Positions 1 through 64,000 of a DNA stretch of 64,000 bases are shown here, one piece after another. The stretch comes from Phreatobacter stygius (lineage in GTDB: Bacteria; Pseudomonadota; Alphaproteobacteria; Rhizobiales; Phreatobacteraceae). The translations under genes were made by a program, and so were the position numbers. A model generated the notes under the pieces. It saw only the letters and a list, made by a program, of their open reading frames with translations, was not told the origin of the DNA and made no database searches. The stretch's first letter is position 1, and the number at the start of each line of letters is the position of its first letter. The stretch spans positions 3,981,001 to 4,045,000 of the forward strand of contig NZ_CP039690.1 in the NCBI RefSeq assembly GCF_005144885.1. The letters are read 5' to 3'.

Positions 1-228
1 GGCATTGACCGTGTCGCTGCCGAGGCGGTCTTCACCCCAGGACGCCTCGTCGGTCGGCGTCACGAACAGGTTCTGCATGACGGTGTCGGAGCGATTGTGG
101 AAGGTGACCTCGGGCGAGCGCGCCGCGGGTCGCTGGCGTTGCTGGGCGTCGGCGCCGGATATCGGCAGCAGCGCGACACAGGCGACCGCCAGGGCGAAAC
201 GGGCGGGCATCAGGGGGAAAAACGACAT
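1..228 (-). CDS. Small secreted protein, 5' part only
   Basis: The gene runs off the left edge; 76 codons from its ATG at 228 are visible. It opens with a signal peptide (MSFFPLMPARFALAVACVAL, cleavage probably after ADA near residue 29). The mature part contains VTFHNRSDTVMQNLFVTPTD followed by a SWGEDRLG motif. That pattern (aromatic strand, Asn, then a [FL][VY][VT][ST]P...SWG.D.LG block) resembles small periplasmic proteins common in alphaproteobacteria whose function I do not know. The same signal-peptide start recurs as a remnant at 16320-16367. The secreted nature is seen; the family is a judgement. Confidence 0.6.
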   Translation of the reverse strand, partial: MSFFPLMPARFALAVACVALLPISGADAQQRQRPAARSPEVTFHNRSDTVMQNLFVTPTDEASWGEDRLGSDTVNA

Positions 229-482
229 CGACGAGGAATCTCCACTCTCGCGTCCCATCCCAAGGCGGGGCGCCTAGTCAACATGAATTAGGCGGGGTCG
301 GTTTCTGCAGGATTTCGCCCGGACGTGGCTTTACCGTGGCAAAGCGACCGGACTGAAATCCGGCTGAAACCTTTTGTTCAGCCGCCGGAATGAAGGCCTT
401 GCAATGCGCTCGAACGTCCTCCTGAACAGCGTGAGCCCGGTTGCGATCAGGGCATTCGGCGCAATCGGGATGAACCGCCACA

Positions 483-1799
483 TTAGGGTTGGATGAGTGC
501 TTTGGCGACCGCCATATAGGCTGGCAGGGTGATCGGATCATTGACCGGATTGGCCGCTGCGGGGTGTGAGGCAAAACGCACGATCACCATTTCGGCGCGC
601 GGATCGACATAGATGCTCTGCCCGTGAATACCGCGCGCCATATAGGCGCCATGCTCATTGTGGCTGACCCACCACATGTTGCGATACGACCAGCCCGGCA
701 GCGTGGCATAGCCGGCGGTGGCGAAATGAGCCCGGTCGGCGCCGCGCTCGATATCCTCGACCACGGCGGCCGGAATGATCTGCTGGCCGTTGAAACGGCC
801 GCGATTGCGCATCATTTCGCCGAAGCGGGCGAGGTCGCGCAGCGTCGTGTTGAGGCCGCCGCCGCCTGATTCGGTGCCGATGCTGTCGACCATGAAGAAG
901 GCGTCGCTTTCCGCCCCGAGCTTCGACCAGATCATGCCGGACAAGAGATCGGCCATTGATTGATCGCCGACCCGCCTGATGATCCAGGCGAGCACCTCGG
1001 CATTGACCGTCTTGTAGGCGAAGGCCTGGCCGTGCTCGCCCTCCTTCCGCAATTGGGTGAGGAAGTCATAGAACGACCTGGGTCCTTGATAGGTCGGGCC
1101 GGCCGGCAGCATGCCGCCGGCGCGGGCATAGTTCCACACCTCGGCATTGGGATCGGCATAGTTTTCGGAATATCGGACGCCGATGGTCATATCCATGACC
1201 TGGCGCACCGTGGCATCGGCATAGGCGGTGCTGGCAAGCTCCGGGACATAGCGGGTGACCAGCGCCGCAGGGTCGAGCTTGCCTTGCGCGGCAAGCGTCG
1301 CGGCCAGCGTGCCGACAAAAGATTTGGTCAGCGACATTCCGATATGCGGCCGGTGGGCCTCGAGCGCGCCGAAATAGCGCTCATAGACGACCTTGCCGCG
1401 GTGCAGGACCAGGATGCCGTCCGCATAGGTTCCGGCCAGCGCCTCGGCGAAGGTCATCGCCTTGCCGTCCATGGTGGTCAGGCGGATGCCGCCAAGATCG
1501 CGCTCGTCGCGCGGCAGGGCGACGAGCGGGCCGTCGCCGCGCCAGACCGCCGACGTCGGCACCAGTTGCCGCATATTGCTGAAGGCCCAGCGGAGCGCCG
1601 GGAAGCGATAGCCGCTGCCGTTGTCGAAACGGACGGTCCGGTCGGCCGGCGGTGGAAAGCCGCGCATGATGCCGAGCCGGTTCGGATCGCTGTCGGCGGC
1701 GTTCGGAAATGTCGGGGCGGTCTGGGCGAAGGCGGGCGCGAAGCTGCCGACGACGAGGCCGGCGGCGAGGCCGAGGGCCGATCGGACATGATGACGCAT
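483..1799 (-). CDS. Serine hydrolase, class C beta-lactamase / NylB-like fold
   Basis: This 438-residue protein has a clear Sec signal peptide (residues 1-26, cleavage near AFA-Q), so it acts in the periplasm or outside. The penicillin-binding fold is marked by an S-x-x-K nucleophile motif (SLTK, Ser156/Lys159), a Tyr motif (Tyr210-Ser-Glu-Asn) and a late HGQSIYVDP segment that replaces the KTG triad, as in 6-aminohexanoate-dimer hydrolases and related esterases. Family members cleave linear amides or esters rather than acting as true beta-lactamases; the substrate here is unknown. It stands alone on the minus strand, divergent from the receptor gene at 2326. The start ATG at 1799 gives an intact signal peptide. 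Confidence 0.85.
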   Translation of the reverse strand: MRHHVRSALGLAAGLVVGSFAPAFAQTAPTFPNAADSDPNRLGIMRGFPPPADRTVRFDNGSGYRFPALRWAFSNMRQLVPTSAVWRGDGPLVALPRDERDLGGIRLTTMDGKAMTFAEALAGTYADGILVLHRGKVVYERYFGALEAHRPHIGMSLTKSFVGTLAATLAAQGKLDPAALVTRYVPELASTAYADATVRQVMDMTIGVRYSENYADPNAEVWNYARAGGMLPAGPTYQGPRSFYDFLTQLRKEGEHGQAFAYKTVNAEVLAWIIRRVGDQSMADLLSGMIWSKLGAESDAFFMVDSIGTESGGGGLNTTLRDLARFGEMMRNRGRFNGQQIIPAAVVEDIERGADRAHFATAGYATLPGWSYRNMWWVSHNEHGAYMARGIHGQSIYVDPRAEMVIVRFASHPAAANPVNDPITLPAYMAVAKALIQP

Positions 1800-2325
1800 G
1801 GCTTTGTGCAGTCTCGACGGGTTGTGGACGGAGAGGCCGGATCGCGGAATGCGTGCGTGGAACTCTATGCCTGCCTGTGAGCGATGCCAATTGCCGTGCT
1901 GCGGTCAGGCACGGCGGCCTGCGATCCCGGCTGGTCAAAAATCCTGTCCAGCTCGTGGGCTGTCCGGCGCGCCATCGGCCACCGCTCATTCGACGTTTTG
2001 CAACTGCGCGATTGCTTTGGAACGCACAGGCGGCTGGGCCAGCGGAGTGACCGCTTCAGACTGTCTTCGTTAAGTTATAGTCGTTCCAAAAACCACATTT
2101 TGCCAATAATAATACAATCTATCGGCGGTTGGCGAGTACAGTTTAGAATTCTTGAAAACAGTGAAGATATAAGATCGATGCTGCCACTCTGAAAGTATAA
2201 TAATTATAAAGTGAAACGTTGTCGCAGGGGCAAAATAATCCATGATATTTGCCAATTAGTTCGGTTTGCATGATTGTTTCTAGGTCAAGCGCCATGATAG
2301 TAGGCCGTGCCGACAGGAGATCGCC
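1800..2325. other. Divergent intergenic region, AT-rich toward the receptor gene
   Basis: No convincing gene is present. The left part (1800-2045) has the usual high GC content. From about 2070 to 2290 the composition becomes strikingly AT-rich, as expected for a regulated promoter region upstream of a siderophore receptor. An imperfect palindrome resembling an Irr box lies at 2142-2158, and an AGGAGA ribosome-binding site sits just before the receptor start. Confidence 0.6.
2142..2158 (+). promoter_or_regulatory. Possible iron-response (Irr/ICE-like) operator
   Basis: The sequence TTTAGAATTCTTGAAAA has a perfect left half of the rhizobial iron-control element (TTTAGAA) and, after a 3-base spacer, a right half matching TTCTAAA at 5 of 7 positions. 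It lies about 170 bases upstream of a siderophore receptor start, which makes iron control plausible. A single degenerate match in an AT-rich stretch can arise by chance. Confidence 0.3.
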
Positions 2326-4536
2326 ATGGCCCCAGCACGTTCCCGAAAGACTTATCCGATTGCGGCCATTCTGCTTCTGTCGCTCAGCGACAACGTGCTT
2401 GCACAAACATCGTCTTCTTCTGCCCCCGTGGAGCTTCCTCCCATCGAGGTGCAGGCCCAGACCGCGCCTTCACTGCCGCCGACAGGCACGATCGGGCAGC
2501 CGCCGGCGCCCTATGCGGGCGGCCAGGTCGGAACGGGCGCGCGCCTCGGCATGCTGGGCAATCGCTCGTTCCTGACGACGCCGTTCAACGTGACGGGTTA
2601 CACGGGAAAACTGATTGCAGACCAGCAGGCCAGGACGATTGCCGACGTCGTGCAGAATGACCCGTCGGTGCGCAACGACGTTTCGCCGTTCAGCGAGCGC
2701 GATGCGTTTTTCATTCGCGGCTTCTCGGTCGTTGCTCTCGACACCGCCTTCGACAGCTTGTTCTACATCGCCAATCCGCGCCGCAGCTTCACCGAAGGGA
2801 TCGAGCGCGTCGAAATCCTGAAAGGGCCCAGTGCCTTTCTCAGCGGCGGCCTCGCTCGTATCGGCGGCACGATCAACCTTGTCCCCAAGCGCGCCACCGA
2901 CGAGCCGCTGACGCGGGTCACGACATCGTTCGCCAGCCGGGGGCAATTCGGAACGCATATTGACCTCGGCCGCCGCTTCGGCCCGTCCAACGAGTGGGGT
3001 GTGCGCCTGAACACCTCCTATCGCGGCGGCGCGACGCCGTTGGACAACAATGCCATCGAAGTCGGCGTCGTCGCGCTGGGCCTCGACTATCGCGGCGAGC
3101 GGTTCCGCGCGTCGCTGGATCTGACCCATACCAGGCAGGATGTCCGGGCGCCGACGTCGCTGTTCAATTCAATTGCGCCGAATATCCCTATTCCCAGAGC
3201 GCCGAACAACAGCCTCAACACAGCGAGCCCGCTCGAATACATCGACAGCCGGTACAACATGGCCGCGGGCCGGGTCGAGTACGACCTCCTGCCGCAGGTG
3301 ACGGTCTACGCCGCGGGCGGCGTCAGCCGCTACTACGAGGACTTCCTCCAGTCATCTTATCGGATCACGAGCGCGACCGGGCAGGCGACCAATACGCTGG
3401 CCATTCAGCCCCAGGAAATTCAGGGATTGACCGGAGAGGTGGGTTTGCGCGCCCAGTTCGAAACCGGCTTTATCGGTCATCAGTTGAACGTCTCGGCCGT
3501 CCAGGCGGACAACCGGAACTTCCGCGGCGGTTTCAATCCGATCGCCCTGCCGAGCTGGGTCACCAACATCTACAATCCGATCTACCTGCCGCGGGGCTCG
3601 TTCCCGACGATGGCGTTGCCTCGCTCCAATCAACTGCCTCTGTTCACGCAGCTCACCGCGCGCAGCGTGGCGATCTCAGACACCTTGTCCCTGGGCGGAG
3701 ACCGCCTCCAGCTGACGCTGGGCGGGCGTTATCAGTCGATCGATCTGCGGAGCTATGTCACCCGTCCGGGGCCGACGCTCGGCGCGTTGGCGACCAGCTA
3801 CCAGGAGGGCAAGTTTACCCCCGCCGTCGCCGTCGTGTTCCGTCCGTTCGAGCGTCTCTCGATTTACGGCAACTATGTCGAGGCTCTCACCGAAGGACCG
3901 ACCGCTCCGCCGACGGCAGCCAATGCCAATACGGTCTTCGCCCCCACCGTCAACAAGCAGACGGAGATCGGCGTCAAATACGATCTCGGCACGGTCGCGT
4001 TCACGGCTTCGCTGTTCGAGATCCGGCAGCCGAACGCCTTCACCGATCCTGCCACCAACCTGTTTTCCGTCAGCGGCCTGCAGCGCAACCGCGGCGCCGA
4101 ACTCGTTGTGTTCGGCGAGCCCATGCCCGGCGTGCGGCTGCTGGGCGGCGTGACGTTCATCAATGCGGAACTGGCCAATACGCTGGGGGGCCGGTTCAAC
4201 GGAAACACCGCTCCCGGTGTCCCCGCCGTCGCGGTCAACCTCTACGGCGAATACGATGTGCCGTCATGGCTGGCGCCGGGCCTCACCCTGACCGGCCGCG
4301 TCATCTATTCGGGCAAACAATTCTACGACCAGGCCAATACGCAATCGATCCCGGCCTGGACCCGTTTCGACGCCGGCCTGCGCTACGTCTTCCAAAGGCC
4401 GGCGGGCAAGGACGTGACCATCAGGGTTGCCGTCGAGAACGTCTTGAACACGTCCTATTGGGCCACGGCCTCCAGAGGCTTCTTGAGCGTGGGCGCCCCG
4501 CGCACATTCATGGTCTCGACAACCTTCGACTTCTGA
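2326..4536 (+). CDS. TonB-dependent siderophore receptor
   Basis: A 736-residue outer-membrane receptor. The signal peptide covers residues 1-26 (ends DNVLA-Q). A possible TonB box follows (IEVQAQ near residue 43). The plug domain (about 80-200) carries DVVQNDPSVRND, the RDAFFIRGF block and GIERVEILKGPSAFLSGG, all diagnostic of FhuE/FpvA-type receptors. The rest is a beta-barrel ending in Phe (STTFDF), the usual outer-membrane insertion signal. An AGGAGA ribosome-binding site lies 6 bases before the ATG. It heads the iron locus and is followed by an ABC importer and a catecholate/citrate siderophore pathway, so ferric petrobactin-like chelates are the likely cargo (inference). Confidence 0.93.
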   Translation: MAPARSRKTYPIAAILLLSLSDNVLAQTSSSSAPVELPPIEVQAQTAPSLPPTGTIGQPPAPYAGGQVGTGARLGMLGNRSFLTTPFNVTGYTGKLIADQQARTIADVVQNDPSVRNDVSPFSERDAFFIRGFSVVALDTAFDSLFYIANPRRSFTEGIERVEILKGPSAFLSGGLARIGGTINLVPKRATDEPLTRVTTSFASRGQFGTHIDLGRRFGPSNEWGVRLNTSYRGGATPLDNNAIEVGVVALGLDYRGERFRASLDLTHTRQDVRAPTSLFNSIAPNIPIPRAPNNSLNTASPLEYIDSRYNMAAGRVEYDLLPQVTVYAAGGVSRYYEDFLQSSYRITSATGQATNTLAIQPQEIQGLTGEVGLRAQFETGFIGHQLNVSAVQADNRNFRGGFNPIALPSWVTNIYNPIYLPRGSFPTMALPRSNQLPLFTQLTARSVAISDTLSLGGDRLQLTLGGRYQSIDLRSYVTRPGPTLGALATSYQEGKFTPAVAVVFRPFERLSIYGNYVEALTEGPTAPPTAANANTVFAPTVNKQTEIGVKYDLGTVAFTASLFEIRQPNAFTDPATNLFSVSGLQRNRGAELVVFGEPMPGVRLLGGVTFINAELANTLGGRFNGNTAPGVPAVAVNLYGEYDVPSWLAPGLTLTGRVIYSGKQFYDQANTQSIPAWTRFDAGLRYVFQRPAGKDVTIRVAVENVLNTSYWATASRGFLSVGAPRTFMVSTTFDF

Positions 4537-4722
4537 CCTGCCGGTTCGCGTGTTGCCGGGCCGTTGCTTCCAACAGTCCGGCGCCCTCCTTCAGCTTCGA
4601 ATTCTTGCTTCGTTTCGAACTCCTGTTCAGTTCCGGAATCCTGGCCGATGACGATGCTCACCAGAAATCCGCTTGATCGCATCGAGACCGACACGTCCGT
4701 TTCGAACCGTCGGCTCGTCGGT

Positions 4723-5841
4723 ATGGCCATGAGCTGCCTTCGCCGCGTTGCTGCGGTGCTGTTGCTCGCCGCCGTGCCGGCAGTGGCTTCGGCGGCGGAG
4801 GTCGTCGACCTCGCGGGGCGGCGGCTTCAGATCCCTGATCGGGTCGAGCGCATCATCATCGGCGAGGGGCGCTACATCCCCACGCTCGCGATCCTCGACC
4901 GGGAGAACCCGATCGGCCGTCTCGTCGGGATGTTGGGCGACTACGAGGACATCGACCCGGCCAACTATGCCCGTTACCGCGCCCGCTTTCCTGATATCGA
5001 CAAGGTCCAGCGCATCGGCCGCAGCGCGCGCGACAGCTTCAGCGTCGAGCAGGCCATCGCCGCCCGGCCCCAGGTGGCGATCTTCGGCCTCGGCGGTCAT
5101 GGACCGGGAACACGGTCGACGGAGGTGATCCGCGCCCTCGAGGCCGCCGGCGTCGTCATCGTCTTCATCGATTTCCGCAGCGATCCGCTCGTCAACACGC
5201 CGCGTTCGCTCGAACTGCTCGGCAAGGTTCTCGGCCAGGAGGCCCGGGCTGCCGAATTCCTGTCGGCCTGGCGCGCGGCCCTCGCGACCGTCACCGAGCG
5301 CCTCGCGCGCGAAAAACCGACCCTGACCCGCGTCTTCGTCGAGAGCCGCGTGGGTCTCGGCAGAGGCTGCTGCGAGACCATGACCCGCGGCATGATGGGG
5401 CGCTTCGTCACCGCCGCCGGCGGCGTCAACGTGGCCGACGCCATCCTGCCCGGCGAGGCCGGCGTGGTCAGCCTCGAATGGCTCATCGCCAATCCGCCTG
5501 ACGTCTATATCGGCACTGCGATCGGCAGCGGCCTGCGTGACGAGGCATCGTGGCTGGCCTTGGGCGCTGGTGTCACCGAGGCGGCGGCCCGTACGCGCCT
5601 TGCCGCCTCGCTCGCCCGGCCGGGCATTGCCGACCTCCCCGCCATCAGGGAAGGGCGGGCGCACGCCATCTGGCATCACTTTTACAATTCGCCCTTTAAT
5701 GTCGCCGCGGTTCAGGCCTTCGCGAAATGGCTGCATCCCGCGCTTTTCGCAGATCTCGACCCCGACGGCCTGCTCGCCGACTTCCACAGCCGGTTCCAGC
5801 CGTTCCCGCTCGACGGGGCCTACTGGGTGAGCCGCAAATGA
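4723..5841 (+). CDS. Iron-siderophore ABC transporter substrate-binding protein
   Basis: A periplasmic binding protein of the FecB/TroA-like (Peripla_BP_2) type. Starting at ATG 4723 gives a compact signal peptide (about 25 residues, cleavage near ASA-AE) and a 372-residue protein; an upstream ATG at 4648 with a CGGAA ribosome-binding site would add 25 residues and is a real alternative. The mature start EVVDLAGRRLQIPDRVERII is the classic first strand of these proteins, followed by RPQVAIFGLGGHG and a C-terminal lobe containing NPPDVYIGTA. It lies after the receptor and is joined by an ATGA overlap (5838) to a mini-ORF that leads into the permease. Role inferred: delivery of the ferric siderophore to the FecCD-type permease. 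Confidence 0.87.
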   Translation: MAMSCLRRVAAVLLLAAVPAVASAAEVVDLAGRRLQIPDRVERIIIGEGRYIPTLAILDRENPIGRLVGMLGDYEDIDPANYARYRARFPDIDKVQRIGRSARDSFSVEQAIAARPQVAIFGLGGHGPGTRSTEVIRALEAAGVVIVFIDFRSDPLVNTPRSLELLGKVLGQEARAAEFLSAWRAALATVTERLAREKPTLTRVFVESRVGLGRGCCETMTRGMMGRFVTAAGGVNVADAILPGEAGVVSLEWLIANPPDVYIGTAIGSGLRDEASWLALGAGVTEAAARTRLAASLARPGIADLPAIREGRAHAIWHHFYNSPFNVAAVQAFAKWLHPALFADLDPDGLLADFHSRFQPFPLDGAYWVSRK

Positions 5842-5969
5842 CCGGGACCCATGCGGCGCTTCCCGATGTCGAATTCGATCCGCAGGGCTGCCGCACGTGC
5901 TGCCCCCACGGGTCTCGCCCCTCGGGATTGCGCGCCGCCGCAGTCTGCGCGCGCGGCGCGCACGCATGA
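5838..5969 (+). CDS. 43-residue Cys-containing ORF coupled to both neighbours
   Basis: This short reading frame begins in an ATGA overlap with the stop of the binding-protein gene and ends in another ATGA overlap with the permease start at 5966. A ribosome reading the operon could therefore pass through it. The peptide (MTGTHAALPDVEFDPQGCRT... then CCPHG) has four Cys residues at 18, 21, 22 and 37 (C-x2-C-C then one more) and no membrane segment. I do not recognise a family. It could be a genuine small protein, a translational coupling device, or simply the spacer between two genes. Codon use is ordinary for the window. Confidence 0.4.
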   Translation: MTGTHAALPDVEFDPQGCRTCCPHGSRPSGLRAAAVCARGAHA

Positions 5970-7108
5970 CGGAACCAGCGCATGACGCGGCCCGGACAAT
6001 TCTCGGCGGTGCTACCCGTCATGGCGGGGTAGCTGTGAGCCCGCCGCCGTCGCACATCGCGCTTTCCGAAGCCGGCGAGCGTCTGCTGACGCTCTATGCG
6101 GCCCAGCTCCGCAAACGGGTACTCATTGTCGTCGCCCTGTTGGCTGCTGCCGTCATGGGCCTCTTCCTCGACCTGACGACCGGTCCTTCCGGGCTGCCGT
6201 TCAGCCAGACCTGGGCCGCCCTGACCGGGGCTCCCGAGGCTGGCCGCGCGGCCGAGGTTATCGTCTGGCACGTCCGCCTGCCGATCGCCGTGATGGCGAT
6301 CCTCGTCGGGATCGCGCTCTCGCTCGCCGGCGCAGAGATGCAGACCATCCTCGACAATCCGCTCGCCAGCCCCTTCACCCTCGGCGTCTCGGCGGCCGCG
6401 TCCGTTGGCGCGGCGCCGACGATCGTGCTCGGCTTGAGCCTGCCCTATCTGCCTGCCGGCCTCGCCGTGGCGGGCAACGCCTTTCTGTTCGCCTTCGGAT
6501 CGGTGCTCCTGCTCCAGGCGTTGGCGCGCCGGAGCGAGGGCGGGCCCTATCTGCTGGTGCTCTTCGGGGTCGGGCTCGTCTTTGCCTTCAACGCGCTGCT
6601 CGCCCTGGTGCAGTTCCTTGGATCGGCGGAAGCGCTCCAGGAACTCGCCTTCTGGACGATGGGCAGCCTCGCGCGTGCCGATTGGACGGCGATCGCGATC
6701 CTGGCCTCGGTGGTTGCAATCATCGTTCCCTGCTCGTTCGCCGCTTCCAGCAGCCTGAACGCGCTGCGCCTGGGCAACGACCGGGCGGCGAGCTACGGCA
6801 TCGACGTTGCGCGCCTGCGCTTCCTGTCGCTGCTGCGGTCGAGCCTGCTCGCCGCGACGGCCGTCGCCTTCGTCGGCACAATCGGTTTCGTCGGGCTCGT
6901 CGGGCCTCATATTGCCCGCATGCTGATCGGCGAGGACCACCGCTTCTTCCTGCCGACTGCAGCGTTGACGGGTGCCGTGGTCATGTCGTTTGCCTCGGTC
7001 GCCAGCAAGCTGGTCGTCACCGGCGCGCTGCTGCCGGTGGGGATCGTCACATCGCTGGTCGGACTGCCGGTCTTCTTCATCCTGATCATGCGGCAGCGGC
7101 GCAGATGA
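5966..7108 (+). CDS. Iron-siderophore ABC transporter permease, FecCD/BtuC family
   Basis: A multi-spanning inner-membrane protein of 380 residues from ATG 5966; a GTG at 6034 would remove a poorly hydrophobic N-terminus and is also possible. Family hallmarks include RLPIAVMAILVGIALSLAGA (the first coupling region), LASPFTLGVSAAASVGAA, and a C-terminal GFVGLVGPHIAR block followed by RMLIGEDHRFFLPTAAL, matching FecC/FecD/FepD. The stop overlaps an ATG (7105) inside a 68-bp tandem duplication. Only one permease gene is present, so the channel is probably a homodimer. Confidence 0.92.
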   Translation: MTEPAHDAARTILGGATRHGGVAVSPPPSHIALSEAGERLLTLYAAQLRKRVLIVVALLAAAVMGLFLDLTTGPSGLPFSQTWAALTGAPEAGRAAEVIVWHVRLPIAVMAILVGIALSLAGAEMQTILDNPLASPFTLGVSAAASVGAAPTIVLGLSLPYLPAGLAVAGNAFLFAFGSVLLLQALARRSEGGPYLLVLFGVGLVFAFNALLALVQFLGSAEALQELAFWTMGSLARADWTAIAILASVVAIIVPCSFAASSSLNALRLGNDRAASYGIDVARLRFLSLLRSSLLAATAVAFVGTIGFVGLVGPHIARMLIGEDHRFFLPTAALTGAVVMSFASVASKLVVTGALLPVGIVTSLVGLPVFFILIMRQRRR

Positions 7109-7220
7109 CGAACGCTCCGGAAGCACTCGTGATCGGCGATCTGAGCGTCGGCATCATGCGGCAGCGGCGCAGATGACGAACGCTCCGGAAGCACTCGTGA
7201 TCGGCGATCTGAGCGTCGGC
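7085..7220 (+). repeat. Exact 68-bp tandem duplication across permease/ATPase junction
   Basis: Bases 7085-7152 and 7153-7220 are identical; the bases on either side differ (g/c before, a/t after), so the unit is exactly 68 bp. It holds the last seven codons of the permease, its stop codon, and the first sixteen codons of the ATPase. The first copy ends the permease; the second starts the working ATPase. Because 68 is not a multiple of three, no fused protein forms; instead a 23-codon mini-ORF (7105-7176) is created, bounded by ATGA overlaps on both sides. Confidence 0.97.
7105..7176 (+). pseudogene. Duplicated 5' end of the ATPase gene, 23-codon mini-ORF
   Basis: From the ATG overlapping the permease stop, the reading frame encodes the first sixteen residues of the ATPase (MTNAPEALVIGDLSVG) and then runs into the duplicated permease tail (IMRQRRR), stopping at TGA 7174-7176. 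That stop overlaps the ATG of the full-length ATPase at 7173. It is a by-product of the tandem duplication and probably now serves only to carry ribosomes to the second start. Confidence 0.7.
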
Positions 7221-7994
7221 TATCCCGGACGGCCGGTCGTCGAGGGCTTCAGTCTCGCGCCGATCGCGCCGGGCAGCGTGACCGCCATTGTCGGTCCGAA
7301 CGCCGCCGGCAAGTCGACCTTGCTGCGCGGTCTCGCAGGCCTCTTGCCCGTCACCGGCTCGATACGGATCGGCCTGGTCGAACTTGCCGGTGCCGTCAGG
7401 CGCGAGCGGGCGCGCTATGTCGGCTTCATGCCCCAGAGCCTTCCGGCCGACGCACGGCTGAACGTCTTGGAAGCGGTGATCGCGGCGCTCGCGGTCAGTG
7501 CGTTCGACGGTTCCGCCCGGTCGCGGGTGGAGACACGGCGGCAGGCCATGGCCGTCCTGGAGCGGCTCAGCATCGGAGAGTTGGCGCTCGAGCCACTCGA
7601 TGCTCTCTCGGGCGGGCAACGCCAGCTCGTCAGCCTTGCTCAGGCCATCATACGGGAACCGGTCATCCTGCTGCTGGACGAGCCGACGAGCGCGCTTGAT
7701 CTCCGCCATCAGGTGCAGGTGATGCGGATCGTCCGCGATCTCGCCGATGGCGGGGTCATCGTGGTCGCGGTCCTGCACGATCTCGCGCTCGCGGCGCGTT
7801 GGGCTGATCGGGTGGCCGTGCTCGGTCGCGGCGCACTCGTTGCCGAGGGAGCGCCGCAGGCCGTGCTGACGCCACGATTGCTCGCCGACGTCTACGGCAT
7901 TGTCGCCCGGGTGGAGCCGTGCTCGGCCGGCACCTTGCAGATCATCGTCGACGGGCTGGATGAGGACAGGAGTGCCCGGCAATGGCCGACATGA
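7173..7994 (+). CDS. Iron-siderophore ABC transporter ATP-binding protein
   Basis: A 273-residue cytoplasmic ATPase of the FecE/FepC type. Walker A is GPNAAGKST (about residue 39), the ABC signature is LSGGQRQLVSLAQA and Walker B is VILLLDEPTSALD, with the switch His in VAVLHDLALAAR. It completes the importer with the FecCD permease and the binding protein. The start is the second of two identical candidate starts created by the 68-bp duplication; only this copy reads into the full protein. The last gene of the uptake block, it is followed by a 411-bp gap before the biosynthesis genes. Confidence 0.95.
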   Translation: MTNAPEALVIGDLSVGYPGRPVVEGFSLAPIAPGSVTAIVGPNAAGKSTLLRGLAGLLPVTGSIRIGLVELAGAVRRERARYVGFMPQSLPADARLNVLEAVIAALAVSAFDGSARSRVETRRQAMAVLERLSIGELALEPLDALSGGQRQLVSLAQAIIREPVILLLDEPTSALDLRHQVQVMRIVRDLADGGVIVVAVLHDLALAARWADRVAVLGRGALVAEGAPQAVLTPRLLADVYGIVARVEPCSAGTLQIIVDGLDEDRSARQWPT

Positions 7995-8405
7995 TCGCAC
8001 GATCTGTTGATCACGCCCCGGTCAACGGGTCGCTGCCGGGTCAATCTGGCGGGATAAAGGACCGCTCGGCCGGATCTCCAACGATTGACAAGCGGCCTCG
8101 AATACGCAAAAATATGAGTAATATCAGTACTTTATATCAAATCTAAACTGTACGATTCCAAATTGCGAGTTGGAAGGCGTTCATGCATTTTTTCCCTGAA
8201 GGATGGCGTCTCGATATGGCGCGCGGACGGGCCGGCTCCGCTGGTCGCAGAGCGCTTCCGCCGCTCGTCCGGTCCATGCCGTTGAGGCGCGCCGGCGCAA
8301 CATTGGCCCGCCGCGGACGGGCCACGGGGCAGGCCTCTTTGCTCTAGCTGCAGCGTCTCGCGGCAAATCCGGCCGCGACCAAAGTGCGAACGAGGTTCGG
8401 TCGTC
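7995..8405. other. Intergenic region upstream of the siderophore synthesis genes
   Basis: No gene is supported here. A short AT-rich patch (about 8098-8168) stands out against GC-rich flanks and is the best place for the promoter of the biosynthetic operon; it contains loosely palindromic AT-rich elements but no operator I can name with confidence. A GAGG ribosome-binding site lies about a dozen bases before the ATG at 8406. I see no clear terminator for the ATPase gene, so read-through from the uptake genes is possible. Confidence 0.5.
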
Positions 8406-10193
8406 ATGCCACCATCGTCCCAACAGGTTGCCGAGGCGGCAGCCTTCCGCAGTTTCGCCAACGGCTATCTGCGTGAGATCGATCCCGGCATCCGGGTCCA
8501 TCACGCCTTGCCGGACGGCCCTCCCGCAGCTTGCGTGGAATGGAACCTGCGCAGGCAGCGCGCTGTGATCCGCGCCGAGATCCTGTCTCCTTCGTTGTGC
8601 GGCCCGCACGGCTTCGGTCGTCTGTGGACCCGCCATCTCCACGAACCGCGCTGGCGCCGCCTCGCGCCGATGCGGGCGATTCAGGAACTCCTCGGCGAGG
8701 CCTATGCCCGGGTGGACGCCGGCGGCGGCGACGGCGCGCGCGAGCACGAGCTGGAACTGCTGGGGCGAATTCTCGACAGCTATCGCGAGACGGCTCGCCA
8801 ACTCGATCTCGCCGCGCGGGAGACAGGCGAGGATACGAGCTTCATTGGTGCCGAGCGCTCCCTCGTTTTCGGCCATTGGCTGCACCCGACGCCCAAGAGC
8901 CGGCAGGGCCTCACTGCCTGGCAAGCGCGCGTCTACGCTCCCGAAGAGGAGGGCGCGTTCCAGCTCGCCGTGTTCGCCGTCGATGCCGGCATCGTCCGCC
9001 ACGGCTCGGCAGTGCCCCGTTCGGCGCTCGAGATCGCGCAGGAGCTCCTCGGATCCGACGCCACGCGGCTGCCGCTGCATCCCGGCGAGATCGCTCTCCC
9101 GATGCATCCGCTCCAGGCCGACGCGCTGATGCTGGAACCGCATGTCGCGGCGATGGTGGATGCGGGCCTCGTTCGGCGCCTCGGCGCGGCGGGCCCCCGC
9201 TTCACCGCCACCTCGTCACTGCGGACCGTCTATGCGCCGGACAGTCCCTGGATGGCGAAATTCTCCCTTCCCGTCACCATCACGAATTCGCTGCGCGTGA
9301 ACCGGATCGCCGAACTCGAGGCGGGCGTTGCAATGGCGCGGCTGCTCGGGCGCAGCCGCTTCGGATCGCGCCATCCGGCCTTCCGGATCCTCTTTGACCC
9401 GGCCTATCTCACACTGCGCTGTCCCGGCCGCGAGGAAAGTGGCTTTGAGACGGTGCTGCGCGAGAATCCCTTCCGCGACGGCGCCGAGCGCGGCGTCGCA
9501 ACCGTCGCGGCGCTGACCGCCGAGCCCGTTCCGGGCAGGCGTTCCCGGCTCGAGACGCTCCTGCGCCGTGTCTGCCCCGGCAATGCGGACGCGGTTTCGC
9601 GCGCCGCGCGGATATGGTTCGGCCTCTATCTCGACTGCATGCTCGAGCCGCTCGTCTCGCTTTATGACGAGTACGGCATCGCGCTCGAGGCGCATCAGCA
9701 GAACGCGCTGCTCGACGTCGCCGACGGTTGGCCGCGCCGGGGGTTCTACCGCGACAACCAGGGCTTCTACCTCTCCGAGGCCGCCCGGCCTCAGCTTCTG
9801 CGTGAGGCCCCCGAGACGGCCAACCTCGCCTCGCTCTACTTCGCGGACGGCGAGATCCGCCGCCGCCTCGCCTATTATCTCGTGGTCAACCAGATCTTCT
9901 CCGTGGTGTCTCGCATGGGCCATGACGGGCTGGTCCGGGAAGAGATCCTCATCGACGACCTGGCCCGCCGGCTGGAGGCGATGGCGGGCCGCATGACGGG
10001 CGCGGGCCGGGCCTTCGCTCGCTCGATTCTGGACGGGCCGACGATCTGCACCAAGGCCAATTTGCGCGTCCGCCTGTCGGATCGCGACGAGTTGGCCTCG
10101 GGCGACGGAACCGACAACTACATGGACATGCCGAATCCGCTCGACGTCCGGGCGCGGGCTTGCGGCGAGGCCAACCGTGCCCTTGCCTCTTGA
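8406..10193 (+). CDS. asbA: NIS siderophore synthetase, AsbA-like (IucA/IucC family)
   Basis: A 595-residue NRPS-independent siderophore synthetase, the usual length of the family (B. anthracis AsbA is about 600). Visible motifs are the paired His-Pro block HPGEIALPMHP (His225, His234), the ATP-binding loop SSLRT (270-274) with KFSLPVTITNSLR (Lys285), the active-site EAHQQN (428-433), and the C-terminal FhuF-like end with TKANLRVRL (549-557). Enzymes of this type adenylate a citrate carboxylate and condense it with an amine, spermidine in petrobactin. The AsbA rather than AsbB assignment rests on gene order. The 3' end overlaps the next gene by 17 bases. Confidence 0.88.
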   Translation: MPPSSQQVAEAAAFRSFANGYLREIDPGIRVHHALPDGPPAACVEWNLRRQRAVIRAEILSPSLCGPHGFGRLWTRHLHEPRWRRLAPMRAIQELLGEAYARVDAGGGDGAREHELELLGRILDSYRETARQLDLAARETGEDTSFIGAERSLVFGHWLHPTPKSRQGLTAWQARVYAPEEEGAFQLAVFAVDAGIVRHGSAVPRSALEIAQELLGSDATRLPLHPGEIALPMHPLQADALMLEPHVAAMVDAGLVRRLGAAGPRFTATSSLRTVYAPDSPWMAKFSLPVTITNSLRVNRIAELEAGVAMARLLGRSRFGSRHPAFRILFDPAYLTLRCPGREESGFETVLRENPFRDGAERGVATVAALTAEPVPGRRSRLETLLRRVCPGNADAVSRAARIWFGLYLDCMLEPLVSLYDEYGIALEAHQQNALLDVADGWPRRGFYRDNQGFYLSEAARPQLLREAPETANLASLYFADGEIRRRLAYYLVVNQIFSVVSRMGHDGLVREEILIDDLARRLEAMAGRMTGAGRAFARSILDGPTICTKANLRVRLSDRDELASGDGTDNYMDMPNPLDVRARACGEANRALAS

Positions 10194-13167
10194 AACCGTG
10201 CACCGGCCGGAGGAACGCGTCCTGCGGCAACTGGCGGAGGCGGCCCTCTTCGAGGGCATGGCCGATCTCGACGCCGCGTGCGCAGATGGTCCCGGGCCGT
10301 TGGAATGGCGCATCGGGACGCGCCGCTTCCGTGCCACCGGTGCGACTGGTCCCTTCGGCCGCCTCCGCCTCGAACCTTCGACGATCGAGATGGCGGAGCC
10401 GGACGGATCCTGGCGCGCCGCCGATCTCACCGGCTTCGCGAAGGCCCTTCCCGCCACGCCGGAGCGCAGGGCGCAATTGCTGGCGGAGCTCCGGCAGACG
10501 GTCGAACTCTGCCGTTGGAACGCGAAGACCCTTGTTCCGCCGGACCGCCGCGCTCTTCCCTTTGCCCAGCTCGACTCCGCGCTCTGGGAAGGCCATCCCT
10601 ACCATCCCTGTTTCAAGGCGCGTACCGGCTTCAGCCTGGCGGATCACCGCCGCTATGGGCCGGAATGCGCCAAGCCGTTTCGGCTGCAATGGCTGGCCGT
10701 CCGCCGGGACGCGATCTCGGTCTCGCTGCCGAGCGGCGAGGTCGAATTCTGGCGGGCGGAGCTCGGCGAGGAACGGGACCTCCTGGCGCGCCGCCTCGGC
10801 GAAGCAGGCCTTTCCTTCGAGACCCACGCTCTCCTGCCCGTCCATCCCTGGCAGATGCAGCGTCTCCGGGAGGGGCCGCTGCGGCCCTGGCTGGCCGAGC
10901 GTCGTGCCGTCGCGCTCGGCGCCGCCGGCGCGCGCTACTTTGCCAGCCAGTCCCTGCGCACGCTGCACAATCTCGATGACCCGCACGCCAGCAGCGTGAA
11001 GCTCGCCATGAGCCTCGTCAGCACGTCGAGCCTGCGAAACCTCGACCCGCATTTCGTGCTGACGGGGCCGGCGCTTTCGGAATGGCTGGCGGGGCTTGTC
11101 GCGGGCGACCCGCTGTTGCGCGGCCGCTGCCGGATGGACATCCTGCGTGAATATGCGTCCGCGCTCGTCGACCCTGCCGGGCCGCTGGCGGGACAACTCG
11201 GCGCGCTCTGGCGCGAGGCGCCGAGACTGGCCCCGGGCGAGGCTGCGGTCCCCTTCAACGCGCTGATGATGCGGGAGGCGGACGGCGCAGCCTTCGTCTC
11301 CCCCTGGCTCACGCGCCACGGGCTCCAGGCCTGGCTCGACCGCCTCGTGGAGGTCGCGGTGCTGCCGGTCTGGCACCTCCTGGTGGCCCATGGCGTCGCT
11401 CTCGAGGCGCATGGCCAGAACATGATCCTCGTCCATCGCGGCGGATGGCCGGAGCGGGTGATCCTCCGCGACTTCCACGAAAGTGCCGAATACGCGCCGG
11501 ACTTCGTATCCGACCCCGCGCGGGTGCCGGATTTCGCCGCCATCGACCCCGCCCATGGCGGCCCGGTGGACGATCGTTTCCACGCCATGCGTTCGGCCTC
11601 CGTGTTGGCCGAGCTGGTGACCGACAGCCTGTTCGTCTTCAGCCTTTCCGAGACCACCCACCTCCTGCATCGGCTGCATGGGCTGGACGAGACGGACTTC
11701 TGGCGCCGGCTCGGCCGCCGCCTGCTGCGCCATGCGACGGAGCACGGCCTGGAAAACCGGCTGGCCCGGCTTCGCATCGATGCGCCTCAACTGCGGGTCG
11801 AGGCGCTTCTGTCGCGAAAGCTCGGACTGGACGAGGCGCGGTGCAGCCGCCTCGTGGCCAACGCCTTCCTTCCCCCTGAACAGCCTTCGGGAGACGTCAT
11901 GATCGAGATCGACGAGCAGATGATGACTGCGGCGGAGATGGATGCCGCCATCCGGCGTGTCGGGACGCGAGCTCGCCTGCAGGGCGGCAGAGGCGAGCGC
12001 GTCGCCGCGCGCTTGCGCGACACCACTGAATGCCTTGCCTTCATTCTCGCGGCGCGCCAGCTCGGCGTGACGCTCCTGCCGATCCATCCGGCGCTGCCCG
12101 ATGATGGCGCGCGACGGCTCGCCGAGCGCGCCGGCTGCCACCGTCTGTTCCTGGACGATCTTGACGGCGAGATCCTGACGGGAGCCGCCCCTCCGGTTCC
12201 CGGTGAAGGGCAGCTGCTCCAGATGAGCTCCGGCACCACGGGCGATCCCAAATGCATCGCGCGCAATTGGAGCGCCGTGGAACGCGAGGTCGAAAGCTAT
12301 GTCTCGGCCTTCACCGAGCCGGAGGGGATGACGCCCGTCATAGCCTGCCCGATCACCCATTCCTACGGGCTGATCTGCGGGCTGTTCGTCGGCCTGCGTC
12401 GCAGCCAGCCGCCGGTGGTGCTGGACCACACCAATCCGAAATATTTGCTCCGGCGCCTGCGCGAGATCGATCGTCCGCTGCTCTATACCTCGCCGGCCAT
12501 GCTGCACACGCTCGCCCGGCTGCTCCCCGAAGGCGAGCGCATGCACGCCGCGATGACCTCCGGCACACTCCTGCCCGGACCCTGGTTCGACGCCATCCGC
12601 AGCCGCGTCGTCCACTTCTTCCAGCAATATGGCTGCTCGGAGGTCGGCTGCATCGCGGTGAACCCGGACCTGCGTCAGCCCGACGCCATTGGCCGTTCCC
12701 TGCCTCACCATCGCGTCCTGGCCGGGGAGAGCGCCGAACGGCCGGCCGAAATCGTCGTCGAGAGTGAAGCCGGGCAGGTTCGTACGGCCGATCTCGGCTA
12801 TGCGCGCCCCGACGGCATGCTGATCTTCGTCTCGCGCATGGACGACACGATCAACGTGTCGGGCCTCAACGTCTATCCCGGCGAGGTGGAGGACGTCGTG
12901 ATGGCGATGCCCGGCGTCACCGACGCCGTGGCCTTCGCCCGGTCCGATCCCTTCGCGGGCGAGCGGGTGACGCTCCTGTTCAGCGCCGAGGCGCCGGTGC
13001 CGCCGCGCGCGCTGCAGGATTGGTGCCGCCGCTGGCTCGCCGGTCATCAGGTGCCCGGCGAGGCGGTGCAGGTGAGGGCGATCCCGCGCCAGGCCAACGG
13101 CAAGATCTCACGCCGCGAGGTCGCCGAGCGTTATCGCAACGGATTGCTGGCGGAGGTCGTGGCATGA
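10177..13167 (+). CDS. Fused NIS synthetase (AsbB-like) and aryl-AMP ligase (AsbC-like)
   Basis: A continuous 996-residue frame starting at GTG 10177. Residues 1-574 are a second IucA/IucC synthetase: HPWQ (223-226), SLRT (259-262), Lys275, EAHGQN (410-415). Residues about 575-996 are an ANL-superfamily ligase: the phosphate-binding loop SSGTTGDPK (684-692), a GCSEVG motif (819-824), SGLNVYPGE (895-903) and the C-terminal catalytic Lys in NGKIS (Lys976). In petrobactin synthesis these steps are separate proteins: AsbB joins a second polyamine arm to citrate, AsbC activates 3,4-dihydroxybenzoate. The second part has its own Met575 with a ribosome-binding site and gives 422 residues, close to free AsbC (about 412). 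The next gene starts in an ATGA overlap. Confidence 0.87.
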   Translation: MPLPLETVHRPEERVLRQLAEAALFEGMADLDAACADGPGPLEWRIGTRRFRATGATGPFGRLRLEPSTIEMAEPDGSWRAADLTGFAKALPATPERRAQLLAELRQTVELCRWNAKTLVPPDRRALPFAQLDSALWEGHPYHPCFKARTGFSLADHRRYGPECAKPFRLQWLAVRRDAISVSLPSGEVEFWRAELGEERDLLARRLGEAGLSFETHALLPVHPWQMQRLREGPLRPWLAERRAVALGAAGARYFASQSLRTLHNLDDPHASSVKLAMSLVSTSSLRNLDPHFVLTGPALSEWLAGLVAGDPLLRGRCRMDILREYASALVDPAGPLAGQLGALWREAPRLAPGEAAVPFNALMMREADGAAFVSPWLTRHGLQAWLDRLVEVAVLPVWHLLVAHGVALEAHGQNMILVHRGGWPERVILRDFHESAEYAPDFVSDPARVPDFAAIDPAHGGPVDDRFHAMRSASVLAELVTDSLFVFSLSETTHLLHRLHGLDETDFWRRLGRRLLRHATEHGLENRLARLRIDAPQLRVEALLSRKLGLDEARCSRLVANAFLPPEQPSGDVMIEIDEQMMTAAEMDAAIRRVGTRARLQGGRGERVAARLRDTTECLAFILAARQLGVTLLPIHPALPDDGARRLAERAGCHRLFLDDLDGEILTGAAPPVPGEGQLLQMSSGTTGDPKCIARNWSAVEREVESYVSAFTEPEGMTPVIACPITHSYGLICGLFVGLRRSQPPVVLDHTNPKYLLRRLREIDRPLLYTSPAMLHTLARLLPEGERMHAAMTSGTLLPGPWFDAIRSRVVHFFQQYGCSEVGCIAVNPDLRQPDAIGRSLPHHRVLAGESAERPAEIVVESEAGQVRTADLGYARPDGMLIFVSRMDDTINVSGLNVYPGEVEDVVMAMPGVTDAVAFARSDPFAGERVTLLFSAEAPVPPRALQDWCRRWLAGHQVPGEAVQVRAIPRQANGKISRREVAERYRNGLLAEVVA
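11889..11901 (+). promoter_or_regulatory. Internal ribosome-binding site and start at the AsbB/AsbC fusion point
   Basis: GGGAGA at 11889-11894 lies 4 bases before ATG 11899, which is codon 575 of the fused gene and exactly where an independent AsbC-like protein would begin. Either the fusion arose by loss of an upstream stop while the old start survived, or a free ligase is still made by internal initiation. Confidence 0.5.
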
Positions 13168-14480
13168 CCCGCGAGGGCATCATCGAGGCCGTCGGCACTG
13201 TCCTGCGCGAGGAGATGCGTCATCCCCATCTCGACCTCTTCGGCCCGCAGGCACGACTGAACGAGGACCTCTACATCGATTCCGTCCAGCTCCTTCAGCT
13301 GATCCTGGCGCTGGAGATGAACCTTGGTCTGCCCGTATCGGAAGAGGCGTTCAGCCGCCAGGATCTTTCCACCGTCGCCGATCTCGCGGCGATCCTCGCG
13401 CCGGACGCAGAACGGGAGCAGCCGGCGGCCGAGGCCACCGGGCCCGAGACGCCGTCGGAAGGCGTCCATGGCGAAATGCCCTACGATCTGAAGATCCATT
13501 GCTTCGTCAGCTGCGTCTGCGCCGGGCTGAAGACGCGCGGCATAGACCATCGCCCCTTCTACTTCCTGATCTGGGATGCCGAGTTTGCGATCACCGACGG
13601 ATTCCGGCTCGCCTACCACTCGGACGCCATGGACCACGAGTCGTTCCGCTACTGGTTCGAGCGGCTCTACGGCGTGCCGCTTTCGGCCTGGTACGACCAT
13701 TCCCGCTCCAAGGACGAGAACGTCGCAACCCTCCTCGAAATCCTCGAGCGCCGCACGCCGGACGAATGCGTGATGGTGATGCTCGACATGTTCCATCTGC
13801 CGGAGCGCGAGAACAAGTTTAACCAGAACCCTTTCCCGCACTATCTGTTGCTGGAACTCACCGAAGATCCCGCCGTCTGGCAGGTGCTCGACCCCGACTT
13901 CCGTTGGGAAGGTTTGATCGAGCGCGACAAGCTGCTGAACGCGATCCGCCAGCCCAGCGTCGCCGGCGGCTACCGGTTCGATCCCTCGATCGCCCATGCG
14001 CCTGTTGACGCGGATCTCGCCGCCTTCTTCACGGCCTGTTTCCGCCCCAACGCCAATCCCCTGATCGATGCGGCGCGTGCCATCGTCACGGCCCATGCCG
14101 AGGGACAGGGCGGCCTTGCCCTTGGCGATGTCGGCGAGGCGCTGCGCGAACTGCCTGTCATCACCATTCGCAAATGGGCCTACGAGCACGGCTTCGCCTT
14201 CTTCTGGCGGGCCCTGCGCTGGCCGGATAGCGAATTTCAACGCATCTGCGACGAGATCGAGATGCTGGTGAACGGCCTGACGGCCTTGCACTACGCCATC
14301 TTGAAGCTCGCCAAGACCGGGGATGCGGCACTGGTCGCTCCGGTTCTCAAGAAGCTCGACGAGCTCGACGCGGCGGAGTTCTCGATCAAGCGGCAGCTCG
14401 CCGCAGCCTTCGAGGCCTGGCGAACCATGAGCCCGAGCCTCCGCCAAGCGGGGCGCGCCCACGAAAGGCTCTCCGCATGA
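13164..14480 (+). CDS. Fused aryl carrier protein (AsbD-like) and AsbE-like transferase
   Basis: A 438-residue protein starting in an ATGA overlap with the ligase. Residues 1-85 form a phosphopantetheine carrier domain with the attachment site IDSVQLLQLI (Ser40). After a Pro/Glu-rich linker (about 88-104), residues 105-438 match the petrobactin AsbE type (DUF6005) by my recognition: DLKIHCFVSCVCAGLK, RGIDHRPFYFLIWDAEFAI and a DMFHLPERENKFNQNPFPHY block. Free AsbD is about 91 and AsbE about 327 residues, so both parts look full length. Known role: AsbD is loaded with 3,4-dihydroxybenzoyl by AsbC, and AsbE transfers it to a spermidine amine. An internal Met105 marks the likely old AsbE start. 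Confidence 0.83.
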   Translation: MTREGIIEAVGTVLREEMRHPHLDLFGPQARLNEDLYIDSVQLLQLILALEMNLGLPVSEEAFSRQDLSTVADLAAILAPDAEREQPAAEATGPETPSEGVHGEMPYDLKIHCFVSCVCAGLKTRGIDHRPFYFLIWDAEFAITDGFRLAYHSDAMDHESFRYWFERLYGVPLSAWYDHSRSKDENVATLLEILERRTPDECVMVMLDMFHLPERENKFNQNPFPHYLLLELTEDPAVWQVLDPDFRWEGLIERDKLLNAIRQPSVAGGYRFDPSIAHAPVDADLAAFFTACFRPNANPLIDAARAIVTAHAEGQGGLALGDVGEALRELPVITIRKWAYEHGFAFFWRALRWPDSEFQRICDEIEMLVNGLTALHYAILKLAKTGDAALVAPVLKKLDELDAAEFSIKRQLAAAFEAWRTMSPSLRQAGRAHERLSA

Positions 14481-15319
14481 GAATCTCGCTCTGCACCATC
14501 AGCTTCCGGCATCACCTCCTGTCGATCGGCGAGATCGCGCGGTTCGCCCGCGGCAGTGGCTTCGACGGCATCGAGCTCTGGGGCGTCCACGCGCGCAATC
14601 TCAGCGGCGGCTATCACGCCGAGTGGCTCGCCGCCCATGGCCTGCGCGTGCCCATGCTGAGCGACTACCTGCCGCTGGACGCGCCGCGCGATAGCCTGAC
14701 CGAGCGCATGGCGGACTTCTGCCGGCTGGCGCGCAACTGGCGGGCTCCGCGGCTGCGCACTTTCGCCGGCACGAAGGGGAGTGCCGTGACCTCGCCCGAG
14801 GAGCGCGCGCATGTCGTGAGCGGCCTGCGGATGGCGGCCGGCTATCTCGCCAACCACGGCCTGCGGCTCCTGGTGGAGACGCATCCCGGCACCCTGGCCG
14901 ACAACACCGCTTCGCTCCTGCGCCTGCTCGAAGAGGTCGACCACCCGGCCCTCAAGGTCAACTTCGACGCGCTCCATGTCTGGGAAGGCGGCGACGATCT
15001 GCTGGCCGCCCATGACCGCCTCGCTGATCATATCGACTACTATCACCTCAAGAACGTGCGGGATCGGTCCGACCTCGCCGTCTTCGAGCCCGCCAACGTC
15101 TATGCCGCGTCCGGGCGGCGCGACGGCATGACGAGCCTGCTCGAGGGCACGCTCGACTATGGTCCGTTCCTGGAGAGCCTGCGTCCGAATGCCGAGGCCT
15201 CACTCGAATGGTTCGGCGATGCCTGCTTCTCCATCCTGCCGGCCGACCTGTCCAAGGTCCGCAACATCGCCGCCAAACGCCACGACGATATGGCCTTCCG
15301 CATCGGTGTCGCGGGGTGA
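14477..15319 (+). CDS. asbF: 3-dehydroshikimate dehydratase, AsbF-like
   Basis: A 280-residue sugar-phosphate isomerase-type TIM barrel, the same length as B. anthracis AsbF. It starts in an ATGA overlap with the AsbDE gene. The candidate metal ligands are Glu134 (VETHPG), Asp164 (NFDALH), His190 (YYHLKN) and Glu244 (LEWFGD), with spacing close to that of AsbF. AsbF converts 3-dehydroshikimate to 3,4-dihydroxybenzoate, the catechol of petrobactin. The same activity also feeds protocatechuate catabolism (QuiC type), but the operon position directly behind AsbD/E argues for siderophore synthesis. Confidence 0.88.
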   Translation: MRISLCTISFRHHLLSIGEIARFARGSGFDGIELWGVHARNLSGGYHAEWLAAHGLRVPMLSDYLPLDAPRDSLTERMADFCRLARNWRAPRLRTFAGTKGSAVTSPEERAHVVSGLRMAAGYLANHGLRLLVETHPGTLADNTASLLRLLEEVDHPALKVNFDALHVWEGGDDLLAAHDRLADHIDYYHLKNVRDRSDLAVFEPANVYAASGRRDGMTSLLEGTLDYGPFLESLRPNAEASLEWFGDACFSILPADLSKVRNIAAKRHDDMAFRIGVAG

Positions 15320-15396
15320 CCAGGTGTTGTCGGGGCCCGCGGACGCGGACTGCCGTTCATGTCGGGAATCGTCTCACGATAACTGAGGAAGCTTTC

Positions 15397-15675
15397 ATGC
15401 TCCAAAGCCGCGCTGTGATCAGCACCCCCAATGCCAGCCGCATCCTTCAACAGCTATGCAAGCACTGGGCACATAAATTCGAGACCGGATTCACGACAAC
15501 GGCCGGCCGGATCATGCTGCCCCTCGGCGAAACGCGGCTCGCCGCCGACGCCGAGGCCTTGACGATCGACCTGGCGGCCGAGGACGCCGACAAGCTTTCC
15601 GGTCTGCGCGATGTCGTCACGCGCCATGTCGAGCGCTTCGCGTTTCGCGAAACGCTCGATTTCGTGTGGTCCTAG
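15397..15675 (+). CDS. DUF2218 family protein
   Basis: A 92-residue soluble protein starting at ATG 15397 with a GAGGAA ribosome-binding site. It carries the DUF2218 signature: an N-terminal QLCKHWAHKF block and a C-terminal DVVTRHVERFAFRETLDFVW block. The biochemical function is unknown; members often sit in iron or siderophore loci, and this one follows AsbF after 77 bases on the same strand, so it is probably part of the operon. It has no signal peptide and no metal motif beyond scattered His residues. Confidence 0.75.
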   Translation: MLQSRAVISTPNASRILQQLCKHWAHKFETGFTTTAGRIMLPLGETRLAADAEALTIDLAAEDADKLSGLRDVVTRHVERFAFRETLDFVWS

Positions 15676-15769
15676 GCAGAATTCCGCCTGGAGTATGCCG
15701 CCGTGCCGAACGGCGAGGCGCGTTGCTCTCGCGAAGCGAAAACGTCTGCAATGAAATCTGGGGAATGAA

Positions 15770-16270
15770 ATGGATCTGAAGATTCGGGCCATGCGCGCCG
15801 AGGATGCGCCGGAGCTATTCGAAATCTACAATCAGCCGGCTTTCCGCTCCGGAACGCTCGCGCTGCCTTACGAATCGTTCGAAGCGGTCAAGAAATGGTC
15901 GGAGCCCCGGTCTCCGCGTGACCTGCATCTTTCGGCAGAATTGAACAGTCGGGTTGTGGGTGCGGCGGCCCTGCGCCCCTTTTACGGACGGCGTGCGCAC
16001 GCCGCCGAATTTTGGATCGCCGTGCACGAAGATTTTGCGGGAAATGGCATAGGGTCTCGCCTGCTCGCCGCCATCATCGATACTTCGGACAATTGGTTGA
16101 ATATACACCGAATTGAGATGACCGTATTTACCGACAACGAAAGAGCCATTGCTCTCTACAAAAAATTCGGGTTTGAAATCGAGGGTACGCACAAGGCCGC
16201 GACATTTCGAAATGGCGTTTTTGCCGACGCCTACTGCATGGCGCGCTTGCGGCCGTCGAACCAGCCTTGA
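15770..16270 (+). CDS. GNAT family N-acetyltransferase
   Basis: A 166-residue acetyltransferase. The acetyl-CoA loop is in VHEDFAGNGIGSRLLAAII (residues about 83-101; the R/Q-x-x-G-x-G/A motif is represented by FAGNGIG), and the C-terminal half has the standard NERAIALYKKFGFEIEGTHK block of RimJ/RimL-like and PhnO-like enzymes. The acceptor is unknown. Being the last gene of the iron locus it may modify the siderophore or a precursor, but an unrelated amine is as likely. The second half of the gene is visibly AT-richer than its neighbours, hinting at separate acquisition. Confidence 0.8.
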   Translation: MDLKIRAMRAEDAPELFEIYNQPAFRSGTLALPYESFEAVKKWSEPRSPRDLHLSAELNSRVVGAAALRPFYGRRAHAAEFWIAVHEDFAGNGIGSRLLAAIIDTSDNWLNIHRIEMTVFTDNERAIALYKKFGFEIEGTHKAATFRNGVFADAYCMARLRPSNQP

Positions 16271-16796
16271 GAGATCTGTCGCGTAGCGACATGGCTTCCC
16301 CGGACAGGGACCGGCGACCTCACGCCGCCAGTGCCAGGCGGGCGGGCTTCAGGACTGAAAACGACATCGAGCAAAAACTCCGCGCCTCACGTTCCCAGTG
16401 CTGACGGAACACGGTGACAGCCAAGGCGGGCAGGGTGAGTTTCGACCGGATTTGGCTACGCCCGTTGGCGTTGGCTGCGCTGACGGCGAGGCGAAATCCG
16501 GCAGAAACCTCAAAGGCCGTCCTGAAGGCCGGCTGAGGCGAGCAATCGTCTCGCGCCGGCTGGTCGCAGCGACGCACGCCACACTGGGGATGGTCCGTGG
16601 CGCCACCTTGACGCGTCAGGGAAGAACTGTTTTGTATCGAGCTTCAATACGATCGTTTTATTTCTTGAGGGGTGGAAATTGGAGTACCGGATTTCGGTCC
16701 CGCCTCGTGCAATACGAGGGGGAGACCGGCGCCAGCCCCCCTTGCTGCCGAAAATCTGCACATGACACTGTGCGCGCCCTATCCGTGGAGTTGCTG
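16271..16796. other. Intergenic region with a signal-peptide gene remnant
   Basis: There is no intact gene. On the minus strand at 16320-16367 lies a 15-codon remnant of a signal-peptide gene related to the one at the left edge of the window, and the DNA upstream of it (to about 16540) shares short blocks with the corresponding DNA at 229-400. The right part (about 16560-16796) leads to the amidohydrolase start, which has a GGAG ribosome-binding site at 16787-16790. Confidence 0.5.
16320..16367 (-). pseudogene. Remnant of small secreted protein gene
   Basis: From ATG 16367 the frame reads MSFSVLKPARLALAA and then stops. It lines up with MSFFPLMPARFALAV of the gene at 1-228, and 29 bases around the start (16339-16367, against 200-228) match with only five mismatches. 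It looks like the promoter-proximal end of a second copy whose coding part was lost or cut by a stop codon. Confidence 0.55.
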
Positions 16797-18434
16797 ATGC
16801 CGATTCTTCCCAAGGCCGACGTGGTGCTGCGTGGCGGCCGGGTTTTCGTGGCCTATGGCGCGCCGGTGGCCGAGGCCGTGGCGCTGTGGTCCGGCAAGGT
16901 CCTGGCCGTCGGCTCGTCGTCCGACATGGAGCCGCTGATCGGCCCGAAGACCCGCGTCGTCGAGCTCCGCGGCCGTCTCGCCACCCCTGGCCTGTTCGAA
17001 GCTCACGCCCATCTCTTGCCGCTCGGGCTCGGCATGGCCGAAATCGACGCGCGGCCGCACAATGCCCGCACGCTCGACGATCTGCTTGGCCTGATCAGGG
17101 CTGAGGCGGCGCGCAAGAAGCCCGGCGAATGGATCATGGCGCGCGGCTACGACCAGTTCGAGCTGGATGTGAAGCGCCATCCGCACCGGACCGAGCTCGA
17201 TGCCGCGGCACCCGACAATCCGGTCTATCTGGTCCGCGCCTGCGGCCATCTCGCGGTGGTCAACTCGCTGGCGCTGAAGCTCGCCGGCGTCACCAGGTCG
17301 ACGCCGGTGCCGGCCGGCGGCGCGATCGAGCAGGTCAATGGCGAACTGACCGGCCTGATGGCCGAGAACGGCCGGGCGCCGGTCAAGGCCGTGCTGCCGG
17401 ATCCGAGCGACGAGGACCTGGTGGCCGCGATCGAGCGTGGCGCGCGCTATATGAACTCGTTCGGCATCACCAGCACGATGGATGCCGCCGTTGGCATCCG
17501 CTCGAAATACCGCGAGATTCCGGCCTATCGCAATGCCGTGCGCACCGGCCGCCAGCCGATCCGGGTCACCCAGTGCCTGCTGGCGAGCCCCGACGGCATT
17601 CTCGACCAATGTTACGCCGAAGGCCTTATCACCGGCGCCGGCGACGACATGCTGCGGGTCGGGCCGGTGAAGATCTTCACCGACGGTTCGGCCGGCGGCA
17701 AGACCGCGGCCATGTCCGAGGTCTATGCCGGCGAGGAGGAAACCCACGGCATCTTCTGCCTCACCGACAAGGAGATGGAAGAGGCGACCATAGAGGTCCA
17801 CGCCAAGGGCTACCAGCTCGCCGTCCATGCCATTGGCGACGCGGCCATCGAACAGACGCTGGTCTCGATGGAGAAGGCGCTGGCCAAATATCCCGACGCC
17901 GACCGGCGTCACCGCATCGAGCATTGCGGCTTCAACACGCCGGAACAGATGCGCCGCATGCGCCGCGCCGGCATCGAGCCGGTGCCGCAGCCGGTCTTTC
18001 TGTATGATTTCGGCGATCTCTACCGGTCGGTCATGCCCGACCAGCGGCCGGAAACCAGCTACCCCATGAAGACCTGGATCGACATGGGCTTCAAGCCGGC
18101 GGCTTCGACCGACGCGCCGGTATGCGATGCCAATATCTATCCGAACATCTATCAGATGCTGACCCGCAAGACGTCGCGCGGGACCGTCGTCGGGGCAACG
18201 GAAAAGATCTCGATCGAGCGGGTCATTCAGGCCTATACCGAGTTCGGCGCCTATGTGAACAAGTGCGAGGACCATCGCGGCACCTTGCGTCCCGGCCAGG
18301 CCGCGGACATCGCCGTGTTTTCCCGTGACCTGCTCGCGGCGACGCCCGAACAGATCCTGGGCGAGACACGCTGCGACCTGACCCTTCTCGGCGGCGCCTG
18401 CGTGCATGACGCAACCGGCGAGTGGAGAGCTTGA
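16797..18434 (+). CDS. Amidohydrolase family 3 (YtcJ-like) protein
   Basis: A 546-residue cytoplasmic metal-dependent hydrolase. The N-terminal sandwich domain (ADVVLRGGRVFVAYG...AVALWSGKVLAVG) leads to the metal pair His70-x-His72 (EAHAHLLPLG); later metal or catalytic blocks are VHAIGDAAIEQ, RHRIEHCGF and STDAPVCDAN. Members hydrolyse N-substituted amides or cyclic amides. The start at 16797 has a GGAG ribosome-binding site and gives the canonical N-terminus. It leads an operon with a peptide-type ABC importer, so the imported compound is probably its substrate (inference). Confidence 0.85.
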   Translation: MPILPKADVVLRGGRVFVAYGAPVAEAVALWSGKVLAVGSSSDMEPLIGPKTRVVELRGRLATPGLFEAHAHLLPLGLGMAEIDARPHNARTLDDLLGLIRAEAARKKPGEWIMARGYDQFELDVKRHPHRTELDAAAPDNPVYLVRACGHLAVVNSLALKLAGVTRSTPVPAGGAIEQVNGELTGLMAENGRAPVKAVLPDPSDEDLVAAIERGARYMNSFGITSTMDAAVGIRSKYREIPAYRNAVRTGRQPIRVTQCLLASPDGILDQCYAEGLITGAGDDMLRVGPVKIFTDGSAGGKTAAMSEVYAGEEETHGIFCLTDKEMEEATIEVHAKGYQLAVHAIGDAAIEQTLVSMEKALAKYPDADRRHRIEHCGFNTPEQMRRMRRAGIEPVPQPVFLYDFGDLYRSVMPDQRPETSYPMKTWIDMGFKPAASTDAPVCDANIYPNIYQMLTRKTSRGTVVGATEKISIERVIQAYTEFGAYVNKCEDHRGTLRPGQAADIAVFSRDLLAATPEQILGETRCDLTLLGGACVHDATGEWRA

Positions 18435-18439
18435 CGTCC

Positions 18440-19381
18440 ATGGGTGCCCACATCCTCCAGCGGGTCATTCTGTCGGTCCCGGTCCTGTTCGGCGTGCTTT
18501 TGCTCGGTTTCATGCTGCTGCAACTGGTGCCCGGCGATGTCGCCATGGTCATCGGCGGACCGCAGGCGACCCCCGAAGTGCTCGAACAGATCCGCCAGGA
18601 AATGGGCCTCAACCGGCCGCTCGTGGTGCAGTTCGGGCTCTATATCGGGCGCGTGCTGCAAGGCGATCTCGGCTATTCCATGATCAACAACACGCCGGTC
18701 ATCTCCGAGCTCGCCGATGCCATCGGCCCGACCGCCGAACTGGTCGTCGCCTGCCTCATCTGGTCGGTGCCGATCGGCATCGCGCTCGGCACCGTGGCCG
18801 CGGTCTATCGCGGCAAGCTCCTCGATCGGCTGATCATCGCTATTTCGGTCACCGGCGTCTCGACGCCGGTCTTCTTCATTGGCCTGATGCTGATCATGTG
18901 GCTCGGCTATCACTGGGAACTGTTCCCGTTCCTCGGCCGCGAAGGACCGCTGTGGACGCTCCAGGGCCTGTCGCATATCGCGCTGCCGGCGCTCACCCTC
19001 GGCCTGACCTTCATCGGTCCGGTGGCGCGCATGACGCGCACCGCCGCATTGGAGGTGTTGAACGCCGATTATGTGCGCACGGCCCGCGCCAAGGGCCTGA
19101 CGGAACGGGTGGTCATCATTCACCACGTGCTGCGCAACGCATTGATCCCGGTGGTCACCCTGATCGGCCTGCAGGCGGGCTTCCTGCTCGGCGGTGCCGT
19201 CGTCACCGAAACGATCTTCTCCTGGCCCGGCGTCGGGCGGCTGGCGGTCGGCGCGATCCTGTCGCGTGACCTGCCGATGGCCCAGGGCTCGATCCTGGTC
19301 CTCGCGGTCTCCTTCATCGTGATCAACCTGATCGTCGATCTGCTCTATGGCGTGCTCGATCCGAGGGTTGGTAAGCGATGA
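18440..19381 (+). CDS. Peptide/nickel-type ABC transporter permease (DppB-like)
   Basis: A 313-residue inner-membrane protein of the OppB/DppB family. It begins MGAHILQRVILSVPVLFGVL, the typical first helix, followed by the external loop ending VPGDVAMVIGG, and contains the coupling (EAA) region DYVRTARAKGLTERVVIIHHVLRNALIPV. ATG 18440 is chosen over an in-frame GTG at 18422, which would only add a polar tail. The stop overlaps the next permease by ATGA. Confidence 0.92.
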   Translation: MGAHILQRVILSVPVLFGVLLLGFMLLQLVPGDVAMVIGGPQATPEVLEQIRQEMGLNRPLVVQFGLYIGRVLQGDLGYSMINNTPVISELADAIGPTAELVVACLIWSVPIGIALGTVAAVYRGKLLDRLIIAISVTGVSTPVFFIGLMLIMWLGYHWELFPFLGREGPLWTLQGLSHIALPALTLGLTFIGPVARMTRTAALEVLNADYVRTARAKGLTERVVIIHHVLRNALIPVVTLIGLQAGFLLGGAVVTETIFSWPGVGRLAVGAILSRDLPMAQGSILVLAVSFIVINLIVDLLYGVLDPRVGKR

Positions 19382-20268
19382 CCGCAGTGGCTCCCGTCGT
19401 TTCCACCACTGCGCCGCGCCGCAATTCGGCTTTGCGCCGGCTGTTTCGTGACCGGCTTGCGCTGGCCGCGGCCATCATCCTGGCGCTGATCGTGGCCGCC
19501 GCGCTGCTGGCGCCCTGGCTTGCCCCCAACGACCCCTACCTGACCAATACGCGCCTGCGCATGCTGCCGCCGGTCTGGGAAGCGCGTGGCCAATGGAAGT
19601 TCCTGCTCGGCACCGACGGCCTCGGCCGCTGCCTCTTGTCGCGCATCCTCTTCGGCACTCAGGCGACGCTGTTCATGGGGCTCACCTCCACCATCATCGG
19701 CGGTTCCATCGGCTTGCTCGTCGGCCTGTTCGCGGCCTTCTACAAGCGCCTGGACGGCTGGCTGATGCAATTGTCCGACATCCTCCTGTCCTTCCCGGCG
19801 ATCCTGCTCGGCCTGGCTTTCGCCGCCGCCGTCGGTCCCGGCATGACCGCGGTGGTCGTCGCGCTGTCGGTCGCCACCATTCCGACGGTTGCCCGCGTCA
19901 CGCGCGGCTCGGCGCTGGTGGTCATGGGGCAGGATTTCATCGAAGCCGGTCGTTCCATCGGATTGTCCGACGCGACGCTGCTGACGCGCTATCTGGCGCT
20001 CAACTGCATCTCCTCGGTGTTCGTCTATCTCACGTTGCGCTTCGGCCAGGTGATCCTGCTCGGTTCGGCGCTGTCCTTCCTCGGTCTTGGTGCTCAACCG
20101 CCGATGGCGGAGCTTGGCACCATGGCCTCGGCCGGCCGCAACGAGCTGTTCCTGGCGCCGCATATCGCCGTGATCCCGAGCCTGGTGATCGTCGTCCTGG
20201 TGCTCTGCGCCAATGTGCTGGGCGATGCGCTGCGCGACCTGCTCGATCCCAGGCTCAGGAACGGCTGA
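19378..20268 (+). CDS. Peptide/nickel-type ABC transporter permease (DppC-like)
   Basis: A 296-residue partner permease of the OppC/DppC family. The N-terminal cytoplasmic segment and first helix are followed by the conserved LLGTDGLGRCLLSRILFGTQATL block (family: GTDxxGRD) and the coupling region GQDFIEAGRSIGLSDATLLTRYLALN. The C-terminus (DLLDPRLRNG) matches the family's DPR ending. It starts in an ATGA overlap with the DppB-like gene and would form the heteromeric channel with it. Confidence 0.92.
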   Translation: MTAVAPVVSTTAPRRNSALRRLFRDRLALAAAIILALIVAAALLAPWLAPNDPYLTNTRLRMLPPVWEARGQWKFLLGTDGLGRCLLSRILFGTQATLFMGLTSTIIGGSIGLLVGLFAAFYKRLDGWLMQLSDILLSFPAILLGLAFAAAVGPGMTAVVVALSVATIPTVARVTRGSALVVMGQDFIEAGRSIGLSDATLLTRYLALNCISSVFVYLTLRFGQVILLGSALSFLGLGAQPPMAELGTMASAGRNELFLAPHIAVIPSLVIVVLVLCANVLGDALRDLLDPRLRNG

Positions 20269-20308
20269 CCCCAAGCAGAGAAAATTCCGGTTTCAGAGGA
20301 GAGACACG

Positions 20309-21904
20309 ATGACCACCCGACGATTGACTCTCTGGGCAACGGCCGTCGCCGGCGCCCTGACGATCGCCGCGCCTGCCGTTGCGCAGCAGCAGAACAGCCT
20401 GACCATCGTGCGCGAGGTCGACAGCGACCGTTACGACCCGCATCGCTCGACCGCCCGTTCAGCCTCCGAAGTGCTGTTCATGCTGGCCGACACGCTGGTG
20501 TCGCTCGACCATGACATGGTCTCGATCAAGCCGGGCCTCGCCGAAAGCTGGAGCGTTTCGGCCGACGGCAAGGTCTATACCTTCAAGCTGCGCAGCGACG
20601 TGCAGTTCTGCGACGGCAAGAAGTTGACGGCCGCCGACGTCGTCTATTCGATCAAGCGCTGGATCGATCCGGCCACCCGCTCGCCGGTCAGCTGGCGCGC
20701 CGGCCCGGTCGACGACATCGTCGCCATCGACGCGACGACGGTCGAGTACCGCCTGAAGGCGCCGTTCTCCGAACTGCTCTACCAGCTGACCCAGAGCTTC
20801 GCCGTCGTCATCGACAAGGCCAATGTCGAGGCGCTCGGCGCCGACTATGGCGTGCGCGGCTTCAACGGCACCGGTCCCTATTGCTGGGTTGACTGGCGTC
20901 CGCGCAACGATATGCGCATGCGTCGCCACGACGCCTATCGCTGGGGCCCGCCGATCTACGAGAACCGGGGCCCGGCGCATATCCAGGAAATCGTCTGGCG
21001 CATCGTGCCCGAGGAAAACACCCGGCTTGCCGCGGTGCTGACCGGCCAGAGCCAGGCAACCCAATATGTGCCCTATTCCGGCCTTGCCCAGATCCGCGCC
21101 AACCGGAACCTGCGCGTGGTCGAGAACCCGGCCGCCTTCTGGACCTATTTCATCGGCTTCAAGGTCGACAAGGCCGGCGTCGACGATCCGGCCGTGCGGC
21201 GTGCCATCGTCATGGCCGTCGACCAGGAAGCGATCTCGCGCGACCTGAACTTCGGCGAGACCGAGCCGGCCTATTCCTACATCCACCAGGCCGCGACCGA
21301 CTGGGACAAGCGCAATGATCCCATCCTGATCCGCACCAATGTCGCCGAGGCCAATCGCATCCTCGACGCTGCCGGCTGGGTGCGCGGCGCCGACGGCTTC
21401 CGCTCGAAGAACGGCCAGCGCCTGTCGCCGCTGGTTTACGGCTTCACCGGCTCGACCTGGCAGAAGCTGATGGAGACGGTGCAGGGCGACCTGCGCAAGA
21501 TCGGCGTCGACCTGCGCATTCAGCTGTTCGATGCGACCGTTGCCTGGGGCAAGATGGGCACGCAGGAATTCGACCTGTTCGGCATGTCCTATCCCTACAT
21601 CACCGCCGGCGACGCGCTGAACCTCTATTTTCGCTCGACCAATATCCCGACGCCGAACCGGATGAACTGGCGCAACGCCGATACCGACCGGCTGCTGCAG
21701 ACCGGGTCGGCGGCTATCGCCGATGCCGATCGCGCGGCGGCCTATGGCCAGGTGCTGCGCCAGGTTCACGAGGCGGCGGTGTGGATCCCGCTCTATCACG
21801 AGCCGATGAAGATCGCGGCGACCAACCGGCTGGCGCCGTTCAAGGCCCACAACATCTACGGCTCGGGTTTCTACAAGGGTCTCGATCTGCGCTTCGTGCG
21901 CTGA
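20309..21904 (+). CDS. ABC transporter substrate-binding protein, family 5 (DppA-like)
   Basis: A periplasmic solute-binding protein of 531 residues. The ATG at 20309 follows an AGAGGAGAG ribosome-binding site, and the signal peptide ends PAVAQ (about residue 26). SBP_bac_5 features include the DSDRYDPHRSTARSASEV opening, LAESWSVSADGKVYTFKLR, FCDGKKLTAADVVYSIKRW, and PAVRRAIVMAVDQEAISR. The ligand could be a peptide, an opine or another amide; the neighbouring amidohydrolases favour an amide. Confidence 0.92.
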   Translation: MTTRRLTLWATAVAGALTIAAPAVAQQQNSLTIVREVDSDRYDPHRSTARSASEVLFMLADTLVSLDHDMVSIKPGLAESWSVSADGKVYTFKLRSDVQFCDGKKLTAADVVYSIKRWIDPATRSPVSWRAGPVDDIVAIDATTVEYRLKAPFSELLYQLTQSFAVVIDKANVEALGADYGVRGFNGTGPYCWVDWRPRNDMRMRRHDAYRWGPPIYENRGPAHIQEIVWRIVPEENTRLAAVLTGQSQATQYVPYSGLAQIRANRNLRVVENPAAFWTYFIGFKVDKAGVDDPAVRRAIVMAVDQEAISRDLNFGETEPAYSYIHQAATDWDKRNDPILIRTNVAEANRILDAAGWVRGADGFRSKNGQRLSPLVYGFTGSTWQKLMETVQGDLRKIGVDLRIQLFDATVAWGKMGTQEFDLFGMSYPYITAGDALNLYFRSTNIPTPNRMNWRNADTDRLLQTGSAAIADADRAAAYGQVLRQVHEAAVWIPLYHEPMKIAATNRLAPFKAHNIYGSGFYKGLDLRFVR

Positions 21905-22018
21905 TCCCAGGCAACTTCGGCCGCCGGGCGTCACCACGCCCGGCGGCCTCTCGACCGTTGCAAGACCGTGCATCTCGAAGGGCTGCAAAGCCAAAGCCTG
22001 CCAACAGAAGAGACCGTC

Positions 22019-23473
22019 ATGTCCGTCACGCTCGTGAAGTCTGCCGCCTGGGTCGTCGCTTATGACGGCCGCAAGCACACCTACCTGCGCGACGCCGACG
22101 TCGCCTTTGAGGGCGACAAGATCATTCATGTCGGTCCGGGTTTTGCCGGCAAGGCGACCACCACGATCGACGGTTCGGGCCTGCTGGTCATGCCGGGCCT
22201 GGTCAACGTCCATTCCCATCCCGGCTCCGAGCCGATGACCAAGGGCTGGAACGACGAGCTCGGCTCGACCAAGCTCTACCAGTCGTCGCTCTACGAGTTC
22301 ATGCCGCTGTTCCGGGCCGATGCCGGCGGCGCGCCCGATCCGAGCGCCATCCCCGCTTCGGCCACCGTCGCCTATTCCGAACTGCTGCTCTCGGGCGTCA
22401 CCACCCTGGTCGACATGTCGGTTGCCTGGGATGGCTGGCTCGACCACTTCGCCGCTTCCGGTTTGCGCGGCGTCTTGTCGCCGATGTACCGCTCTGGCCG
22501 CTGGTTCACCAAGAACGGCTATGTCGTCGAATACGAGTGGGACAAGGACGAGGGCGCCAAGCCGATGGCCGCCGCCATGGCCGTGCTCGACGCCGCGGCC
22601 AAGCACCCCTCGGGGCGCATGTCCGGCATGGTCTCGCCGAGCCAGATCGATACCTGCACGCCCGGCCTGATCAAGGAAAGCTTCCAGGAGGCCAAGCGCC
22701 GCAAGCTGCCCTTCCAGATCCACGCCGCCCAGTCGGTGGTCGAATTCCACGAGATCACCCGCCGCCACGGCATGACGCCGATCGAATGGCTCGGCTCGCT
22801 CGGCGTGCTGTCCGACCGCTCGCTGATCGGCCACGGCATCTTCCTCGACCACCACACCTCGACCCACTGGCCGCGCCGCGACGACCTGCAGGATCTGGTC
22901 GACACCAACACGACGGTCGCCCATTGCCCGACCGTGTTCCAGCGCCGCGGCATCACGCTGCAGACCTTCGGCGAATATGTCCGCCGCGGCATCAACATGG
23001 CGATCGGCACGGACACCTATCCGCACAACATGATCGAGGAGATGCGCCACGTCGCGATCATGTCGCGTGTCGTCGGCGAGGATTGTTATGACCTGCGCTC
23101 ATCCGATGTGTTCAACGCCGCGACGCTTGGCGGCGCCAAGGCGCTCGGCCGCAAGGACATCGGCCGCATTGCGGTCGGCGCCAAGGCCGATATCGTGCTG
23201 GTCGACGTTACCCATCCGGCGATGCGTCCGGTGCGCGACCCGGTCCGCTCGATGATCTATGCCGCGGCCGAACGGGCGATCCGCACGGTCTTCGTCGACG
23301 GCGTGAAGGTGGTCGATGGCGGCAAGGTGTTGACCATGGATCACGAAGGCGCAGCGGCAAAACTCGAGGAAGCCCAGCGCAACGCCGAACGTGGCGTCAA
23401 GGCGCTCGACTGGGCCAAGCGTGATCATCTGAAGATCTCGCCGCTGATGTTCCCGCCGGGCAAGGGGGCCTGA
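22019..23473 (+). CDS. Amidohydrolase / deaminase family protein (AtzB/TrzA-like)
   Basis: A 484-residue enzyme of the amidohydrolase-1 type. Metal-binding and catalytic features in order are the first pair in [36 protein letters not shown] and the Asp in [16 protein letters not shown]-terminal sandwich domain carries [21 protein letters not shown]. Family members deaminate or dechlorinate ring systems or open cyclic amides. It sits inside the ABC operon between the binding protein and the ATPases, with the ATPase start 5 bases after its stop. Confidence 0.87.
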
Positions 23474-23477
23474 TTTC

Positions 23478-24521
23478 GTGGCGACGGCCCAGACCATCGT
23501 GACAGGCGGCAGCACAGCTGGCGCCGTCAATCCGGCCACGGACGTCGTGCTCGACGTCCGTGATCTCGCGACGCATTTCCGCACCGAGCGCGGCTTCTTC
23601 CGCGCGGTCGACGGCGTCAGCTTTTCGGTCGAGCGCGGCCGGACGCTGGCGGTCGTCGGCGAGAGCGGCTGCGGCAAGAGCGTCACCTCGCTGTCGATCA
23701 TGGGCCTCGTGCCGGAACCGCCGGGCATTCGCGCCGGCGGCCAGATCCTGTTCGAGGGCGAGGACCTGCTGACCAAGACCCGCGCCGAGATGGAGGAGAT
23801 CCGCGGCGCCAAGATCGCCATGATCTTCCAGGAGCCGATGACCTCGCTCAATCCGGTCTACCGGGTTGGCGACCAGATCGTCGAAGGCCTGATCAAGCAT
23901 CGCGGCCTGTCGGCGAAAGCGGCGCGGGCCCATGCGATCGAAATGCTCCGCCTGGTCCGCATCCCCAGCCCGGAAACCCGGGTCGACGCCTTCCCGCACG
24001 AAATGTCGGGTGGCATGCGCCAGCGCGTGATGATCGCCATTGCGCTCGCCTGCGAGCCGCAGGTGCTGATCGCCGACGAGCCGACCACCGCACTCGACGT
24101 GACCATCCAGGCGCAGATCCTCGATCTGATGCGCGACCTGAAGGGGCGTCTCGGCACGGCGATCATCCTGATCACCCACGATCTCGGCGTGGTCGCCGAA
24201 ATGGCCGATGACGTCGTCGTCATGTATGCCGGCAAGGTGGTCGAGCGGGCGCCGGTGGCGGCGCTGTTCGACGATGCCCAGCATCCCTATACGCTCGGCC
24301 TGCTCGGTTCGGTGCCGAGGCTCGATGCCGACCAGGACCGCCTGCAGACCATCGAGGGCATGGTGCCGACGCCGGAGACCATGCCGGTCGGCTGCCGCTT
24401 CGCGCCGCGCTGCACGCTGGCGACCGATCGCTGCCTGAACGAAATGCCACCGCTGCGCGATCTGGGAGCCGGCCATCAGGTCGCCTGCTGGAAAGCCCCC
24501 ATTGATGAGGTCGCGGCATGA
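23478..24521 (+). CDS. Peptide-type ABC transporter ATP-binding protein (DppD-like)
   Basis: A 347-residue ATPase starting at GTG 23478. Walker A is GESGCGKS, the signature is [17 protein letters not shown] and Walker B is [16 protein letters not shown]; the C-terminal extension with Cys-containing [15 protein letters not shown] is the OppD/DppD-type tail that may hold an iron-sulfur cluster in this family. It pairs with the next ATPase. Confidence 0.93.
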
Positions 24522-25591
24522 CGGCGCCCCTGCTGATCGTCGAAAATCTCACCAAGCATTTTCCGCTCGGCGGCGGCTTCTTCTCGCGCAAGACCGGCGC
24601 GGTGAAAGCGGTCGACGGCGTGTCGTTCACGCTCAACCGGGGCGAAACGCTGGCGCTGGTCGGCGAAAGCGGCTGCGGCAAGTCGACCACCGGCCGGCTG
24701 GTGCTGCGCCTGCTCGATCCGACCGGCGGGCGGGTGACCATTGACGGGGTGGAGATCTCCAGCCTGTCGAAGCGCGAGCTCAGGACGCTGCGCCGGCGCA
24801 TGCAGATCGTCTTCCAGGACCCGTTCGCCTCGCTCAATCCGCGCATGACCATTGGCGACATCCTGGCCGAACCGCTGCTGCTGCACGGCATGGCCGACAA
24901 GCAGACCGTTGACGCCAAGGTCAAGGAACTGCTGGCGATTGTCGGCCTGGCGGCGGCCTATGCCGAGCGCTTCCCGCACGAGTTTTCCGGCGGCCAGCGC
25001 CAGCGCATCGGGGTTGCCCGGGCACTCGCCACCCAGCCCGACCTGATCGTCTGCGACGAGCCGGTCTCGGCGCTCGACGTGTCGATTCAGGCTCAGGTGG
25101 TCAATCTGCTGCAGGACCTGCAGGCCCGCTTCGGCATGAGCTACCTGTTTATCGCCCACGACCTGGCGGTGGTGCGCCACATCGCCGATCGGGTGGCCGT
25201 CATGTATCTCGGCCGCATCGTCGAGATCGCCGACAAGGCGGTGCTCTATTCGGCACCGAAACATCCCTATACCCGCGCGCTGCTGGCGGCGGCGCCGGTG
25301 CCGCGTCCAGGCGCGCGCGACCAGCGCTCGCTGCTGACCGGCGACGTGCCGAGCCCGGTGAAGCCGCCGCCTGGCTGCACCTTCCACACCCGCTGCCCCT
25401 ATGCGACCGATCTCTGCAAGACCGAGTCGCCCGCGGCGCGCACCTTCCCCGATGGCGCGACGGTGGCCTGCCACCACGTCGAGACGCTGCCGCCGTCCGA
25501 AGCGCTGGCGCTGTCGACCGATCCGCCTTCGGTGGCCGCCCGCATGGCGGTGCTGGCCGCGGCCAAAAAGCGCGAGCCGATCCCGGCATGA
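24518..25591 (+). CDS. Peptide-type ABC transporter ATP-binding protein (DppF-like)
   Basis: A 357-residue ATPase starting in an ATGA overlap with the DppD-like gene. Walker A is GESGCGKST, the signature [16 protein letters not shown] and Walker [17 protein letters not shown]. The family C-terminal tail contains [16 protein letters not shown]. It closes the operon and is followed at once by a strong intrinsic terminator. Confidence 0.93.
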
Positions 25592-25594
25592 ACC

Positions 25595-25620
25595 AACGGG
25601 CGCAGAACGGCGCCCGTTTT
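25595..25620 (+). terminator. Intrinsic terminator of the amidohydrolase/dpp operon
   Basis: A 9-bp perfect stem (AACGGGCGC and GCGCCCGTT, loop of six) ends in TTTT, four bases after the DppF-like stop. It lies in the 60-bp space between convergent genes; on the other strand the hairpin lacks a T tail. Confidence 0.85.
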
Positions 25621-25651
25621 CATATGGCGGCGCGCGATATTCCAGAGGCGT

Positions 25652-26770
25652 TCAGCCCCAGGTTTCGCGCGCCACGTCGACGATCATTTCCAGCTTCTTC
25701 CACTGCTCGTCCTCGGCCAGCACATTGCCTTCCTCCGTCGAGGCGAAGCCGCACTGGGCCGACAGGCAGAGCTGTTCGATCGGGGCATAACGCGAGGCTT
25801 CCTCGATCCGCCGCCGGATATCGTCCTTCTTTTCCAGGACGCCGCTCTTCGAGGTGACCAGACCGAGCACGACGGCCTTGCCCTTGGGCAGGAAGCGCAA
25901 CGGCTCGAAGCCACCGGCGCGCTCCGTGTCCCATTCCATGAAATAGGCGTCGACCGGCATGGCGTTGAACAGGAGTTCGGCGATCGGCTCGTAGCCGCCG
26001 GAGGCGACGAAGGTCGAGCGGAAATTGCCACGGCACAGATGCATGGTAATCGTCATGTCCCGCGGCCGGTCCTTGATCGCTTCCTCGACCATGCCGGCAT
26101 AGATGACGCCTTGATGATCGGGGTCGTCGCCGCGATCGGCCAGCATCTTCTTCTGCTCGGGATCGCAGAGATAGGCGAAGCTGACGTCGTCGAGCTGCAG
26201 GTAGCGGCAGCCGGCATCGTAGAAGGCATGGACCGCGCCCTTATAAGCCTGGCCGAGATCCCGGTAATAGTCGTCCATATTGGGGTAGAGACCCATGTTG
26301 ATGAGCTTCCGGCCGCCGCGATAATGCAGCATGGACGGCGACGGAATGGTCATCTTCGGCGTCTCTTTCGTGTTCGCCTTCAGAAACTTGAAGTGCTCGA
26401 CGAAAGGATGGGTGGTGAAGCCGATCTTGCCGACGACCCGCGGCGCTTCCGCCTTGGTCTCGACGCCGGCGAACTGGATGCCGTGGTCGAGCTCGATGCG
26501 TTCGACGCCATCGAGCTGCCAGAGGAAGTCGTAATGCCACCAGGAGCGGCGATATTCACCGTCGGTGATGCCGCTGAGGCCGACCGCTTCCTGTTTGGCG
26601 ATCAGCTTTTTGATCTCGCTGTCTTCGACAGCCTTCAGGCCGGCGGCGTCGATCTTGCCGGCGGCTTTTGCCGCGCGGGCCTCCTTCAAGGGTTGCGAGC
26701 GCAGCAGCGAACCGACCTGGTCGGCGCGGAACGGCCCGGTCTTGCCCGGGATGGCGACGGTGCTGGTCAT
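25652..26770 (-). CDS. MetE-core-like methyltransferase (cobalamin-independent methionine synthase II family)
   Basis: A 372-residue protein corresponding only to the catalytic C-terminal barrel of MetE (full-length MetE is about 750). The zinc site is visible as His244-x-Cys246 (MHLCRGNF), an acidic residue in MEWDT (about 279) and Cys340 (SAQCGFAS). Such short proteins transfer methyl groups to or from thiols with folate or small methyl donors; the real substrates are mostly unknown. Its start overlaps the LivF stop by ATGA, so it is the last gene of the liv-type operon, suggesting that the imported compound is demethylated or used in methyl transfer (inference). Confidence 0.82.
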   Translation of the reverse strand: MTSTVAIPGKTGPFRADQVGSLLRSQPLKEARAAKAAGKIDAAGLKAVEDSEIKKLIAKQEAVGLSGITDGEYRRSWWHYDFLWQLDGVERIELDHGIQFAGVETKAEAPRVVGKIGFTTHPFVEHFKFLKANTKETPKMTIPSPSMLHYRGGRKLINMGLYPNMDDYYRDLGQAYKGAVHAFYDAGCRYLQLDDVSFAYLCDPEQKKMLADRGDDPDHQGVIYAGMVEEAIKDRPRDMTITMHLCRGNFRSTFVASGGYEPIAELLFNAMPVDAYFMEWDTERAGGFEPLRFLPKGKAVVLGLVTSKSGVLEKKDDIRRRIEEASRYAPIEQLCLSAQCGFASTEEGNVLAEDEQWKKLEMIVDVARETWG

Positions 26771-27522
26771 GACGGATCTCCCTCGAATTGCGCTTTGTCC
26801 AGCGGTTTGCCTGCGCCACGATCGGCAACGCCGAGATGGCGGTCAAGCGCTGCGGCATCGGCCAGCAGCGCCTCGCTGTCGCCGTCCCACACGACCGCGC
26901 CGCGGTCGAGAATGGCGGCCTTGTCGGTCAGCGGCAGGATCTTACGCGCTTTCTGCTCCACCACGATGGCCGCCATGCCTTCCTCGCGGACGATACGCCT
27001 GATGGCGCCAAGCAGCTCGTCGACAATGATCGGAGCGAGGCCTTCCAGGGGCTCGTCGAGCAGCAGCAGCTTGGGGTTGAGCACCAGCGAACGGGCGACC
27101 GCCAGCATCTGCTGTTCGCCGCCGGACAATTGATTGCCGAGATTGCCGCGGCGCTCCTTCAGCCGTGGAAACATGGCGAAGGCCCGGTCGGGCGTCCAGG
27201 CGCCTGCGATCGCGACCGCGGTGAGGTTTTCTTCCACCGTCAGGGATTTGAAGATGCCGCGCTCCTGCGGCACCCAGCCGAGCCCGAGCGCGGCGCGTCG
27301 TTCCGGCCGCACTGCCGCGATATCACGGCCGGCAAGCCGGATCGTGCCGCTCCTGAAGGTGGTCAAGCCCGCGATGGTTTCGATCAGCGTGGTCTTGCCG
27401 GTGCCGTTGCGGCCAAGCAGGGCGAGCGACTGGCCCTGGTCGAGGCGCAGCGACAAGCGGTTCAGGACGATCGCCTCGCCATAACCGGACACGACATTGT
27501 CGAGGACGAGCAATTCGGTCAT
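26767..27522 (-). CDS. Branched-chain amino acid-type ABC transporter ATPase (LivF-like)
   Basis: A 251-residue ATPase starting at ATG 27522 in an overlap with LivG. Walker A GRNGTGKTT, signature LSGGEQQMLAVARSL, Walker B LLLLDEPLEGLAP. The short length and the EGLAP variant are typical of LivF. Longer frames upstream exist but overlap the LivG gene and are not used. Confidence 0.93.
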   Translation of the reverse strand: MTELLVLDNVVSGYGEAIVLNRLSLRLDQGQSLALLGRNGTGKTTLIETIAGLTTFRSGTIRLAGRDIAAVRPERRAALGLGWVPQERGIFKSLTVEENLTAVAIAGAWTPDRAFAMFPRLKERRGNLGNQLSGGEQQMLAVARSLVLNPKLLLLDEPLEGLAPIIVDELLGAIRRIVREEGMAAIVVEQKARKILPLTDKAAILDRGAVVWDGDSEALLADAAALDRHLGVADRGAGKPLDKAQFEGDPS

Positions 27523-28268
27523 TCCGAAGCCTCGCCGAGATAGACCTCGCGCACCCGCGGGTCGGCCTGGATCTCTTCGACCGTGCCCTCGGTGAACACC
27601 GCGCCCTGGACCAGCACGGTAATGCGTTCGGCGAAGCGGAAGACCAGGTCCATGTCGTGTTCGATCAAGACCACGGTGACCTCGCGCGGCAGGCTGGCCA
27701 CGATATCGATGATCTCGTGGCGTTCGCCCTCCGGCACGCCGGCGGCCGGTTCGTCGAGCAGCAGCACGCGTGGGCGGCAGGCGAGCGCCGTGGCGATTTC
27801 CAGGAGCCGCCGCTTGCCGTAAGGCAGCGTCATGGTGCGCGCATACATGACGTCGGCGAGCTTGAAGGTCTCGAGCAGGTCGGCGGCCTCGTCGAGCACC
27901 GCCTGCTTGGAGCCGGTGAGCCGCCACCATTCGCCACCGGTGCCTTGATATTCGGAGATCGCCAGCCCGATCGTCTCGAGCGGCGTCAGGTCGTTGAACA
28001 GCTGGTTGATCTGGAAGGTGCGGGCCAGCCCGCGCGCCACCCGCTTGTGCTGGGCCAGCCTGGTGATATCGGTGCCCTCCAGCCGGATCGAGCCCGAGCT
28101 CGGCACCAGCACGCCGGTGACCAGGTTGATCAACGTGGTCTTGCCGGCGCCGTTCGGCCCGATCAGCGCATGGCGGGTACCCGGGGCAATCGACAGCGAC
28201 ACGTCGTTGGTGGCGACCAGACCGCCGAACCGGCGCACCAGGTTGCGGGTCTCCAGCGCCGGCGTCAT
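27519..28268 (-). CDS. Branched-chain amino acid-type ABC transporter ATPase (LivG-like)
   Basis: A 249-residue ATPase from ATG 28268, overlapping the LivM stop. Walker A GPNGAGKTTLINLVTG, Walker B VLLLDEPAAGVPEGE, and the LivG-type insertion GLARTFQINQLFNDLTPLE are visible. The signature region is unusual: LACRPRVLLLDEP is preceded by GKRRLLEIATALA rather than a canonical LSGGQ, as commonly seen in LivG proteins (YGxxRxLEIARAL). Confidence 0.92.
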   Translation of the reverse strand: MTPALETRNLVRRFGGLVATNDVSLSIAPGTRHALIGPNGAGKTTLINLVTGVLVPSSGSIRLEGTDITRLAQHKRVARGLARTFQINQLFNDLTPLETIGLAISEYQGTGGEWWRLTGSKQAVLDEAADLLETFKLADVMYARTMTLPYGKRRLLEIATALACRPRVLLLDEPAAGVPEGERHEIIDIVASLPREVTVVLIEHDMDLVFRFAERITVLVQGAVFTEGTVEEIQADPRVREVYLGEASE

Positions 28269-29266
28269 GGCTTCACCCGCTGGGCCAGCAGCTTCAACCG
28301 ATGGCTGATCCGGTCGCGGCCGATCAGCACCAGGATGACCAGGAAGAGGCCCATCCAGAACAGCCAATAGGCCGGCGTGATGCCGGACAGGAAGTCCTTC
28401 ATCAGCTTGAAGGCGACGGCGCCGATCAGCCCGCCATAGAGATAGCCGGAACCGCCGATGACCAGCACCAGGAGACCGTCGGCCGATTTGCCGAAGTCGA
28501 GAACCTCCAGGGAGACGAAGGCGGTGGTCTGTGCCAGCAGCGCGCCGGCAGCGCCGGCATAGGCAGCCGACAGCGTATAGACCATCACCAGTCGCCGGGC
28601 CGGTGAAATGCCGATCGAAGCGGCGCGCAGCCGGTTGTCCTTGACCGCCCTGAGCGACAGGCCGAACGGCGAATGCACGATCCGGCGCGCCAGCAGGAAC
28701 AGGACGAACAGCACGGTCAGGCTGTAGAGGTAGGCGGTCCGCCCGAGGAAGTCGAAGGCGAACAGGCCGAGGATCGGCCCCATCACGATGCCGAGCAGGC
28801 CGTCGGTTCCGCCGGTGACCCATTCCAGCTTGTTGGCCACTTCATAGAGCAGCAGGGCGACGCCGAGCGTCACCATCAGGCGGGTCAGGTCGGTGCCGCG
28901 GATGATCAGGAAACTGGTGGCGAAGCCAAGCAGGCCGGCGGCCAGCATGGCGACGACGAGCCCGGTGACCGGCTCGGCAACCACCGTCTTGGCCAACAGG
29001 CCGGCGACATAGGCGCCGAAGCCGAAAAAGGCGGCCTGGCCGAGCGAAACGATGCCGGCATAGCCGAGGATCAGGTCGATCGACAGGGCGAACAGGCCAA
29101 GGATCGCGATTTCGTTGAGCAGGGCCGCGCGATTGGGCGCGATCGCCAGCATGGCGAGCGCCAGCAGCCAGAACAGGATTTCCGGCGCCGTCCAGGCCGC
29201 CTGGCTGTTCAGGAAGCCGGCCGGAGTAACCGGCGTGTCGGAGCGGCGGCCGAAGAGTTTCAGCAT
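28265..29266 (-). CDS. Branched-chain amino acid-type ABC transporter permease (LivM-like)
   Basis: A 333-residue inner-membrane protein of about ten spans. Diagnostic blocks are LGYAGIVSLGQAAFFGFGAYVAG and SPFGLSLRAVKDNRLRAASIGI, followed by KLVMVYTLSAAYAGAAGALLA-type helices. It lies between LivH (7-base gap) and LivG (ATGA overlap). Confidence 0.92.
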   Translation of the reverse strand: MLKLFGRRSDTPVTPAGFLNSQAAWTAPEILFWLLALAMLAIAPNRAALLNEIAILGLFALSIDLILGYAGIVSLGQAAFFGFGAYVAGLLAKTVVAEPVTGLVVAMLAAGLLGFATSFLIIRGTDLTRLMVTLGVALLLYEVANKLEWVTGGTDGLLGIVMGPILGLFAFDFLGRTAYLYSLTVLFVLFLLARRIVHSPFGLSLRAVKDNRLRAASIGISPARRLVMVYTLSAAYAGAAGALLAQTTAFVSLEVLDFGKSADGLLVLVIGGSGYLYGGLIGAVAFKLMKDFLSGITPAYWLFWMGLFLVILVLIGRDRISHRLKLLAQRVKP

Positions 29267-29273
29267 GGCCGGC

Positions 29274-30134
29274 TCATCGGGTCACGCCGCGGGCGAACAG
29301 CCCGTTCGGCCTGAGCATCAGCACGGCGATCATCACGGCATAGATGATGAAGGCCCCGGCCTGCGGGATGTAATATTTGCCGGCGACGTCGGCGAAGCCG
29401 AGCAAGAGGGCGGCGACGAACGGCCCGGTCATCGACGACGTGCCGCCAACCGTCACCACGATCAGGAAATAGAGCATGAATTTCAGCGGGAAGGTCGGAT
29501 CGAGGCCGAGGATCTCCGCGCCGAGCGCGCCGCCGAGACCGGCCAATCCCGATCCGAAGGCAAAGGTCACGGCGAAGATGGCATTGACGTCGATGCCCAT
29601 GCCGCGCGCGACCCTGGGATCATCGACGGCGGCGCGCAGCCGCGAGCCGAAACGGGTCCTGGCCAGGATCAGTTGCAAGGCGATGGTCAGCGCGCCGCAC
29701 ACCCCGATCAGGAACAGCCGGTAGACGCCGATGCCGATGCCGAAGACCTCGTAGCGGCCGAGCAGATAGGAGGGCAGCCGGACGTTCTGCGGCGACGAGC
29801 CCATGACATAGTCGGCCGCCGCGACCGCCATGAACACCAGTCCGATCGAGAACAGCACCTGGTCGAGGTGGCTACGGCCATACATGTGCCGGTAGAGCAG
29901 GCGCTCGGCGACCGCGCCCAGCGCCGCCGCCGCCAGGAAGGCCAGCGGCAGGCAGGCGAGAAACGGCACGCCATAGCGCTGCATCAGCACGACGGTGACA
30001 TAACCGCCGGCCATGGCGAAGGCGCCGTGCGCCAGGTTGACGAAGTTCATCAGCCCCAATGTCACGGCCAGGCCGCAGGCCAGGACGAACAGGAGCATGC
30101 CATAGGCGATGCCGTCGAACAGGATGGTGAGCAT
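29274..30134 (-). CDS. Branched-chain amino acid-type ABC transporter permease (LivH-like)
   Basis: A 286-residue permease with the family's opening IAYGMLLFVLACGLAVTLGLM and NLAHGAFAMAGGYVTV (the conserved N-x-A-H-G motif), and later TRFGSRLRAAVDDPRVARGMGI. It forms the channel with LivM. The signatures are strong; the cargo is not necessarily a branched-chain amino acid, since this family also imports amides, urea and aromatic acids. Confidence 0.92.
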   Translation of the reverse strand: MLTILFDGIAYGMLLFVLACGLAVTLGLMNFVNLAHGAFAMAGGYVTVVLMQRYGVPFLACLPLAFLAAAALGAVAERLLYRHMYGRSHLDQVLFSIGLVFMAVAAADYVMGSSPQNVRLPSYLLGRYEVFGIGIGVYRLFLIGVCGALTIALQLILARTRFGSRLRAAVDDPRVARGMGIDVNAIFAVTFAFGSGLAGLGGALGAEILGLDPTFPLKFMLYFLIVVTVGGTSSMTGPFVAALLLGFADVAGKYYIPQAGAFIIYAVMIAVLMLRPNGLFARGVTR

Positions 30135-30208
30135 GTCGGCGCGTCTCGGTGGCGGAACCCGGGAACGGGCCGGGGCGGCAGGACCGCCCCGGTCGCGGCG
30201 ATGATGGC

Positions 30209-31381
30209 TCAGCGACCCTTGATCGGATCCGGCACGGCCTCGAAGGTTGCGAACTCGACATTGTAGAGCTGGCCGTCGACCTTCTCGACGCGCCGGACAT
30301 AGATGTTCTGGGTGATGTCGCGGGTGCGCGCCTCGATGGTGACCGGTCCGCGCGGACTGACCCAGCTCATGCCCTGCATCGCACCGAGCAAAGCCGTGCC
30401 GTCGGCGGCCCCGCCGGCCTTCTTCAAGGCCTCATAGATCAGATGCATGCCGTCATAACCGCCGATCGCCATGAAGTTCGGCCGCATGTTCGGATTGGCG
30501 GCACGGAAGGCCTGCACGAAAGCCTTGTTCTCGGGCGAGGGGTGGGCGGCCGAATAGTGGTGGCTGGTGACCACGCCGAGGATCGCGTCGCCCATGTCGT
30601 TGAGCAGATCGTCGTCGGTCACGTCGCCGGTGCCGATCAGCCTGACGCCGGCCTTGTCGAGGCCGCGCTCGATGAACTGCTTGACGAACTGGCCGCCAAT
30701 GCCCGAGGGCACGAAGACGAACAGCGCGTCCGGCTTGGCATCGGCGACGCGCTGCAGGAACGGCGCGAAGTCCGGATTGCGCAGCGGCACGCGCAGCTCG
30801 GCGAGCAGCTCGCCGCCGGCCTTGGTGAAGCGTTCCTTGAACGCCCTTTCGGCGTCGATGCCCGGGGCATAATCGGTGACCAGGCTGATCACCTTCTTGA
30901 TGCCGTTCTGGCTGGCCCAGTCGGCGATCGGCTGGGTCGCCTGGGGCAGCGTGAAGCTGGTGCGCACGATGAACGGCGACTGCTCGGTGATCGCCGAGGT
31001 CGCCGCGGCCATGACGACCATGGGCGTCTTCGACTGGGTGGCGAGCGGGGCAGCCGCAAAGGCGAGCGGCGTCAGTCCGAAACCGGCGAGAACCGCCACC
31101 TTCTCGTTGACGATCAGCTCCTGGGCGATGCGGCGGGTGATGTCGGCGGCGCCGGTATCGTCGCGCACCAGGAGCTCGATCCGGCGGCCGGCGACGGTCG
31201 CGCCCTTCTGCGCGATATAGAGCTTGGCGGCGGCCTCGATCTGCCGGCCGGTCGATGCCGACTGCCCGGTCATCGGCAGGATGAGGCCGATCTTGGTGAC
31301 CTCCTGCGCCTCGGCCCTGGTGCCGAATCCGGTGACAGCGGCGGCGCTGAGACCGGCAAGCGTCTGGCGTCTGTTCAGCAT
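30209..31381 (-). CDS. LivK-like ABC transporter substrate-binding protein
   Basis: A 390-residue periplasmic binding protein (Peripla_BP_6). ATG 31381 is chosen because a GGGAGGA ribosome-binding site precedes it and the product starts with a twin-arginine-like signal (MLNRRQTLAGLSAAAVTGFG, ending AEA-Q); an upstream in-frame start would only add a basic tail. Mature hallmarks are IGLILPMTGQSASTGRQIEAA, DDTGAADITRRIAQELIVNEKV and FIVRTSFTLPQATQPIADWA. First gene of the liv-type operon. The ligand is unknown. Confidence 0.92.
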   Translation of the reverse strand: MLNRRQTLAGLSAAAVTGFGTRAEAQEVTKIGLILPMTGQSASTGRQIEAAAKLYIAQKGATVAGRRIELLVRDDTGAADITRRIAQELIVNEKVAVLAGFGLTPLAFAAAPLATQSKTPMVVMAAATSAITEQSPFIVRTSFTLPQATQPIADWASQNGIKKVISLVTDYAPGIDAERAFKERFTKAGGELLAELRVPLRNPDFAPFLQRVADAKPDALFVFVPSGIGGQFVKQFIERGLDKAGVRLIGTGDVTDDDLLNDMGDAILGVVTSHHYSAAHPSPENKAFVQAFRAANPNMRPNFMAIGGYDGMHLIYEALKKAGGAADGTALLGAMQGMSWVSPRGPVTIEARTRDITQNIYVRRVEKVDGQLYNVEFATFEAVPDPIKGR

Positions 31382-31770
31382 GATATGTCCTCCCTGGCGC
31401 AGTTCTCGGCGTTTTCTTGATGATCGTCGTCGCGCCATGCCTCGGTCAAGTGCGGTATTCAGACGATAGAGCGATTATCGCACAACTGTCTACGACTTTA
31501 GGTTTGGTCCGCGAGGCTCGGTTGTGGCCGGTGAACCGGACGAGAGGCGCTGACAGTCATCAGCCGCATTGACGCCTGTCCGCCGGGCCGCAGGCAAATG
31601 AGAAGTTTGACGGCATTTCGGATCCTCGCTCATGCATGATTTCGACCAATGCTGCCGAACAACGGATTTGATTTGGCCCGTCGCGCCGGTGACTGATGGC
31701 TGTCCGGCGGCCGGATATCGCCGCGTGACCAGGCGTGAACAGACGGGACAGGCGCCAGATGGAGGTCGGG
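31382..31770. other. Divergent promoter region between liv-type operon and VOC gene
   Basis: No gene is supported. An AT-rich patch at about 31455-31500, with short repeated and inverted elements around GATTATCGCACAACTGTC, is the likely location of divergent promoters and a regulator site, but I recognise no named operator. The GGAGG ribosome-binding site at 31761-31765 belongs to the VOC gene. Confidence 0.45.
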
Positions 31771-32742
31771 ATGGTCGAAGCCGAACCTTGCCGGGATCTC
31801 GCCCATCTCGGCCATGTCGAGATGTTCACCCCGAGACCCGACGAGAGCCTCGCTTTCTTCGTCGACGTCATGGGCATGCAGGAGAGCGGGCGCGACGGCG
31901 CCAGCGTCTACCTGCGCGGCTGGGACGATTATGAATTCCACACGCTGAAGCTGACGGAAGCCGCGACCTCGGGCGTCGGCCATGTCGCCTTCCGGACCTT
32001 CAGCCGGCAGGCGCTCGACCGGCGCGTCGCCGAATTGACCGCCATGGGCGCCGGGCTCGGCTGGACCGAGGGCGATCTCGGCCACGGCGCGGCCTTTCGT
32101 GCGCGCGGGCCCGACGGACATGTGTTCGAGCTCTATTACGACACCCGCTGGTATGACGCGCCGGACCATTTGCGCCCGGCGCTGAAGAACCAGGCGCAGC
32201 GCTATCCGGCGCGCGGCGTCAATGCCCGGCGCATCGACCACCTCAACCTGCTGGTGCTCGACGTCGCCGCGACCAGGCGTTTTCTCGAACGGGGCCTCGG
32301 CATGCGCACGACCGAACAGATCGTGCTCGACGACGGCACCGAGGCCGGCGCCTGGCTGACCGCCACCAACAAGACCTACGACATCGCCTTCACCGCCGAC
32401 CATGCCGGCGTCGCCGGCCGGTTTCACCATGTGACCTATGCCGTCGACAGCCGCGAGGACGTGCTTCGCGCCGCGGATGTCTTCCTCGAGCATGGCGTGT
32501 TCATCGAGACCGGCCCACACAAGCACGCGGTGCAGCAGACCTTCTTCCTTTATGTCTATGAGCCCGGCGGCAACCGCGTCGAGATCGCCAATGCCGGCGC
32601 GCGGCTGATGCTGGCGCCTGATTGGAAGCCGATCGTCTGGACCGAGGCCGAGCGCCGCAAGGGCCAGGCCTGGGGCTTGCAGACGGTTGCCTCGTTCCAC
32701 ACCCACGGCACGCCCCCGGTGGAGCGCTCCGGCCACGAATGA
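31771..32742 (+). CDS. Catechol 2,3-dioxygenase-like protein (VOC superfamily, extradiol type)
   Basis: A 323-residue protein built of two vicinal-oxygen-chelate modules, the architecture and length of type I extradiol dioxygenases. Start ATG 31771 has GGAGG five bases upstream. The first module opens LGHVEMFTPRPDESLAFFVD; the second, catalytic module opens RIDHLNLLVLDVAATRRFLE. The Fe(II) ligands are expected at His in RIDHL, His in FHHVTYAV, and Glu in GGNRVEIAN, all present. The enzyme family cleaves catecholic rings next to the hydroxyls. The substrate is unknown; it is divergent from the liv-type importer, which may supply it. Confidence 0.85.
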   Translation: MVEAEPCRDLAHLGHVEMFTPRPDESLAFFVDVMGMQESGRDGASVYLRGWDDYEFHTLKLTEAATSGVGHVAFRTFSRQALDRRVAELTAMGAGLGWTEGDLGHGAAFRARGPDGHVFELYYDTRWYDAPDHLRPALKNQAQRYPARGVNARRIDHLNLLVLDVAATRRFLERGLGMRTTEQIVLDDGTEAGAWLTATNKTYDIAFTADHAGVAGRFHHVTYAVDSREDVLRAADVFLEHGVFIETGPHKHAVQQTFFLYVYEPGGNRVEIANAGARLMLAPDWKPIVWTEAERRKGQAWGLQTVASFHTHGTPPVERSGHE

Positions 32743-32940
32743 GCGGGGACCGGCTCCGGGCGGCAATGCAAACGGCGCTTGCACGGGTCGCCGCGCGCCG
32801 GCCGGCTCGAGCCCTTGCAGCGGGGCAAGCCCGCTCCGATCTCTGGTCCAACGAAGCGAGGGCCGATCGACGGCCATCGGGATGACGGCTTGGCTTTGAG
32901 CGCCGCTGTCCCGTTCTCCAGCACTTGGAACGGATCCATC

Positions 32941-33885
32941 ATGCAACTCACCGGCATCCATCACCTCACCGCCGTCTCGGCCGATGCTCCGGCCAACCAC
33001 GCCTTCTATTCGGGCCTGCTCGGCATGCGCCTGGTCAAGCGCACCGTGAACCAGGACGACGTCTCGGCCTATCATCTGTTCTATGGCGACGGTCTCGCCA
33101 GCCCCGGCTCGGACGTCACCTTTTTCGAATGGCCGGTCGCGCCCGAGCGCCGCGGCACCAATTCGATCATCCGCACCTCGCTGCGTGTCGCCGGCGCGGA
33201 CACCATTCGCTGGTGGGCCGGGCATTTCGCCAGGCATGGCGTCAGGCACCAGGAGCCGGTCGTCCGCGACGGCCGCCTGACCCTTGATTTCGAGGATCCG
33301 GAAGGTCAGCGCCTGGCGCTGATCGACGATGGCGGCGCCGGCGAGGCCCATGCCTGGGACGCAAGCTCGGTTCCGGCCGAGCGGCAGATCCGTGGCCTTG
33401 GCCCGATCATCGCGAGCGTGCCTGATCTCGGGCCGACCGAACTGGTGCTGACCCGTGTGCTCGGCATGGGCCGGGCGCGCAGCTATCGCCTCGGCGAGAC
33501 CGGACCGGAGGTGCATGTCTTCGAGATGGGCGAGGGCGGCCCGGCGGCGGAATATCACGTGGCTGTCGAGCCCGGCCTGCCGCAGGCGCGCCAGGGTGCC
33601 GGCTCGGTCCATCACGTCGCGTTCCGGACGCCCGACGCCACCCAATACCGGGCCTGGGTCGACCGTCTCAAGGACATGCGTGTGCCGAATTCCGGTCCGG
33701 TCGACCGCTATTATTTCGAGAGCCTGTATTTCCGCGAACCCAACGGCATCCTGTTCGAGATCGCCACCGACGGTCCGGGTTTCGATGTCGACGAGCCAAT
33801 GGCCGTGCTCGGCGAAAAGCTGGCGCTGCCGCCCTTCCTGGAGCCGCGCCGGGCCGAGATCGAGCGCGGCCTGAAGCCGCTCTGA
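32941..33885 (+). CDS. Ring-cleaving dioxygenase-like VOC protein (MhqO/LinE type)
   Basis: A 314-residue two-module VOC protein starting [25 protein letters not shown] with [14 protein letters not shown], the characteristic opening of the MhqO/YkcA hydroquinone-dioxygenase group. A second-module histidine ([11 protein letters not shown]) and the acidic ligand ([15 protein letters not shown]) are present. Relatives cleave hydroquinones or confer resistance to quinones. It follows the first VOC gene by 198 bases on the same strand, in which I see no gene. Confidence 0.82.
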
Positions 33886-33965
33886 TCCGACGCGATCACC
33901 GCTTCCACCAAGGCGTCATGTCGGCCTAAATAGTCGGTGCCCGATTCCACCGGCAAGAGGCTGTC

Positions 33966-34301
33966 ATGACGCTTTTCCGTTCCGCGCTCGCACTTTGCGG
34001 TGCCCTGGTCCTGGCCGGCTGCAACACCGCGGCAGAGGCCCCGGCGGCTCAACCGGCGGCGGCGCCACAATATGTCACGCGCTCCGACTTCCGCCTGCCT
34101 GAAGGTGCGGGCTGTTCCGGCGAGATCGCTCGCTTCCGGGCCGTGATGGACAATGACCTGCAGACCGGCCACGTCAACCGCGAGGTCCATGGCCGGGTCA
34201 TCGCCGATCTGCGCGGGCCGGAGCAGGCCTGCGCCGGTGGCCGCGACGGCGAGGCGCGTTCGGCGCTGCGCACGGTGAAGTCGCGCTACGGCTATCCGTG
34301 A
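33966..34301 (+). CDS. Small lipoprotein of unknown function
   Basis: A 111-residue protein with a lipoprotein signal (LVLAGC, Cys19), then an Ala/Pro-rich linker (about 20-35) and a globular part containing two more Cys residues (GAGCSGEIARFRAVMDNDLQ and EQACAGG). The segment VMDNDLQTGHVNREVHGRV looks like a small conserved alphaproteobacterial domain, but I cannot name it. The stop codon is the first three bases of a 22-bp tandem repeat array. Confidence 0.75.
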   Translation: MTLFRSALALCGALVLAGCNTAAEAPAAQPAAAPQYVTRSDFRLPEGAGCSGEIARFRAVMDNDLQTGHVNREVHGRVIADLRGPEQACAGGRDGEARSALRTVKSRYGYP

Positions 34302-34408
34302 TCCCGATCGCGGTCTTCCGTGATCCCGATCGCGGTCTTCCGTGATCCCGATCGCGGTCTTCCGCGATCCCGATCATTCTCTTGACTGATCCCGATCTCG
34401 GCACGCCG
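34299..34408 (+). repeat. 22-bp tandem repeat array, 3 perfect and 2 degenerate units
   Basis: Units begin TGATCCCGATCGCGGTCTTC and end CG; identical copies lie at 34299-34320, 34321-34342 and 34343-34364, followed by diverged copies at 34365-34386 and 34387-34408 that keep GATCCCGATC. The first TGA is the lipoprotein stop. There are no spacers, so this is not a CRISPR array. Each unit contains CGATCG palindromes. Confidence 0.93.
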
Positions 34409-34506
34409 CGAATCGGCTGACTGAAATTCGGGCTTGCCGTGGCACGGAAGGTCCTGTGACATGCAGTCTGGCGGCACCGTCCGATCCTGCCGCCGGAGGA
34501 CAGCCG

Positions 34507-35247
34507 GTGCGGATCGCCTTCCTGTCGGACATTCACGGCAACCGGGAAGCGCTCGAAACCTGCCTTGCCCATGCGCGGAGCCAGGCGCCGGACCGTTTCG
34601 TGGTACTGGGCGACATTGTCGGATATGGCGCCGATCCGGCCTTCTGCACCGAGACGGTCGCAGCACTGGCGGCGCGCGGCGCGGTGGTGGTCAAGGGCAA
34701 TCATGACCAGGCGATCGAGCGGCTTGCTCCGACCATGAACCATGACGCCATGGCCGCGGTGGTCTGGACATGCGGGCAGCTCTCCGACGCGCATCGGAGC
34801 TTCCTGGCCGGCTTGCCCCTGACCCATCGCGACGGTGAGCGGCTTTATGTCCATGCCGGTGCCGATGAGCCGGGCGATTGGCCCTATATCACCTCGGATC
34901 GCGGCGCAGAGCTCAGCCTGGCGGCGACCGATGCAGCCCAGGTCTTTTCAGGTCACACCCATATGCCCGTGGTGTTCCGGCTCGAGGCGGATGGCCGCTG
35001 CCAGGGCCTGGTTCCGGCCGCGGGCACCCCGATCCGGCTCGACCCGGGGCCGCGATACCAGGTGGTGATCGGCTCGGTCGGCCAGCCGCGCGATGGCAAT
35101 CCCGCCGCGGCCTATTCGATCCTCGACCTTGGCGAGCACAGTCTGACGCAGCATCGCCTGGCCTATGATCACGCCGCGGCCGCGGCGAAGATCATGGCCG
35201 CCGGGCTGCCGCCGCGGCTGGCGTTGCGCCTGGCGCTCGGCCATTGA
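34507..35247 (+). CDS. Metallophosphoesterase (YfcE/ApaH-like)
   Basis: A 246-residue calcineurin-like phosphoesterase starting at GTG 34507 with GGAGGA six bases upstream; the alternative GTG at 34456 has no ribosome-binding site. All metal motifs are present: D-x-H (FLSDIHGN), GD (VLGDIVGYG), GNHD (KGNHDQAIE), the single His (LYVHAGADE) and GHTH (FSGHTHMP). Members hydrolyse phosphodiesters or dinucleotides; the substrate is unknown. Confidence 0.9.
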   Translation: MRIAFLSDIHGNREALETCLAHARSQAPDRFVVLGDIVGYGADPAFCTETVAALAARGAVVVKGNHDQAIERLAPTMNHDAMAAVVWTCGQLSDAHRSFLAGLPLTHRDGERLYVHAGADEPGDWPYITSDRGAELSLAATDAAQVFSGHTHMPVVFRLEADGRCQGLVPAAGTPIRLDPGPRYQVVIGSVGQPRDGNPAAAYSILDLGEHSLTQHRLAYDHAAAAAKIMAAGLPPRLALRLALGH

Positions 35248-35254
35248 GCCGGGA

Positions 35255-35977
35255 TCAGCCGGTCCGTCCGGCGCCGCGCCGGGCCAGCCACCATTCGGCA
35301 TAGGCCAACTGGAAAGCCGGCATAAGATCGGGACGCAGATCGGCCCGGCTCCGCACCACGTGAATGTCGGCCAGTTCGGGTTTTTCGTCGCGACCTATGC
35401 GATCGAGGATCAAGGCCCGCAAGGGTTCGGCGTCGAGGCCCGAGCGCACCACCTTCAGGAAAGCCAGGCGCTTGTCGTCCTCGTAGAGCCAGAAGCCCGC
35501 CTCGATGGTCACTTCATCGAGGCCGAGGCCGGTCTCCTCGGTCAATTCGCGCCGGAGGCTGCCCTCGAGATCGACCCGGCCGTCGACCACGTCGCTGAGA
35601 TCGGGCGTGCCGCCGGGAAAGTAGATCTTGCCGGCATTGGCCGTGTGGGCCGCCATCACGCCCATCAGCAGGCAATCGTCGGCGCTGGTCAGTCCGGCGA
35701 GGGCAAAGGCGTTGCGGGTCGACCCGTCGGCTTGGCCCAGGCGCATGAAATGCAGGAATTCGGCGAAATCGACGGCGATGTAACGGCCCCGAAACAGATC
35801 ACCCTCGGCGGCGCCTTCGACCAGAAGCAGAACCCGCCCATTGAACATGGCCGGCTGGTCGGCAGTCCATCGCCGCCAGGCGGAACGAATCGCCTCGGCA
35901 TGCGTTTCGGCGTAGGTCCATCGGGCTGGGGAGACCTCGGTCTCCAGGGTGCGGATGAATCGGAATGGTGCGGTCAC
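35255..35977 (-). CDS. NUDIX hydrolase
   Basis: A 240-residue protein whose NUDIX box is seen as GRVDLEGSLRRELTEETGLGL preceded by YFPGGTPDLSDVVDG (residues about 125-160). The N-terminal half (a separate alpha/beta part with FNGRVLLLVEGAAEG and FLHFMRLGQADGSTRNAFAL) resembles the alphaproteobacterial NUDIX group of unknown substrate. It converges with the metallophosphoesterase gene (7-base gap) and diverges from the glycine-zipper gene. Confidence 0.85.
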   Translation of the reverse strand: MTAPFRFIRTLETEVSPARWTYAETHAEAIRSAWRRWTADQPAMFNGRVLLLVEGAAEGDLFRGRYIAVDFAEFLHFMRLGQADGSTRNAFALAGLTSADDCLLMGVMAAHTANAGKIYFPGGTPDLSDVVDGRVDLEGSLRRELTEETGLGLDEVTIEAGFWLYEDDKRLAFLKVVRSGLDAEPLRALILDRIGRDEKPELADIHVVRSRADLRPDLMPAFQLAYAEWWLARRGAGRTG

Positions 35978-36157
35978 GGCATGGCCCTCGACGGGGCCTT
36001 GTCTAGCGCGCGGGCGGCGGGCTCACAACGAGCCGCACCCGTGCGCAGATGCAACACCCGGTTAGGCTTGCACTACGGTCAGCCGGGGCAAGACTTGGCA
36101 AGGCCTCGTCGGATCACCTATGGTCTAGACGGGTAGGGGCACTTAGGAGGGTTAGCA

Positions 36158-36424
36158 ATGTTGAAGAAATTGGTTCTCGTCGGAGCTTTGGCACTGACGC
36201 TCGGCGCTTGCACCGAGCGCGAAGAGCGTGCCGCCGGCGGCGCCGCCATTGGCGCGGGCGCGGGTGCTCTGATCGGCGGCCTGGCCACCGGCACGGGTGG
36301 TGGCGCGCTTGCGGGTGCAGCTGTCGGTGGTGTTGCCGGTGCCGTGATCGGCGCCGAGACGACGCCGCGGCGCCGTTGCTGGATCGACGATTACGGCTAT
36401 CGCCGCTGCCGTCGCGTCTACTGA
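36158..36424 (+). CDS. Glycine-zipper lipoprotein
   Basis: An 88-residue protein with a lipobox (LTLGAC, Cys18) followed by Gly/Ala-rich hydrophobic stretches (about 27-68) with GxxxG spacing, and a basic Cys-containing tail (RRRCWIDDYGYRRCRRVY). Glycine-zipper lipoproteins of this kind associate with the outer membrane. An AGGAGGG ribosome-binding site lies just upstream. An intrinsic terminator follows 22 bases after the stop. Confidence 0.85.
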   Translation: MLKKLVLVGALALTLGACTEREERAAGGAAIGAGAGALIGGLATGTGGGALAGAAVGGVAGAVIGAETTPRRRCWIDDYGYRRCRRVY

Positions 36425-36445
36425 TCCGAATTCAGCCAAATCAAC

Positions 36446-36476
36446 AAACCCGCCGGACCTTGTCCGGCGGGTTTTT
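36446..36476 (+). terminator. Intrinsic terminator
   Basis: A 13-bp perfect stem (AAACCCGCCGGAC with GTCCGGCGGGTTT) with a CTT loop, running into TTTTT at 36472-36476. It ends the glycine-zipper gene and lies 14 bases beyond the 3' end of the convergent PhzF gene. Confidence 0.93.
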
Positions 36477-36489
36477 CTTGATCCGCCGT

Positions 36490-37401
36490 TCAAAACAGCA
36501 GCCGGCCTTCACCCGTGATCACCGCGCCGCCGCCAATGCTGACGCGGGTGACCGCGCCGGCGCGCGTGCTCAGCCCAAGCTCGATCCGGCTCGGCCGGCC
36601 CATGGCGAAACCCTGCTCGATCGGAAAGGCATGCCGGCCGTCGGTCAGCCGCTCGAAGCGGGCCAGCACGCCGGCGAAGGCGGCCGCCGCCGAGCCGGTC
36701 GCCGGATCTTCGGCGATGCCGAGCCCAGGCGCGAACATGCGGGCATAGAAGGCAGCCCTGGGATCGACCGTGTCGGGCGTATAGGCGAAGATCGCCGGGT
36801 GGTCCTCGCGGATGGCGGCAAAGGTTTCGGCGAACCAGCGGGTGTCGACGCGGATGGCGTCGATCGCCGCGCGCGAGCGCACCGGCACATGACAGAACGA
36901 GACCGGCGCGCCGAAGCGGCTCGGCACATGGGCGGCAAAGCCGATGTCGCGGGCGTCCAGGCCCAATATGCCGGCGAGCTGTGTGGTATCGGGGGTGCGG
37001 TCGAGCGCCACCGGCAGACGCGGCGCGTCGAACGTGGCCTCGAAGCGTCCGTCGTCGTGGTGGCTCACGCGGCAGGCAACCGGCCCGGCCTTTTCGCCGA
37101 TGAGGAAGGCCGTCTCGGCGCCCGGCGCCAGGCCGTCGAGGCTCGCCAGGATGATCGCCGTGCCGACCGTCGGGTGGCCGGCGAAGGGCAGTTCCCCGCC
37201 GGGCGTGAAGATGCGGATATCGGCGCGGTGCCGGGCTGTCGCGACCGGCAGGACGAACACCGTTTCCGACAGGTTGAACTCGCGCGCGATCGCCAGCATG
37301 GCCTCGGTGTCGAGGCCTTCGGCATCATGCACGACGGCCAGCGGGTTGCCGGTCAGCGCCTTGTGGGTGAACACGTCGAGCGTGTGGTAGCGACGGGCCA
37401 T
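36490..37401 (-). CDS. PhzF family isomerase/epimerase-like protein
   Basis: A 303-residue protein of the phenazine-biosynthesis PhzF fold. It opens YHTLDVFTHKALTGNPLAVVHDAEG, contains the catalytic-Glu region EFNLSETVFVLP, the GGELPFAGHPTVGTA block and the second-half EDPATGSAAAAFAG motif. Members isomerise or epimerise small molecules; no phenazine genes are nearby, so the substrate is open. It begins 7 bases after the pyridoxal kinase gene on the same strand. Confidence 0.92.
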   Translation of the reverse strand: MARRYHTLDVFTHKALTGNPLAVVHDAEGLDTEAMLAIAREFNLSETVFVLPVATARHRADIRIFTPGGELPFAGHPTVGTAIILASLDGLAPGAETAFLIGEKAGPVACRVSHHDDGRFEATFDAPRLPVALDRTPDTTQLAGILGLDARDIGFAAHVPSRFGAPVSFCHVPVRSRAAIDAIRVDTRWFAETFAAIREDHPAIFAYTPDTVDPRAAFYARMFAPGLGIAEDPATGSAAAAFAGVLARFERLTDGRHAFPIEQGFAMGRPSRIELGLSTRAGAVTRVSIGGGAVITGEGRLLF

Positions 37402-37408
37402 CGGAGCC

Positions 37409-38260
37409 TCAGCTGAGTTGTTCGGGTGTGAACAGGCGGCTCGGGTTGACGAACTCGTCCTGCGCCGCGACGGTCAGAATCTCGCGCGAGCCGGCTTCGT
37501 CGGTCCGCTTCAACAACCCATAAGTCGAGGAAGCGGCGCGCGACAGGGCAAAGGCGATATCATCGGAGGTCGCCGCGTGCACGAAGAACAGGGCGGCGAT
37601 CGCGTCGCCCGCGCCATTGATCGACAGGCCGAGCTTCGGCGTGCGGACGCGGAACCGTCCGGCCGGTCCGGAAGCGAGCAGGTCGATGGCATCATCAGGG
37701 GTATCCTCGGTGACCAGGCTGGTGACCAGGACGATCGCCGGTCCCTTGGCATGGACGACGTCGACGGCGGCAATCGCATCGGCGAGCGTCATGACTGTCC
37801 GACCGGCGAGATATTCCAGCTCGAACTGGTTCGGCGTGACGATATCGGCTGCCGGCAAGGCCTGGTCGCGCATGAATTCGGGAATGCCCGGCCGGACGAA
37901 CACGCCGCGGCCGACATCGCCGATGACCGGGTCGCAGCAATAGAGCGCCTTGGTATTGGCGGCGCGTACCCGGCCGACCGCGCTCAGGATGCCGGTGCCG
38001 ATATCGGCCGAGCCCATATAGCCCGAGAGCACGCCGTCGCAGCGCGCCAGCACGCCGCGCTCGGCGATGCCGTCGACCAGTTCCTCGATCATCGGCGCGT
38101 CGAACACCCGGCCCTTCCAGGCGCCGTAGCCGGTATGGTTGGAGAACTGCACGGTGTGGATGCCCCAGACCTCGTGCCCGAGGCGCTGCATCGGAAACAT
38201 CGCCGAGGCATTGCCGACATGGCCATAGGCGACCCAGGACTGGATGGAGAGAATGTTCAT
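37409..38260 (-). CDS. pdxY: Pyridoxal kinase
   Basis: A 283-residue ribokinase-fold enzyme. It begins MNILSIQSWVAYGHVGNASA, carries QFSNHTGYGAWKG and, near the C-terminus, the anion-hole/catalytic block SINGAGDAIAALFFVH (catalytic Asp in GAGD). It phosphorylates pyridoxal in B6 salvage. Most pyridoxal kinases have GTGD; the GAGD seen here keeps the catalytic Asp. Confidence 0.9.
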   Translation of the reverse strand: MNILSIQSWVAYGHVGNASAMFPMQRLGHEVWGIHTVQFSNHTGYGAWKGRVFDAPMIEELVDGIAERGVLARCDGVLSGYMGSADIGTGILSAVGRVRAANTKALYCCDPVIGDVGRGVFVRPGIPEFMRDQALPAADIVTPNQFELEYLAGRTVMTLADAIAAVDVVHAKGPAIVLVTSLVTEDTPDDAIDLLASGPAGRFRVRTPKLGLSINGAGDAIAALFFVHAATSDDIAFALSRAASSTYGLLKRTDEAGSREILTVAAQDEFVNPSRLFTPEQLS

Positions 38261-38569
38261 GAGGCTGGCTCCGCTGCGGCAGCTTAGCCACGGCCCCTGG
38301 CCGGTGCCAATTCCGATCGTTGAAGCGAGCCATCAGGTTCCGGCGTCGAACAGCCTCGGAACCGGCTGAAAAAGCCGAAAAAGCGCAAATTCAGCCGGCG
38401 TTCATCCCCAGCCGCAAAAAAGATGCAAACCGCTCACGGGCGCGTCATTGTGCAGGGGCTTGATGATCTTGCCGGATCGATCCGATACGGCATTGCTTCA
38501 TCGCGGCACGCCCGGCCGCCGCGATCGAGCTTAAGGGAGACAAGCGCCGGGCTATCGAATGGGTTCGTC
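38261..38569. other. Divergent intergenic region (pdxY / HhH gene)
   Basis: No gene is supported. The region includes A-rich tracts around 38370-38420 and a small hairpin-like GGCTGAAAAAGCC near 38363-38375. It must hold the promoters of both divergent genes. Confidence 0.45.
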
Positions 38570-39154
38570 ATGATCCTGTCGCGCTTTCTCACCGCTGCCG
38601 CGGTCTCCACCCTTCTGGTCGGCCAGGCTCTGGCACAGGCCCAGCCCGCGCCAACGGTCCCTGCAACACCAGGCGCAAGCGCGCCTGACACCACCGCGCC
38701 TGGCACGCGCCGGCCGGCGGCCAACCAGAACCAGCAGCCTGCTGCACCGGCCACGGCCCAGCCCGCCCGTCCGGCAGCACCGGCCGCCACCGCGCCTGCC
38801 ACCACGCAGCCGGCGCGTCCCGCCGCCACCGCGCCCACCGCTCCGACGACCGCTCCGACAACCGCTCAACCGGCCCGGCCCGCCGCGCCTGCGGCGGCTG
38901 CGCCGGCGGCCACCGGCGGCGCGGCGACCGCTGCCCGCCCGGCTCAGACCCAGGCTGGCGCGGTCAACCTGAACACGGCGACCCAGGCTGAACTCGATGG
39001 CCTGCCGCAGATCGGCGCGGCGCGCGCCCAGGCGATCCTGGCCGAACGCGCCAAGGGCCGCTTCCTCAACTGGGAGGACTTCGAGCGCCGCATGGCCGGA
39101 ACTTCGCTCAACCAGACGGCCAAGGATGCGATCCGCTCGCGCATTCGCTTCTGA
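38570..39154 (+). CDS. Exported helix-hairpin-helix protein (ComEA-like)
   Basis: A 194-residue protein: signal peptide (MILSRFLTAAAVSTLLVGQALA), a long Pro/Ala/Thr low-complexity linker (about 24-125) and a C-terminal helix-hairpin-helix domain (AVNLNTATQAELDGLPQIGA through AQAILAERAKGRF, about 129-194). The C-terminal domain is that of ComEA, which binds DNA in the periplasm during natural uptake; a lone protein without other com genes may bind nucleic acid in another setting. Confidence 0.82.
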   Translation: MILSRFLTAAAVSTLLVGQALAQAQPAPTVPATPGASAPDTTAPGTRRPAANQNQQPAAPATAQPARPAAPAATAPATTQPARPAATAPTAPTTAPTTAQPARPAAPAAAAPAATGGAATAARPAQTQAGAVNLNTATQAELDGLPQIGAARAQAILAERAKGRFLNWEDFERRMAGTSLNQTAKDAIRSRIRF

Positions 39155-39184
39155 GCCGAACACCCATTGTCCCGGCTTCGATCG

Positions 39185-39210
39185 AGGGGCGGCGCAAGCC
39201 GCCCCTTTTT
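39185..39210 (+). terminator. Intrinsic terminator of the HhH gene
   Basis: The stem AGGGGCGGC / GCCGCCCCT with a GCAA loop ends in TTTTT at 39206-39210, about 30 bases after the stop. Confidence 0.9.
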
Positions 39211-39240
39211 CATGAGCCGGCCGTCAGCCGGCTCATGAAA
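39208..39240. repeat. Perfect inverted repeat between convergent genes
   Basis: TTTCATGAGCCGGC and its exact complement GCCGGCTCATGAAA surround a five-base CGTCA loop, directly after the previous terminator. Neither strand has a proper T tail behind the hairpin, so it may act as an RNA 3'-end stabiliser or a weak transcription barrier. Confidence 0.85.
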
Positions 39241-39261
39241 TAAGGGCTCACGGCAAGGGGC

Positions 39262-39717
39262 TCAGGGCAGCGGGATCCGGCCCTTCATGATCGCAAAAGC
39301 GCCGGTGTCGAAAAACTGCGCCAGCTCGATGATCTGGCCGTTGCGGATGCGCATCTGATCAAGATTGTCGAATGTCCCTTCGCCGTTGTTGGAGCGCGCC
39401 TTGATGCGGGCGCGCCACCAGACCGCGATCGTGTCGCCCTCGGCGACCACGCTGACCAGGGTGAAGTCGAGATAGTCGTTGGTGGCGTGGATGTGGCGGA
39501 GGTAGCTGACGATATCGGGGCGGCCGAGCCGCATTCCCGATCCCGGATTGAGCACGGGATTGCCGAGCACGAACAGGCGGGCATCGGGCGCGAAATAATG
39601 GGCGAAGCTTGCGACGTCGCCAGCCTGGCGTGCCGTGTAGAAGGCGCCGATCGCCTCGCGCAGCGCGGCGCGCTGGGCGGCCGGGTCGATGCGAGGGCCG
39701 GCCGACGCGATCCGCAT
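39262..39717 (-). CDS. NTF2-like / SnoaL-type protein
   Basis: A 151-residue protein starting at ATG 39717, one base after the stop of the upstream homologous gene. It has the NTF2-like cone fold pattern: ALREAIGAFYTARQAGDVASFAHYFAPDARLFVLGNP, a mid GRPDIVSYLRHI region, and MRIRNGQIIELAQFFDTGAF. Such proteins are small-molecule-binding or isomerase-like; no catalytic set is clear. Confidence 0.8.
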   Translation of the reverse strand: MRIASAGPRIDPAAQRAALREAIGAFYTARQAGDVASFAHYFAPDARLFVLGNPVLNPGSGMRLGRPDIVSYLRHIHATNDYLDFTLVSVVAEGDTIAVWWRARIKARSNNGEGTFDNLDQMRIRNGQIIELAQFFDTGAFAIMKGRIPLP

Positions 39718-39718
39718 G

Positions 39719-40153
39719 TCAGATCCTTCCGGCCAGCACCGCCATCGACGCGGTGTCCATGAACTGGACCAGTTCGACGATCTCGCCATCTCTGAGGCGC
39801 AGGTGCTCGGCCACCTCGAATTCGGCGATGGCGCCGGTGGCGGGGCTGCGCAGCGTCACATGACGGCGGACCACCGCCGCATTCAGATCGACGATCATGT
39901 CGACCAGCAGCCCGTCAATATATTGATAGTTGCGGAACAGGCTTTCGAGCACCGCCTGGATCGCCGCGCGGCCGCAGCGAGGGCCTGCTTCCGGCACCAG
40001 CCGAGGATCGCCGAGCAGGTGGAAGACGCCGTCGACCGCAAAGCCCGCCGCGAACGCGGCCATGTCGCCGCGCACGCGGGCGACGTAGAGCTGGGTCAGC
40101 TTTTCCCTGACGAAGGGCAGGCCCGAGACGACGCGGAGGCTCGACTGCGACAT
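39719..40153 (-). CDS. NTF2-like / SnoaL-type protein, tandem paralogue
   Basis: A 144-residue protein from ATG 40153 (GAGG six bases upstream); two earlier in-frame ATGs are possible. It shares with the next gene the pattern VREKLTQLYVARVRGDMAAFAAGFAVDGVFHLLGDP and LRDGEIVELVQFMDTASM, so the pair arose by duplication and probably works together. Function unknown. Confidence 0.8.
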   Translation of the reverse strand: MSQSSLRVVSGLPFVREKLTQLYVARVRGDMAAFAAGFAVDGVFHLLGDPRLVPEAGPRCGRAAIQAVLESLFRNYQYIDGLLVDMIVDLNAAVVRRHVTLRSPATGAIAEFEVAEHLRLRDGEIVELVQFMDTASMAVLAGRI

Positions 40154-40302
40154 GAACATCCTCAAGTTCCAGTCATCCCCAGACTGGTACTCCGATACTG
40201 TTCAATAGCTGGATATTACCGCAGGTCAACTCATAGATGCGCGCCAGTGCCGAGCACCACCGCATGCCGCGACGATCAGGTCCGTCCGGTCGAGATCGGG
40301 AC

Positions 40303-40328
40303 TTCGGGGCGGCCTGCGCCGCCCCGAA
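40303..40328 (-). terminator. Hairpin downstream of ilvC
   Basis: An 11-bp perfect stem (TTCGGGGCGGC / GCCGCCCCGAA, four-base loop) lies 20 bases past the ilvC stop. It lacks a T tail in the ilvC direction, so termination is likely but not typical. Confidence 0.6.
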
Positions 40329-40347
40329 AACCGAATGACGATAGCGC

Positions 40348-41451
<1,104 letters not shown>

Positions 41452-41511
41452 TCAGATCATGAATGGCGCGCCGCTTCTTGGCGCAAGATCATTCCCGGCA
41501 CAAGGCCAGGC

Positions 41512-41545
41512 CTGCATAGGTTAATCCCCTGCATAGGTTCATCCC
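41512..41545. repeat. 17-bp tandem duplication covering the pdxJ stop
   Basis: CTGCATAGGTTAATCCC (41512-41528) is followed directly by CTGCATAGGTTCATCCC (41529-41545), one mismatch. The second copy contains the pdxJ stop codon (minus strand 41539-41541); the mismatch makes the first copy read TTA at that position. Confidence 0.9.
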
Positions 41546-42282
41546 TTGTCGCCGCAGGCGCGACGGTAGAGCTTCACCGTTTCGGTCATGCCGCGGATGA
41601 GCGCCTCGGCGACCAGGCCGTGGCCGATCGAGACCTCGGCGATCGACGGGATCGCGGCGATCAGCGGCGGCAGATTGTCGAGGGTCAGGTCGTGCCCGGC
41701 ATTGACGCCGAGCCCGACCGCTTCGGCGGCTTGCGCCGTCCGCTTCAGCTTCTCGCGTTCGGCGGCCGCCTCATGCTCGGCGAAGGCACTGCCATAGGGG
41801 CCGGTATAGAGCTCGATGCGATCGGCGCCGACCGCCTTGGCGCCGGCGACCAGGGCCGGGTCGGCGTCGAGGAACAGCGACACGCGAAAGCCGCGCGCCT
41901 TGAGGCGGGAACAGACACGCGTCAGCAGGGCGCTGTCCTTGGCCACGTCCCAGCCATGGTCCGAGGTCGCCTGCGCCGGGTCGTCGGGCACCAGCGTCAC
42001 CTGGGCCGGCTTGGCCTTTTCGCAGAGCTCGAGGAAATCCTCGCTCGGATAGCCCTCGATGTTGAACTCGGCCGCCGGGAACTCCTTGCGCAACATGTCG
42101 GAGAGGTCGAACACGTCGGTGCGGCGGATATGGCGCTCGTCCGGCCTCGGATGCACGGTGATGCCATAGGCGCCGGCCTGCATGGCGATGCGCGACAGGC
42201 CGACGACGCTCGGCCAGGGCAGGTTGCGCCGGTTGCGCAATTGCGCGATCGCGTTGACGTTGACGGAGAGGTGGGTCGGCAT
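41539..42282 (-). CDS. pdxJ: Pyridoxine 5'-phosphate synthase
   Basis: A 247-residue TIM-barrel enzyme from ATG 42282 ([19 protein letters not shown]). Family blocks [38 protein letters not shown] and [15 protein letters not shown] are present. It condenses 1-deoxyxylulose 5-phosphate with aminoacetone phosphate in the last step of de novo vitamin B6 synthesis. It lies 37 bases after ilvH and before ilvC, which is an unusual place for it. Confidence 0.96.
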
Positions 42283-42319
42283 GGACGCCTTCTCAGAGGG
42301 ACTGTGAAAGGGGGCGCAT

Positions 42320-42898
42320 TCAACGACCCTGGGCACCTTCGGGCAAGGCCGCATCCTGCATGCCGTCCGGACCGCGGCTCATGGCGGCGATGCCGGTGCG
42401 CGACACCTCGACCAGCCCGACCGTGCCCATCAGGCGGATGAAGCGCTCGACCTCCTCGGTCGTGCCGGTCAGCTCGAACACGAAGGAATTGAGGGTCGCG
42501 TCGAGCGTATGCGCACCGAAGGCGCCGGCGAGCCGAAGCGCCTCGACCCGGCTGTCGCCCTTGCCGCGCACCTTGATCAGCACCAGTTCGCGCTCGAGCG
42601 TTTCGCCCTGGACGGTCAGGTCGACCACGCGATGCACCGGAACCAGGCGGTCGAGCTGGGCCTTGATCTGCTCGATCACCTTCTCGCTGCCGGTCGTGAC
42701 GATGGTGATACGCGAGACATGGGCCTCGTGCTCGGTCTCCGAGACGGTCAGGCTCTCGATATTGTAGCCGCGGCCGGAGAACATGCCGGCGATGCGGGCA
42801 AGCACGCCGGGCTCGTTGTCGACCAGCACGGCCAGGGTGTGGCGGCGCGTGGCGTCGACGACGTCGGTCAGGAAGTAGGGGGATTGCGATTGGGCCAT
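42320..42898 (-). CDS. ilvH: Acetolactate synthase small (regulatory) subunit
   Basis: A 192-residue subunit with an N-terminal ACT domain ([33 protein letters not shown]), which binds valine for feedback control, and a C-terminal domain ([20 protein letters not shown]). Length and features are standard. It follows ilvB by 147 bases. Confidence 0.96.
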
Positions 42899-43045
42899 GA
42901 TTTGCCGTTTCTAGCGGAATGAGGAGGGGCAGGCGCCTTGAGCCTGTCGCTGTTCCGGGGAACCGGCGGCAGGCCCATCAGTGTCGGGTTGCGCCGGGCT
43001 CAGGCGGATCGGATCGACCCGCCTGACGCTGCCGGCGAATTGCTC

Positions 43046-44806
43046 TCACACCAGTTGCCTGCCCTTGGCGTCGATGACGCTGCCGATATCCTCGTCCGTA
43101 TCGCCGAGGATCATCTCGTTATGCGCCTTGCCCGACGGGATCATCGGGAAGCAGTTCTCGTCCTTGGCCACCCGGCAGTCGAAGATGACGGCGCCGGGAT
43201 GATCGAGCATCTCCTGGATGGCGGCGTCGAGCTTCTTCGGATCGTCGCAGCGGATGCCCTTGGCGTGATAGGCCTCGGCGAGCTTGACGAAATCCGGCAG
43301 CGCTTCCGAATAGCTCTCCGAATAACGTCCGCCATGCAGTAGCTCCTGCCACTGGCGCACCATGCCCATATATTCGTTGTTCAGGATGAAGATCTTCACC
43401 GGCAGGCGATACTGCGCCGCGGTCGACATCTCCTGCATGTTCATCAGTACTGATGCTTCGCCGGCAACGCAGACCACCAGGTCTTTCGGATGGGCCAGCT
43501 GGGCGCCGACCGCGGCCGGCAGGCCATAACCCATGGTGCCGAGGCCACCCGAGGTCATCCAGTGGTTCGGTTCGTTGAAATGCAGATATTGCGCGGCCCA
43601 CATCTGGTGCTGGCCGACCTCGGTGGTGAAATAGGGGTTGCGGTGCTTGGTCAGCGCATAGAGCCGCTCAAGCGCATATTGCGGTTTGATGATCGTGTCG
43701 GAGTTCCGATAAGACAGCGATTTCCGCTCACGCCAACCATCGATCTGGCCCCACCAGTCCTTCAGCGCCGGCTTGTCGACCTGGCCGCCGACCTCTTTCC
43801 ACAGCCGCACCATGTCTTCCAGCACATGGCCGCAATCGCCGACGATGCCGAGATCGACCTTGACGTTCTTGTTGATCGACGAGGGATCGATATCGATATG
43901 GATCTTCTTCGACCCCGGCGAGAAGGCGTCGAGCCGGCCGGTGATGCGGTCGTCGAAACGGGCGCCGATATTCACCATCAGGTCGCAGCCATGCATGGCA
44001 AGGTTGGCCTCGTAGGTGCCGTGCATGCCGAGCATGCCGAGCCACTGCTTGTCGTTCGCCGGATAGGCGCCGAGCCCCATCAGCGTCGAGGTGACGGGAT
44101 AGCCGGTGGCGCGCACCAGTTCGCGCAGCAGGGCGGCCGCATGCGGCCCGGCATTGATCACGCCGCCGCCGGTATAGAAGACCGGCCGCTTGGCCTTGGC
44201 GATCATCTCGACGGCGGAGCGGATCTTGCCGAGATCGCCTTTGATCTGCGGCCGATAGGTCTTGTGCTGGTTGTCGCGCGGCCGCTCATATTTGCCGGTC
44301 TTGAACTGGATGTCCTTGGGGATGTCGACGACCACCGGGCCGGGCCGGCCGTTCTGGGCGACGTAGAAGGCCTCGTGCAGGATGCGCGGCAGTTCCTCGA
44401 TCGACCGGACCAGGTAGTTGTGCTTGGTGCAGTGGCGGGTGATGCCGACGGTATCGGCCTCCTGGAAGGCGTCCGAGCCGATCAGATGGGTTGCCACCTG
44501 GCCGGTGAAGCAGACCAGCGGGATCGAATCCATCAAGGCGTCGGTCAGGCCGGTCACCGCATTGGTGGCGCCCGGCCCCGAGGTGACCAGCACCGCGCCG
44601 ACCTTGCCTGACGAGCGGGCATAACCTTCCGCCGCATGAACCGCGCCCTGTTCGTGACGAACCAGGATGTGCTTGACGTCGTTCTGCTGGAAGATCGCAT
44701 CATAGATCGGCAGGACGGCGCCGCCGGGATAGCCAAAGAGCGTGTCGACACCCTGATCGATCAGGGCTTGCACGACCATTTCAGCGCCGGTCATCTCGCG
44801 GGACAT
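43046..44806 (-). CDS. ilvB: Acetolactate synthase large (catalytic) subunit, biosynthetic
   Basis: A 586-residue thiamine diphosphate enzyme. The opening [23 protein letters not shown] with the catalytic Glu in [20 protein letters not shown] is intact, as is [20 protein letters not shown] and the TPP/Mg region [17 protein letters not shown]; the usual GDGS/N is GEAS here, a small deviation. It condenses pyruvate to acetolactate. Its mRNA starts behind a leader-peptide attenuator (44859-44968). The ilvI name would be equally valid. Confidence 0.95.
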
Positions 44807-44858
44807 GGGGGTGATCCTCTAAGGCTTTCGTTGGTCTGGTTGTCGTGTTGAAGGCAAC

Positions 44859-44882
44859 AAAAAAGGCCCCGTAAGGGACCTT
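44859..44882 (-). terminator. Attenuator terminator upstream of ilvB
   Basis: Read on the minus strand, AAGGTCCC pairs with GGGGCCTT (one G-T pair, TTAC loop) and runs into TTTTTTG. It lies between the leader peptide and the ilvB start, 53 bases upstream of the latter, where it can stop transcription before the structural genes. Confidence 0.82.
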
Positions 44883-44907
44883 GGATTGAGCGCCACCGTT
44901 CGGCTGC

Positions 44908-44924
44908 CGTGTGAGTTTCACACG
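44908..44924 (-). promoter_or_regulatory. Leader hairpin (pause structure) of the ilvB attenuator
   Basis: CGTGTGA and TCACACG form a perfect 7-bp stem with a three-base loop that includes the leader peptide stop codon. In classical attenuation such a hairpin holds the polymerase until a ribosome reaches the control codons. Confidence 0.6.
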
Positions 44925-44968
44925 TCCGTCGATGGCGCCCCGGATACAATAAGGATAGCTCGCGACAC
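44918..44968 (-). CDS. ilv leader peptide (attenuation)
   Basis: A 16-residue peptide, MSRAILIVSGAPSTDV, starts at GTG 44968 with GGAG six bases upstream. The Ile-Leu-Ile-Val run is the hallmark of a branched-chain amino acid sensor: when charged Ile, Leu or Val tRNA is scarce the ribosome stalls there and the downstream terminator fails to form. Position, stop-codon hairpin and terminator all fit. Confidence 0.82.
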   Translation of the reverse strand: MSRAILIVSGAPSTDV

Positions 44969-45021
44969 GCGCGTCTCCTGCAGAAAACAGGCGCGGACCG
45001 TAGACGAGGGCAGGAAAGGCG

Positions 45022-45525
45022 TCAAGCGAGTTGCTTGAGGTAAACTGCATAGGGCACGCCATGGATCGGCGGCACGTCGCGCAGCCATTCGAAGCCCATT
45101 CTTTGATACATCGGCAGGGCAACCGTCATGATCGGGCTGGTGTGCAGGGCGATCACCGTCGACCGGTCGCGTCGTGCCTTGACCATGCAGGCCTCGCTCA
45201 GGAGCCGGCCGAGACCCTTGCCGCGCATAGCCGGGTCGACCACCAGCATGCGGATGATCGGCCAGGCCTGGTCGAAATAGACGGCTTTCGGCCGGTCCGG
45301 GCCGCAATAGCCGACGGATCCGGCGATCCGCCCGCCGGTCTCGGCAATGATGATCTCGGCTTTGGTCGCCAGTTCGGCCGAACAGGCCAGTCCCGCCGCC
45401 ATGGCCGGCCAGTCCGAGAACAGCCCGCTATATTGCTGGAACGCCGCGACCGCCAGGCGATCGACCTGGCCTTCGTCGTCGGCGCGAAACGCCCGCAGCG
45501 CGACGGTTCCGTCCATCCAGCGCAA
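45022..45525 (-). CDS. GNAT family N-acetyltransferase
   Basis: A 167-residue acetyltransferase. The acetyl-CoA motif is IIRMLVVDPAMRGKGLGRLLSEACM (R-G-K-G-L-G) at about residues 91-115, followed by the C-terminal ALPMYQRMGFEWLRDVP block. The substrate is unknown. It is the last gene of the maf-yacG strand, 56 bases after yacG. A start three codons later (45516) is possible. Confidence 0.85.
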   Translation of the reverse strand: MRWMDGTVALRAFRADDEGQVDRLAVAAFQQYSGLFSDWPAMAAGLACSAELATKAEIIIAETGGRIAGSVGYCGPDRPKAVYFDQAWPIIRMLVVDPAMRGKGLGRLLSEACMVKARRDRSTVIALHTSPIMTVALPMYQRMGFEWLRDVPPIHGVPYAVYLKQLA

Positions 45526-45581
45526 ACTCCCCGATCAATCGGCCGGCCGCTGCCGCTCGCGGCCAGCCGCGCGCCCATCGC

Positions 45582-45806
45582 TCAGCGCTCATCCTCGTCG
45601 CCGCCGGGCGCCGGCGTGCTGTCGCCGTCCTCGTCGTCGTCTTCGGTCGCGGGGATGACGTAGCTGCCGCTCAGCCACCGGTGCAGATCGACATCGGCGC
45701 AGCGCTTCGAGCAGAACGGCTTGAACTTGACCAGCGCCGGCTTGCCGCAGATCGGGCAGGGGCGCTGCGGGTCGACGGGAAGGTCATTGTCGTTCACCGG
45801 GTTCAC
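45582..45806 (-). CDS. yacG: DNA gyrase inhibitor / zinc protein YacG
   Basis: A 74-residue protein with the four-Cys zinc site CPICGKPALVKFKPFCSKRC and the following DVDLHRWLSGSYVIP. YacG binds GyrB and inhibits gyrase in E. coli. The acidic tail (EDDDEDGD...GDEDER) is longer than the core needs. It starts 10 bases after the maf stop, a conserved alphaproteobacterial pairing. Confidence 0.93.
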   Translation of the reverse strand: MNPVNDNDLPVDPQRPCPICGKPALVKFKPFCSKRCADVDLHRWLSGSYVIPATEDDDEDGDSTPAPGGDEDER

Positions 45807-45816
45807 CTGAACGTCC

Positions 45817-46455
45817 TCAAGTCTGGTTGATCCAGCCGAACGTCACGGGATAACCGGTGCCGGCGATCAGGCCGACCGCTTCCGTCAGCGGCAGGCCGAC
45901 AACATTGGTATAGGAGCCGATCAGCGACACCACAAAGGCGCCGGCAATCCCCTGGATAGCATAACCGCCGGCCTTGCCGCGCCATTCGCCCGAGGCCAGA
46001 TAGGCATCGATCTCGTCGCGGCCGAGCCGCTTGAACCGGACGCGTGTCTCGACCAGCCGCGCACGGGTGCGCTCATGCTGGTCGACCAGGCACAGGCCGG
46101 TATAGACGCGGTGCGAGCGGCCAGACAGCAACCGGATGCAGGCGGCGGCCTCGTCCACCGTCTCGGCCTTGGGCAGGATGCGCCGGCCGACGCAGACCAC
46201 CGTGTCGGCCGCGAGCAGAACCGCGCCTTGCCAGTCCTCGTCGTCGCGGATCCGCCGCGTCGCTTCCGAGGCCTTGTCGCGTGCCAGGCGCAGCGCCAGC
46301 TTGCGCGGGCTTTCCCGCGGCACCGGCGTTTCGTCGATTTCGGCCGGGACCAGCTTGTCCGGTTCGATGCCGGCCTGCTGCAGCAGCGCCAGGCGGCGCG
46401 GCGAACCGGAGGCCAGGATCAGTTTCGGCCGGCCGGGGATTGACGTCGCAGCCAT
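45817..46455 (-). CDS. maf: Maf-like nucleoside triphosphate pyrophosphatase
   Basis: A 212-residue enzyme from ATG 46455. The opening [21 protein letters not shown] carries the signature SxxR; later the [19 protein letters not shown] and [26 protein letters not shown] blocks are intact. Maf proteins hydrolyse non-canonical or methylated nucleotides (dTTP/UTP in the YhdE group, m7GTP in the YceF group). Divergent from the mesaconyl-CoA hydratase gene. Confidence 0.94.
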
Positions 46456-46659
46456 GGGCACCTTCTCGCACGTCGGCCGATCTGGGGGAGCCAGGCGTGA
46501 TATCACACGTCCCGGCCGCGGCGGCGCGATCATTACCTAAGGCTTGAGGGTTTGTGAACACGCCGACATGGGATGGCGAGGCGGCGTCACCCGCCGTTCG
46601 TCCGGTTGGATTTTGCGACGCACCACGGCATAACCGGGAGGAGTTGTGGGGAACCAGTC

Positions 46660-47709
46660 ATGCCAAAGACCAATCCGGGCCGCTTCTTCGAGGACTTCCG
46701 CCTTGGCGACAAGCTGCGTCACGCCACGCCGCGCACGGTGACCTCGGGCGATGTCGCCCTTCATACCGCGCTTTATGGCTCGCGCTTCGCCGTCCAGTCG
46801 TCCGACGCCTTCGCCCGCGCGATCGGCTATCCGCGCAGCCCGCTCGATGACCTCCTGGTTTTCCACATCGTGTTCGGCAAGACCGTGCCGGATGTGTCGC
46901 TGAACGCGGTGGCCAATCTCGGTTATGCCGGCTGCCGGTTCCTGAGCCCGGTCTACCCCGGCGACACCTTGTCCACCGTGTCCGAGGTGATCGGACTGAA
47001 GGAGAATTCCAACCGCAAGACCGGCGTCGTCTATGTCCGCTCCATCGGCACCAACCAGCATGGCGTCGAGGTGGTCGACTATGTGCGCTGGGTCATGGTG
47101 CGCAAGCGCGCCGAGGATGCGCCGGTGCCGACCGAACTCATTCCGGCGCTGCCCAAGGCGCTGGATCCGGATGCCATCGGCGATGCCTGTCCGATCATCG
47201 ATCCCGAAGCCTATGACACCGGGCTCGCCGGCCAGCGCCACCGCTTCCGCGACTATGCCATCGGCGAGAAGATCGACCATGCCGATGGCATGACGGTCGA
47301 AGAGGCCGAGCATATGATGGCCACCCGGCTCTACCAGAATACCGCGAAGGTGCATTTCAATCAGTTCACCGAAGGCCAGGGCCGGTTCGGCCGCCGGCTG
47401 ATCTATGGCGGTCACGTCATTTCGATCGCCCGGGCGCTGTCGTTCAACGGCCTGGCCAATGCCTTCCACGTGGCGGCGATCAATGGCGGCCGCCACGTCG
47501 CGCCGCTGTTTGCCGGCAATACCGTGTTCGCCTGGTCGGAAATAACCGACGTGCAGGAACTGCCGGGCCGCGACGATGTCGGCGCGCTGCGCATCCGTAC
47601 CATCGCCACCAAGGACCAGCCCTGCGCTGCCTATCCGTTGCGCGTGGGCGAGGATTACGATCCCGCCGTTATCCTCGATCTGGACTATTGGGCGCTGATC
47701 CCGACCTGA
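46660..47709 (+). CDS. mch: Mesaconyl-CoA hydratase (MaoC-like)
   Basis: A 349-residue protein of two hotdog (MaoC) domains, the size of the (2R,3S)-methylmalyl-CoA forming mesaconyl-CoA hydratase of the ethylmalonyl-CoA pathway. Opening GRFFEDFRLGDKLRHATPRTV, first-domain FHIVFGKTVPDVSLNAVANLGYA, second-domain FNQFTEGQGRFGRRLIYGGHVISIARALSF are strong matches by memory of the family. This pathway serves growth on C1 and C2 compounds in many Hyphomicrobiales. ATG 46660 has GGGG five bases upstream. The gene is alone. Confidence 0.82.
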   Translation: MPKTNPGRFFEDFRLGDKLRHATPRTVTSGDVALHTALYGSRFAVQSSDAFARAIGYPRSPLDDLLVFHIVFGKTVPDVSLNAVANLGYAGCRFLSPVYPGDTLSTVSEVIGLKENSNRKTGVVYVRSIGTNQHGVEVVDYVRWVMVRKRAEDAPVPTELIPALPKALDPDAIGDACPIIDPEAYDTGLAGQRHRFRDYAIGEKIDHADGMTVEEAEHMMATRLYQNTAKVHFNQFTEGQGRFGRRLIYGGHVISIARALSFNGLANAFHVAAINGGRHVAPLFAGNTVFAWSEITDVQELPGRDDVGALRIRTIATKDQPCAAYPLRVGEDYDPAVILDLDYWALIPT

Positions 47710-47893
47710 GCATTCCACGCCGGCAATCCTGTCCGGATCGTCTTGCCGGTCTTGCGGTTGACCTCGCCCTCCGTTCGGTCATGTTACACGTGGCCTTCGC
47801 TGATCGGGATGGGTAGATTCTTCAACATGGCCTTTGAACCTTTTCATGCCTCGCCGCGACTGATCATGCGAGCCCACCGGCTCGGGACCGACG

Positions 47894-48454
47894 ATGCAGT
47901 CTGACAGCGACCAGGACCTCATAAACCGGGTTGCCAAGGGCGATCGTCTTGCCTTCAGGGCCCTCTATGCCCGCCACCACGTCCGCGTGTTCCGGTTCAT
48001 TCTCCGGTTCATCAAGGACGAGGGGCATGCCGAGGATCTTATTGGCGAAGTGTTCCTCGACGTATGGCGGCAGGCTGACAGGTTCGAGGGGCGCTCCAGC
48101 GTCTCGACCTGGATCCTCGGAATGGCACGTTTCAAGGCTTTGTCGAGTTTGCGACGGCCGACCGAAGCGTCCCTCGACGAGGAGCAGGCCGGCGCCATAG
48201 CCGACGAGGCGGACACGCCCGAAACGGTGGCTCAGAAAGTGGACAAGGCGCAGGCGATCCGTCGCTGCATCGAAGCCCTTTCGAATGAGCACCGGGAGAT
48301 CGTCGATCTCGTCTACTACCAGGAGAAATCCATCTCCGAAGTGGCCGAGATCGTCGGGATACCGGAAAACACCGTCAAGACGCGCATGTTCTATGCGCGC
48401 AAAAGACTCCAGGAGCTTATGCAAAGCGCCGGAGTCGATCGAGGTTGGCCATGA
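47894..48454 (+). CDS. ECF-type RNA polymerase sigma factor
   Basis: A 186-residue sigma-70 family protein with only regions 2 and 4. Region 2 is DRLAFRALYARHHVRVFRFIL through DLIGEVFLDVWRQADRFEG with STWILGMARFKAL; region 4 is ALSNEHREIVDLVYYQEKSI followed by EVAEIVGIPENTVKTRMFYARKRLQ. Its stop overlaps the next gene by ATGA, a candidate anti-sigma factor, as is usual for ECF modules. Confidence 0.93.
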   Translation: MQSDSDQDLINRVAKGDRLAFRALYARHHVRVFRFILRFIKDEGHAEDLIGEVFLDVWRQADRFEGRSSVSTWILGMARFKALSSLRRPTEASLDEEQAGAIADEADTPETVAQKVDKAQAIRRCIEALSNEHREIVDLVYYQEKSISEVAEIVGIPENTVKTRMFYARKRLQELMQSAGVDRGWP

Positions 48455-49146
48455 CGACGCGCGATCCCATGAATGCATCCGAACGGCGAGCCCTTTCCGA
48501 GCTGCTGCCCTGGTATGTTTCGGGCAAGCTCGACGCCGCCGACAAGGCGCGCGTCGAGGCGGCGCTCGCCATCGACCCTTCGCTGCGCGACGAACTCGAG
48601 ATCGTCCGGGAAGATCAGGACGCAACGCTTACCCTGATCGACCGGATGCCGACGCCCTCGCCGCGGGTGCTCGACGCGTTGATGAAGCGCGTCGAGGCCG
48701 AACCCGCCAGGCTTGCTCATGTCACCGCCCGCGCCAAGGCTGGCTTTGCCGATTGGTTCGGCGCGAAGCTCAGCCAGTTGGCGCCGCGCACGCTCGCCTA
48801 TGCCGCCGGCGCAGCCGCCATTGCCCTGGTGGTTCAGGCCGGTGTGATCGGCTCGGGTTTCATTGGCGGCGGCGCGAATTTCCAGACCGCTTCGCATGAG
48901 ACCGCCGCGTCGGGCCAGTCCGACGGCACCTTCGTGCTGATCGGCTTCACCGCCCAGGCGAGCGCCGCCGAGATGACCAAGCTTCTCGAACAGGTGCGTG
49001 GCACGATCGTCGATGGCCCGCGCCCGGGCGGTTTCTACCGGGTCCGGGTTGGCGCGCGTGGCATGCCGCAGGCCCAGGTCGACCAGGCCCTGGCGACCCT
49101 CCGGGGACGCGCCGACGTGGTGCGCTTCGCCGGCCCCTCGATGTAA
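48451..49146 (+). CDS. Putative anti-sigma factor, single membrane span
   Basis: A 231-residue protein coupled to the sigma gene. The N-terminal part (ERRALSELLPWYVSGKLDAAD) is the anti-sigma helix bundle opening but lacks the H-x3-C-x2-C zinc site of ZAS proteins. One hydrophobic segment (about 119-142, LAYAAGAAAIALVVQAGVIGS) places the C-terminal part in the periplasm; that part (FVLIGFTAQASAAEMTKLLE to GRADVVRFAG) looks like a small ferredoxin-like sensing domain. The anti-sigma role is inferred from position and shape. Confidence 0.75.
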   Translation: MTTRDPMNASERRALSELLPWYVSGKLDAADKARVEAALAIDPSLRDELEIVREDQDATLTLIDRMPTPSPRVLDALMKRVEAEPARLAHVTARAKAGFADWFGAKLSQLAPRTLAYAAGAAAIALVVQAGVIGSGFIGGGANFQTASHETAASGQSDGTFVLIGFTAQASAAEMTKLLEQVRGTIVDGPRPGGFYRVRVGARGMPQAQVDQALATLRGRADVVRFAGPSM

Positions 49147-49284
49147 TCGCCAGTGTGATACTGTCGTCATGTGTGTGACAATCGGTCGCTTGTCGCTGTA
49201 TCGCATCAAAGACATCTGCGCATTCAAACAGAAACATTCGCAGCCTATTGGCACGATCCGAATGTTGGTTGAGAGGACGCAGCC

Positions 49285-51369
49285 ATGACGGTCCAAGGCC
49301 CTGATCGGACAAAGGCGACGCGCGGCGGCGTGAAGGCTCTTGCCGGGCTCGTCGCGCTGTTCCTTGGCACAACCAGCCTGGTCGTGCTCGATTCACGCCC
49401 GGCCGAAGCGCAGTTCGGCATTGGCGGCCTTGGCGGCATCGGAATTCCCGGTATTGGCAACCTCGACCGCCGGCCGAGCATCAGCCGGCCGAGCCGTGTC
49501 CCCAATATGAACATGCCCAACCGGATTCCGAACATGCGCGGGATTCAGGGCCAGCGGATGCCGGGCGGCATGGAACGCTTCGGCCGCAATCCCGACATGG
49601 CGATCGGACGTGGCCAGGGCCGGTTCGGCGAGATTCCCGGCCGTGGTGGCCGGATGACGGAGATCCCCGGCCGTGGTGGCCGGATGACCGAGATCCCCGG
49701 CCGTGGCGGCCGGATGACCGAGATCCCCGGCCGTGGTGGGCGGGTGACCGAGATCCCCGGTCGTGGTGGCCGGGTGACCGAGATCCCCGGCCGTGGTGGT
49801 CGGGTCACCGAGATTCCCGGGCGCCCCGGCGGCCGTCTCGACGTGCCGGGCCGCATTCCCGGCCGCGGCCCGAATATCAGCGTTGGTGGCCGCACCGGCG
49901 GCAACCTGCCGCCCGGCGGCAACCTGCCGCCCGGCGGCGGTGGTGGGGGAGGCGGCGGTGGCTTGCCGCCCGGAGCTGGTGGATTTGGCGGCGGCGGTGG
50001 CGCCGGTTTCGCCGCCGCGGCGGCGGCCGCGGCAATCGGCGTTCCCGCAGCCATTGCCTTGATCCAGGCGGCGCGCGCCGGCGACCGCGAAGTGATCGTC
50101 GATAGCCCGCCGGGCCTGCCGCCGCCGACCGAGCGGCGCTACATGGCTGGCGAAGTGCTGTTCGTGATGCGCCCCAACGCGCCGGCGGCCGAGATCCAGC
50201 AGGTGGTGCGGCGCTTCAATCTGAGGCTGCTCGGCGAGGAGCGCTCCGAGCTGCTCGGCACTTCGGTGCATCGCTACCGGGTGCCGAACAGGCAGGATGT
50301 CCCGGCCGCCATCCGCGCCATGACGCGTGATGCGCGCGTCGCCTATGTCCAGCCGAACTATCTGTTCGAGCGGCCGAACTATGTCTATCGGCTGCAGAGT
50401 TCGACGACCACGGCGGCCGGCGGCGCGTCGCTGCAATATGTCGTCGATACGCTGCGGCTGCCGGAAGCCCATCTTCTGTCACGCGGCGAGCGGGTGTCGA
50501 TCGCGGTGATCGATTCCGGCATCGATCAGAACCACCCGGAAATCGTCGGCCGGATCACCAAGCGTTTCGATGCCGTCGGCGGGCCGTTCCAGGCCCACGA
50601 GCACGGCACCGGCATGGCAGGCGCGATCATTGCCCATGCCCAGCTGACCGGCGTGTCGCCGCGCGCCGATATTCTTGCCGCCCGCGCTTTCGCGCCCGGC
50701 CAGGCGGCCGGTGCCTCCGGCACGAGCTTTCACATTCTCAAGGCGATGGAATGGTCGATCCGCGAGGGTGCCCGCGTCATCAATATGAGCTTTGCCGGTC
50801 CGCGCGACCCGATGATGACCCGCGCCATCCAGATCGCCGCCGAGCGCCGCATCGCGATGATCGCCGCCATGGGCAATGAGGGGCCGAATGCACCGGTCTC
50901 GTTCCCGGCTGCCGACCCCAATGTGATCGCCGTGACGGCGGTCGACCAGGGTGGCCATATCTTCGACGCGGCGACGCGTGGCGCGCATGTGGCGGTCGCG
51001 GCGCCCGGTGTCGAGGTGCTGCTGCCAGCGCCCCAAGGCGGCTATCAGATTTCGTCCGGAACTTCGGTTGCCGCGGCCCATGTCAGCGGCATCGCGGCGC
51101 TGATCCTCGAGCGCTCGCCCAATCTCGATCCGACGGCGCTCCGCCAGATCCTGCGCGAGACGGCACGACGCGGCGCGACACCGGACCCGCAGCTCGGCGC
51201 GGGTCTTGCCGATCCGGTGCCAGCGCTCAACGCGGCACAGAATCCTCCGCCGGTCGAAGCGCCGGCGCCGATGGCGGTCGCGCCGACGCCGGCGCCCGAG
51301 ACGGCCCAGGCGCCGTCTCCGGTGGCGCCGCCGCAGCAGGCCACGGTGGATCCGAAGCTCGGCAAATAA
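49285..51369 (+). CDS. Exported S8 family (subtilisin-like) serine peptidase
   Basis: A 694-residue protease. N-terminal export segment (about 18-47, ending AEAQ), a Gly/Arg-rich region with six exact-type 10-residue repeats (116-175), a Gly-rich stretch (about 200-245), a hydrophobic AAAAAAAIGVPAAIALIQAA segment, then a propeptide-like region (RYMAGEVLFVMRPNA...VAYVQPNYLFE) and the catalytic domain: Asp410 (VIDSGID), His440 (HEHGTGMAG), Ser594 (SGTSVAAAHVSG). The C-terminal 60 residues are Pro/Ala-rich. It lies 138 bases after the sigma/anti-sigma pair and may be its target. Confidence 0.9.
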   Translation: MTVQGPDRTKATRGGVKALAGLVALFLGTTSLVVLDSRPAEAQFGIGGLGGIGIPGIGNLDRRPSISRPSRVPNMNMPNRIPNMRGIQGQRMPGGMERFGRNPDMAIGRGQGRFGEIPGRGGRMTEIPGRGGRMTEIPGRGGRMTEIPGRGGRVTEIPGRGGRVTEIPGRGGRVTEIPGRPGGRLDVPGRIPGRGPNISVGGRTGGNLPPGGNLPPGGGGGGGGGGLPPGAGGFGGGGGAGFAAAAAAAAIGVPAAIALIQAARAGDREVIVDSPPGLPPPTERRYMAGEVLFVMRPNAPAAEIQQVVRRFNLRLLGEERSELLGTSVHRYRVPNRQDVPAAIRAMTRDARVAYVQPNYLFERPNYVYRLQSSTTTAAGGASLQYVVDTLRLPEAHLLSRGERVSIAVIDSGIDQNHPEIVGRITKRFDAVGGPFQAHEHGTGMAGAIIAHAQLTGVSPRADILAARAFAPGQAAGASGTSFHILKAMEWSIREGARVINMSFAGPRDPMMTRAIQIAAERRIAMIAAMGNEGPNAPVSFPAADPNVIAVTAVDQGGHIFDAATRGAHVAVAAPGVEVLLPAPQGGYQISSGTSVAAAHVSGIAALILERSPNLDPTALRQILRETARRGATPDPQLGAGLADPVPALNAAQNPPPVEAPAPMAVAPTPAPETAQAPSPVAPPQQATVDPKLGK
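49630..49809 (+). repeat. Six 30-bp tandem repeats inside the protease gene
   Basis: Six copies of a 30-bp unit encode EIPGRGGR[M/V]T; the first three have Met and the last three Val, showing stepwise expansion. A seventh partial unit (EIPGRPGGR) follows. They form a very basic, flexible arm before the catalytic domain. Confidence 0.93.
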
Positions 51370-51399
51370 CCGGCACCCGTATTGCCGTTGAGGTCAAAA

Positions 51400-51440
51400 T
51401 TCGAGCCCGTGCAAAAGATTTGGCACGGGCTCGAACCTTT
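51400..51440 (+). terminator. Intrinsic terminator of the protease gene
   Basis: A perfect 13-bp stem (TTCGAGCCCGTGC / GCACGGGCTCGAA) with a ten-base loop, followed by CCTTTT, 31 bases after the stop codon. Confidence 0.85.
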
Positions 51441-51510
51441 TCGCGCCGTGGCACGACCCATGAATAACCGGGGCAATCGAGCCAGCCGGCAGCCTTCACG
51501 GAGACCCGCC

Positions 51511-51771
51511 ATGACCCGCTTCAAGACCCTTGCCATCGCGGCCGTCGCCGCAACCACCCTGTCGCTCGCCACCGCCCCGAAGGCGGAAGCACGCTACTTC
51601 CCCTGGGGCGCCGTTGCCGCCGGTGCGATCGTCGGCGGCGCCGCCCTCGCCATCGCCGGGTCGCGCGCCCATGCCGAGCCGGTCTATGGCTACGGCGACT
51701 GCTATACGGTCCGTCGCTGGGTCGATACGCCTTATGGCCCGGCGCTGCGCCGTGTCCGTGTCTGCGAGTAA
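51511..51771 (+). CDS. Small exported protein of unknown function
   Basis: An 86-residue protein starting at ATG 51511 (GGAGA upstream). Signal peptide MTRFKTLAIAAVAATTLSLA ending KAEA, then a hydrophobic Gly/Ala stretch (AVAAGAIVGGAALAIAGS) and a C-terminal part with two Cys (GYGDCYTVRRWVDTPYG...RVRVCE). The layout is the same as in many rhizobial small surface proteins; the C-terminal tail recalls the glycine-zipper protein at 36158. No function can be assigned. Confidence 0.75.
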   Translation: MTRFKTLAIAAVAATTLSLATAPKAEARYFPWGAVAAGAIVGGAALAIAGSRAHAEPVYGYGDCYTVRRWVDTPYGPALRRVRVCE

Positions 51772-51923
51772 TCGCCGGACCGCCTGCCTGCTTCGATCTC
51801 CTGAAATGCCTGGAACCCTGGCTCGCGCCGGGGTTCTTGGCGTCTCAGGCGGGCGGTGCGAGAAGCCCGGGCGACGACCGATGGCGGCTCGAGGTGCCTG
51901 GGCCGCCTGCCCGTCGACGGGGG

Positions 51924-51965
51924 CTGTCCGGTCTCATCTGTCCGGTCTCATCTGTCTGGTCTCAT
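51924..51965. repeat. Three 14-bp tandem repeats at the lysR 3' end
   Basis: CTGTCCGGTCTCAT occurs at 51924-51937 and 51938-51951, and as CTGTCTGGTCTCAT at 51952-51965. The last unit contains the stop codon of the LysR-type gene (51962-51964, minus strand). Confidence 0.9.
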
Positions 51966-52903
51966 GGCACATCCTGCCGCCACATGCCGGCCCCGACGAT
52001 CTTCCGATACTCTTCGAGCAGCAGCTCGGCCGGACGCGACAGTGCCCTTCCGGGCATGCGCAGGATCCGCGAGCGAAACGCCAAGGGGGCGCTGAGCGGT
52101 CGAACCGTCAGATGATCGCGCGAGCGGACATTCAACGCCGCCTCTTCGATCAGGCCGACGCCAACCCCCGCTTCAACGGCCTCGATCAAGGTCGGCGAGG
52201 CGGTAATTTCGACATCCACCTTGATGTCGTTGCCGGCGCGCGTGAAGGCGGCGCTCAGCCAGCGCCCGAATGTCGTATTCGGGCCATAGGAGACGAAGGT
52301 TTCGCCAATGAAATCGCCCCGGCCGATCGATGCGAGCGCCGCGAAGCGATGATCGCGCGCCGCGATGCAAAGGACCCGCTGCTCGCCGAGATCCTCTGTC
52401 TTCAGCTCCGGCGTGACGGCGATCGAATGGACCAGGCCGAATTCCGCGCGACCGGAGGTGACCGCGTCGATGATCGGCTGGTTGGCAACGACATCGAGCT
52501 TGATCCTGACATCGGGGTGCTCGGTGCGGAAAGCCTTGATGGCCGGAATGGCGAAGCGCGTTGCCTGCGTCGGAATGGCTGCGACTGAAATCGTCAGGTC
52601 GGTCTCGCCCCGTAGCGAGGCTGCGAGCCGCTGGATCGAGTCATAGGTGCCGAACAGCCTCTCCACCTCCCATTGCAGCAGCTCGGCCTCGCGCGTCAGG
52701 GTGACGCGGTTGCCGTCCCGTTGAAGCAGCGTCAGGCCAAGGCTCCGCTCGGCCTGCCGGAGCAGCTTGCTGACGGCTGGCTGCGAGACATTCAGCAGCC
52801 GTGCCGCCTCGCTCACCCCACGGGTCGAGACGACGGCGCGCAAGGCGTCGAGCTGCGCCAGGGTCAGGCGCGGATTAAGCGGCGCGTCGTCGGGTTCGTT
52901 CAT
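51962..52903 (-). CDS. LysR-type transcriptional regulator
   Basis: A 313-residue regulator. The N-terminal helix-turn-helix is textbook (LTLAQLDALRAVVSTRGVSE through AARLLNVSQPAVSKLLRQAE, RSLGLTLLQRDGNRVTLT, residues about 13-70), followed by the periplasmic-binding-like effector domain. ATG 52903 is preferred over an upstream TTG. It is divergent from the polyamine-type importer operon (75 bases between starts), the normal arrangement for a LysR protein controlling its neighbour. Confidence 0.93.
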   Translation of the reverse strand: MNEPDDAPLNPRLTLAQLDALRAVVSTRGVSEAARLLNVSQPAVSKLLRQAERSLGLTLLQRDGNRVTLTREAELLQWEVERLFGTYDSIQRLAASLRGETDLTISVAAIPTQATRFAIPAIKAFRTEHPDVRIKLDVVANQPIIDAVTSGRAEFGLVHSIAVTPELKTEDLGEQRVLCIAARDHRFAALASIGRGDFIGETFVSYGPNTTFGRWLSAAFTRAGNDIKVDVEITASPTLIEAVEAGVGVGLIEEAALNVRSRDHLTVRPLSAPLAFRSRILRMPGRALSRPAELLLEEYRKIVGAGMWRQDVP

Positions 52904-52978
52904 AATCAAAGGCTAGAGCTATTGCGCAAAATCGACAAAAGGTTATCGTTGTGAAAATTCACGCTTGCGAGCCTGGTG

Positions 52979-54082
52979 ATGAACGACACGAGTTTTCTCC
53001 GCGACGCGATTGAGTCGGCCCTGGATCGTACCGCGAACCGGCCGGTCCAGCGACGCCAGCTTCTTGGCGTGCTCGCGGCGATGGGGCTGGTCAGCGCCGG
53101 ACCGGCGGTCGCGCAGACCCGGCGCCTGGTCGTCTGCAATTGGGGCGGCGATGCCCTGCGCCATCAGCCGACGGCCTGGGGCATTCCGTTCGAGCGTCAG
53201 TCGGGCATCAAGGTCGAATTCGACGGTGGCGGCCCAAGCTTCGGCAAGATCAGGACCATGGTCGAAAGCCGCAATGTCGTCTGGGACGTCTGCGACGCCA
53301 ATCTGGCTGCCGCCCTCAATCTCGGCCGCCGGGGCTATCTCGAACCGATCGACTGGTCGCGTGTCGACAAGGCCAAGGTCCGGCCTGGCTTCTACAACGA
53401 GTGGGGCGTATCGCACTTCCTGTACAGCTTCGTGCTGACCTATGACCGCCGCCGTTACGGCGACAATCCGCCGAAGACCTGGGCCGATTTCTGGAACGTC
53501 AAGGATTTCCCCGGCACTCGAACCTTGCCGGACCGCATTCTCGGCGCGCTCGAGGGGGCGCTGATGGCCGATGGCGTCGCCGCGGATTGGGCCCAAATCT
53601 ATCCGATCGACGAGCGTCGCGCACTCGACAAGATCCGCGAGATCAAGGCCAATACGGTGTTCTGGAAGTCGGGCGCCGAAAGCCAGCAGCTCATGCGCCA
53701 GGGCGAGGCCTCGATGGGCATGATCTGGCACACCCGCTCGGTGGTGCTTCGCCGCGAGCGCGGCAGCCGCATCGATTTCACCTGGAACCAAGGCGTGCTG
53801 ATCCCGGCCGGCTGGCTGGTGCCGAAGGGCAATCCGGCCGGCAAGGTTGCGTTCGATTTCATCGCCGCGACCCAGTCGCCGGAATCCCAGGTCGAGCTGC
53901 TGCGCCTGATGGGCAACGGGCCGGCCAATCCGGCCGCTTCCGCCCTGGTCCCGGCGGATCTGAAACCCGACAATCCGACCGACGACGCCAACATGGCCGT
54001 GCAGATCCTGGCCGATGCCGATTGGCACGCCGAAAATCAGGATCGTGTCTACAACGATTACATCAAGGTCATTACCGGCTGA
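52979..54082 (+). CDS. Spermidine/putrescine-type ABC substrate-binding protein (PotD-like)
   Basis: A 367-residue binding protein. A twin-arginine-like motif (VQRRQLLGVLAAMGLVSAG) in a signal of about 45 residues ends AVAQ; the mature start RRLVVCNWGGDALRHQP and GWLVPKGNPAGKVAFDFIAA are typical of the PotD/PotF group. The ligand may be a polyamine or another small cation or amide. It heads an operon with an amidohydrolase, two permeases and an ATPase. ATG 52979 is used; a GTG one codon earlier is equivalent. Confidence 0.88.
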   Translation: MNDTSFLRDAIESALDRTANRPVQRRQLLGVLAAMGLVSAGPAVAQTRRLVVCNWGGDALRHQPTAWGIPFERQSGIKVEFDGGGPSFGKIRTMVESRNVVWDVCDANLAAALNLGRRGYLEPIDWSRVDKAKVRPGFYNEWGVSHFLYSFVLTYDRRRYGDNPPKTWADFWNVKDFPGTRTLPDRILGALEGALMADGVAADWAQIYPIDERRALDKIREIKANTVFWKSGAESQQLMRQGEASMGMIWHTRSVVLRRERGSRIDFTWNQGVLIPAGWLVPKGNPAGKVAFDFIAATQSPESQVELLRLMGNGPANPAASALVPADLKPDNPTDDANMAVQILADADWHAENQDRVYNDYIKVITG

Positions 54083-55734
54083 TGTCGCGCTCCGTCGACC
54101 TCGTCCTGCATGGCGGCCGCATCGCGACCTTCGACGATGCACGTCCGTTCGCCCAGGCGATCGCCGTGGCCGGCGGTCGCATCCTCGCCGTCGGCTCCGA
54201 TGCGGAGCTCGCCCCCTATGCGGCGCGCGCCCGCCAGGCTGTCGATCTCAAGGGCTGTTTCGCCTTGCCGGGCCTGGTCGACAGCCATTGTCACCCCGAC
54301 GGCGAAGCGGCGAAACATGGCCGCTGGCAGAATCTCGCGGACCTCCATGGCGATCTCGACACGCTGCTCGGCCAGATCAGCCGTTTTGATCAAACCGCCC
54401 CCCGTGGGCGCTGGTTCCTCGGTTATCGTTATGACGAGAATGCGCTCGGCGGCCGTCACCCGGACCGGGCGATGCTCGATGCGGCGGCTCCCGGCCGCCC
54501 GGTCTTCCTGCTCAGGCGGGACGCCCATGTCGGCGTGGCCAACACCGCGGCCTTCGCCGCCGCCGGCATCGACCCGGCCGCCGGTCACGACGGCTCCGAC
54601 CAGGTCGACACCGACGCCGCGGGACTGGCGAGCGGCGTGGTGCGCGGCCGACTGACCCAGCATTTCGTCCGTATCGGCAATAGCGGCCAAGGCGTCGACG
54701 ATTTCCTCGCCGGCTTTCCCGCCGTCATGGCCGACATTGCGGCAAACGGCATTACCGGTATCCACAATGCCCTGACCGCCGCCGACGCCATCACGGCCTA
54801 CCGCCGGCTTCACACCGACGGGGCGCTGCCGCTACGGGTCGCCATCATGGCCGATGGCCGTGACGAGCAATTGCTGGATCGCCTGCTGGCATCCGGCGAG
54901 CGCTTTGGCTCGGGCGATGAGCATCTGCGGATGCTCGGCGTCGAATTCGGTTTCGACGGCAGCACGGGTGGGCGGACGGCAGCCTATTATCAGCCCTATC
55001 GTCCGATGGCTGGCGACACCGGAGAGACCCGCGGCTTCGTCAATTATGCCGCCGCCGACATGGCCGACCGGGCGCGCGCCGTGCGTGCCGCCGGCTTGCA
55101 ATTCTGCCTCACCGGCAATGGTGACCGCGGCATCGACCTGGCGCTCGACGCCATCGAGGCGAGCGACGCGGCCGGTGTCGCTGGACCACGCCCGCGCGTC
55201 GAGCATTGCTGCTGCATGCCGCCGGCGACCCAGGAGCGCTTTGCCAGGACCGGCGCCACGGTCTCCTCGGCAGCCGCCTTCCTGCATGATCTCGGCGACA
55301 GCTACCTGCGCCAGCGGCCGGTCAGCGACATGGCCTGGCTCTGGCCGCATCGCTCGATGATGGCGCGCGGCGCGCTCGTCTGCGCCCATAGCGATGCACC
55401 GGTCTGCGGGCGCAACCCCTTCACCACCATTGCGGCGCTCGTCACGCGCCGGACCGCGTCCGGCGCGGTCATCGCCGCCGACCAGGCGCTCGGGCGGGTC
55501 GACGCCCTGCGCACCTATACGGTCAATCCGGCCATCGCGGCGGGACTTGGCGATGTCCTCGGCAGTCTTGCGCCTGGCCGGCTCGCCGATGTGACGGTGG
55601 TCGACACGGATCTGCTGTCCTGCCCGGACGAGGCCATCGGCGTGGCGCGCGCCGAGATGACTATTGTCGCGGGCAAGGTCGTGTTCGACCGCCAGGGCGC
55701 CGCTCGTGAACGGGTCCCGGTGGCCCATGGGTGA
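54082..55734 (+). CDS. Amidohydrolase family 3 (YtcJ-like) protein
   Basis: A 550-residue cytoplasmic enzyme starting in a TGATG overlap with the binding protein. Sandwich domain opening DLVLHGGRIATFDDARPFAQ, metal pair His69-x-His71 (DSHCHPDGEAA), a FDGSTGGRTAAYYQP loop, RVEHCCCMPPA and CAHSDAPVCGRNPF. It belongs to the same family as the protein at 16797 and is likewise inside an ABC importer operon, so it may process the imported compound. Confidence 0.87.
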   Translation: MSRSVDLVLHGGRIATFDDARPFAQAIAVAGGRILAVGSDAELAPYAARARQAVDLKGCFALPGLVDSHCHPDGEAAKHGRWQNLADLHGDLDTLLGQISRFDQTAPRGRWFLGYRYDENALGGRHPDRAMLDAAAPGRPVFLLRRDAHVGVANTAAFAAAGIDPAAGHDGSDQVDTDAAGLASGVVRGRLTQHFVRIGNSGQGVDDFLAGFPAVMADIAANGITGIHNALTAADAITAYRRLHTDGALPLRVAIMADGRDEQLLDRLLASGERFGSGDEHLRMLGVEFGFDGSTGGRTAAYYQPYRPMAGDTGETRGFVNYAAADMADRARAVRAAGLQFCLTGNGDRGIDLALDAIEASDAAGVAGPRPRVEHCCCMPPATQERFARTGATVSSAAAFLHDLGDSYLRQRPVSDMAWLWPHRSMMARGALVCAHSDAPVCGRNPFTTIAALVTRRTASGAVIAADQALGRVDALRTYTVNPAIAAGLGDVLGSLAPGRLADVTVVDTDLLSCPDEAIGVARAEMTIVAGKVVFDRQGAARERVPVAHG

Positions 55735-56563
55735 GAACCGCTTCGCCACGTCCTGGGCGCTGGTCCTGCCGGCACTGATCGCAATCGCCCTGTGCTTCGC
55801 CTTGCCGGTCGCGAACGTGCTCAGGCTGTCCTTCGTCGAACCTGTCGCGGGCTTCGGCAACTATATCGAGCTGGTGACCGAGCCGTTGTTCCGCTCGATC
55901 GCTGCGACGACGTTGCGCATGGCGGCAACGACGACGCTGATCACCATCCTGCTCGGCTATCTCGTCGCCTATGTGATCGCCCATTCACCGCCGAACCTCC
56001 GCAAATGGCTTCTCTTGGCGGTGTTGATGCCGTTCTGGCTGTCGGTTCTGGTCCGCGCCTTCGCCTGGGTCGTGCTGCTGCAGCGCGAGGGCATGGTCAA
56101 TTCGGCCCTGATGGCGCTCGGCGTGATCGACAAGCCGCTCGCACTCCTGCGCAACGAGATCGGCGTGCTCATCGGCATGGTGCACTACATGGTGCCCTAT
56201 GCGGTGCTGCCGATGCTCTCGACCATGCTCGGCATCGACGGCCGGCTGGGGGCAGCCGCGCGCGCCTGCGGCGCCGGACCGGTCCGGACCTTCCTGCGTG
56301 TCTTCCTGCCGCTGTCGGTTCCCGGCATCGTCGGCGCGACCATCCTGGTCTTCATTCTCTCGCTTGGTTTCCTTGTGACGCCGGCGCTGCTCGGCGGCGG
56401 CAAGGTGGTGATGGTCGCGCAATATATCGAATTCGGCATCAGCGAGACGCTGAACTGGGGCATCGCGACGGCCTTGGCCACCAGCCTTCTGGTCCTGGTG
56501 ATCCTGTCGCTCGCCATCGTCTCGCGGCTGGTGCCGGCCGAAAAACTGTTCGGTGTGAAATGA
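55727..56563 (+). CDS. Spermidine/putrescine-type ABC permease (PotB-like)
   Basis: A 278-residue membrane protein of six spans. It begins MGENRFATSWALVLPALIAI, contains LMPFWLSVLVRAFAWVVLLQREG and the coupling block AAARACGAGPVRTFLRVFLPLSVPGI, and TPALLGGGKVVMVAQYIE, all PotB marks. It overlaps the amidohydrolase end by 8 bases and the next permease by ATGA. Confidence 0.92.
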   Translation: MGENRFATSWALVLPALIAIALCFALPVANVLRLSFVEPVAGFGNYIELVTEPLFRSIAATTLRMAATTTLITILLGYLVAYVIAHSPPNLRKWLLLAVLMPFWLSVLVRAFAWVVLLQREGMVNSALMALGVIDKPLALLRNEIGVLIGMVHYMVPYAVLPMLSTMLGIDGRLGAAARACGAGPVRTFLRVFLPLSVPGIVGATILVFILSLGFLVTPALLGGGKVVMVAQYIEFGISETLNWGIATALATSLLVLVILSLAIVSRLVPAEKLFGVK

Positions 56564-57354
56564 CCGTTTCACCGTCCGCGTGGTTTCAGACAAGCCGCAT
56601 CCTGGCCATTGGCGTGCTGGCCTTTCTGGTGCTGCCGGCCTTGATCGTCGTGCCGGTGTCGTTGACCGACACCACCTGGCTCGCGCTGCCGCAGGAGACC
56701 GTGTCCTTCGATCACTGGCGGACACTGTTGAGCGAGCCGGTCTGGCGCGACAGCATGGTGCGCAGCCTTGCCGTCGCCATCGCTTCGACGGCCTGTTCGG
56801 TGGTCATCGGGACGCTCGCCGCCATCGGTTGCCGGAACCTCGTGCCAGAGATCGCCGGCCGCCTGCGGCTGTTGCTTCTGCTGCCGATGATCGTGCCGGG
56901 CGTCGTCGCCGGCTTGGCCTGGTACCGGGTGTTCATTCCGCTCGGGCTCATCGACACCTATGCCGGTGTCATCCTGGCCCACGGCGTCAGCGGCATTCCG
57001 CTGGTCTTCGTCACCGTCTCATCGGCACTCGCGGCCTTCGACGCCAGGCTCGAGCAGGCGGCGCGTTCACTGGGCGCCGGCACCGGCATGGTGCTGCGGC
57101 GCGTATTGTTCCCCGCCGCCTTGCCGGGCGTGCTGTCCGGCGCGGTCTTCGCCTTCATCGCGTCCTGGGACGAGGTGGTGGTGCTTCTCTTCATCACCAG
57201 CCGGAACGTCTATCTGCTGCCGCGCGCCATCTGGGACGGCATCAATGAGAATGTCGATCCGGCCATTGCTGCCGCGGCGACGCTGATGATCGTCGTGACC
57301 GTCGCCGGATTGCTGCTCGTGCAGCTGTTCGGCCGTGACGGCGAAAAGGGCTGA
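56560..57354 (+). CDS. Spermidine/putrescine-type ABC permease (PotC-like)
   Basis: A 264-residue permease, partner of the previous one. LPALIVVPVSLTDTTWLALP opening, PMIVPGVVAGLAWYRVF, the coupling block QAARSLGAGTGMVLRRVLFPAALPGV and FIASWDEVVVLLFITS match PotC. Its stop lies in the first copy of an 18-bp tandem duplication that also carries the ATPase start. Confidence 0.92.
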   Translation: MTVSPSAWFQTSRILAIGVLAFLVLPALIVVPVSLTDTTWLALPQETVSFDHWRTLLSEPVWRDSMVRSLAVAIASTACSVVIGTLAAIGCRNLVPEIAGRLRLLLLLPMIVPGVVAGLAWYRVFIPLGLIDTYAGVILAHGVSGIPLVFVTVSSALAAFDARLEQAARSLGAGTGMVLRRVLFPAALPGVLSGAVFAFIASWDEVVVLLFITSRNVYLLPRAIWDGINENVDPAIAAAATLMIVVTVAGLLLVQLFGRDGEKG

Positions 57355-57385
57355 ACCCATGTCTGATGCTGAACCCATGTCTGAT
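57350..57385 (+). repeat. 18-bp tandem duplication at the PotC/PotA boundary
   Basis: GCTGAACCCATGTCTGAT occurs at 57350-57367 and again at 57368-57385. The first copy holds the permease stop and ATG 57359; the second holds an in-frame ATG at 57377. The insertion adds six codons (MSDAEP) to the ATPase and leaves two usable starts. Confidence 0.95.
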
Positions 57386-58519
57386 CGGGATGATCTGGAA
57401 GTTGTCGAGCTCAGCAAGCGTTATGGTTCGGTGGCAGCCCTCGACAAGGTCGGCTTCAAGGTGGCCGCGGGAGAGTTCCTGACCCTGCTTGGTCCGTCGG
57501 GTTCGGGCAAGACCACCACGCTGATGGCCATAGCCGGTTTCGTCAGGGTCGATTCCGGTTCGATTCGCATCGGTGGCACCGACATCGCCCGGGAGCCGCC
57601 GGAACGCCGCGGCTTCGGCGTCGTGTTCCAGGGTTATGCGCTGTTTCCGCATATGAGCGTGGCTGAGAACGTAGCCTTTCCGCTGGAAGCGCGTGGCGTC
57701 GGCCGGGCCGAGCGCGAGGAGAGGGTCAAGGCGGCGCTCGATCGCGTGCAACTGCTGCCCTATGCCGAGCGCAAGCCGCGCGCGCTCTCCGGCGGCCAGC
57801 AGCAACGCGTCGCGCTTGCCCGTGCGCTCGTCTACAAGCCCAAAGTCCTGCTGCTCGACGAGCCGCTCAGCGCGCTCGACCGCAAACTTCGCTCCGAGCT
57901 GCAATGGGAGCTGCGCAGCCTGCACCGCGACCTCGGCGTGTCGTTCCTCTACGTGACGCACGATCAGGAGGAAGCGCTGACCATGTCGGACAGTATCGCG
58001 ATCTTCGAGCGCGGGCGCATCGTGCAGCGCGGCACCCCGGAAGCGCTGTTCGAAAGCCCGGTCAGCCATTTCGTCGCCGATTTCTTCGGCCGCAGCAATT
58101 TCTTCCCCGGCACGGCCGGCATCGCCCAAGGCGAGGCGATCACCGTGGCCTGGGAAGGCGGTGAGGAGCCGGTTCGCACAACCGCTGCGATCGGCGTGGG
58201 CCAGGCCGTGCACGTGGCCGTCAGGCCGCATCGCATTCGCCTGTCGGATCCAGGGTCCGCGCGGCTCTCCGGCACCGTGATCGAACGATCCTATGTCGGC
58301 AACGTGCTGCATTGCCTGGTGCGGACACCACAGCGAACAGTCGTGCTCGTCGAGCTTCCGGCGATCAATGGTTATGGCGGTGCGCCCGATGTCGGGGCCT
58401 GCGTCGGTCTCTCCGTTGATCGGGGTGCGGCCGTCGCGGTCCCGCGCGCCGAGCGCAGCGCAAAAGATGGCACCGCTCAGGCCTCGGCCGCCTTGGCCCA
58501 TGCAGGACCTGGCTCATGA
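57359..58519 (+). CDS. Spermidine/putrescine-type ABC ATPase (PotA-like)
   Basis: A 386-residue ATPase from ATG 57359; ATG 57377 would drop the duplicated six codons. Walker A GPSGSGKTT, signature LSGGQQQRVALARAL, Walker B VLLLDEPLSALD, switch His in YVTHDQEEAL, then a TOBE-type C-terminal domain (VAVRPHRIRLSDPG...GTVIERSYVGNVLHCLV). The next gene starts in an ATGA overlap. Confidence 0.93.
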   Translation: MSDAEPMSDRDDLEVVELSKRYGSVAALDKVGFKVAAGEFLTLLGPSGSGKTTTLMAIAGFVRVDSGSIRIGGTDIAREPPERRGFGVVFQGYALFPHMSVAENVAFPLEARGVGRAEREERVKAALDRVQLLPYAERKPRALSGGQQQRVALARALVYKPKVLLLDEPLSALDRKLRSELQWELRSLHRDLGVSFLYVTHDQEEALTMSDSIAIFERGRIVQRGTPEALFESPVSHFVADFFGRSNFFPGTAGIAQGEAITVAWEGGEEPVRTTAAIGVGQAVHVAVRPHRIRLSDPGSARLSGTVIERSYVGNVLHCLVRTPQRTVVLVELPAINGYGGAPDVGACVGLSVDRGAAVAVPRAERSAKDGTAQASAALAHAGPGS

Positions 58520-59982
58520 AAATCGTCGCCGCGGTCATCGCCCACGAGACCAATACATTCTCGCCGCTATCCACCGGGCTCAAGCATTTCGGCCCGCAGG
58601 GACCGCGCTTCGGCGACGAGGCCTATCAATGGGTCAGGGCCGGGCGCCGGTCGATGACCGGCATGCTCGCCGCCGCCGAACAGGCCGGGGCCGAGGTGGT
58701 CATGGCGGTGGCGGGCAATGCGCAGCCGTCCCGCGCGGTTGATGCCGAGGCCTTTGAAGCCATGGCGGAGGCGCTCTGTCGCGCGGTCCGGCAGGGCTGT
58801 GACGCGGTGTTCCTGGAGCTGCACGGCGCCATGGTGACGAGCCATCTTGGCGACGGCGAGGGAGAATTGCTGGCGCGGGTGCGTGCCATCGCGCCCGACC
58901 TGCCGATCGCGGTCGCACTGGATCTGCACGGCAACATCTCGGCCGGAACGATCGAGAACTGCACGACGCTGGTCGGCTACAAGACCTACCCGCATATCGA
59001 CATCGTCGAAACCGGCCGCCGCGCCGCCGAAACGCTGCTTGCATCGATGCGTGGCGAGATCCGCCCGAAGCTCGCTTATGCGCATTGCCGGATGATGCCG
59101 AACATGCTGCGCATGGCGACCGATGACGGCGCCATGGCCGAGCTGATGGCGATGGCCAGGCAGGCTGAAGAGGCCGGCGCGCTGGCGGTCAGCGTCTTCG
59201 GCGGATTTCCGCTGGCGGACTGCCCCGATACCGGCATGTCGGTGATCGCGATGACCAATGACGATGTGGATCTGGCGCAAGCGATCTGCGATCGGATCCG
59301 CAAGGCGGCCTGGGCCCGCAGGGATGATTTCCAGGTCGCCTTCGAACCGCTGGCATCGACGATCGGCCGTGCCGCCAGGATCGCGGACGGGCCCGTGCTG
59401 CTCGTCGACCATGCCGACAACTGCAACTCCGGCGGCACGCAGGATTCGATGGATGTGATCGCCGAGGCGTTGAACCAAGGTCTCGACGGCATCGCCGCCG
59501 GTCCGATCGCCGACCCCGAGGCCGTCGCGCTGATGATCGAGGCTGGCGTCGGCGCGACCGTCGAGCTGGCCGTCGGCGGCAAGACCGACTTCTCGGCCAT
59601 CGGCGGTTCGTCCGGGCCGCTGCTGCTGACCGGGATCGTTCGCGTCATCTCGGATGGGCAGTTCACGGTGCGCGGCCCGGTCTTCACCGGCTCGGTGATC
59701 AATCTCGGCCGAACCGTCGTTCTCGATACTGGCCGCATGAAGCTGGTCGTCAGCGAAGGCCGTTGCGAACCGCTCGACCTGGCGATGTTCCGTTTCGTCG
59801 GCATCGAGCCGACAGCCGAACGCTATCTGATCATCAAGTCGAAGATCCAGTACCGGCCGACCTTCGGCGCCATCGCCAAGGCGGTGCTCGAATGCAACGG
59901 CACCGGCTTCGCCAGCCTCGACTACGGCAAGTTCGATTTTCGGCGGGTCACCCGTCCGATCCATCCGCTCGACGCCGGCTGA
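58516..59982 (+). CDS. M81 family metallopeptidase (MlrC-like)
   Basis: A 488-residue protein of the microcystinase C type. It opens KIVAAVIAHETNTFSPLSTG and has the zinc ligands Asp136-x-His138 (ALDLHGNIS) and His160 (TYPHIDIVE), then VLLVDHADNCNSGGTQDSMDV. MlrC cleaves a small linear peptide in microcystin breakdown; most members act on unknown amides. It is translationally coupled to the importer ATPase, so peptide or amide breakdown after uptake is the likely role. Confidence 0.9.
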   Translation: MKIVAAVIAHETNTFSPLSTGLKHFGPQGPRFGDEAYQWVRAGRRSMTGMLAAAEQAGAEVVMAVAGNAQPSRAVDAEAFEAMAEALCRAVRQGCDAVFLELHGAMVTSHLGDGEGELLARVRAIAPDLPIAVALDLHGNISAGTIENCTTLVGYKTYPHIDIVETGRRAAETLLASMRGEIRPKLAYAHCRMMPNMLRMATDDGAMAELMAMARQAEEAGALAVSVFGGFPLADCPDTGMSVIAMTNDDVDLAQAICDRIRKAAWARRDDFQVAFEPLASTIGRAARIADGPVLLVDHADNCNSGGTQDSMDVIAEALNQGLDGIAAGPIADPEAVALMIEAGVGATVELAVGGKTDFSAIGGSSGPLLLTGIVRVISDGQFTVRGPVFTGSVINLGRTVVLDTGRMKLVVSEGRCEPLDLAMFRFVGIEPTAERYLIIKSKIQYRPTFGAIAKAVLECNGTGFASLDYGKFDFRRVTRPIHPLDAG

Positions 59983-60013
59983 ACGGCAGGGCGTCCAACC
60001 GAGGGAGCCAGGA

Positions 60014-61597
60014 ATGAAGCGCAGGGACCTTCTCGTGGGCGCGGCCGCCGGCGGCGCCATGTCGCTCTTGTCGCGGCCGGCTCTGGTGCAGCCCGCCGCG
60101 GCCCGGACATTGCGTTTCGTGCCGCAGGCCAACCTCGCCCACCCGGATCCGGTGTGGAGCACGGCGACGATGGCGACGATCAACGGCTTCATGATCTGGG
60201 ACACGCTGTACGGCGTGGACAAGTCCCTGACACCCCGTCCGCAGATGTGCGCCGGCAGCGAATTGTCCAGCGATGAGCTGACCTGGACGTTCACCTTGCG
60301 CGACGGGCTGATGTTTCACGACAATACGCCGGTCAGAGCGGCCGATTGCGTGATGTCGATCAAGCGCTGGGCCGAGCGCAACCCGTTCGGCCAGTTGTTG
60401 TGGGCGCGGTTGAACGAGATCAGCGCGCTGGACGACCGCCGCTTTCAACTGCGGCTGAAGCGGCCGTTCCCGCCGCTGCTCTATGCGCTCGCCGGCACGT
60501 CGGCCTGCTTCATGATGCCCGAGCGGATGGCGGCGACCCCATCGAACCGGGCGATCACGGAATTCACCGGCAGCGGTCCCTATCGGTTCCTGGCGGATCA
60601 ATGGGTGTCCGGTGTGAAGGCGGAATATGCGCGCTTCGAGACATACGCTCCCCGGCAGGAAGCCGCCGATTGTTATGCCGGCGGCAAGGTCGCCCATTTC
60701 GATCGCGTGCTCTGGTCGATCCAGCCGGATCCCGCCACGGCCGCCGCGGCGCTCAGAACCGGTGAGGTGGATTGGGTGGAGCAGCCGCTGCTCGATCTCG
60801 TTCCATCGTTGAAACGGGCGCGCGGCGTCAAGGTCGACAATTTCGATCCGATGGGCACGGTCTACATGCTGATCTTCAATCAGCTGCAAGCGCCCTTCAA
60901 CAATGAGAAGCTGCGCCGGGCCTTGCTCCCGGCTATCGACCAGACCGATTTCGTCCAAGCCATTGTCGGTGACCAGAAGGAGCTCGGCCGGAGCGGTGTC
61001 GGCTATTTTCCGCTGGGCTCTCCCTCGGCGACGACGGTCGGAATGGAGGCCCTGACCAGCCCGCGCAATCTCGCTCGCGCCAGGCAAATGGTCGCCGAGT
61101 CCGGTTACGCCGGCGAGCCGGTGGTTTTGATGGAGCCGAGCGATGTCGCGCCGTTGAGCGCCATTTCCCAGGTCGCCGGGGACGTGTTCAAGCGGATTGG
61201 TCTCAACGTTCGCGCCGAGACGATGGACCTCGCCACGATGATCGCGCGGCGAAACAAGCAGGAGCCGGTCGGCCAGGGAGGCTGGAGCTGTTTTCCCGTG
61301 CAGTGGAGCGGATTGCCGATCGCCACGCCGCTCAGCAATCCGCTGTCGGCGAATGGTCGCGCCGGCTGGGTCGGCTGGCCGACATCCGCGGATCGCGAGG
61401 TCTTGCGCGGACGCTGGCTGGAGGCCCGTTCGGAAGCCGAGCGCAGAGAGATCAGCGACGATATCCAGCGCGAGGCCTTTAGCTCCGTGCCCTTCATTCC
61501 CGCTTGCCAATATTATCAGCCGGCGGCCTATCGGGACGATCTCACAGACTTCATCAGGTCGCCGTTTTCGGTGTTCTGGGGGGTCCGCCGCGTCTGA
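60014..61597 (+). CDS. ABC substrate-binding protein, family 5 (DppA-like)
   Basis: A 527-residue periplasmic protein with a twin-arginine signal (MKRRDLLVGAAAGGAMSLLS). SBP_bac_5 marks are LRFVPQANLAHPDPVWSTAT, ELTWTFTLRDGLMFHDNTPV with VRAADCVMSIKRW, and LRRALLPAIDQTDFVQAIV. It lies 31 bases after the M81 gene, at the end of an operon whose permeases belong to the different PotBC type, so its membrane partner is not encoded next to it here. It could share the Dpp-like system at 18440-25591. Confidence 0.88.
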   Translation: MKRRDLLVGAAAGGAMSLLSRPALVQPAAARTLRFVPQANLAHPDPVWSTATMATINGFMIWDTLYGVDKSLTPRPQMCAGSELSSDELTWTFTLRDGLMFHDNTPVRAADCVMSIKRWAERNPFGQLLWARLNEISALDDRRFQLRLKRPFPPLLYALAGTSACFMMPERMAATPSNRAITEFTGSGPYRFLADQWVSGVKAEYARFETYAPRQEAADCYAGGKVAHFDRVLWSIQPDPATAAAALRTGEVDWVEQPLLDLVPSLKRARGVKVDNFDPMGTVYMLIFNQLQAPFNNEKLRRALLPAIDQTDFVQAIVGDQKELGRSGVGYFPLGSPSATTVGMEALTSPRNLARARQMVAESGYAGEPVVLMEPSDVAPLSAISQVAGDVFKRIGLNVRAETMDLATMIARRNKQEPVGQGGWSCFPVQWSGLPIATPLSNPLSANGRAGWVGWPTSADREVLRGRWLEARSEAERREISDDIQREAFSSVPFIPACQYYQPAAYRDDLTDFIRSPFSVFWGVRRV

Positions 61598-61751
61598 CGC
61601 GGATCGGTGAAATAGGTGGGCGGCGGATCGCGCCGCGGCTCGCCCTCGTGGGTCGGTCGGATTGATGTCGGCGCCGACCGCACTCGCCGACCTCACGGCA
61701 GGCATGGCGATCGTGGTCGTTCTTGAGGCGGACCTCGGCAAGGAGATCGAG

Positions 61752-61777
61752 AAAAGGCGGCGGGTTTCCCCGCCGCC
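61752..61777 (-). terminator. Intrinsic terminator of the Gly/Ser repeat gene
   Basis: On the minus strand a 9-bp stem (GGCGGCGGG / CCCGCCGCC, GAAA tetraloop) is followed by TTTTC, 23 bases after the stop. The 200 bases between this point and the binding-protein gene (61598-61751) hold no other feature I can support. Confidence 0.9.
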
Positions 61778-61800
61778 CTGATCATGGCCGCACTGTCCGA

Positions 61801-63105
61801 TCAACGACGCGGCGCGCGCTGGCACCCATAGGCGACGCCGTGGACGTTGTACTGGCAGTTGATGTAGCGAGGCAGGTCCGGCACGAGGAAGCCGGCATTG
61901 CCGCCGCCTGCGCCCGCACCATCACCGCCGCCACCACCACCACCGCCACCGCCGCCACCCGCGGCACCGCCGCCCGGGCCTGCGCCGCCACCGCTGCTGC
62001 CGCCGCCGCTGCTGCCGCCACCGCTGCTGCCGCCACCGCTGCTGCTGCCGCCACCGCTGCTGCCGCCGCCGCTGCTGCCGCCACCGCTGCTGCCGCCACC
62101 GCTGCTGCCGCCACCGCTGCTGCCGCCACCGCTGCTGCCGCCGCCGCTGCTGCCGCCACCGCTGCTGCCGCCACCGCTGCTGCCGCCGCCGCTGCTGCCG
62201 CCACCGCTGCTGCCGCCGCCGCTGCTGCCACCGCCGCTGCTGCCGCCACCGCTGCTGCCGCCACCGCTGCCGCCACCGCTGCTGCCACCGCCGCTGCTGC
62301 CGCCACCGCTGCTGCCGCCACCGCCGCTGCCACCGCCGCCGCCGCCGCCGCTGCCACCGCCGCCGCTGCCACCGCCGCCGCCGCCGCCGCTGCCACCGCC
62401 GCCGCTGCCGCCACCGCCGCTGCCGCCGCCGCCGCTGCCACCGCCGCCGCTGCCGCCACCGCCGCTTCCGCCGCCGCCGCCGCTACCACCGCCGCCGCCG
62501 CCGCTACCACCGCCGCCGCTTCCGCCGCCGCCGCTACCACCGCCGCCGCTTCCGCCGCCGCCGCCGCCGCCGCCGCTTCCGCCGCCGCTGCCACCGCCGC
62601 CGCCGCTTCCGCCGCCGCCGCTTCCGCCGCCGCCGCTTCCGCCGCCGCCGCTTCCGCCGCCGCTACCACCGCCGCCGCTACCACCGCCGCCGCCGCCGCT
62701 ACCACCGCCGCCACTACCGCCGCCGCCGCTACCACCGCCGCCGCCGCTTCCGCCGCCGCCGCTACCACCGCCGCCGCTTCCGCCGCCGCCGCTTCCGCCG
62801 CCGCCGCTACCACCGCCGCCGCTACCACCGCCGCCGCTACCGCCGCCGCCGCTACCACCGCCGCCGCTTCCGCCGCCGCCGCCGCTTCCGCCGCCGCCGC
62901 TACCACCACCGCCGCCACTACCGCCGCCGCCGCTACCACCGCCGCCACCACCACCGCCGCTGCCACCACCGCCGCTGCCGCCGCCGGCGGCTACGGCATC
63001 TGAGTAGCTGGAGAACAGAAGGCTGGCGCCGACGCTGACACCGACACCGAGCGCCAGAGCAAGCGCGCTGGCGAGTGCGAATGACGTAAGACGAGACTTG
63101 GACAT
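61801..63105 (-). CDS. Exported Gly/Ser repeat protein with conserved C-terminal Cys motif
   Basis: A 434-residue protein. Residues 1-41 are a signal/membrane segment (MSKSRLTSFALASALALALG ... SDAVAA). About residues 42-375 consist only of Gly and Ser in runs of GGGGS and, later, SSGGG units; this is the natural form of a flexible linker. The last 55 residues return to ordinary composition: a Gly-rich GGNAGFLVPDLP stretch and CQYNVHGVAYGCQRAPRR. Both ends match the 97-residue protein encoded divergently at 63565. Function unknown; an exported, very flexible surface or periplasmic protein is inferred. Confidence 0.75.
   Translation of the reverse strand: MSKSRLTSFALASALALALGVGVSVGASLLFSSYSDAVAAGGGSGGGGSGGGGGGGGSGGGGSGGGGGSGGGGSGGGGGSGGGGSGGGGSGGGGSGGGGSGGGGSGGGGSGGGGSGGGGSGGGGGSGGGGSGGGGSGGGGGGSGGGGSGGGSGGGGSGGGGSGGGGSGGGGGSGGGSGGGGGGGGSGGGGSGGGGSGGGGSGGGGGGSGGGGGSGGGGSGGGGSGGGGSGGGGSGGGGSGGGGGGGSGGGGSGGGGGGGSGGGGSSGGGSSGGGSSGGGSGGGSSGGGSSGGGSSGGGSSGGGSSGGGSSGGGSSGGGSSGGGSSGGGSSGGGSSGGGSSGGGSSGGGSSGGGSSSGGGSSGGGSSGGGSSGGGAGPGGGAAGGGGGGGGGGGGDGAGAGGGNAGFLVPDLPRYINCQYNVHGVAYGCQRAPRR
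61984..62992 (-). repeat. About 1 kb of 15-bp-type repeats coding Gly/Ser
   Basis: Two sub-arrays differ in codon pattern. At 61984-62330 the unit is mostly SSGGG-coding with AGCAGC and GGT/GGC codons; at 62330-62992 it is SGGGG-coding with AGC or AGT/GGA-rich variation and scattered length changes. Near-identical neighbouring units point to expansion by slippage or unequal exchange. Every frame on both strands stays open across it, which creates long false reading frames. Confidence 0.93.
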
Positions 63106-63564
63106 GACGAACTCCCTGTCTGGGTTCGGCGACGCCCGGCATTCGTTGCTGGGAGGAAAGGTCAGGCGCCGCTACGGGGCCGTTCGGCTTTCCGTCGCCT
63201 TGAGATTGCTTTGCTGATGCATGTCTGCTTTCACGTTGCTGGCCTCGATAGTTTTACGAAAATCCCATGGAACTGGATGAACCGGCGGCGAATAGCCGGT
63301 GGCTTGCGCGCCACGACGGGGCCGCGCCGCGCCGAAGCTTGCGGCTTGCCGTGTCAGTCCCGTCCTTGCCGGCGCGGCCATCCGCGATACGGCCCCGCCA
63401 TCGCGATCACCGGCTGTCGGGCCAATGCTGAGCCGGCTTCGGTCGCGTGGGGACCGATCTCCCGCTGCCGGCGATGAACCAGTTCCGAGCCAGGAGCGAC
63501 CAATGGTCATGGCCCTGCCCGGCGATCCAGCCCGGTTACGCCTCAATCAGGAAGGGAACACACC
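63106..63564. other. Divergent intergenic region between the two related secreted proteins
   Basis: No gene is supported despite short open frames. A lower-GC patch (about 63185-63275) near the Gly/Ser gene is the best promoter candidate for it. The right-hand gene has a GGAAGGG ribosome-binding site about 10 bases before its ATG. Confidence 0.5.
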
Positions 63565-63858
63565 ATGTCGAAGTCTCGTTTCACATCGATGGCCCTGGCC
63601 GGCGCGTTCGCGGTCGGGCTCGGCATCGCTTTTTCCGGCATCGCGCAGGCGCAGAATGGCGGCGGTGGTGGCGGCGGCGCGGGCGGCGGCAGCGGCGGAG
63701 ACGGCAATGCCGGCTTTGTCGTCGATGGCATCAGCGCCGTGTCAAATCAGAACGGTCGTGGTCGCGGTCCCGCGCTGGCGCCAGCCGCCACCGAAATGGC
63801 GTGCCACTACAATGTTCACGGCATTGCCTATCGCTGCGAGCGTGTCGGCCGCCGCTGA
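63565..63858 (+). CDS. Small exported Gly-rich protein, paralogue of the repeat protein
   Basis: A 97-residue protein: signal peptide MSKSRFTSMALAGAFAVGLG ending IAQAQ, a short Gly stretch (about 31-48), GNAGFVVDGISA, a basic linker and CHYNVHGIAYRCERVGRR. It shares its start (MSKSR-TS-ALA), the GNAGF block and the Cys-x-YNVHG-x-AY-x-Cys tail with the 434-residue protein encoded divergently, but has only about a dozen Gly residues between. The paired Cys suggest a disulfide in the mature protein. Confidence 0.78.
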   Translation: MSKSRFTSMALAGAFAVGLGIAFSGIAQAQNGGGGGGGAGGGSGGDGNAGFVVDGISAVSNQNGRGRGPALAPAATEMACHYNVHGIAYRCERVGRR

Positions 63859-63881
63859 ATGCAGGCAGCCAGACTGAGATG

Positions 63882-63912
63882 GGCGGCGGAGCGATCCGCC
63901 GCCTTTCTTGTT
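63882..63912 (+). terminator. Intrinsic terminator
   Basis: GGCGGCGGA / TCCGCCGCC with a GCGA tetraloop, then TTTCTTGTT, 24 bases after the stop. It mirrors the terminator of the divergent paralogue in stem sequence. Nothing further is supported from 63913 to the right edge. Confidence 0.88.
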
Positions 63913-64000
63913 GCGGCCTGTGCACGGCCGGCCCCGGTTCGGGCCGCGGCCAGGAGTGCTGGCACACGGCACGCGATCGACGTTGGTTCGCCCCAACCGT

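Follow-up and report, generated by a model that had tools for sequence, protein, structure and literature searches.

The window analysed here, a stretch of 64,000 nucleotides from Phreatobacter stygius, holds a cluster of siderophore genes, and the question it raises is which compound these genes would make and for which metal. The question arises for such clusters because, of two strains whose clusters closely resemble each other, one is reported to produce a compound linked to lanthanides and the other a different compound linked to iron (PMC13251462). We give a probability of roughly 75% to the reading that this is a rhodopetrobactin/methylolanthanin-type locus for an NRPS-independent siderophore (NIS), most likely making an iron siderophore that resembles rhodopetrobactin B.

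Gene content and layout of the cluster

The core of the locus consists of four co-directional genes on the forward strand. The first of these (A, 8406..10193, ATG start) encodes an NIS synthetase similar to MllA and AsbA, for which formation of a citrate-amine amide bond is predicted, and it matched the IucA_IucC (2.7e-50) and FhuF (4.9e-38) profiles in our search with Pfam and NCBIfam models. In the second (BC, 10177..13167, GTG start), an AsbB-like NIS synthetase is fused to an AsbC-like aryl-AMP ligase, as in MllBC (IucA_IucC 9.6e-65, FhuF 9.9e-26, AMP-binding 2.9e-19, and AMP-binding_C 1.4e-8 with the same profiles). The MllDE-like third gene (DE, 13164..14480, ATG at 13164, 438 aa) joins an aryl carrier protein carrying Asp39-Ser40 (PP-binding 4e-5) to an AsbE/DUF6005 domain (7e-140), a predicted papain-like acyltransferase with Cys113, His226, and Asp243/245. 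The carrier part also matched the NCBIfam AsbD model at 6.2e-19 with 68 bits, which is under the cut-off of 100 for that model. Finally, F (14477..15319, ATG start) encodes a 3-dehydroshikimate dehydratase similar to MllF and AsbF with a xylose-isomerase-like TIM barrel (1.1e-24), the predicted source of 3,4-dihydroxybenzoate. Neighboring genes overlap by 17 nt (A/BC), 4 nt (BC/DE), and 4 nt (DE/F). Among solved structures, A matched IucA (5jm7, 4e-43), B matched AsbB (3to3, 2.9e-86), and F matched AsbF (3dx5, 6.7e-65, with the second-best match at 1.9e-6). A profile search of the whole 7.35 Mb genome returned two IucA_IucC matches in all, both of them inside the cluster.

The hallmark set of asb/mll-type clusters, i.e. 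two IucA/IucC synthetases, an AMP ligase, a carrier protein, DUF6005, and an AsbF-like dehydratase, is therefore complete, and all six enzyme functions of the petrobactin cluster asbABCDEF of Bacillus occur in the same order. In Bacillus these are six separate genes, and AsbC, AsbD, and AsbE have their own roles in petrobactin assembly. The original prediction had described four genes in asbABCDEF order, each overlapping the next, and this was borne out by the open frames and their start and stop codons, just as its domain assignments (two IucA/IucC domains, an ANL ligase, a carrier with Asp39-Ser40, an AsbE-like and an AsbF-like domain) agreed with the profile and PDB matches. We also checked whether the E and F regions (13476-14480 and 14477-15319) group with non-petrobactin families; both matched petrobactin-type families instead, which supports the proposed asb-type siderophore pathway, built on citrate and a hydroxybenzoate and encoded by condensed genes.

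Directly downstream of F lie a DUF2218 gene and a GNAT acetyltransferase gene, which the original prediction had not mentioned. The former (G, 15397..15675, forward strand) encodes an MllG-like protein (PF09981, 5.4e-32) and the latter (H, 15770..16270, forward strand) an MllH-like enzyme, whose predicted role is to add an acetyl group to homospermidine at its central amine. A GNAT acetyltransferase and a DUF2218 gene adjoining A-F are the marks of the methylolanthanin/rhodopetrobactin subtype.

The closest described layout is that of Methylobacterium extorquens AM1, in which mllA-mllBC-mllDE-mllF-mllG (DUF2218)-mllH (GNAT) correspond to META1p4132-4137 (PMC11317620). The window shares with the mll/mlu locus of AM1, as described there, the order of A, the BC and DE fusions, F, DUF2218, and GNAT, as well as a TonB receptor within the locus (PMC11317620). 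It differs in that genes for a binding protein, a permease, and an ATPase lie upstream, and in that the sigma/anti-sigma pair and the DUF4142 gene of mll/mlu had no counterpart among the 18 window frames scanned (483 to 24521). The rhodopetrobactin locus of Rhodopseudomonas palustris is listed with homologues of A, B, C, DE, F, DUF2218, and GNAT (Table 1 of PMC11317620), but B and C each carry a locus tag of their own there, and the tags of the DUF2218, receptor, and GNAT genes lie away from the A-F run (PMC11317620).

Related loci and phylogeny

We next compared the cluster with 82 related loci, comprising the best 80 of 284 relatives from named genomes plus two further loci, which is a sample and not a census. 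The DE fusion was scored in 81 of these 82 loci and the BC fusion in 13, with one locus unscorable. BC fusions occurred in nine of the 18 loci of the window's own clade and in four Shinella loci, and the BC state required at least three changes on the tree. The condensed four-gene form is thus nothing new, since it has already been published as mllA/mllBC/mllDE/mllF, with the two fusions as a stated difference of mll from asb (PMC11317620), and since the fusions also occur in these relatives. The condensed layout is already known, and the cluster in the window is of the rhodopetrobactin/methylolanthanin type.

In a tree of concatenated A, B, C, and E segments, which was a quick one built without a mixture model, gave long-branch warnings, and left out L070, the window fell in a 19-row clade (SH-aLRT 100) together with Methylobacteriaceae, two Aureimonas, and one Boseaceae isolate. 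Its tree neighbor, L037, is an unclassified Hyphomicrobiales MAG with 91% identity over A, B, C, and E. Within the clade, A was 73-93% identical in 16 loci and 65% in L038, with no match in the truncated L025. The proteins of the Methylobacterium/Methylorubrum clade loci were ∼62-85% identical to those of the window (best tblastn segment). G was found in 15 of the 18 clade loci (62-75% in 14 of them and 91% in L037), and H in 15 of 18 at 72-95% identity. Outside the clade, H had a match in one of 64 loci of the 82-locus sample, namely L077 of Rhodopseudomonas infernalis (77%). DUF2218 relatives also flank many other asb-type clusters in this sample, so H is the telling mark of the subtype. F had no match in 22 of the 82 fetched loci, some of which end at contig ends; in four loci of this kind (L032, L063, L068, and L077), the ten downstream frames scanned encoded importer, FecR, or acetyltransferase genes.

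DUF6005 itself matched in 3 of 385 genomes from the class and 5 of 101 from the order, with the window genome counted in each time, in 12 of 82 genomes of another family, and in neither of the two other members of the genus that we searched. This last result may point to a recently acquired cluster that has kept no role and is silent or decaying. We regard such decay as highly improbable, given that all ten frames of the locus (receptor through H) are open, that the E and F positions we checked are kept, and that the nearest relative, L037, holds the same ten genes at 89-95% identity, its receptor being cut by the locus edge. Apart from short breaks, the two are similar in DNA sequence throughout the cluster, starting within the receptor gene, at which point the L037 locus begins, and ending at window position 24209.

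Predicted building blocks and assembly

With respect to the polyamine, the window genome has a homospermidine synthase around G000:C1:2416726 (4plp, E 7.1e-258). No match to the SpeE-type profile (Spermine_synth) was found in this genome, while 11 of 14 control genomes matched, and no NspC was found over the cut-off; the single weak NspC match was a protein scoring 480 bits as LysA (diaminopimelate decarboxylase). Petrobactin is described as containing spermidine and rhodopetrobactin as containing homospermidine (PMC7857480), and an acetyltransferase gene is listed in both the mll and the rhodopetrobactin loci (PMC11317620). Because a homospermidine synthase is present, a SpeE-type match and an NspC over the cut-off are lacking, and H encodes an acetyltransferase, the gene content favors arms of acetyl-homospermidine, the kind present in rhodopetrobactin B and methylolanthanin. 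The predicted scaffold would thereby be that of the rhodopetrobactins of R. palustris and PA1, and would differ from the spermidine-based petrobactin of Bacillus (PMC7857480).

These matches bear directly on petrobactin proper, built from citrate, two spermidines, and two 3,4-dihydroxybenzoates. Such a product would agree with the asb-type family matches of A-F and with the 13 checked AsbF positions that are kept in F, but not with the polyamine genes, nor with H, which has no counterpart among the six asbA-F genes. Petrobactin itself, which we downgraded on the polyamine gene matches, thus appears an unlikely product of this strain. The original prediction had named petrobactin or a close 3,4-catecholate/citrate siderophore, and it is the second part that stands.

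The aromatic acid can be approached through F. Thirteen positions picked from the AsbF alignment, which we take to be functional residues of AsbF and which include Glu142, His144, Asp172, His198, Lys200, Tyr217, and Glu253, were identical in 61 of 61 F sequences, and F should therefore make 3,4-dihydroxybenzoate. The choice of aromatic acid is nevertheless one that sequence cannot settle. The AM1 locus, for which mllF is listed (Table 1 of PMC11317620), is reported to yield methylolanthanin, in which citrate is combined with two 4-hydroxybenzoates and with two homospermidines that bear an acetyl group on the central amine (PMC11317620). With a highly similar cluster, M. extorquens PA1 is reported to make rhodopetrobactin B with 3,4-dihydroxybenzoate, and more of it under iron limitation (PMC13251462). 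Since AM1 and PA1 differ in product despite this similarity, gene content does not fix the product.

For a rhodopetrobactin B-like product, the assembly might proceed as follows. F would convert 3-dehydroshikimate to 3,4-dihydroxybenzoate, which the C part of BC would adenylate and load onto the carrier part of DE. From the carrier, the E part, with its papain-like Cys-His-Asp residues, would transfer the aroyl moiety to one of the terminal amines of homospermidine, and H would acetylate the central amine, an event that we place here provisionally. A and B would then link a pair of these arms to carboxylates of a single citrate molecule.

The best structural match of the E domain was CtaG of closthioamide biosynthesis (PDB 9qvj and relatives), at ∼10% identity and TM-scores of 0.41-0.57, and CtaG has been proposed to transfer hydroxybenzoate (PMC6772006). 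In its structural matches, E shows the papain-like fold of the carrier-protein acyltransferases CtaG, CcbD, and AziU3, along with a predicted catalytic Cys-His pair. Cys113, His226, and Asp243 were invariant in 83 of 83 sequences. The pairing of His226 and Asp243 with H128 and D144 of CtaG is based on order, spacing, and invariance, and not on superposed coordinates; in two CcbD rows (7yn1 and 7yn2), an offset of the range leaves Cys113 not opposite Cys19. The acceptor also differs, being tri-beta-alanine on a carrier for CtaG and a polyamine in the predicted route. Within the literature searched, we found no paper that links DUF6005/AsbE to CtaG. The likeness suggests a testable mechanism for a little-studied step of the petrobactin family, in which a thiol acyltransferase would move a hydroxybenzoyl group from a carrier to a polyamine.

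Metal, uptake, and possible iron control

We then considered whether the product would serve iron or lanthanides. The window genome had no match to TIGR03075 (PQQ alcohol dehydrogenase). Within the clade, all 14 Methylobacteriaceae exceeded the TIGR03075 cut-off, and the five genomes outside this family (the window, L037, L027, L034, and L038) did not, with weaker matches in L034 (E 1.7e-41) and L038 (E 3.6e-25). Beyond the clade this split no longer holds: TIGR03075 exceeded the cut-off in seven of the nine cluster-bearing genomes tested there. Likewise, pqqC had no match in the window genome, in a search in which no control matched, and was present in six of seven related genomes searched separately, the exception being L037; L027, L034, and L038 were positive. 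The absence of PQQ enzymes is therefore no rule for the cluster, given the seven of nine outside genomes and these three pqqC-positive ones; what it lowers is the lanthanophore reading and not the kinship of the clusters.

A methylolanthanin-like product would share the acetyl-homospermidine scaffold, carry two 4-hydroxybenzoates, and serve lanthanide use. The A-BC-DE-F-G-H layout, which equals that of AM1 mll (PMC11317620), and the similarity to the Methylobacterium/Methylorubrum proteins speak for it. Against it stand the missing TIGR03075 and pqqC matches, on which we downgraded the lanthanophore reading and in the first of which the other four clade genomes outside Methylobacteriaceae agree with the window, as well as the report that methylolanthanin was not detected in PA1 (PMC13251462). 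In addition, rhodopetrobactin B is described as binding Fe3+ more strongly than methylolanthanin, with either compound apparently causing lanthanides to precipitate (PMC12780827). We consider a methylolanthanin-like product rather unlikely. No lanthanide-type alcohol dehydrogenase that would require lanthanides turned up, and iron would be the simplest metal for the siderophore of the window. A rhodopetrobactin B-like iron siderophore is favored over a methylolanthanin-like lanthanophore because searches of the genome returned no PQQ alcohol dehydrogenase and no pqqC. Tentatively, and with somewhat less than even confidence, we suggest that the mll-type pathway may at root be an iron system that also occurs in alphaproteobacteria without lanthanide-type alcohol dehydrogenases (five genomes of this kind in the clade), that only part of the Methylobacteriaceae branch turned to lanthanides, and that the window, which has its own ABC importer and a genome with no PQQ gene matches, may provide an iron-only comparison. 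Less likely than this would be that the strain makes the 4-hydroxybenzoate compound for a metal or purpose so far undescribed. The strain, whose one-contig genome combines the shared layout with a lack of matches for PQQ alcohol dehydrogenase and pqqC, offers a clean comparison.

Upstream of A, on the forward strand, lie genes for a TonB-dependent siderophore receptor (2326..4536, best PDB matches FemA and BauA), a periplasmic siderophore-binding protein (4564..5841, PF01497, nearest solved structure 6b2x), a FecCD-type importer permease (5897..7108), and an importer ATPase (7173..7994); the starts of the binding protein (TTG as listed) and the permease (GTG as listed) are uncertain. The domain matches at 2326-7994 thus confirm a receptor and importer directly upstream, as had been predicted. 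The predicted role of this receptor and importer is to return the ferric complex to the cell. Relatives of the receptor occurred in 16 of the 18 clade loci (61-73% identity in 15, and 94% in L037, whose locus starts inside this gene). The binding protein was matched in one of the 82 related loci (best 80 of 284 plus two), namely L037; L032, L063, and L077, the three loci examined for this, have other PF01497 binding proteins. Among the loci examined, the importer beside the cluster is common to one related locus only.

Two ICE-like (Irr box) palindromes lie in the window, upstream of the receptor (2142..2158, two mismatches, suggestive only) and upstream of A (8131..8147, three mismatches, weak), neither being assigned to a strand. 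Mismatches are counted against an ICE consensus that we assumed for the scan. Two matches in 64 kb compare with 0.12 expected, and 1 of 100 shuffles reached two. A control covered 33 upstream regions of 500 bases each, 31 from the 18 clade loci and two from the window; five of 36 gene cases were dropped (the L025 receptor, L025 A, and L027 receptor for want of a gene, and the L024 and L037 receptors at the locus edge). Sites were found in nine of the 33 regions and absent from 24, while 139 permuted motifs gave a maximum of six and a mean of 0.67. Irr has been described as a repressor that acts on its targets when iron is depleted (PMC3413700), a behavior not easily reconciled with a siderophore promoter. 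L037 had no site within 500 bases upstream of A, even with up to four mismatches allowed. For these two reasons, the support of the ICE-like sites for iron control is weak. In a wider scan, seven of ten ICE-like matches in the 18 clade loci were upstream of the receptor, A, or H and three elsewhere, and four of eight in the other 62 named loci were upstream of A.

Gene fusion and the dehydratase gene in related clusters

When the siderophore clusters of the 82 related loci (the best 80 of 284 relatives, plus two further loci) were compared, fusion of the AsbB-like synthetase and AsbC-like ligase genes was also observed in four Shinella clusters (L041, L046, L049 and L055). It seems to have arisen separately from the fusion found in the window's own clade. 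A match to the AsbF-like dehydratase was absent from the fetched locus in 22 of the 82 clusters, some of which end at contig ends; these included L026, L032, L035, L036, L039, L063, L068 and L077. The locus comparison and the tree placed five Methylobacterium clusters without this match in one subclade, where the synthetase and ligase genes were unfused too.

PQQ genes in the clade

In profile searches, pqqC was found in three genomes of the window's clade (L027, L034 and L038), yet the PQQ alcohol dehydrogenase model TIGR03075 never scored above cut-off there.

Flanking genes

Upstream of the receptor gene lies a minus-strand gene for a beta-lactamase-family (PF00144) serine hydrolase (483-1799). 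Downstream of the siderophore cluster, positions 16398-24521 hold two amidohydrolase genes and genes for some components of an ABC transporter of the oligopeptide type, namely a permease, a binding protein and an ATPase. By DNA comparison, 16542-24209 is common to the nearest relative, the unclassified Hyphomicrobiales MAG L037, with 91% identity.
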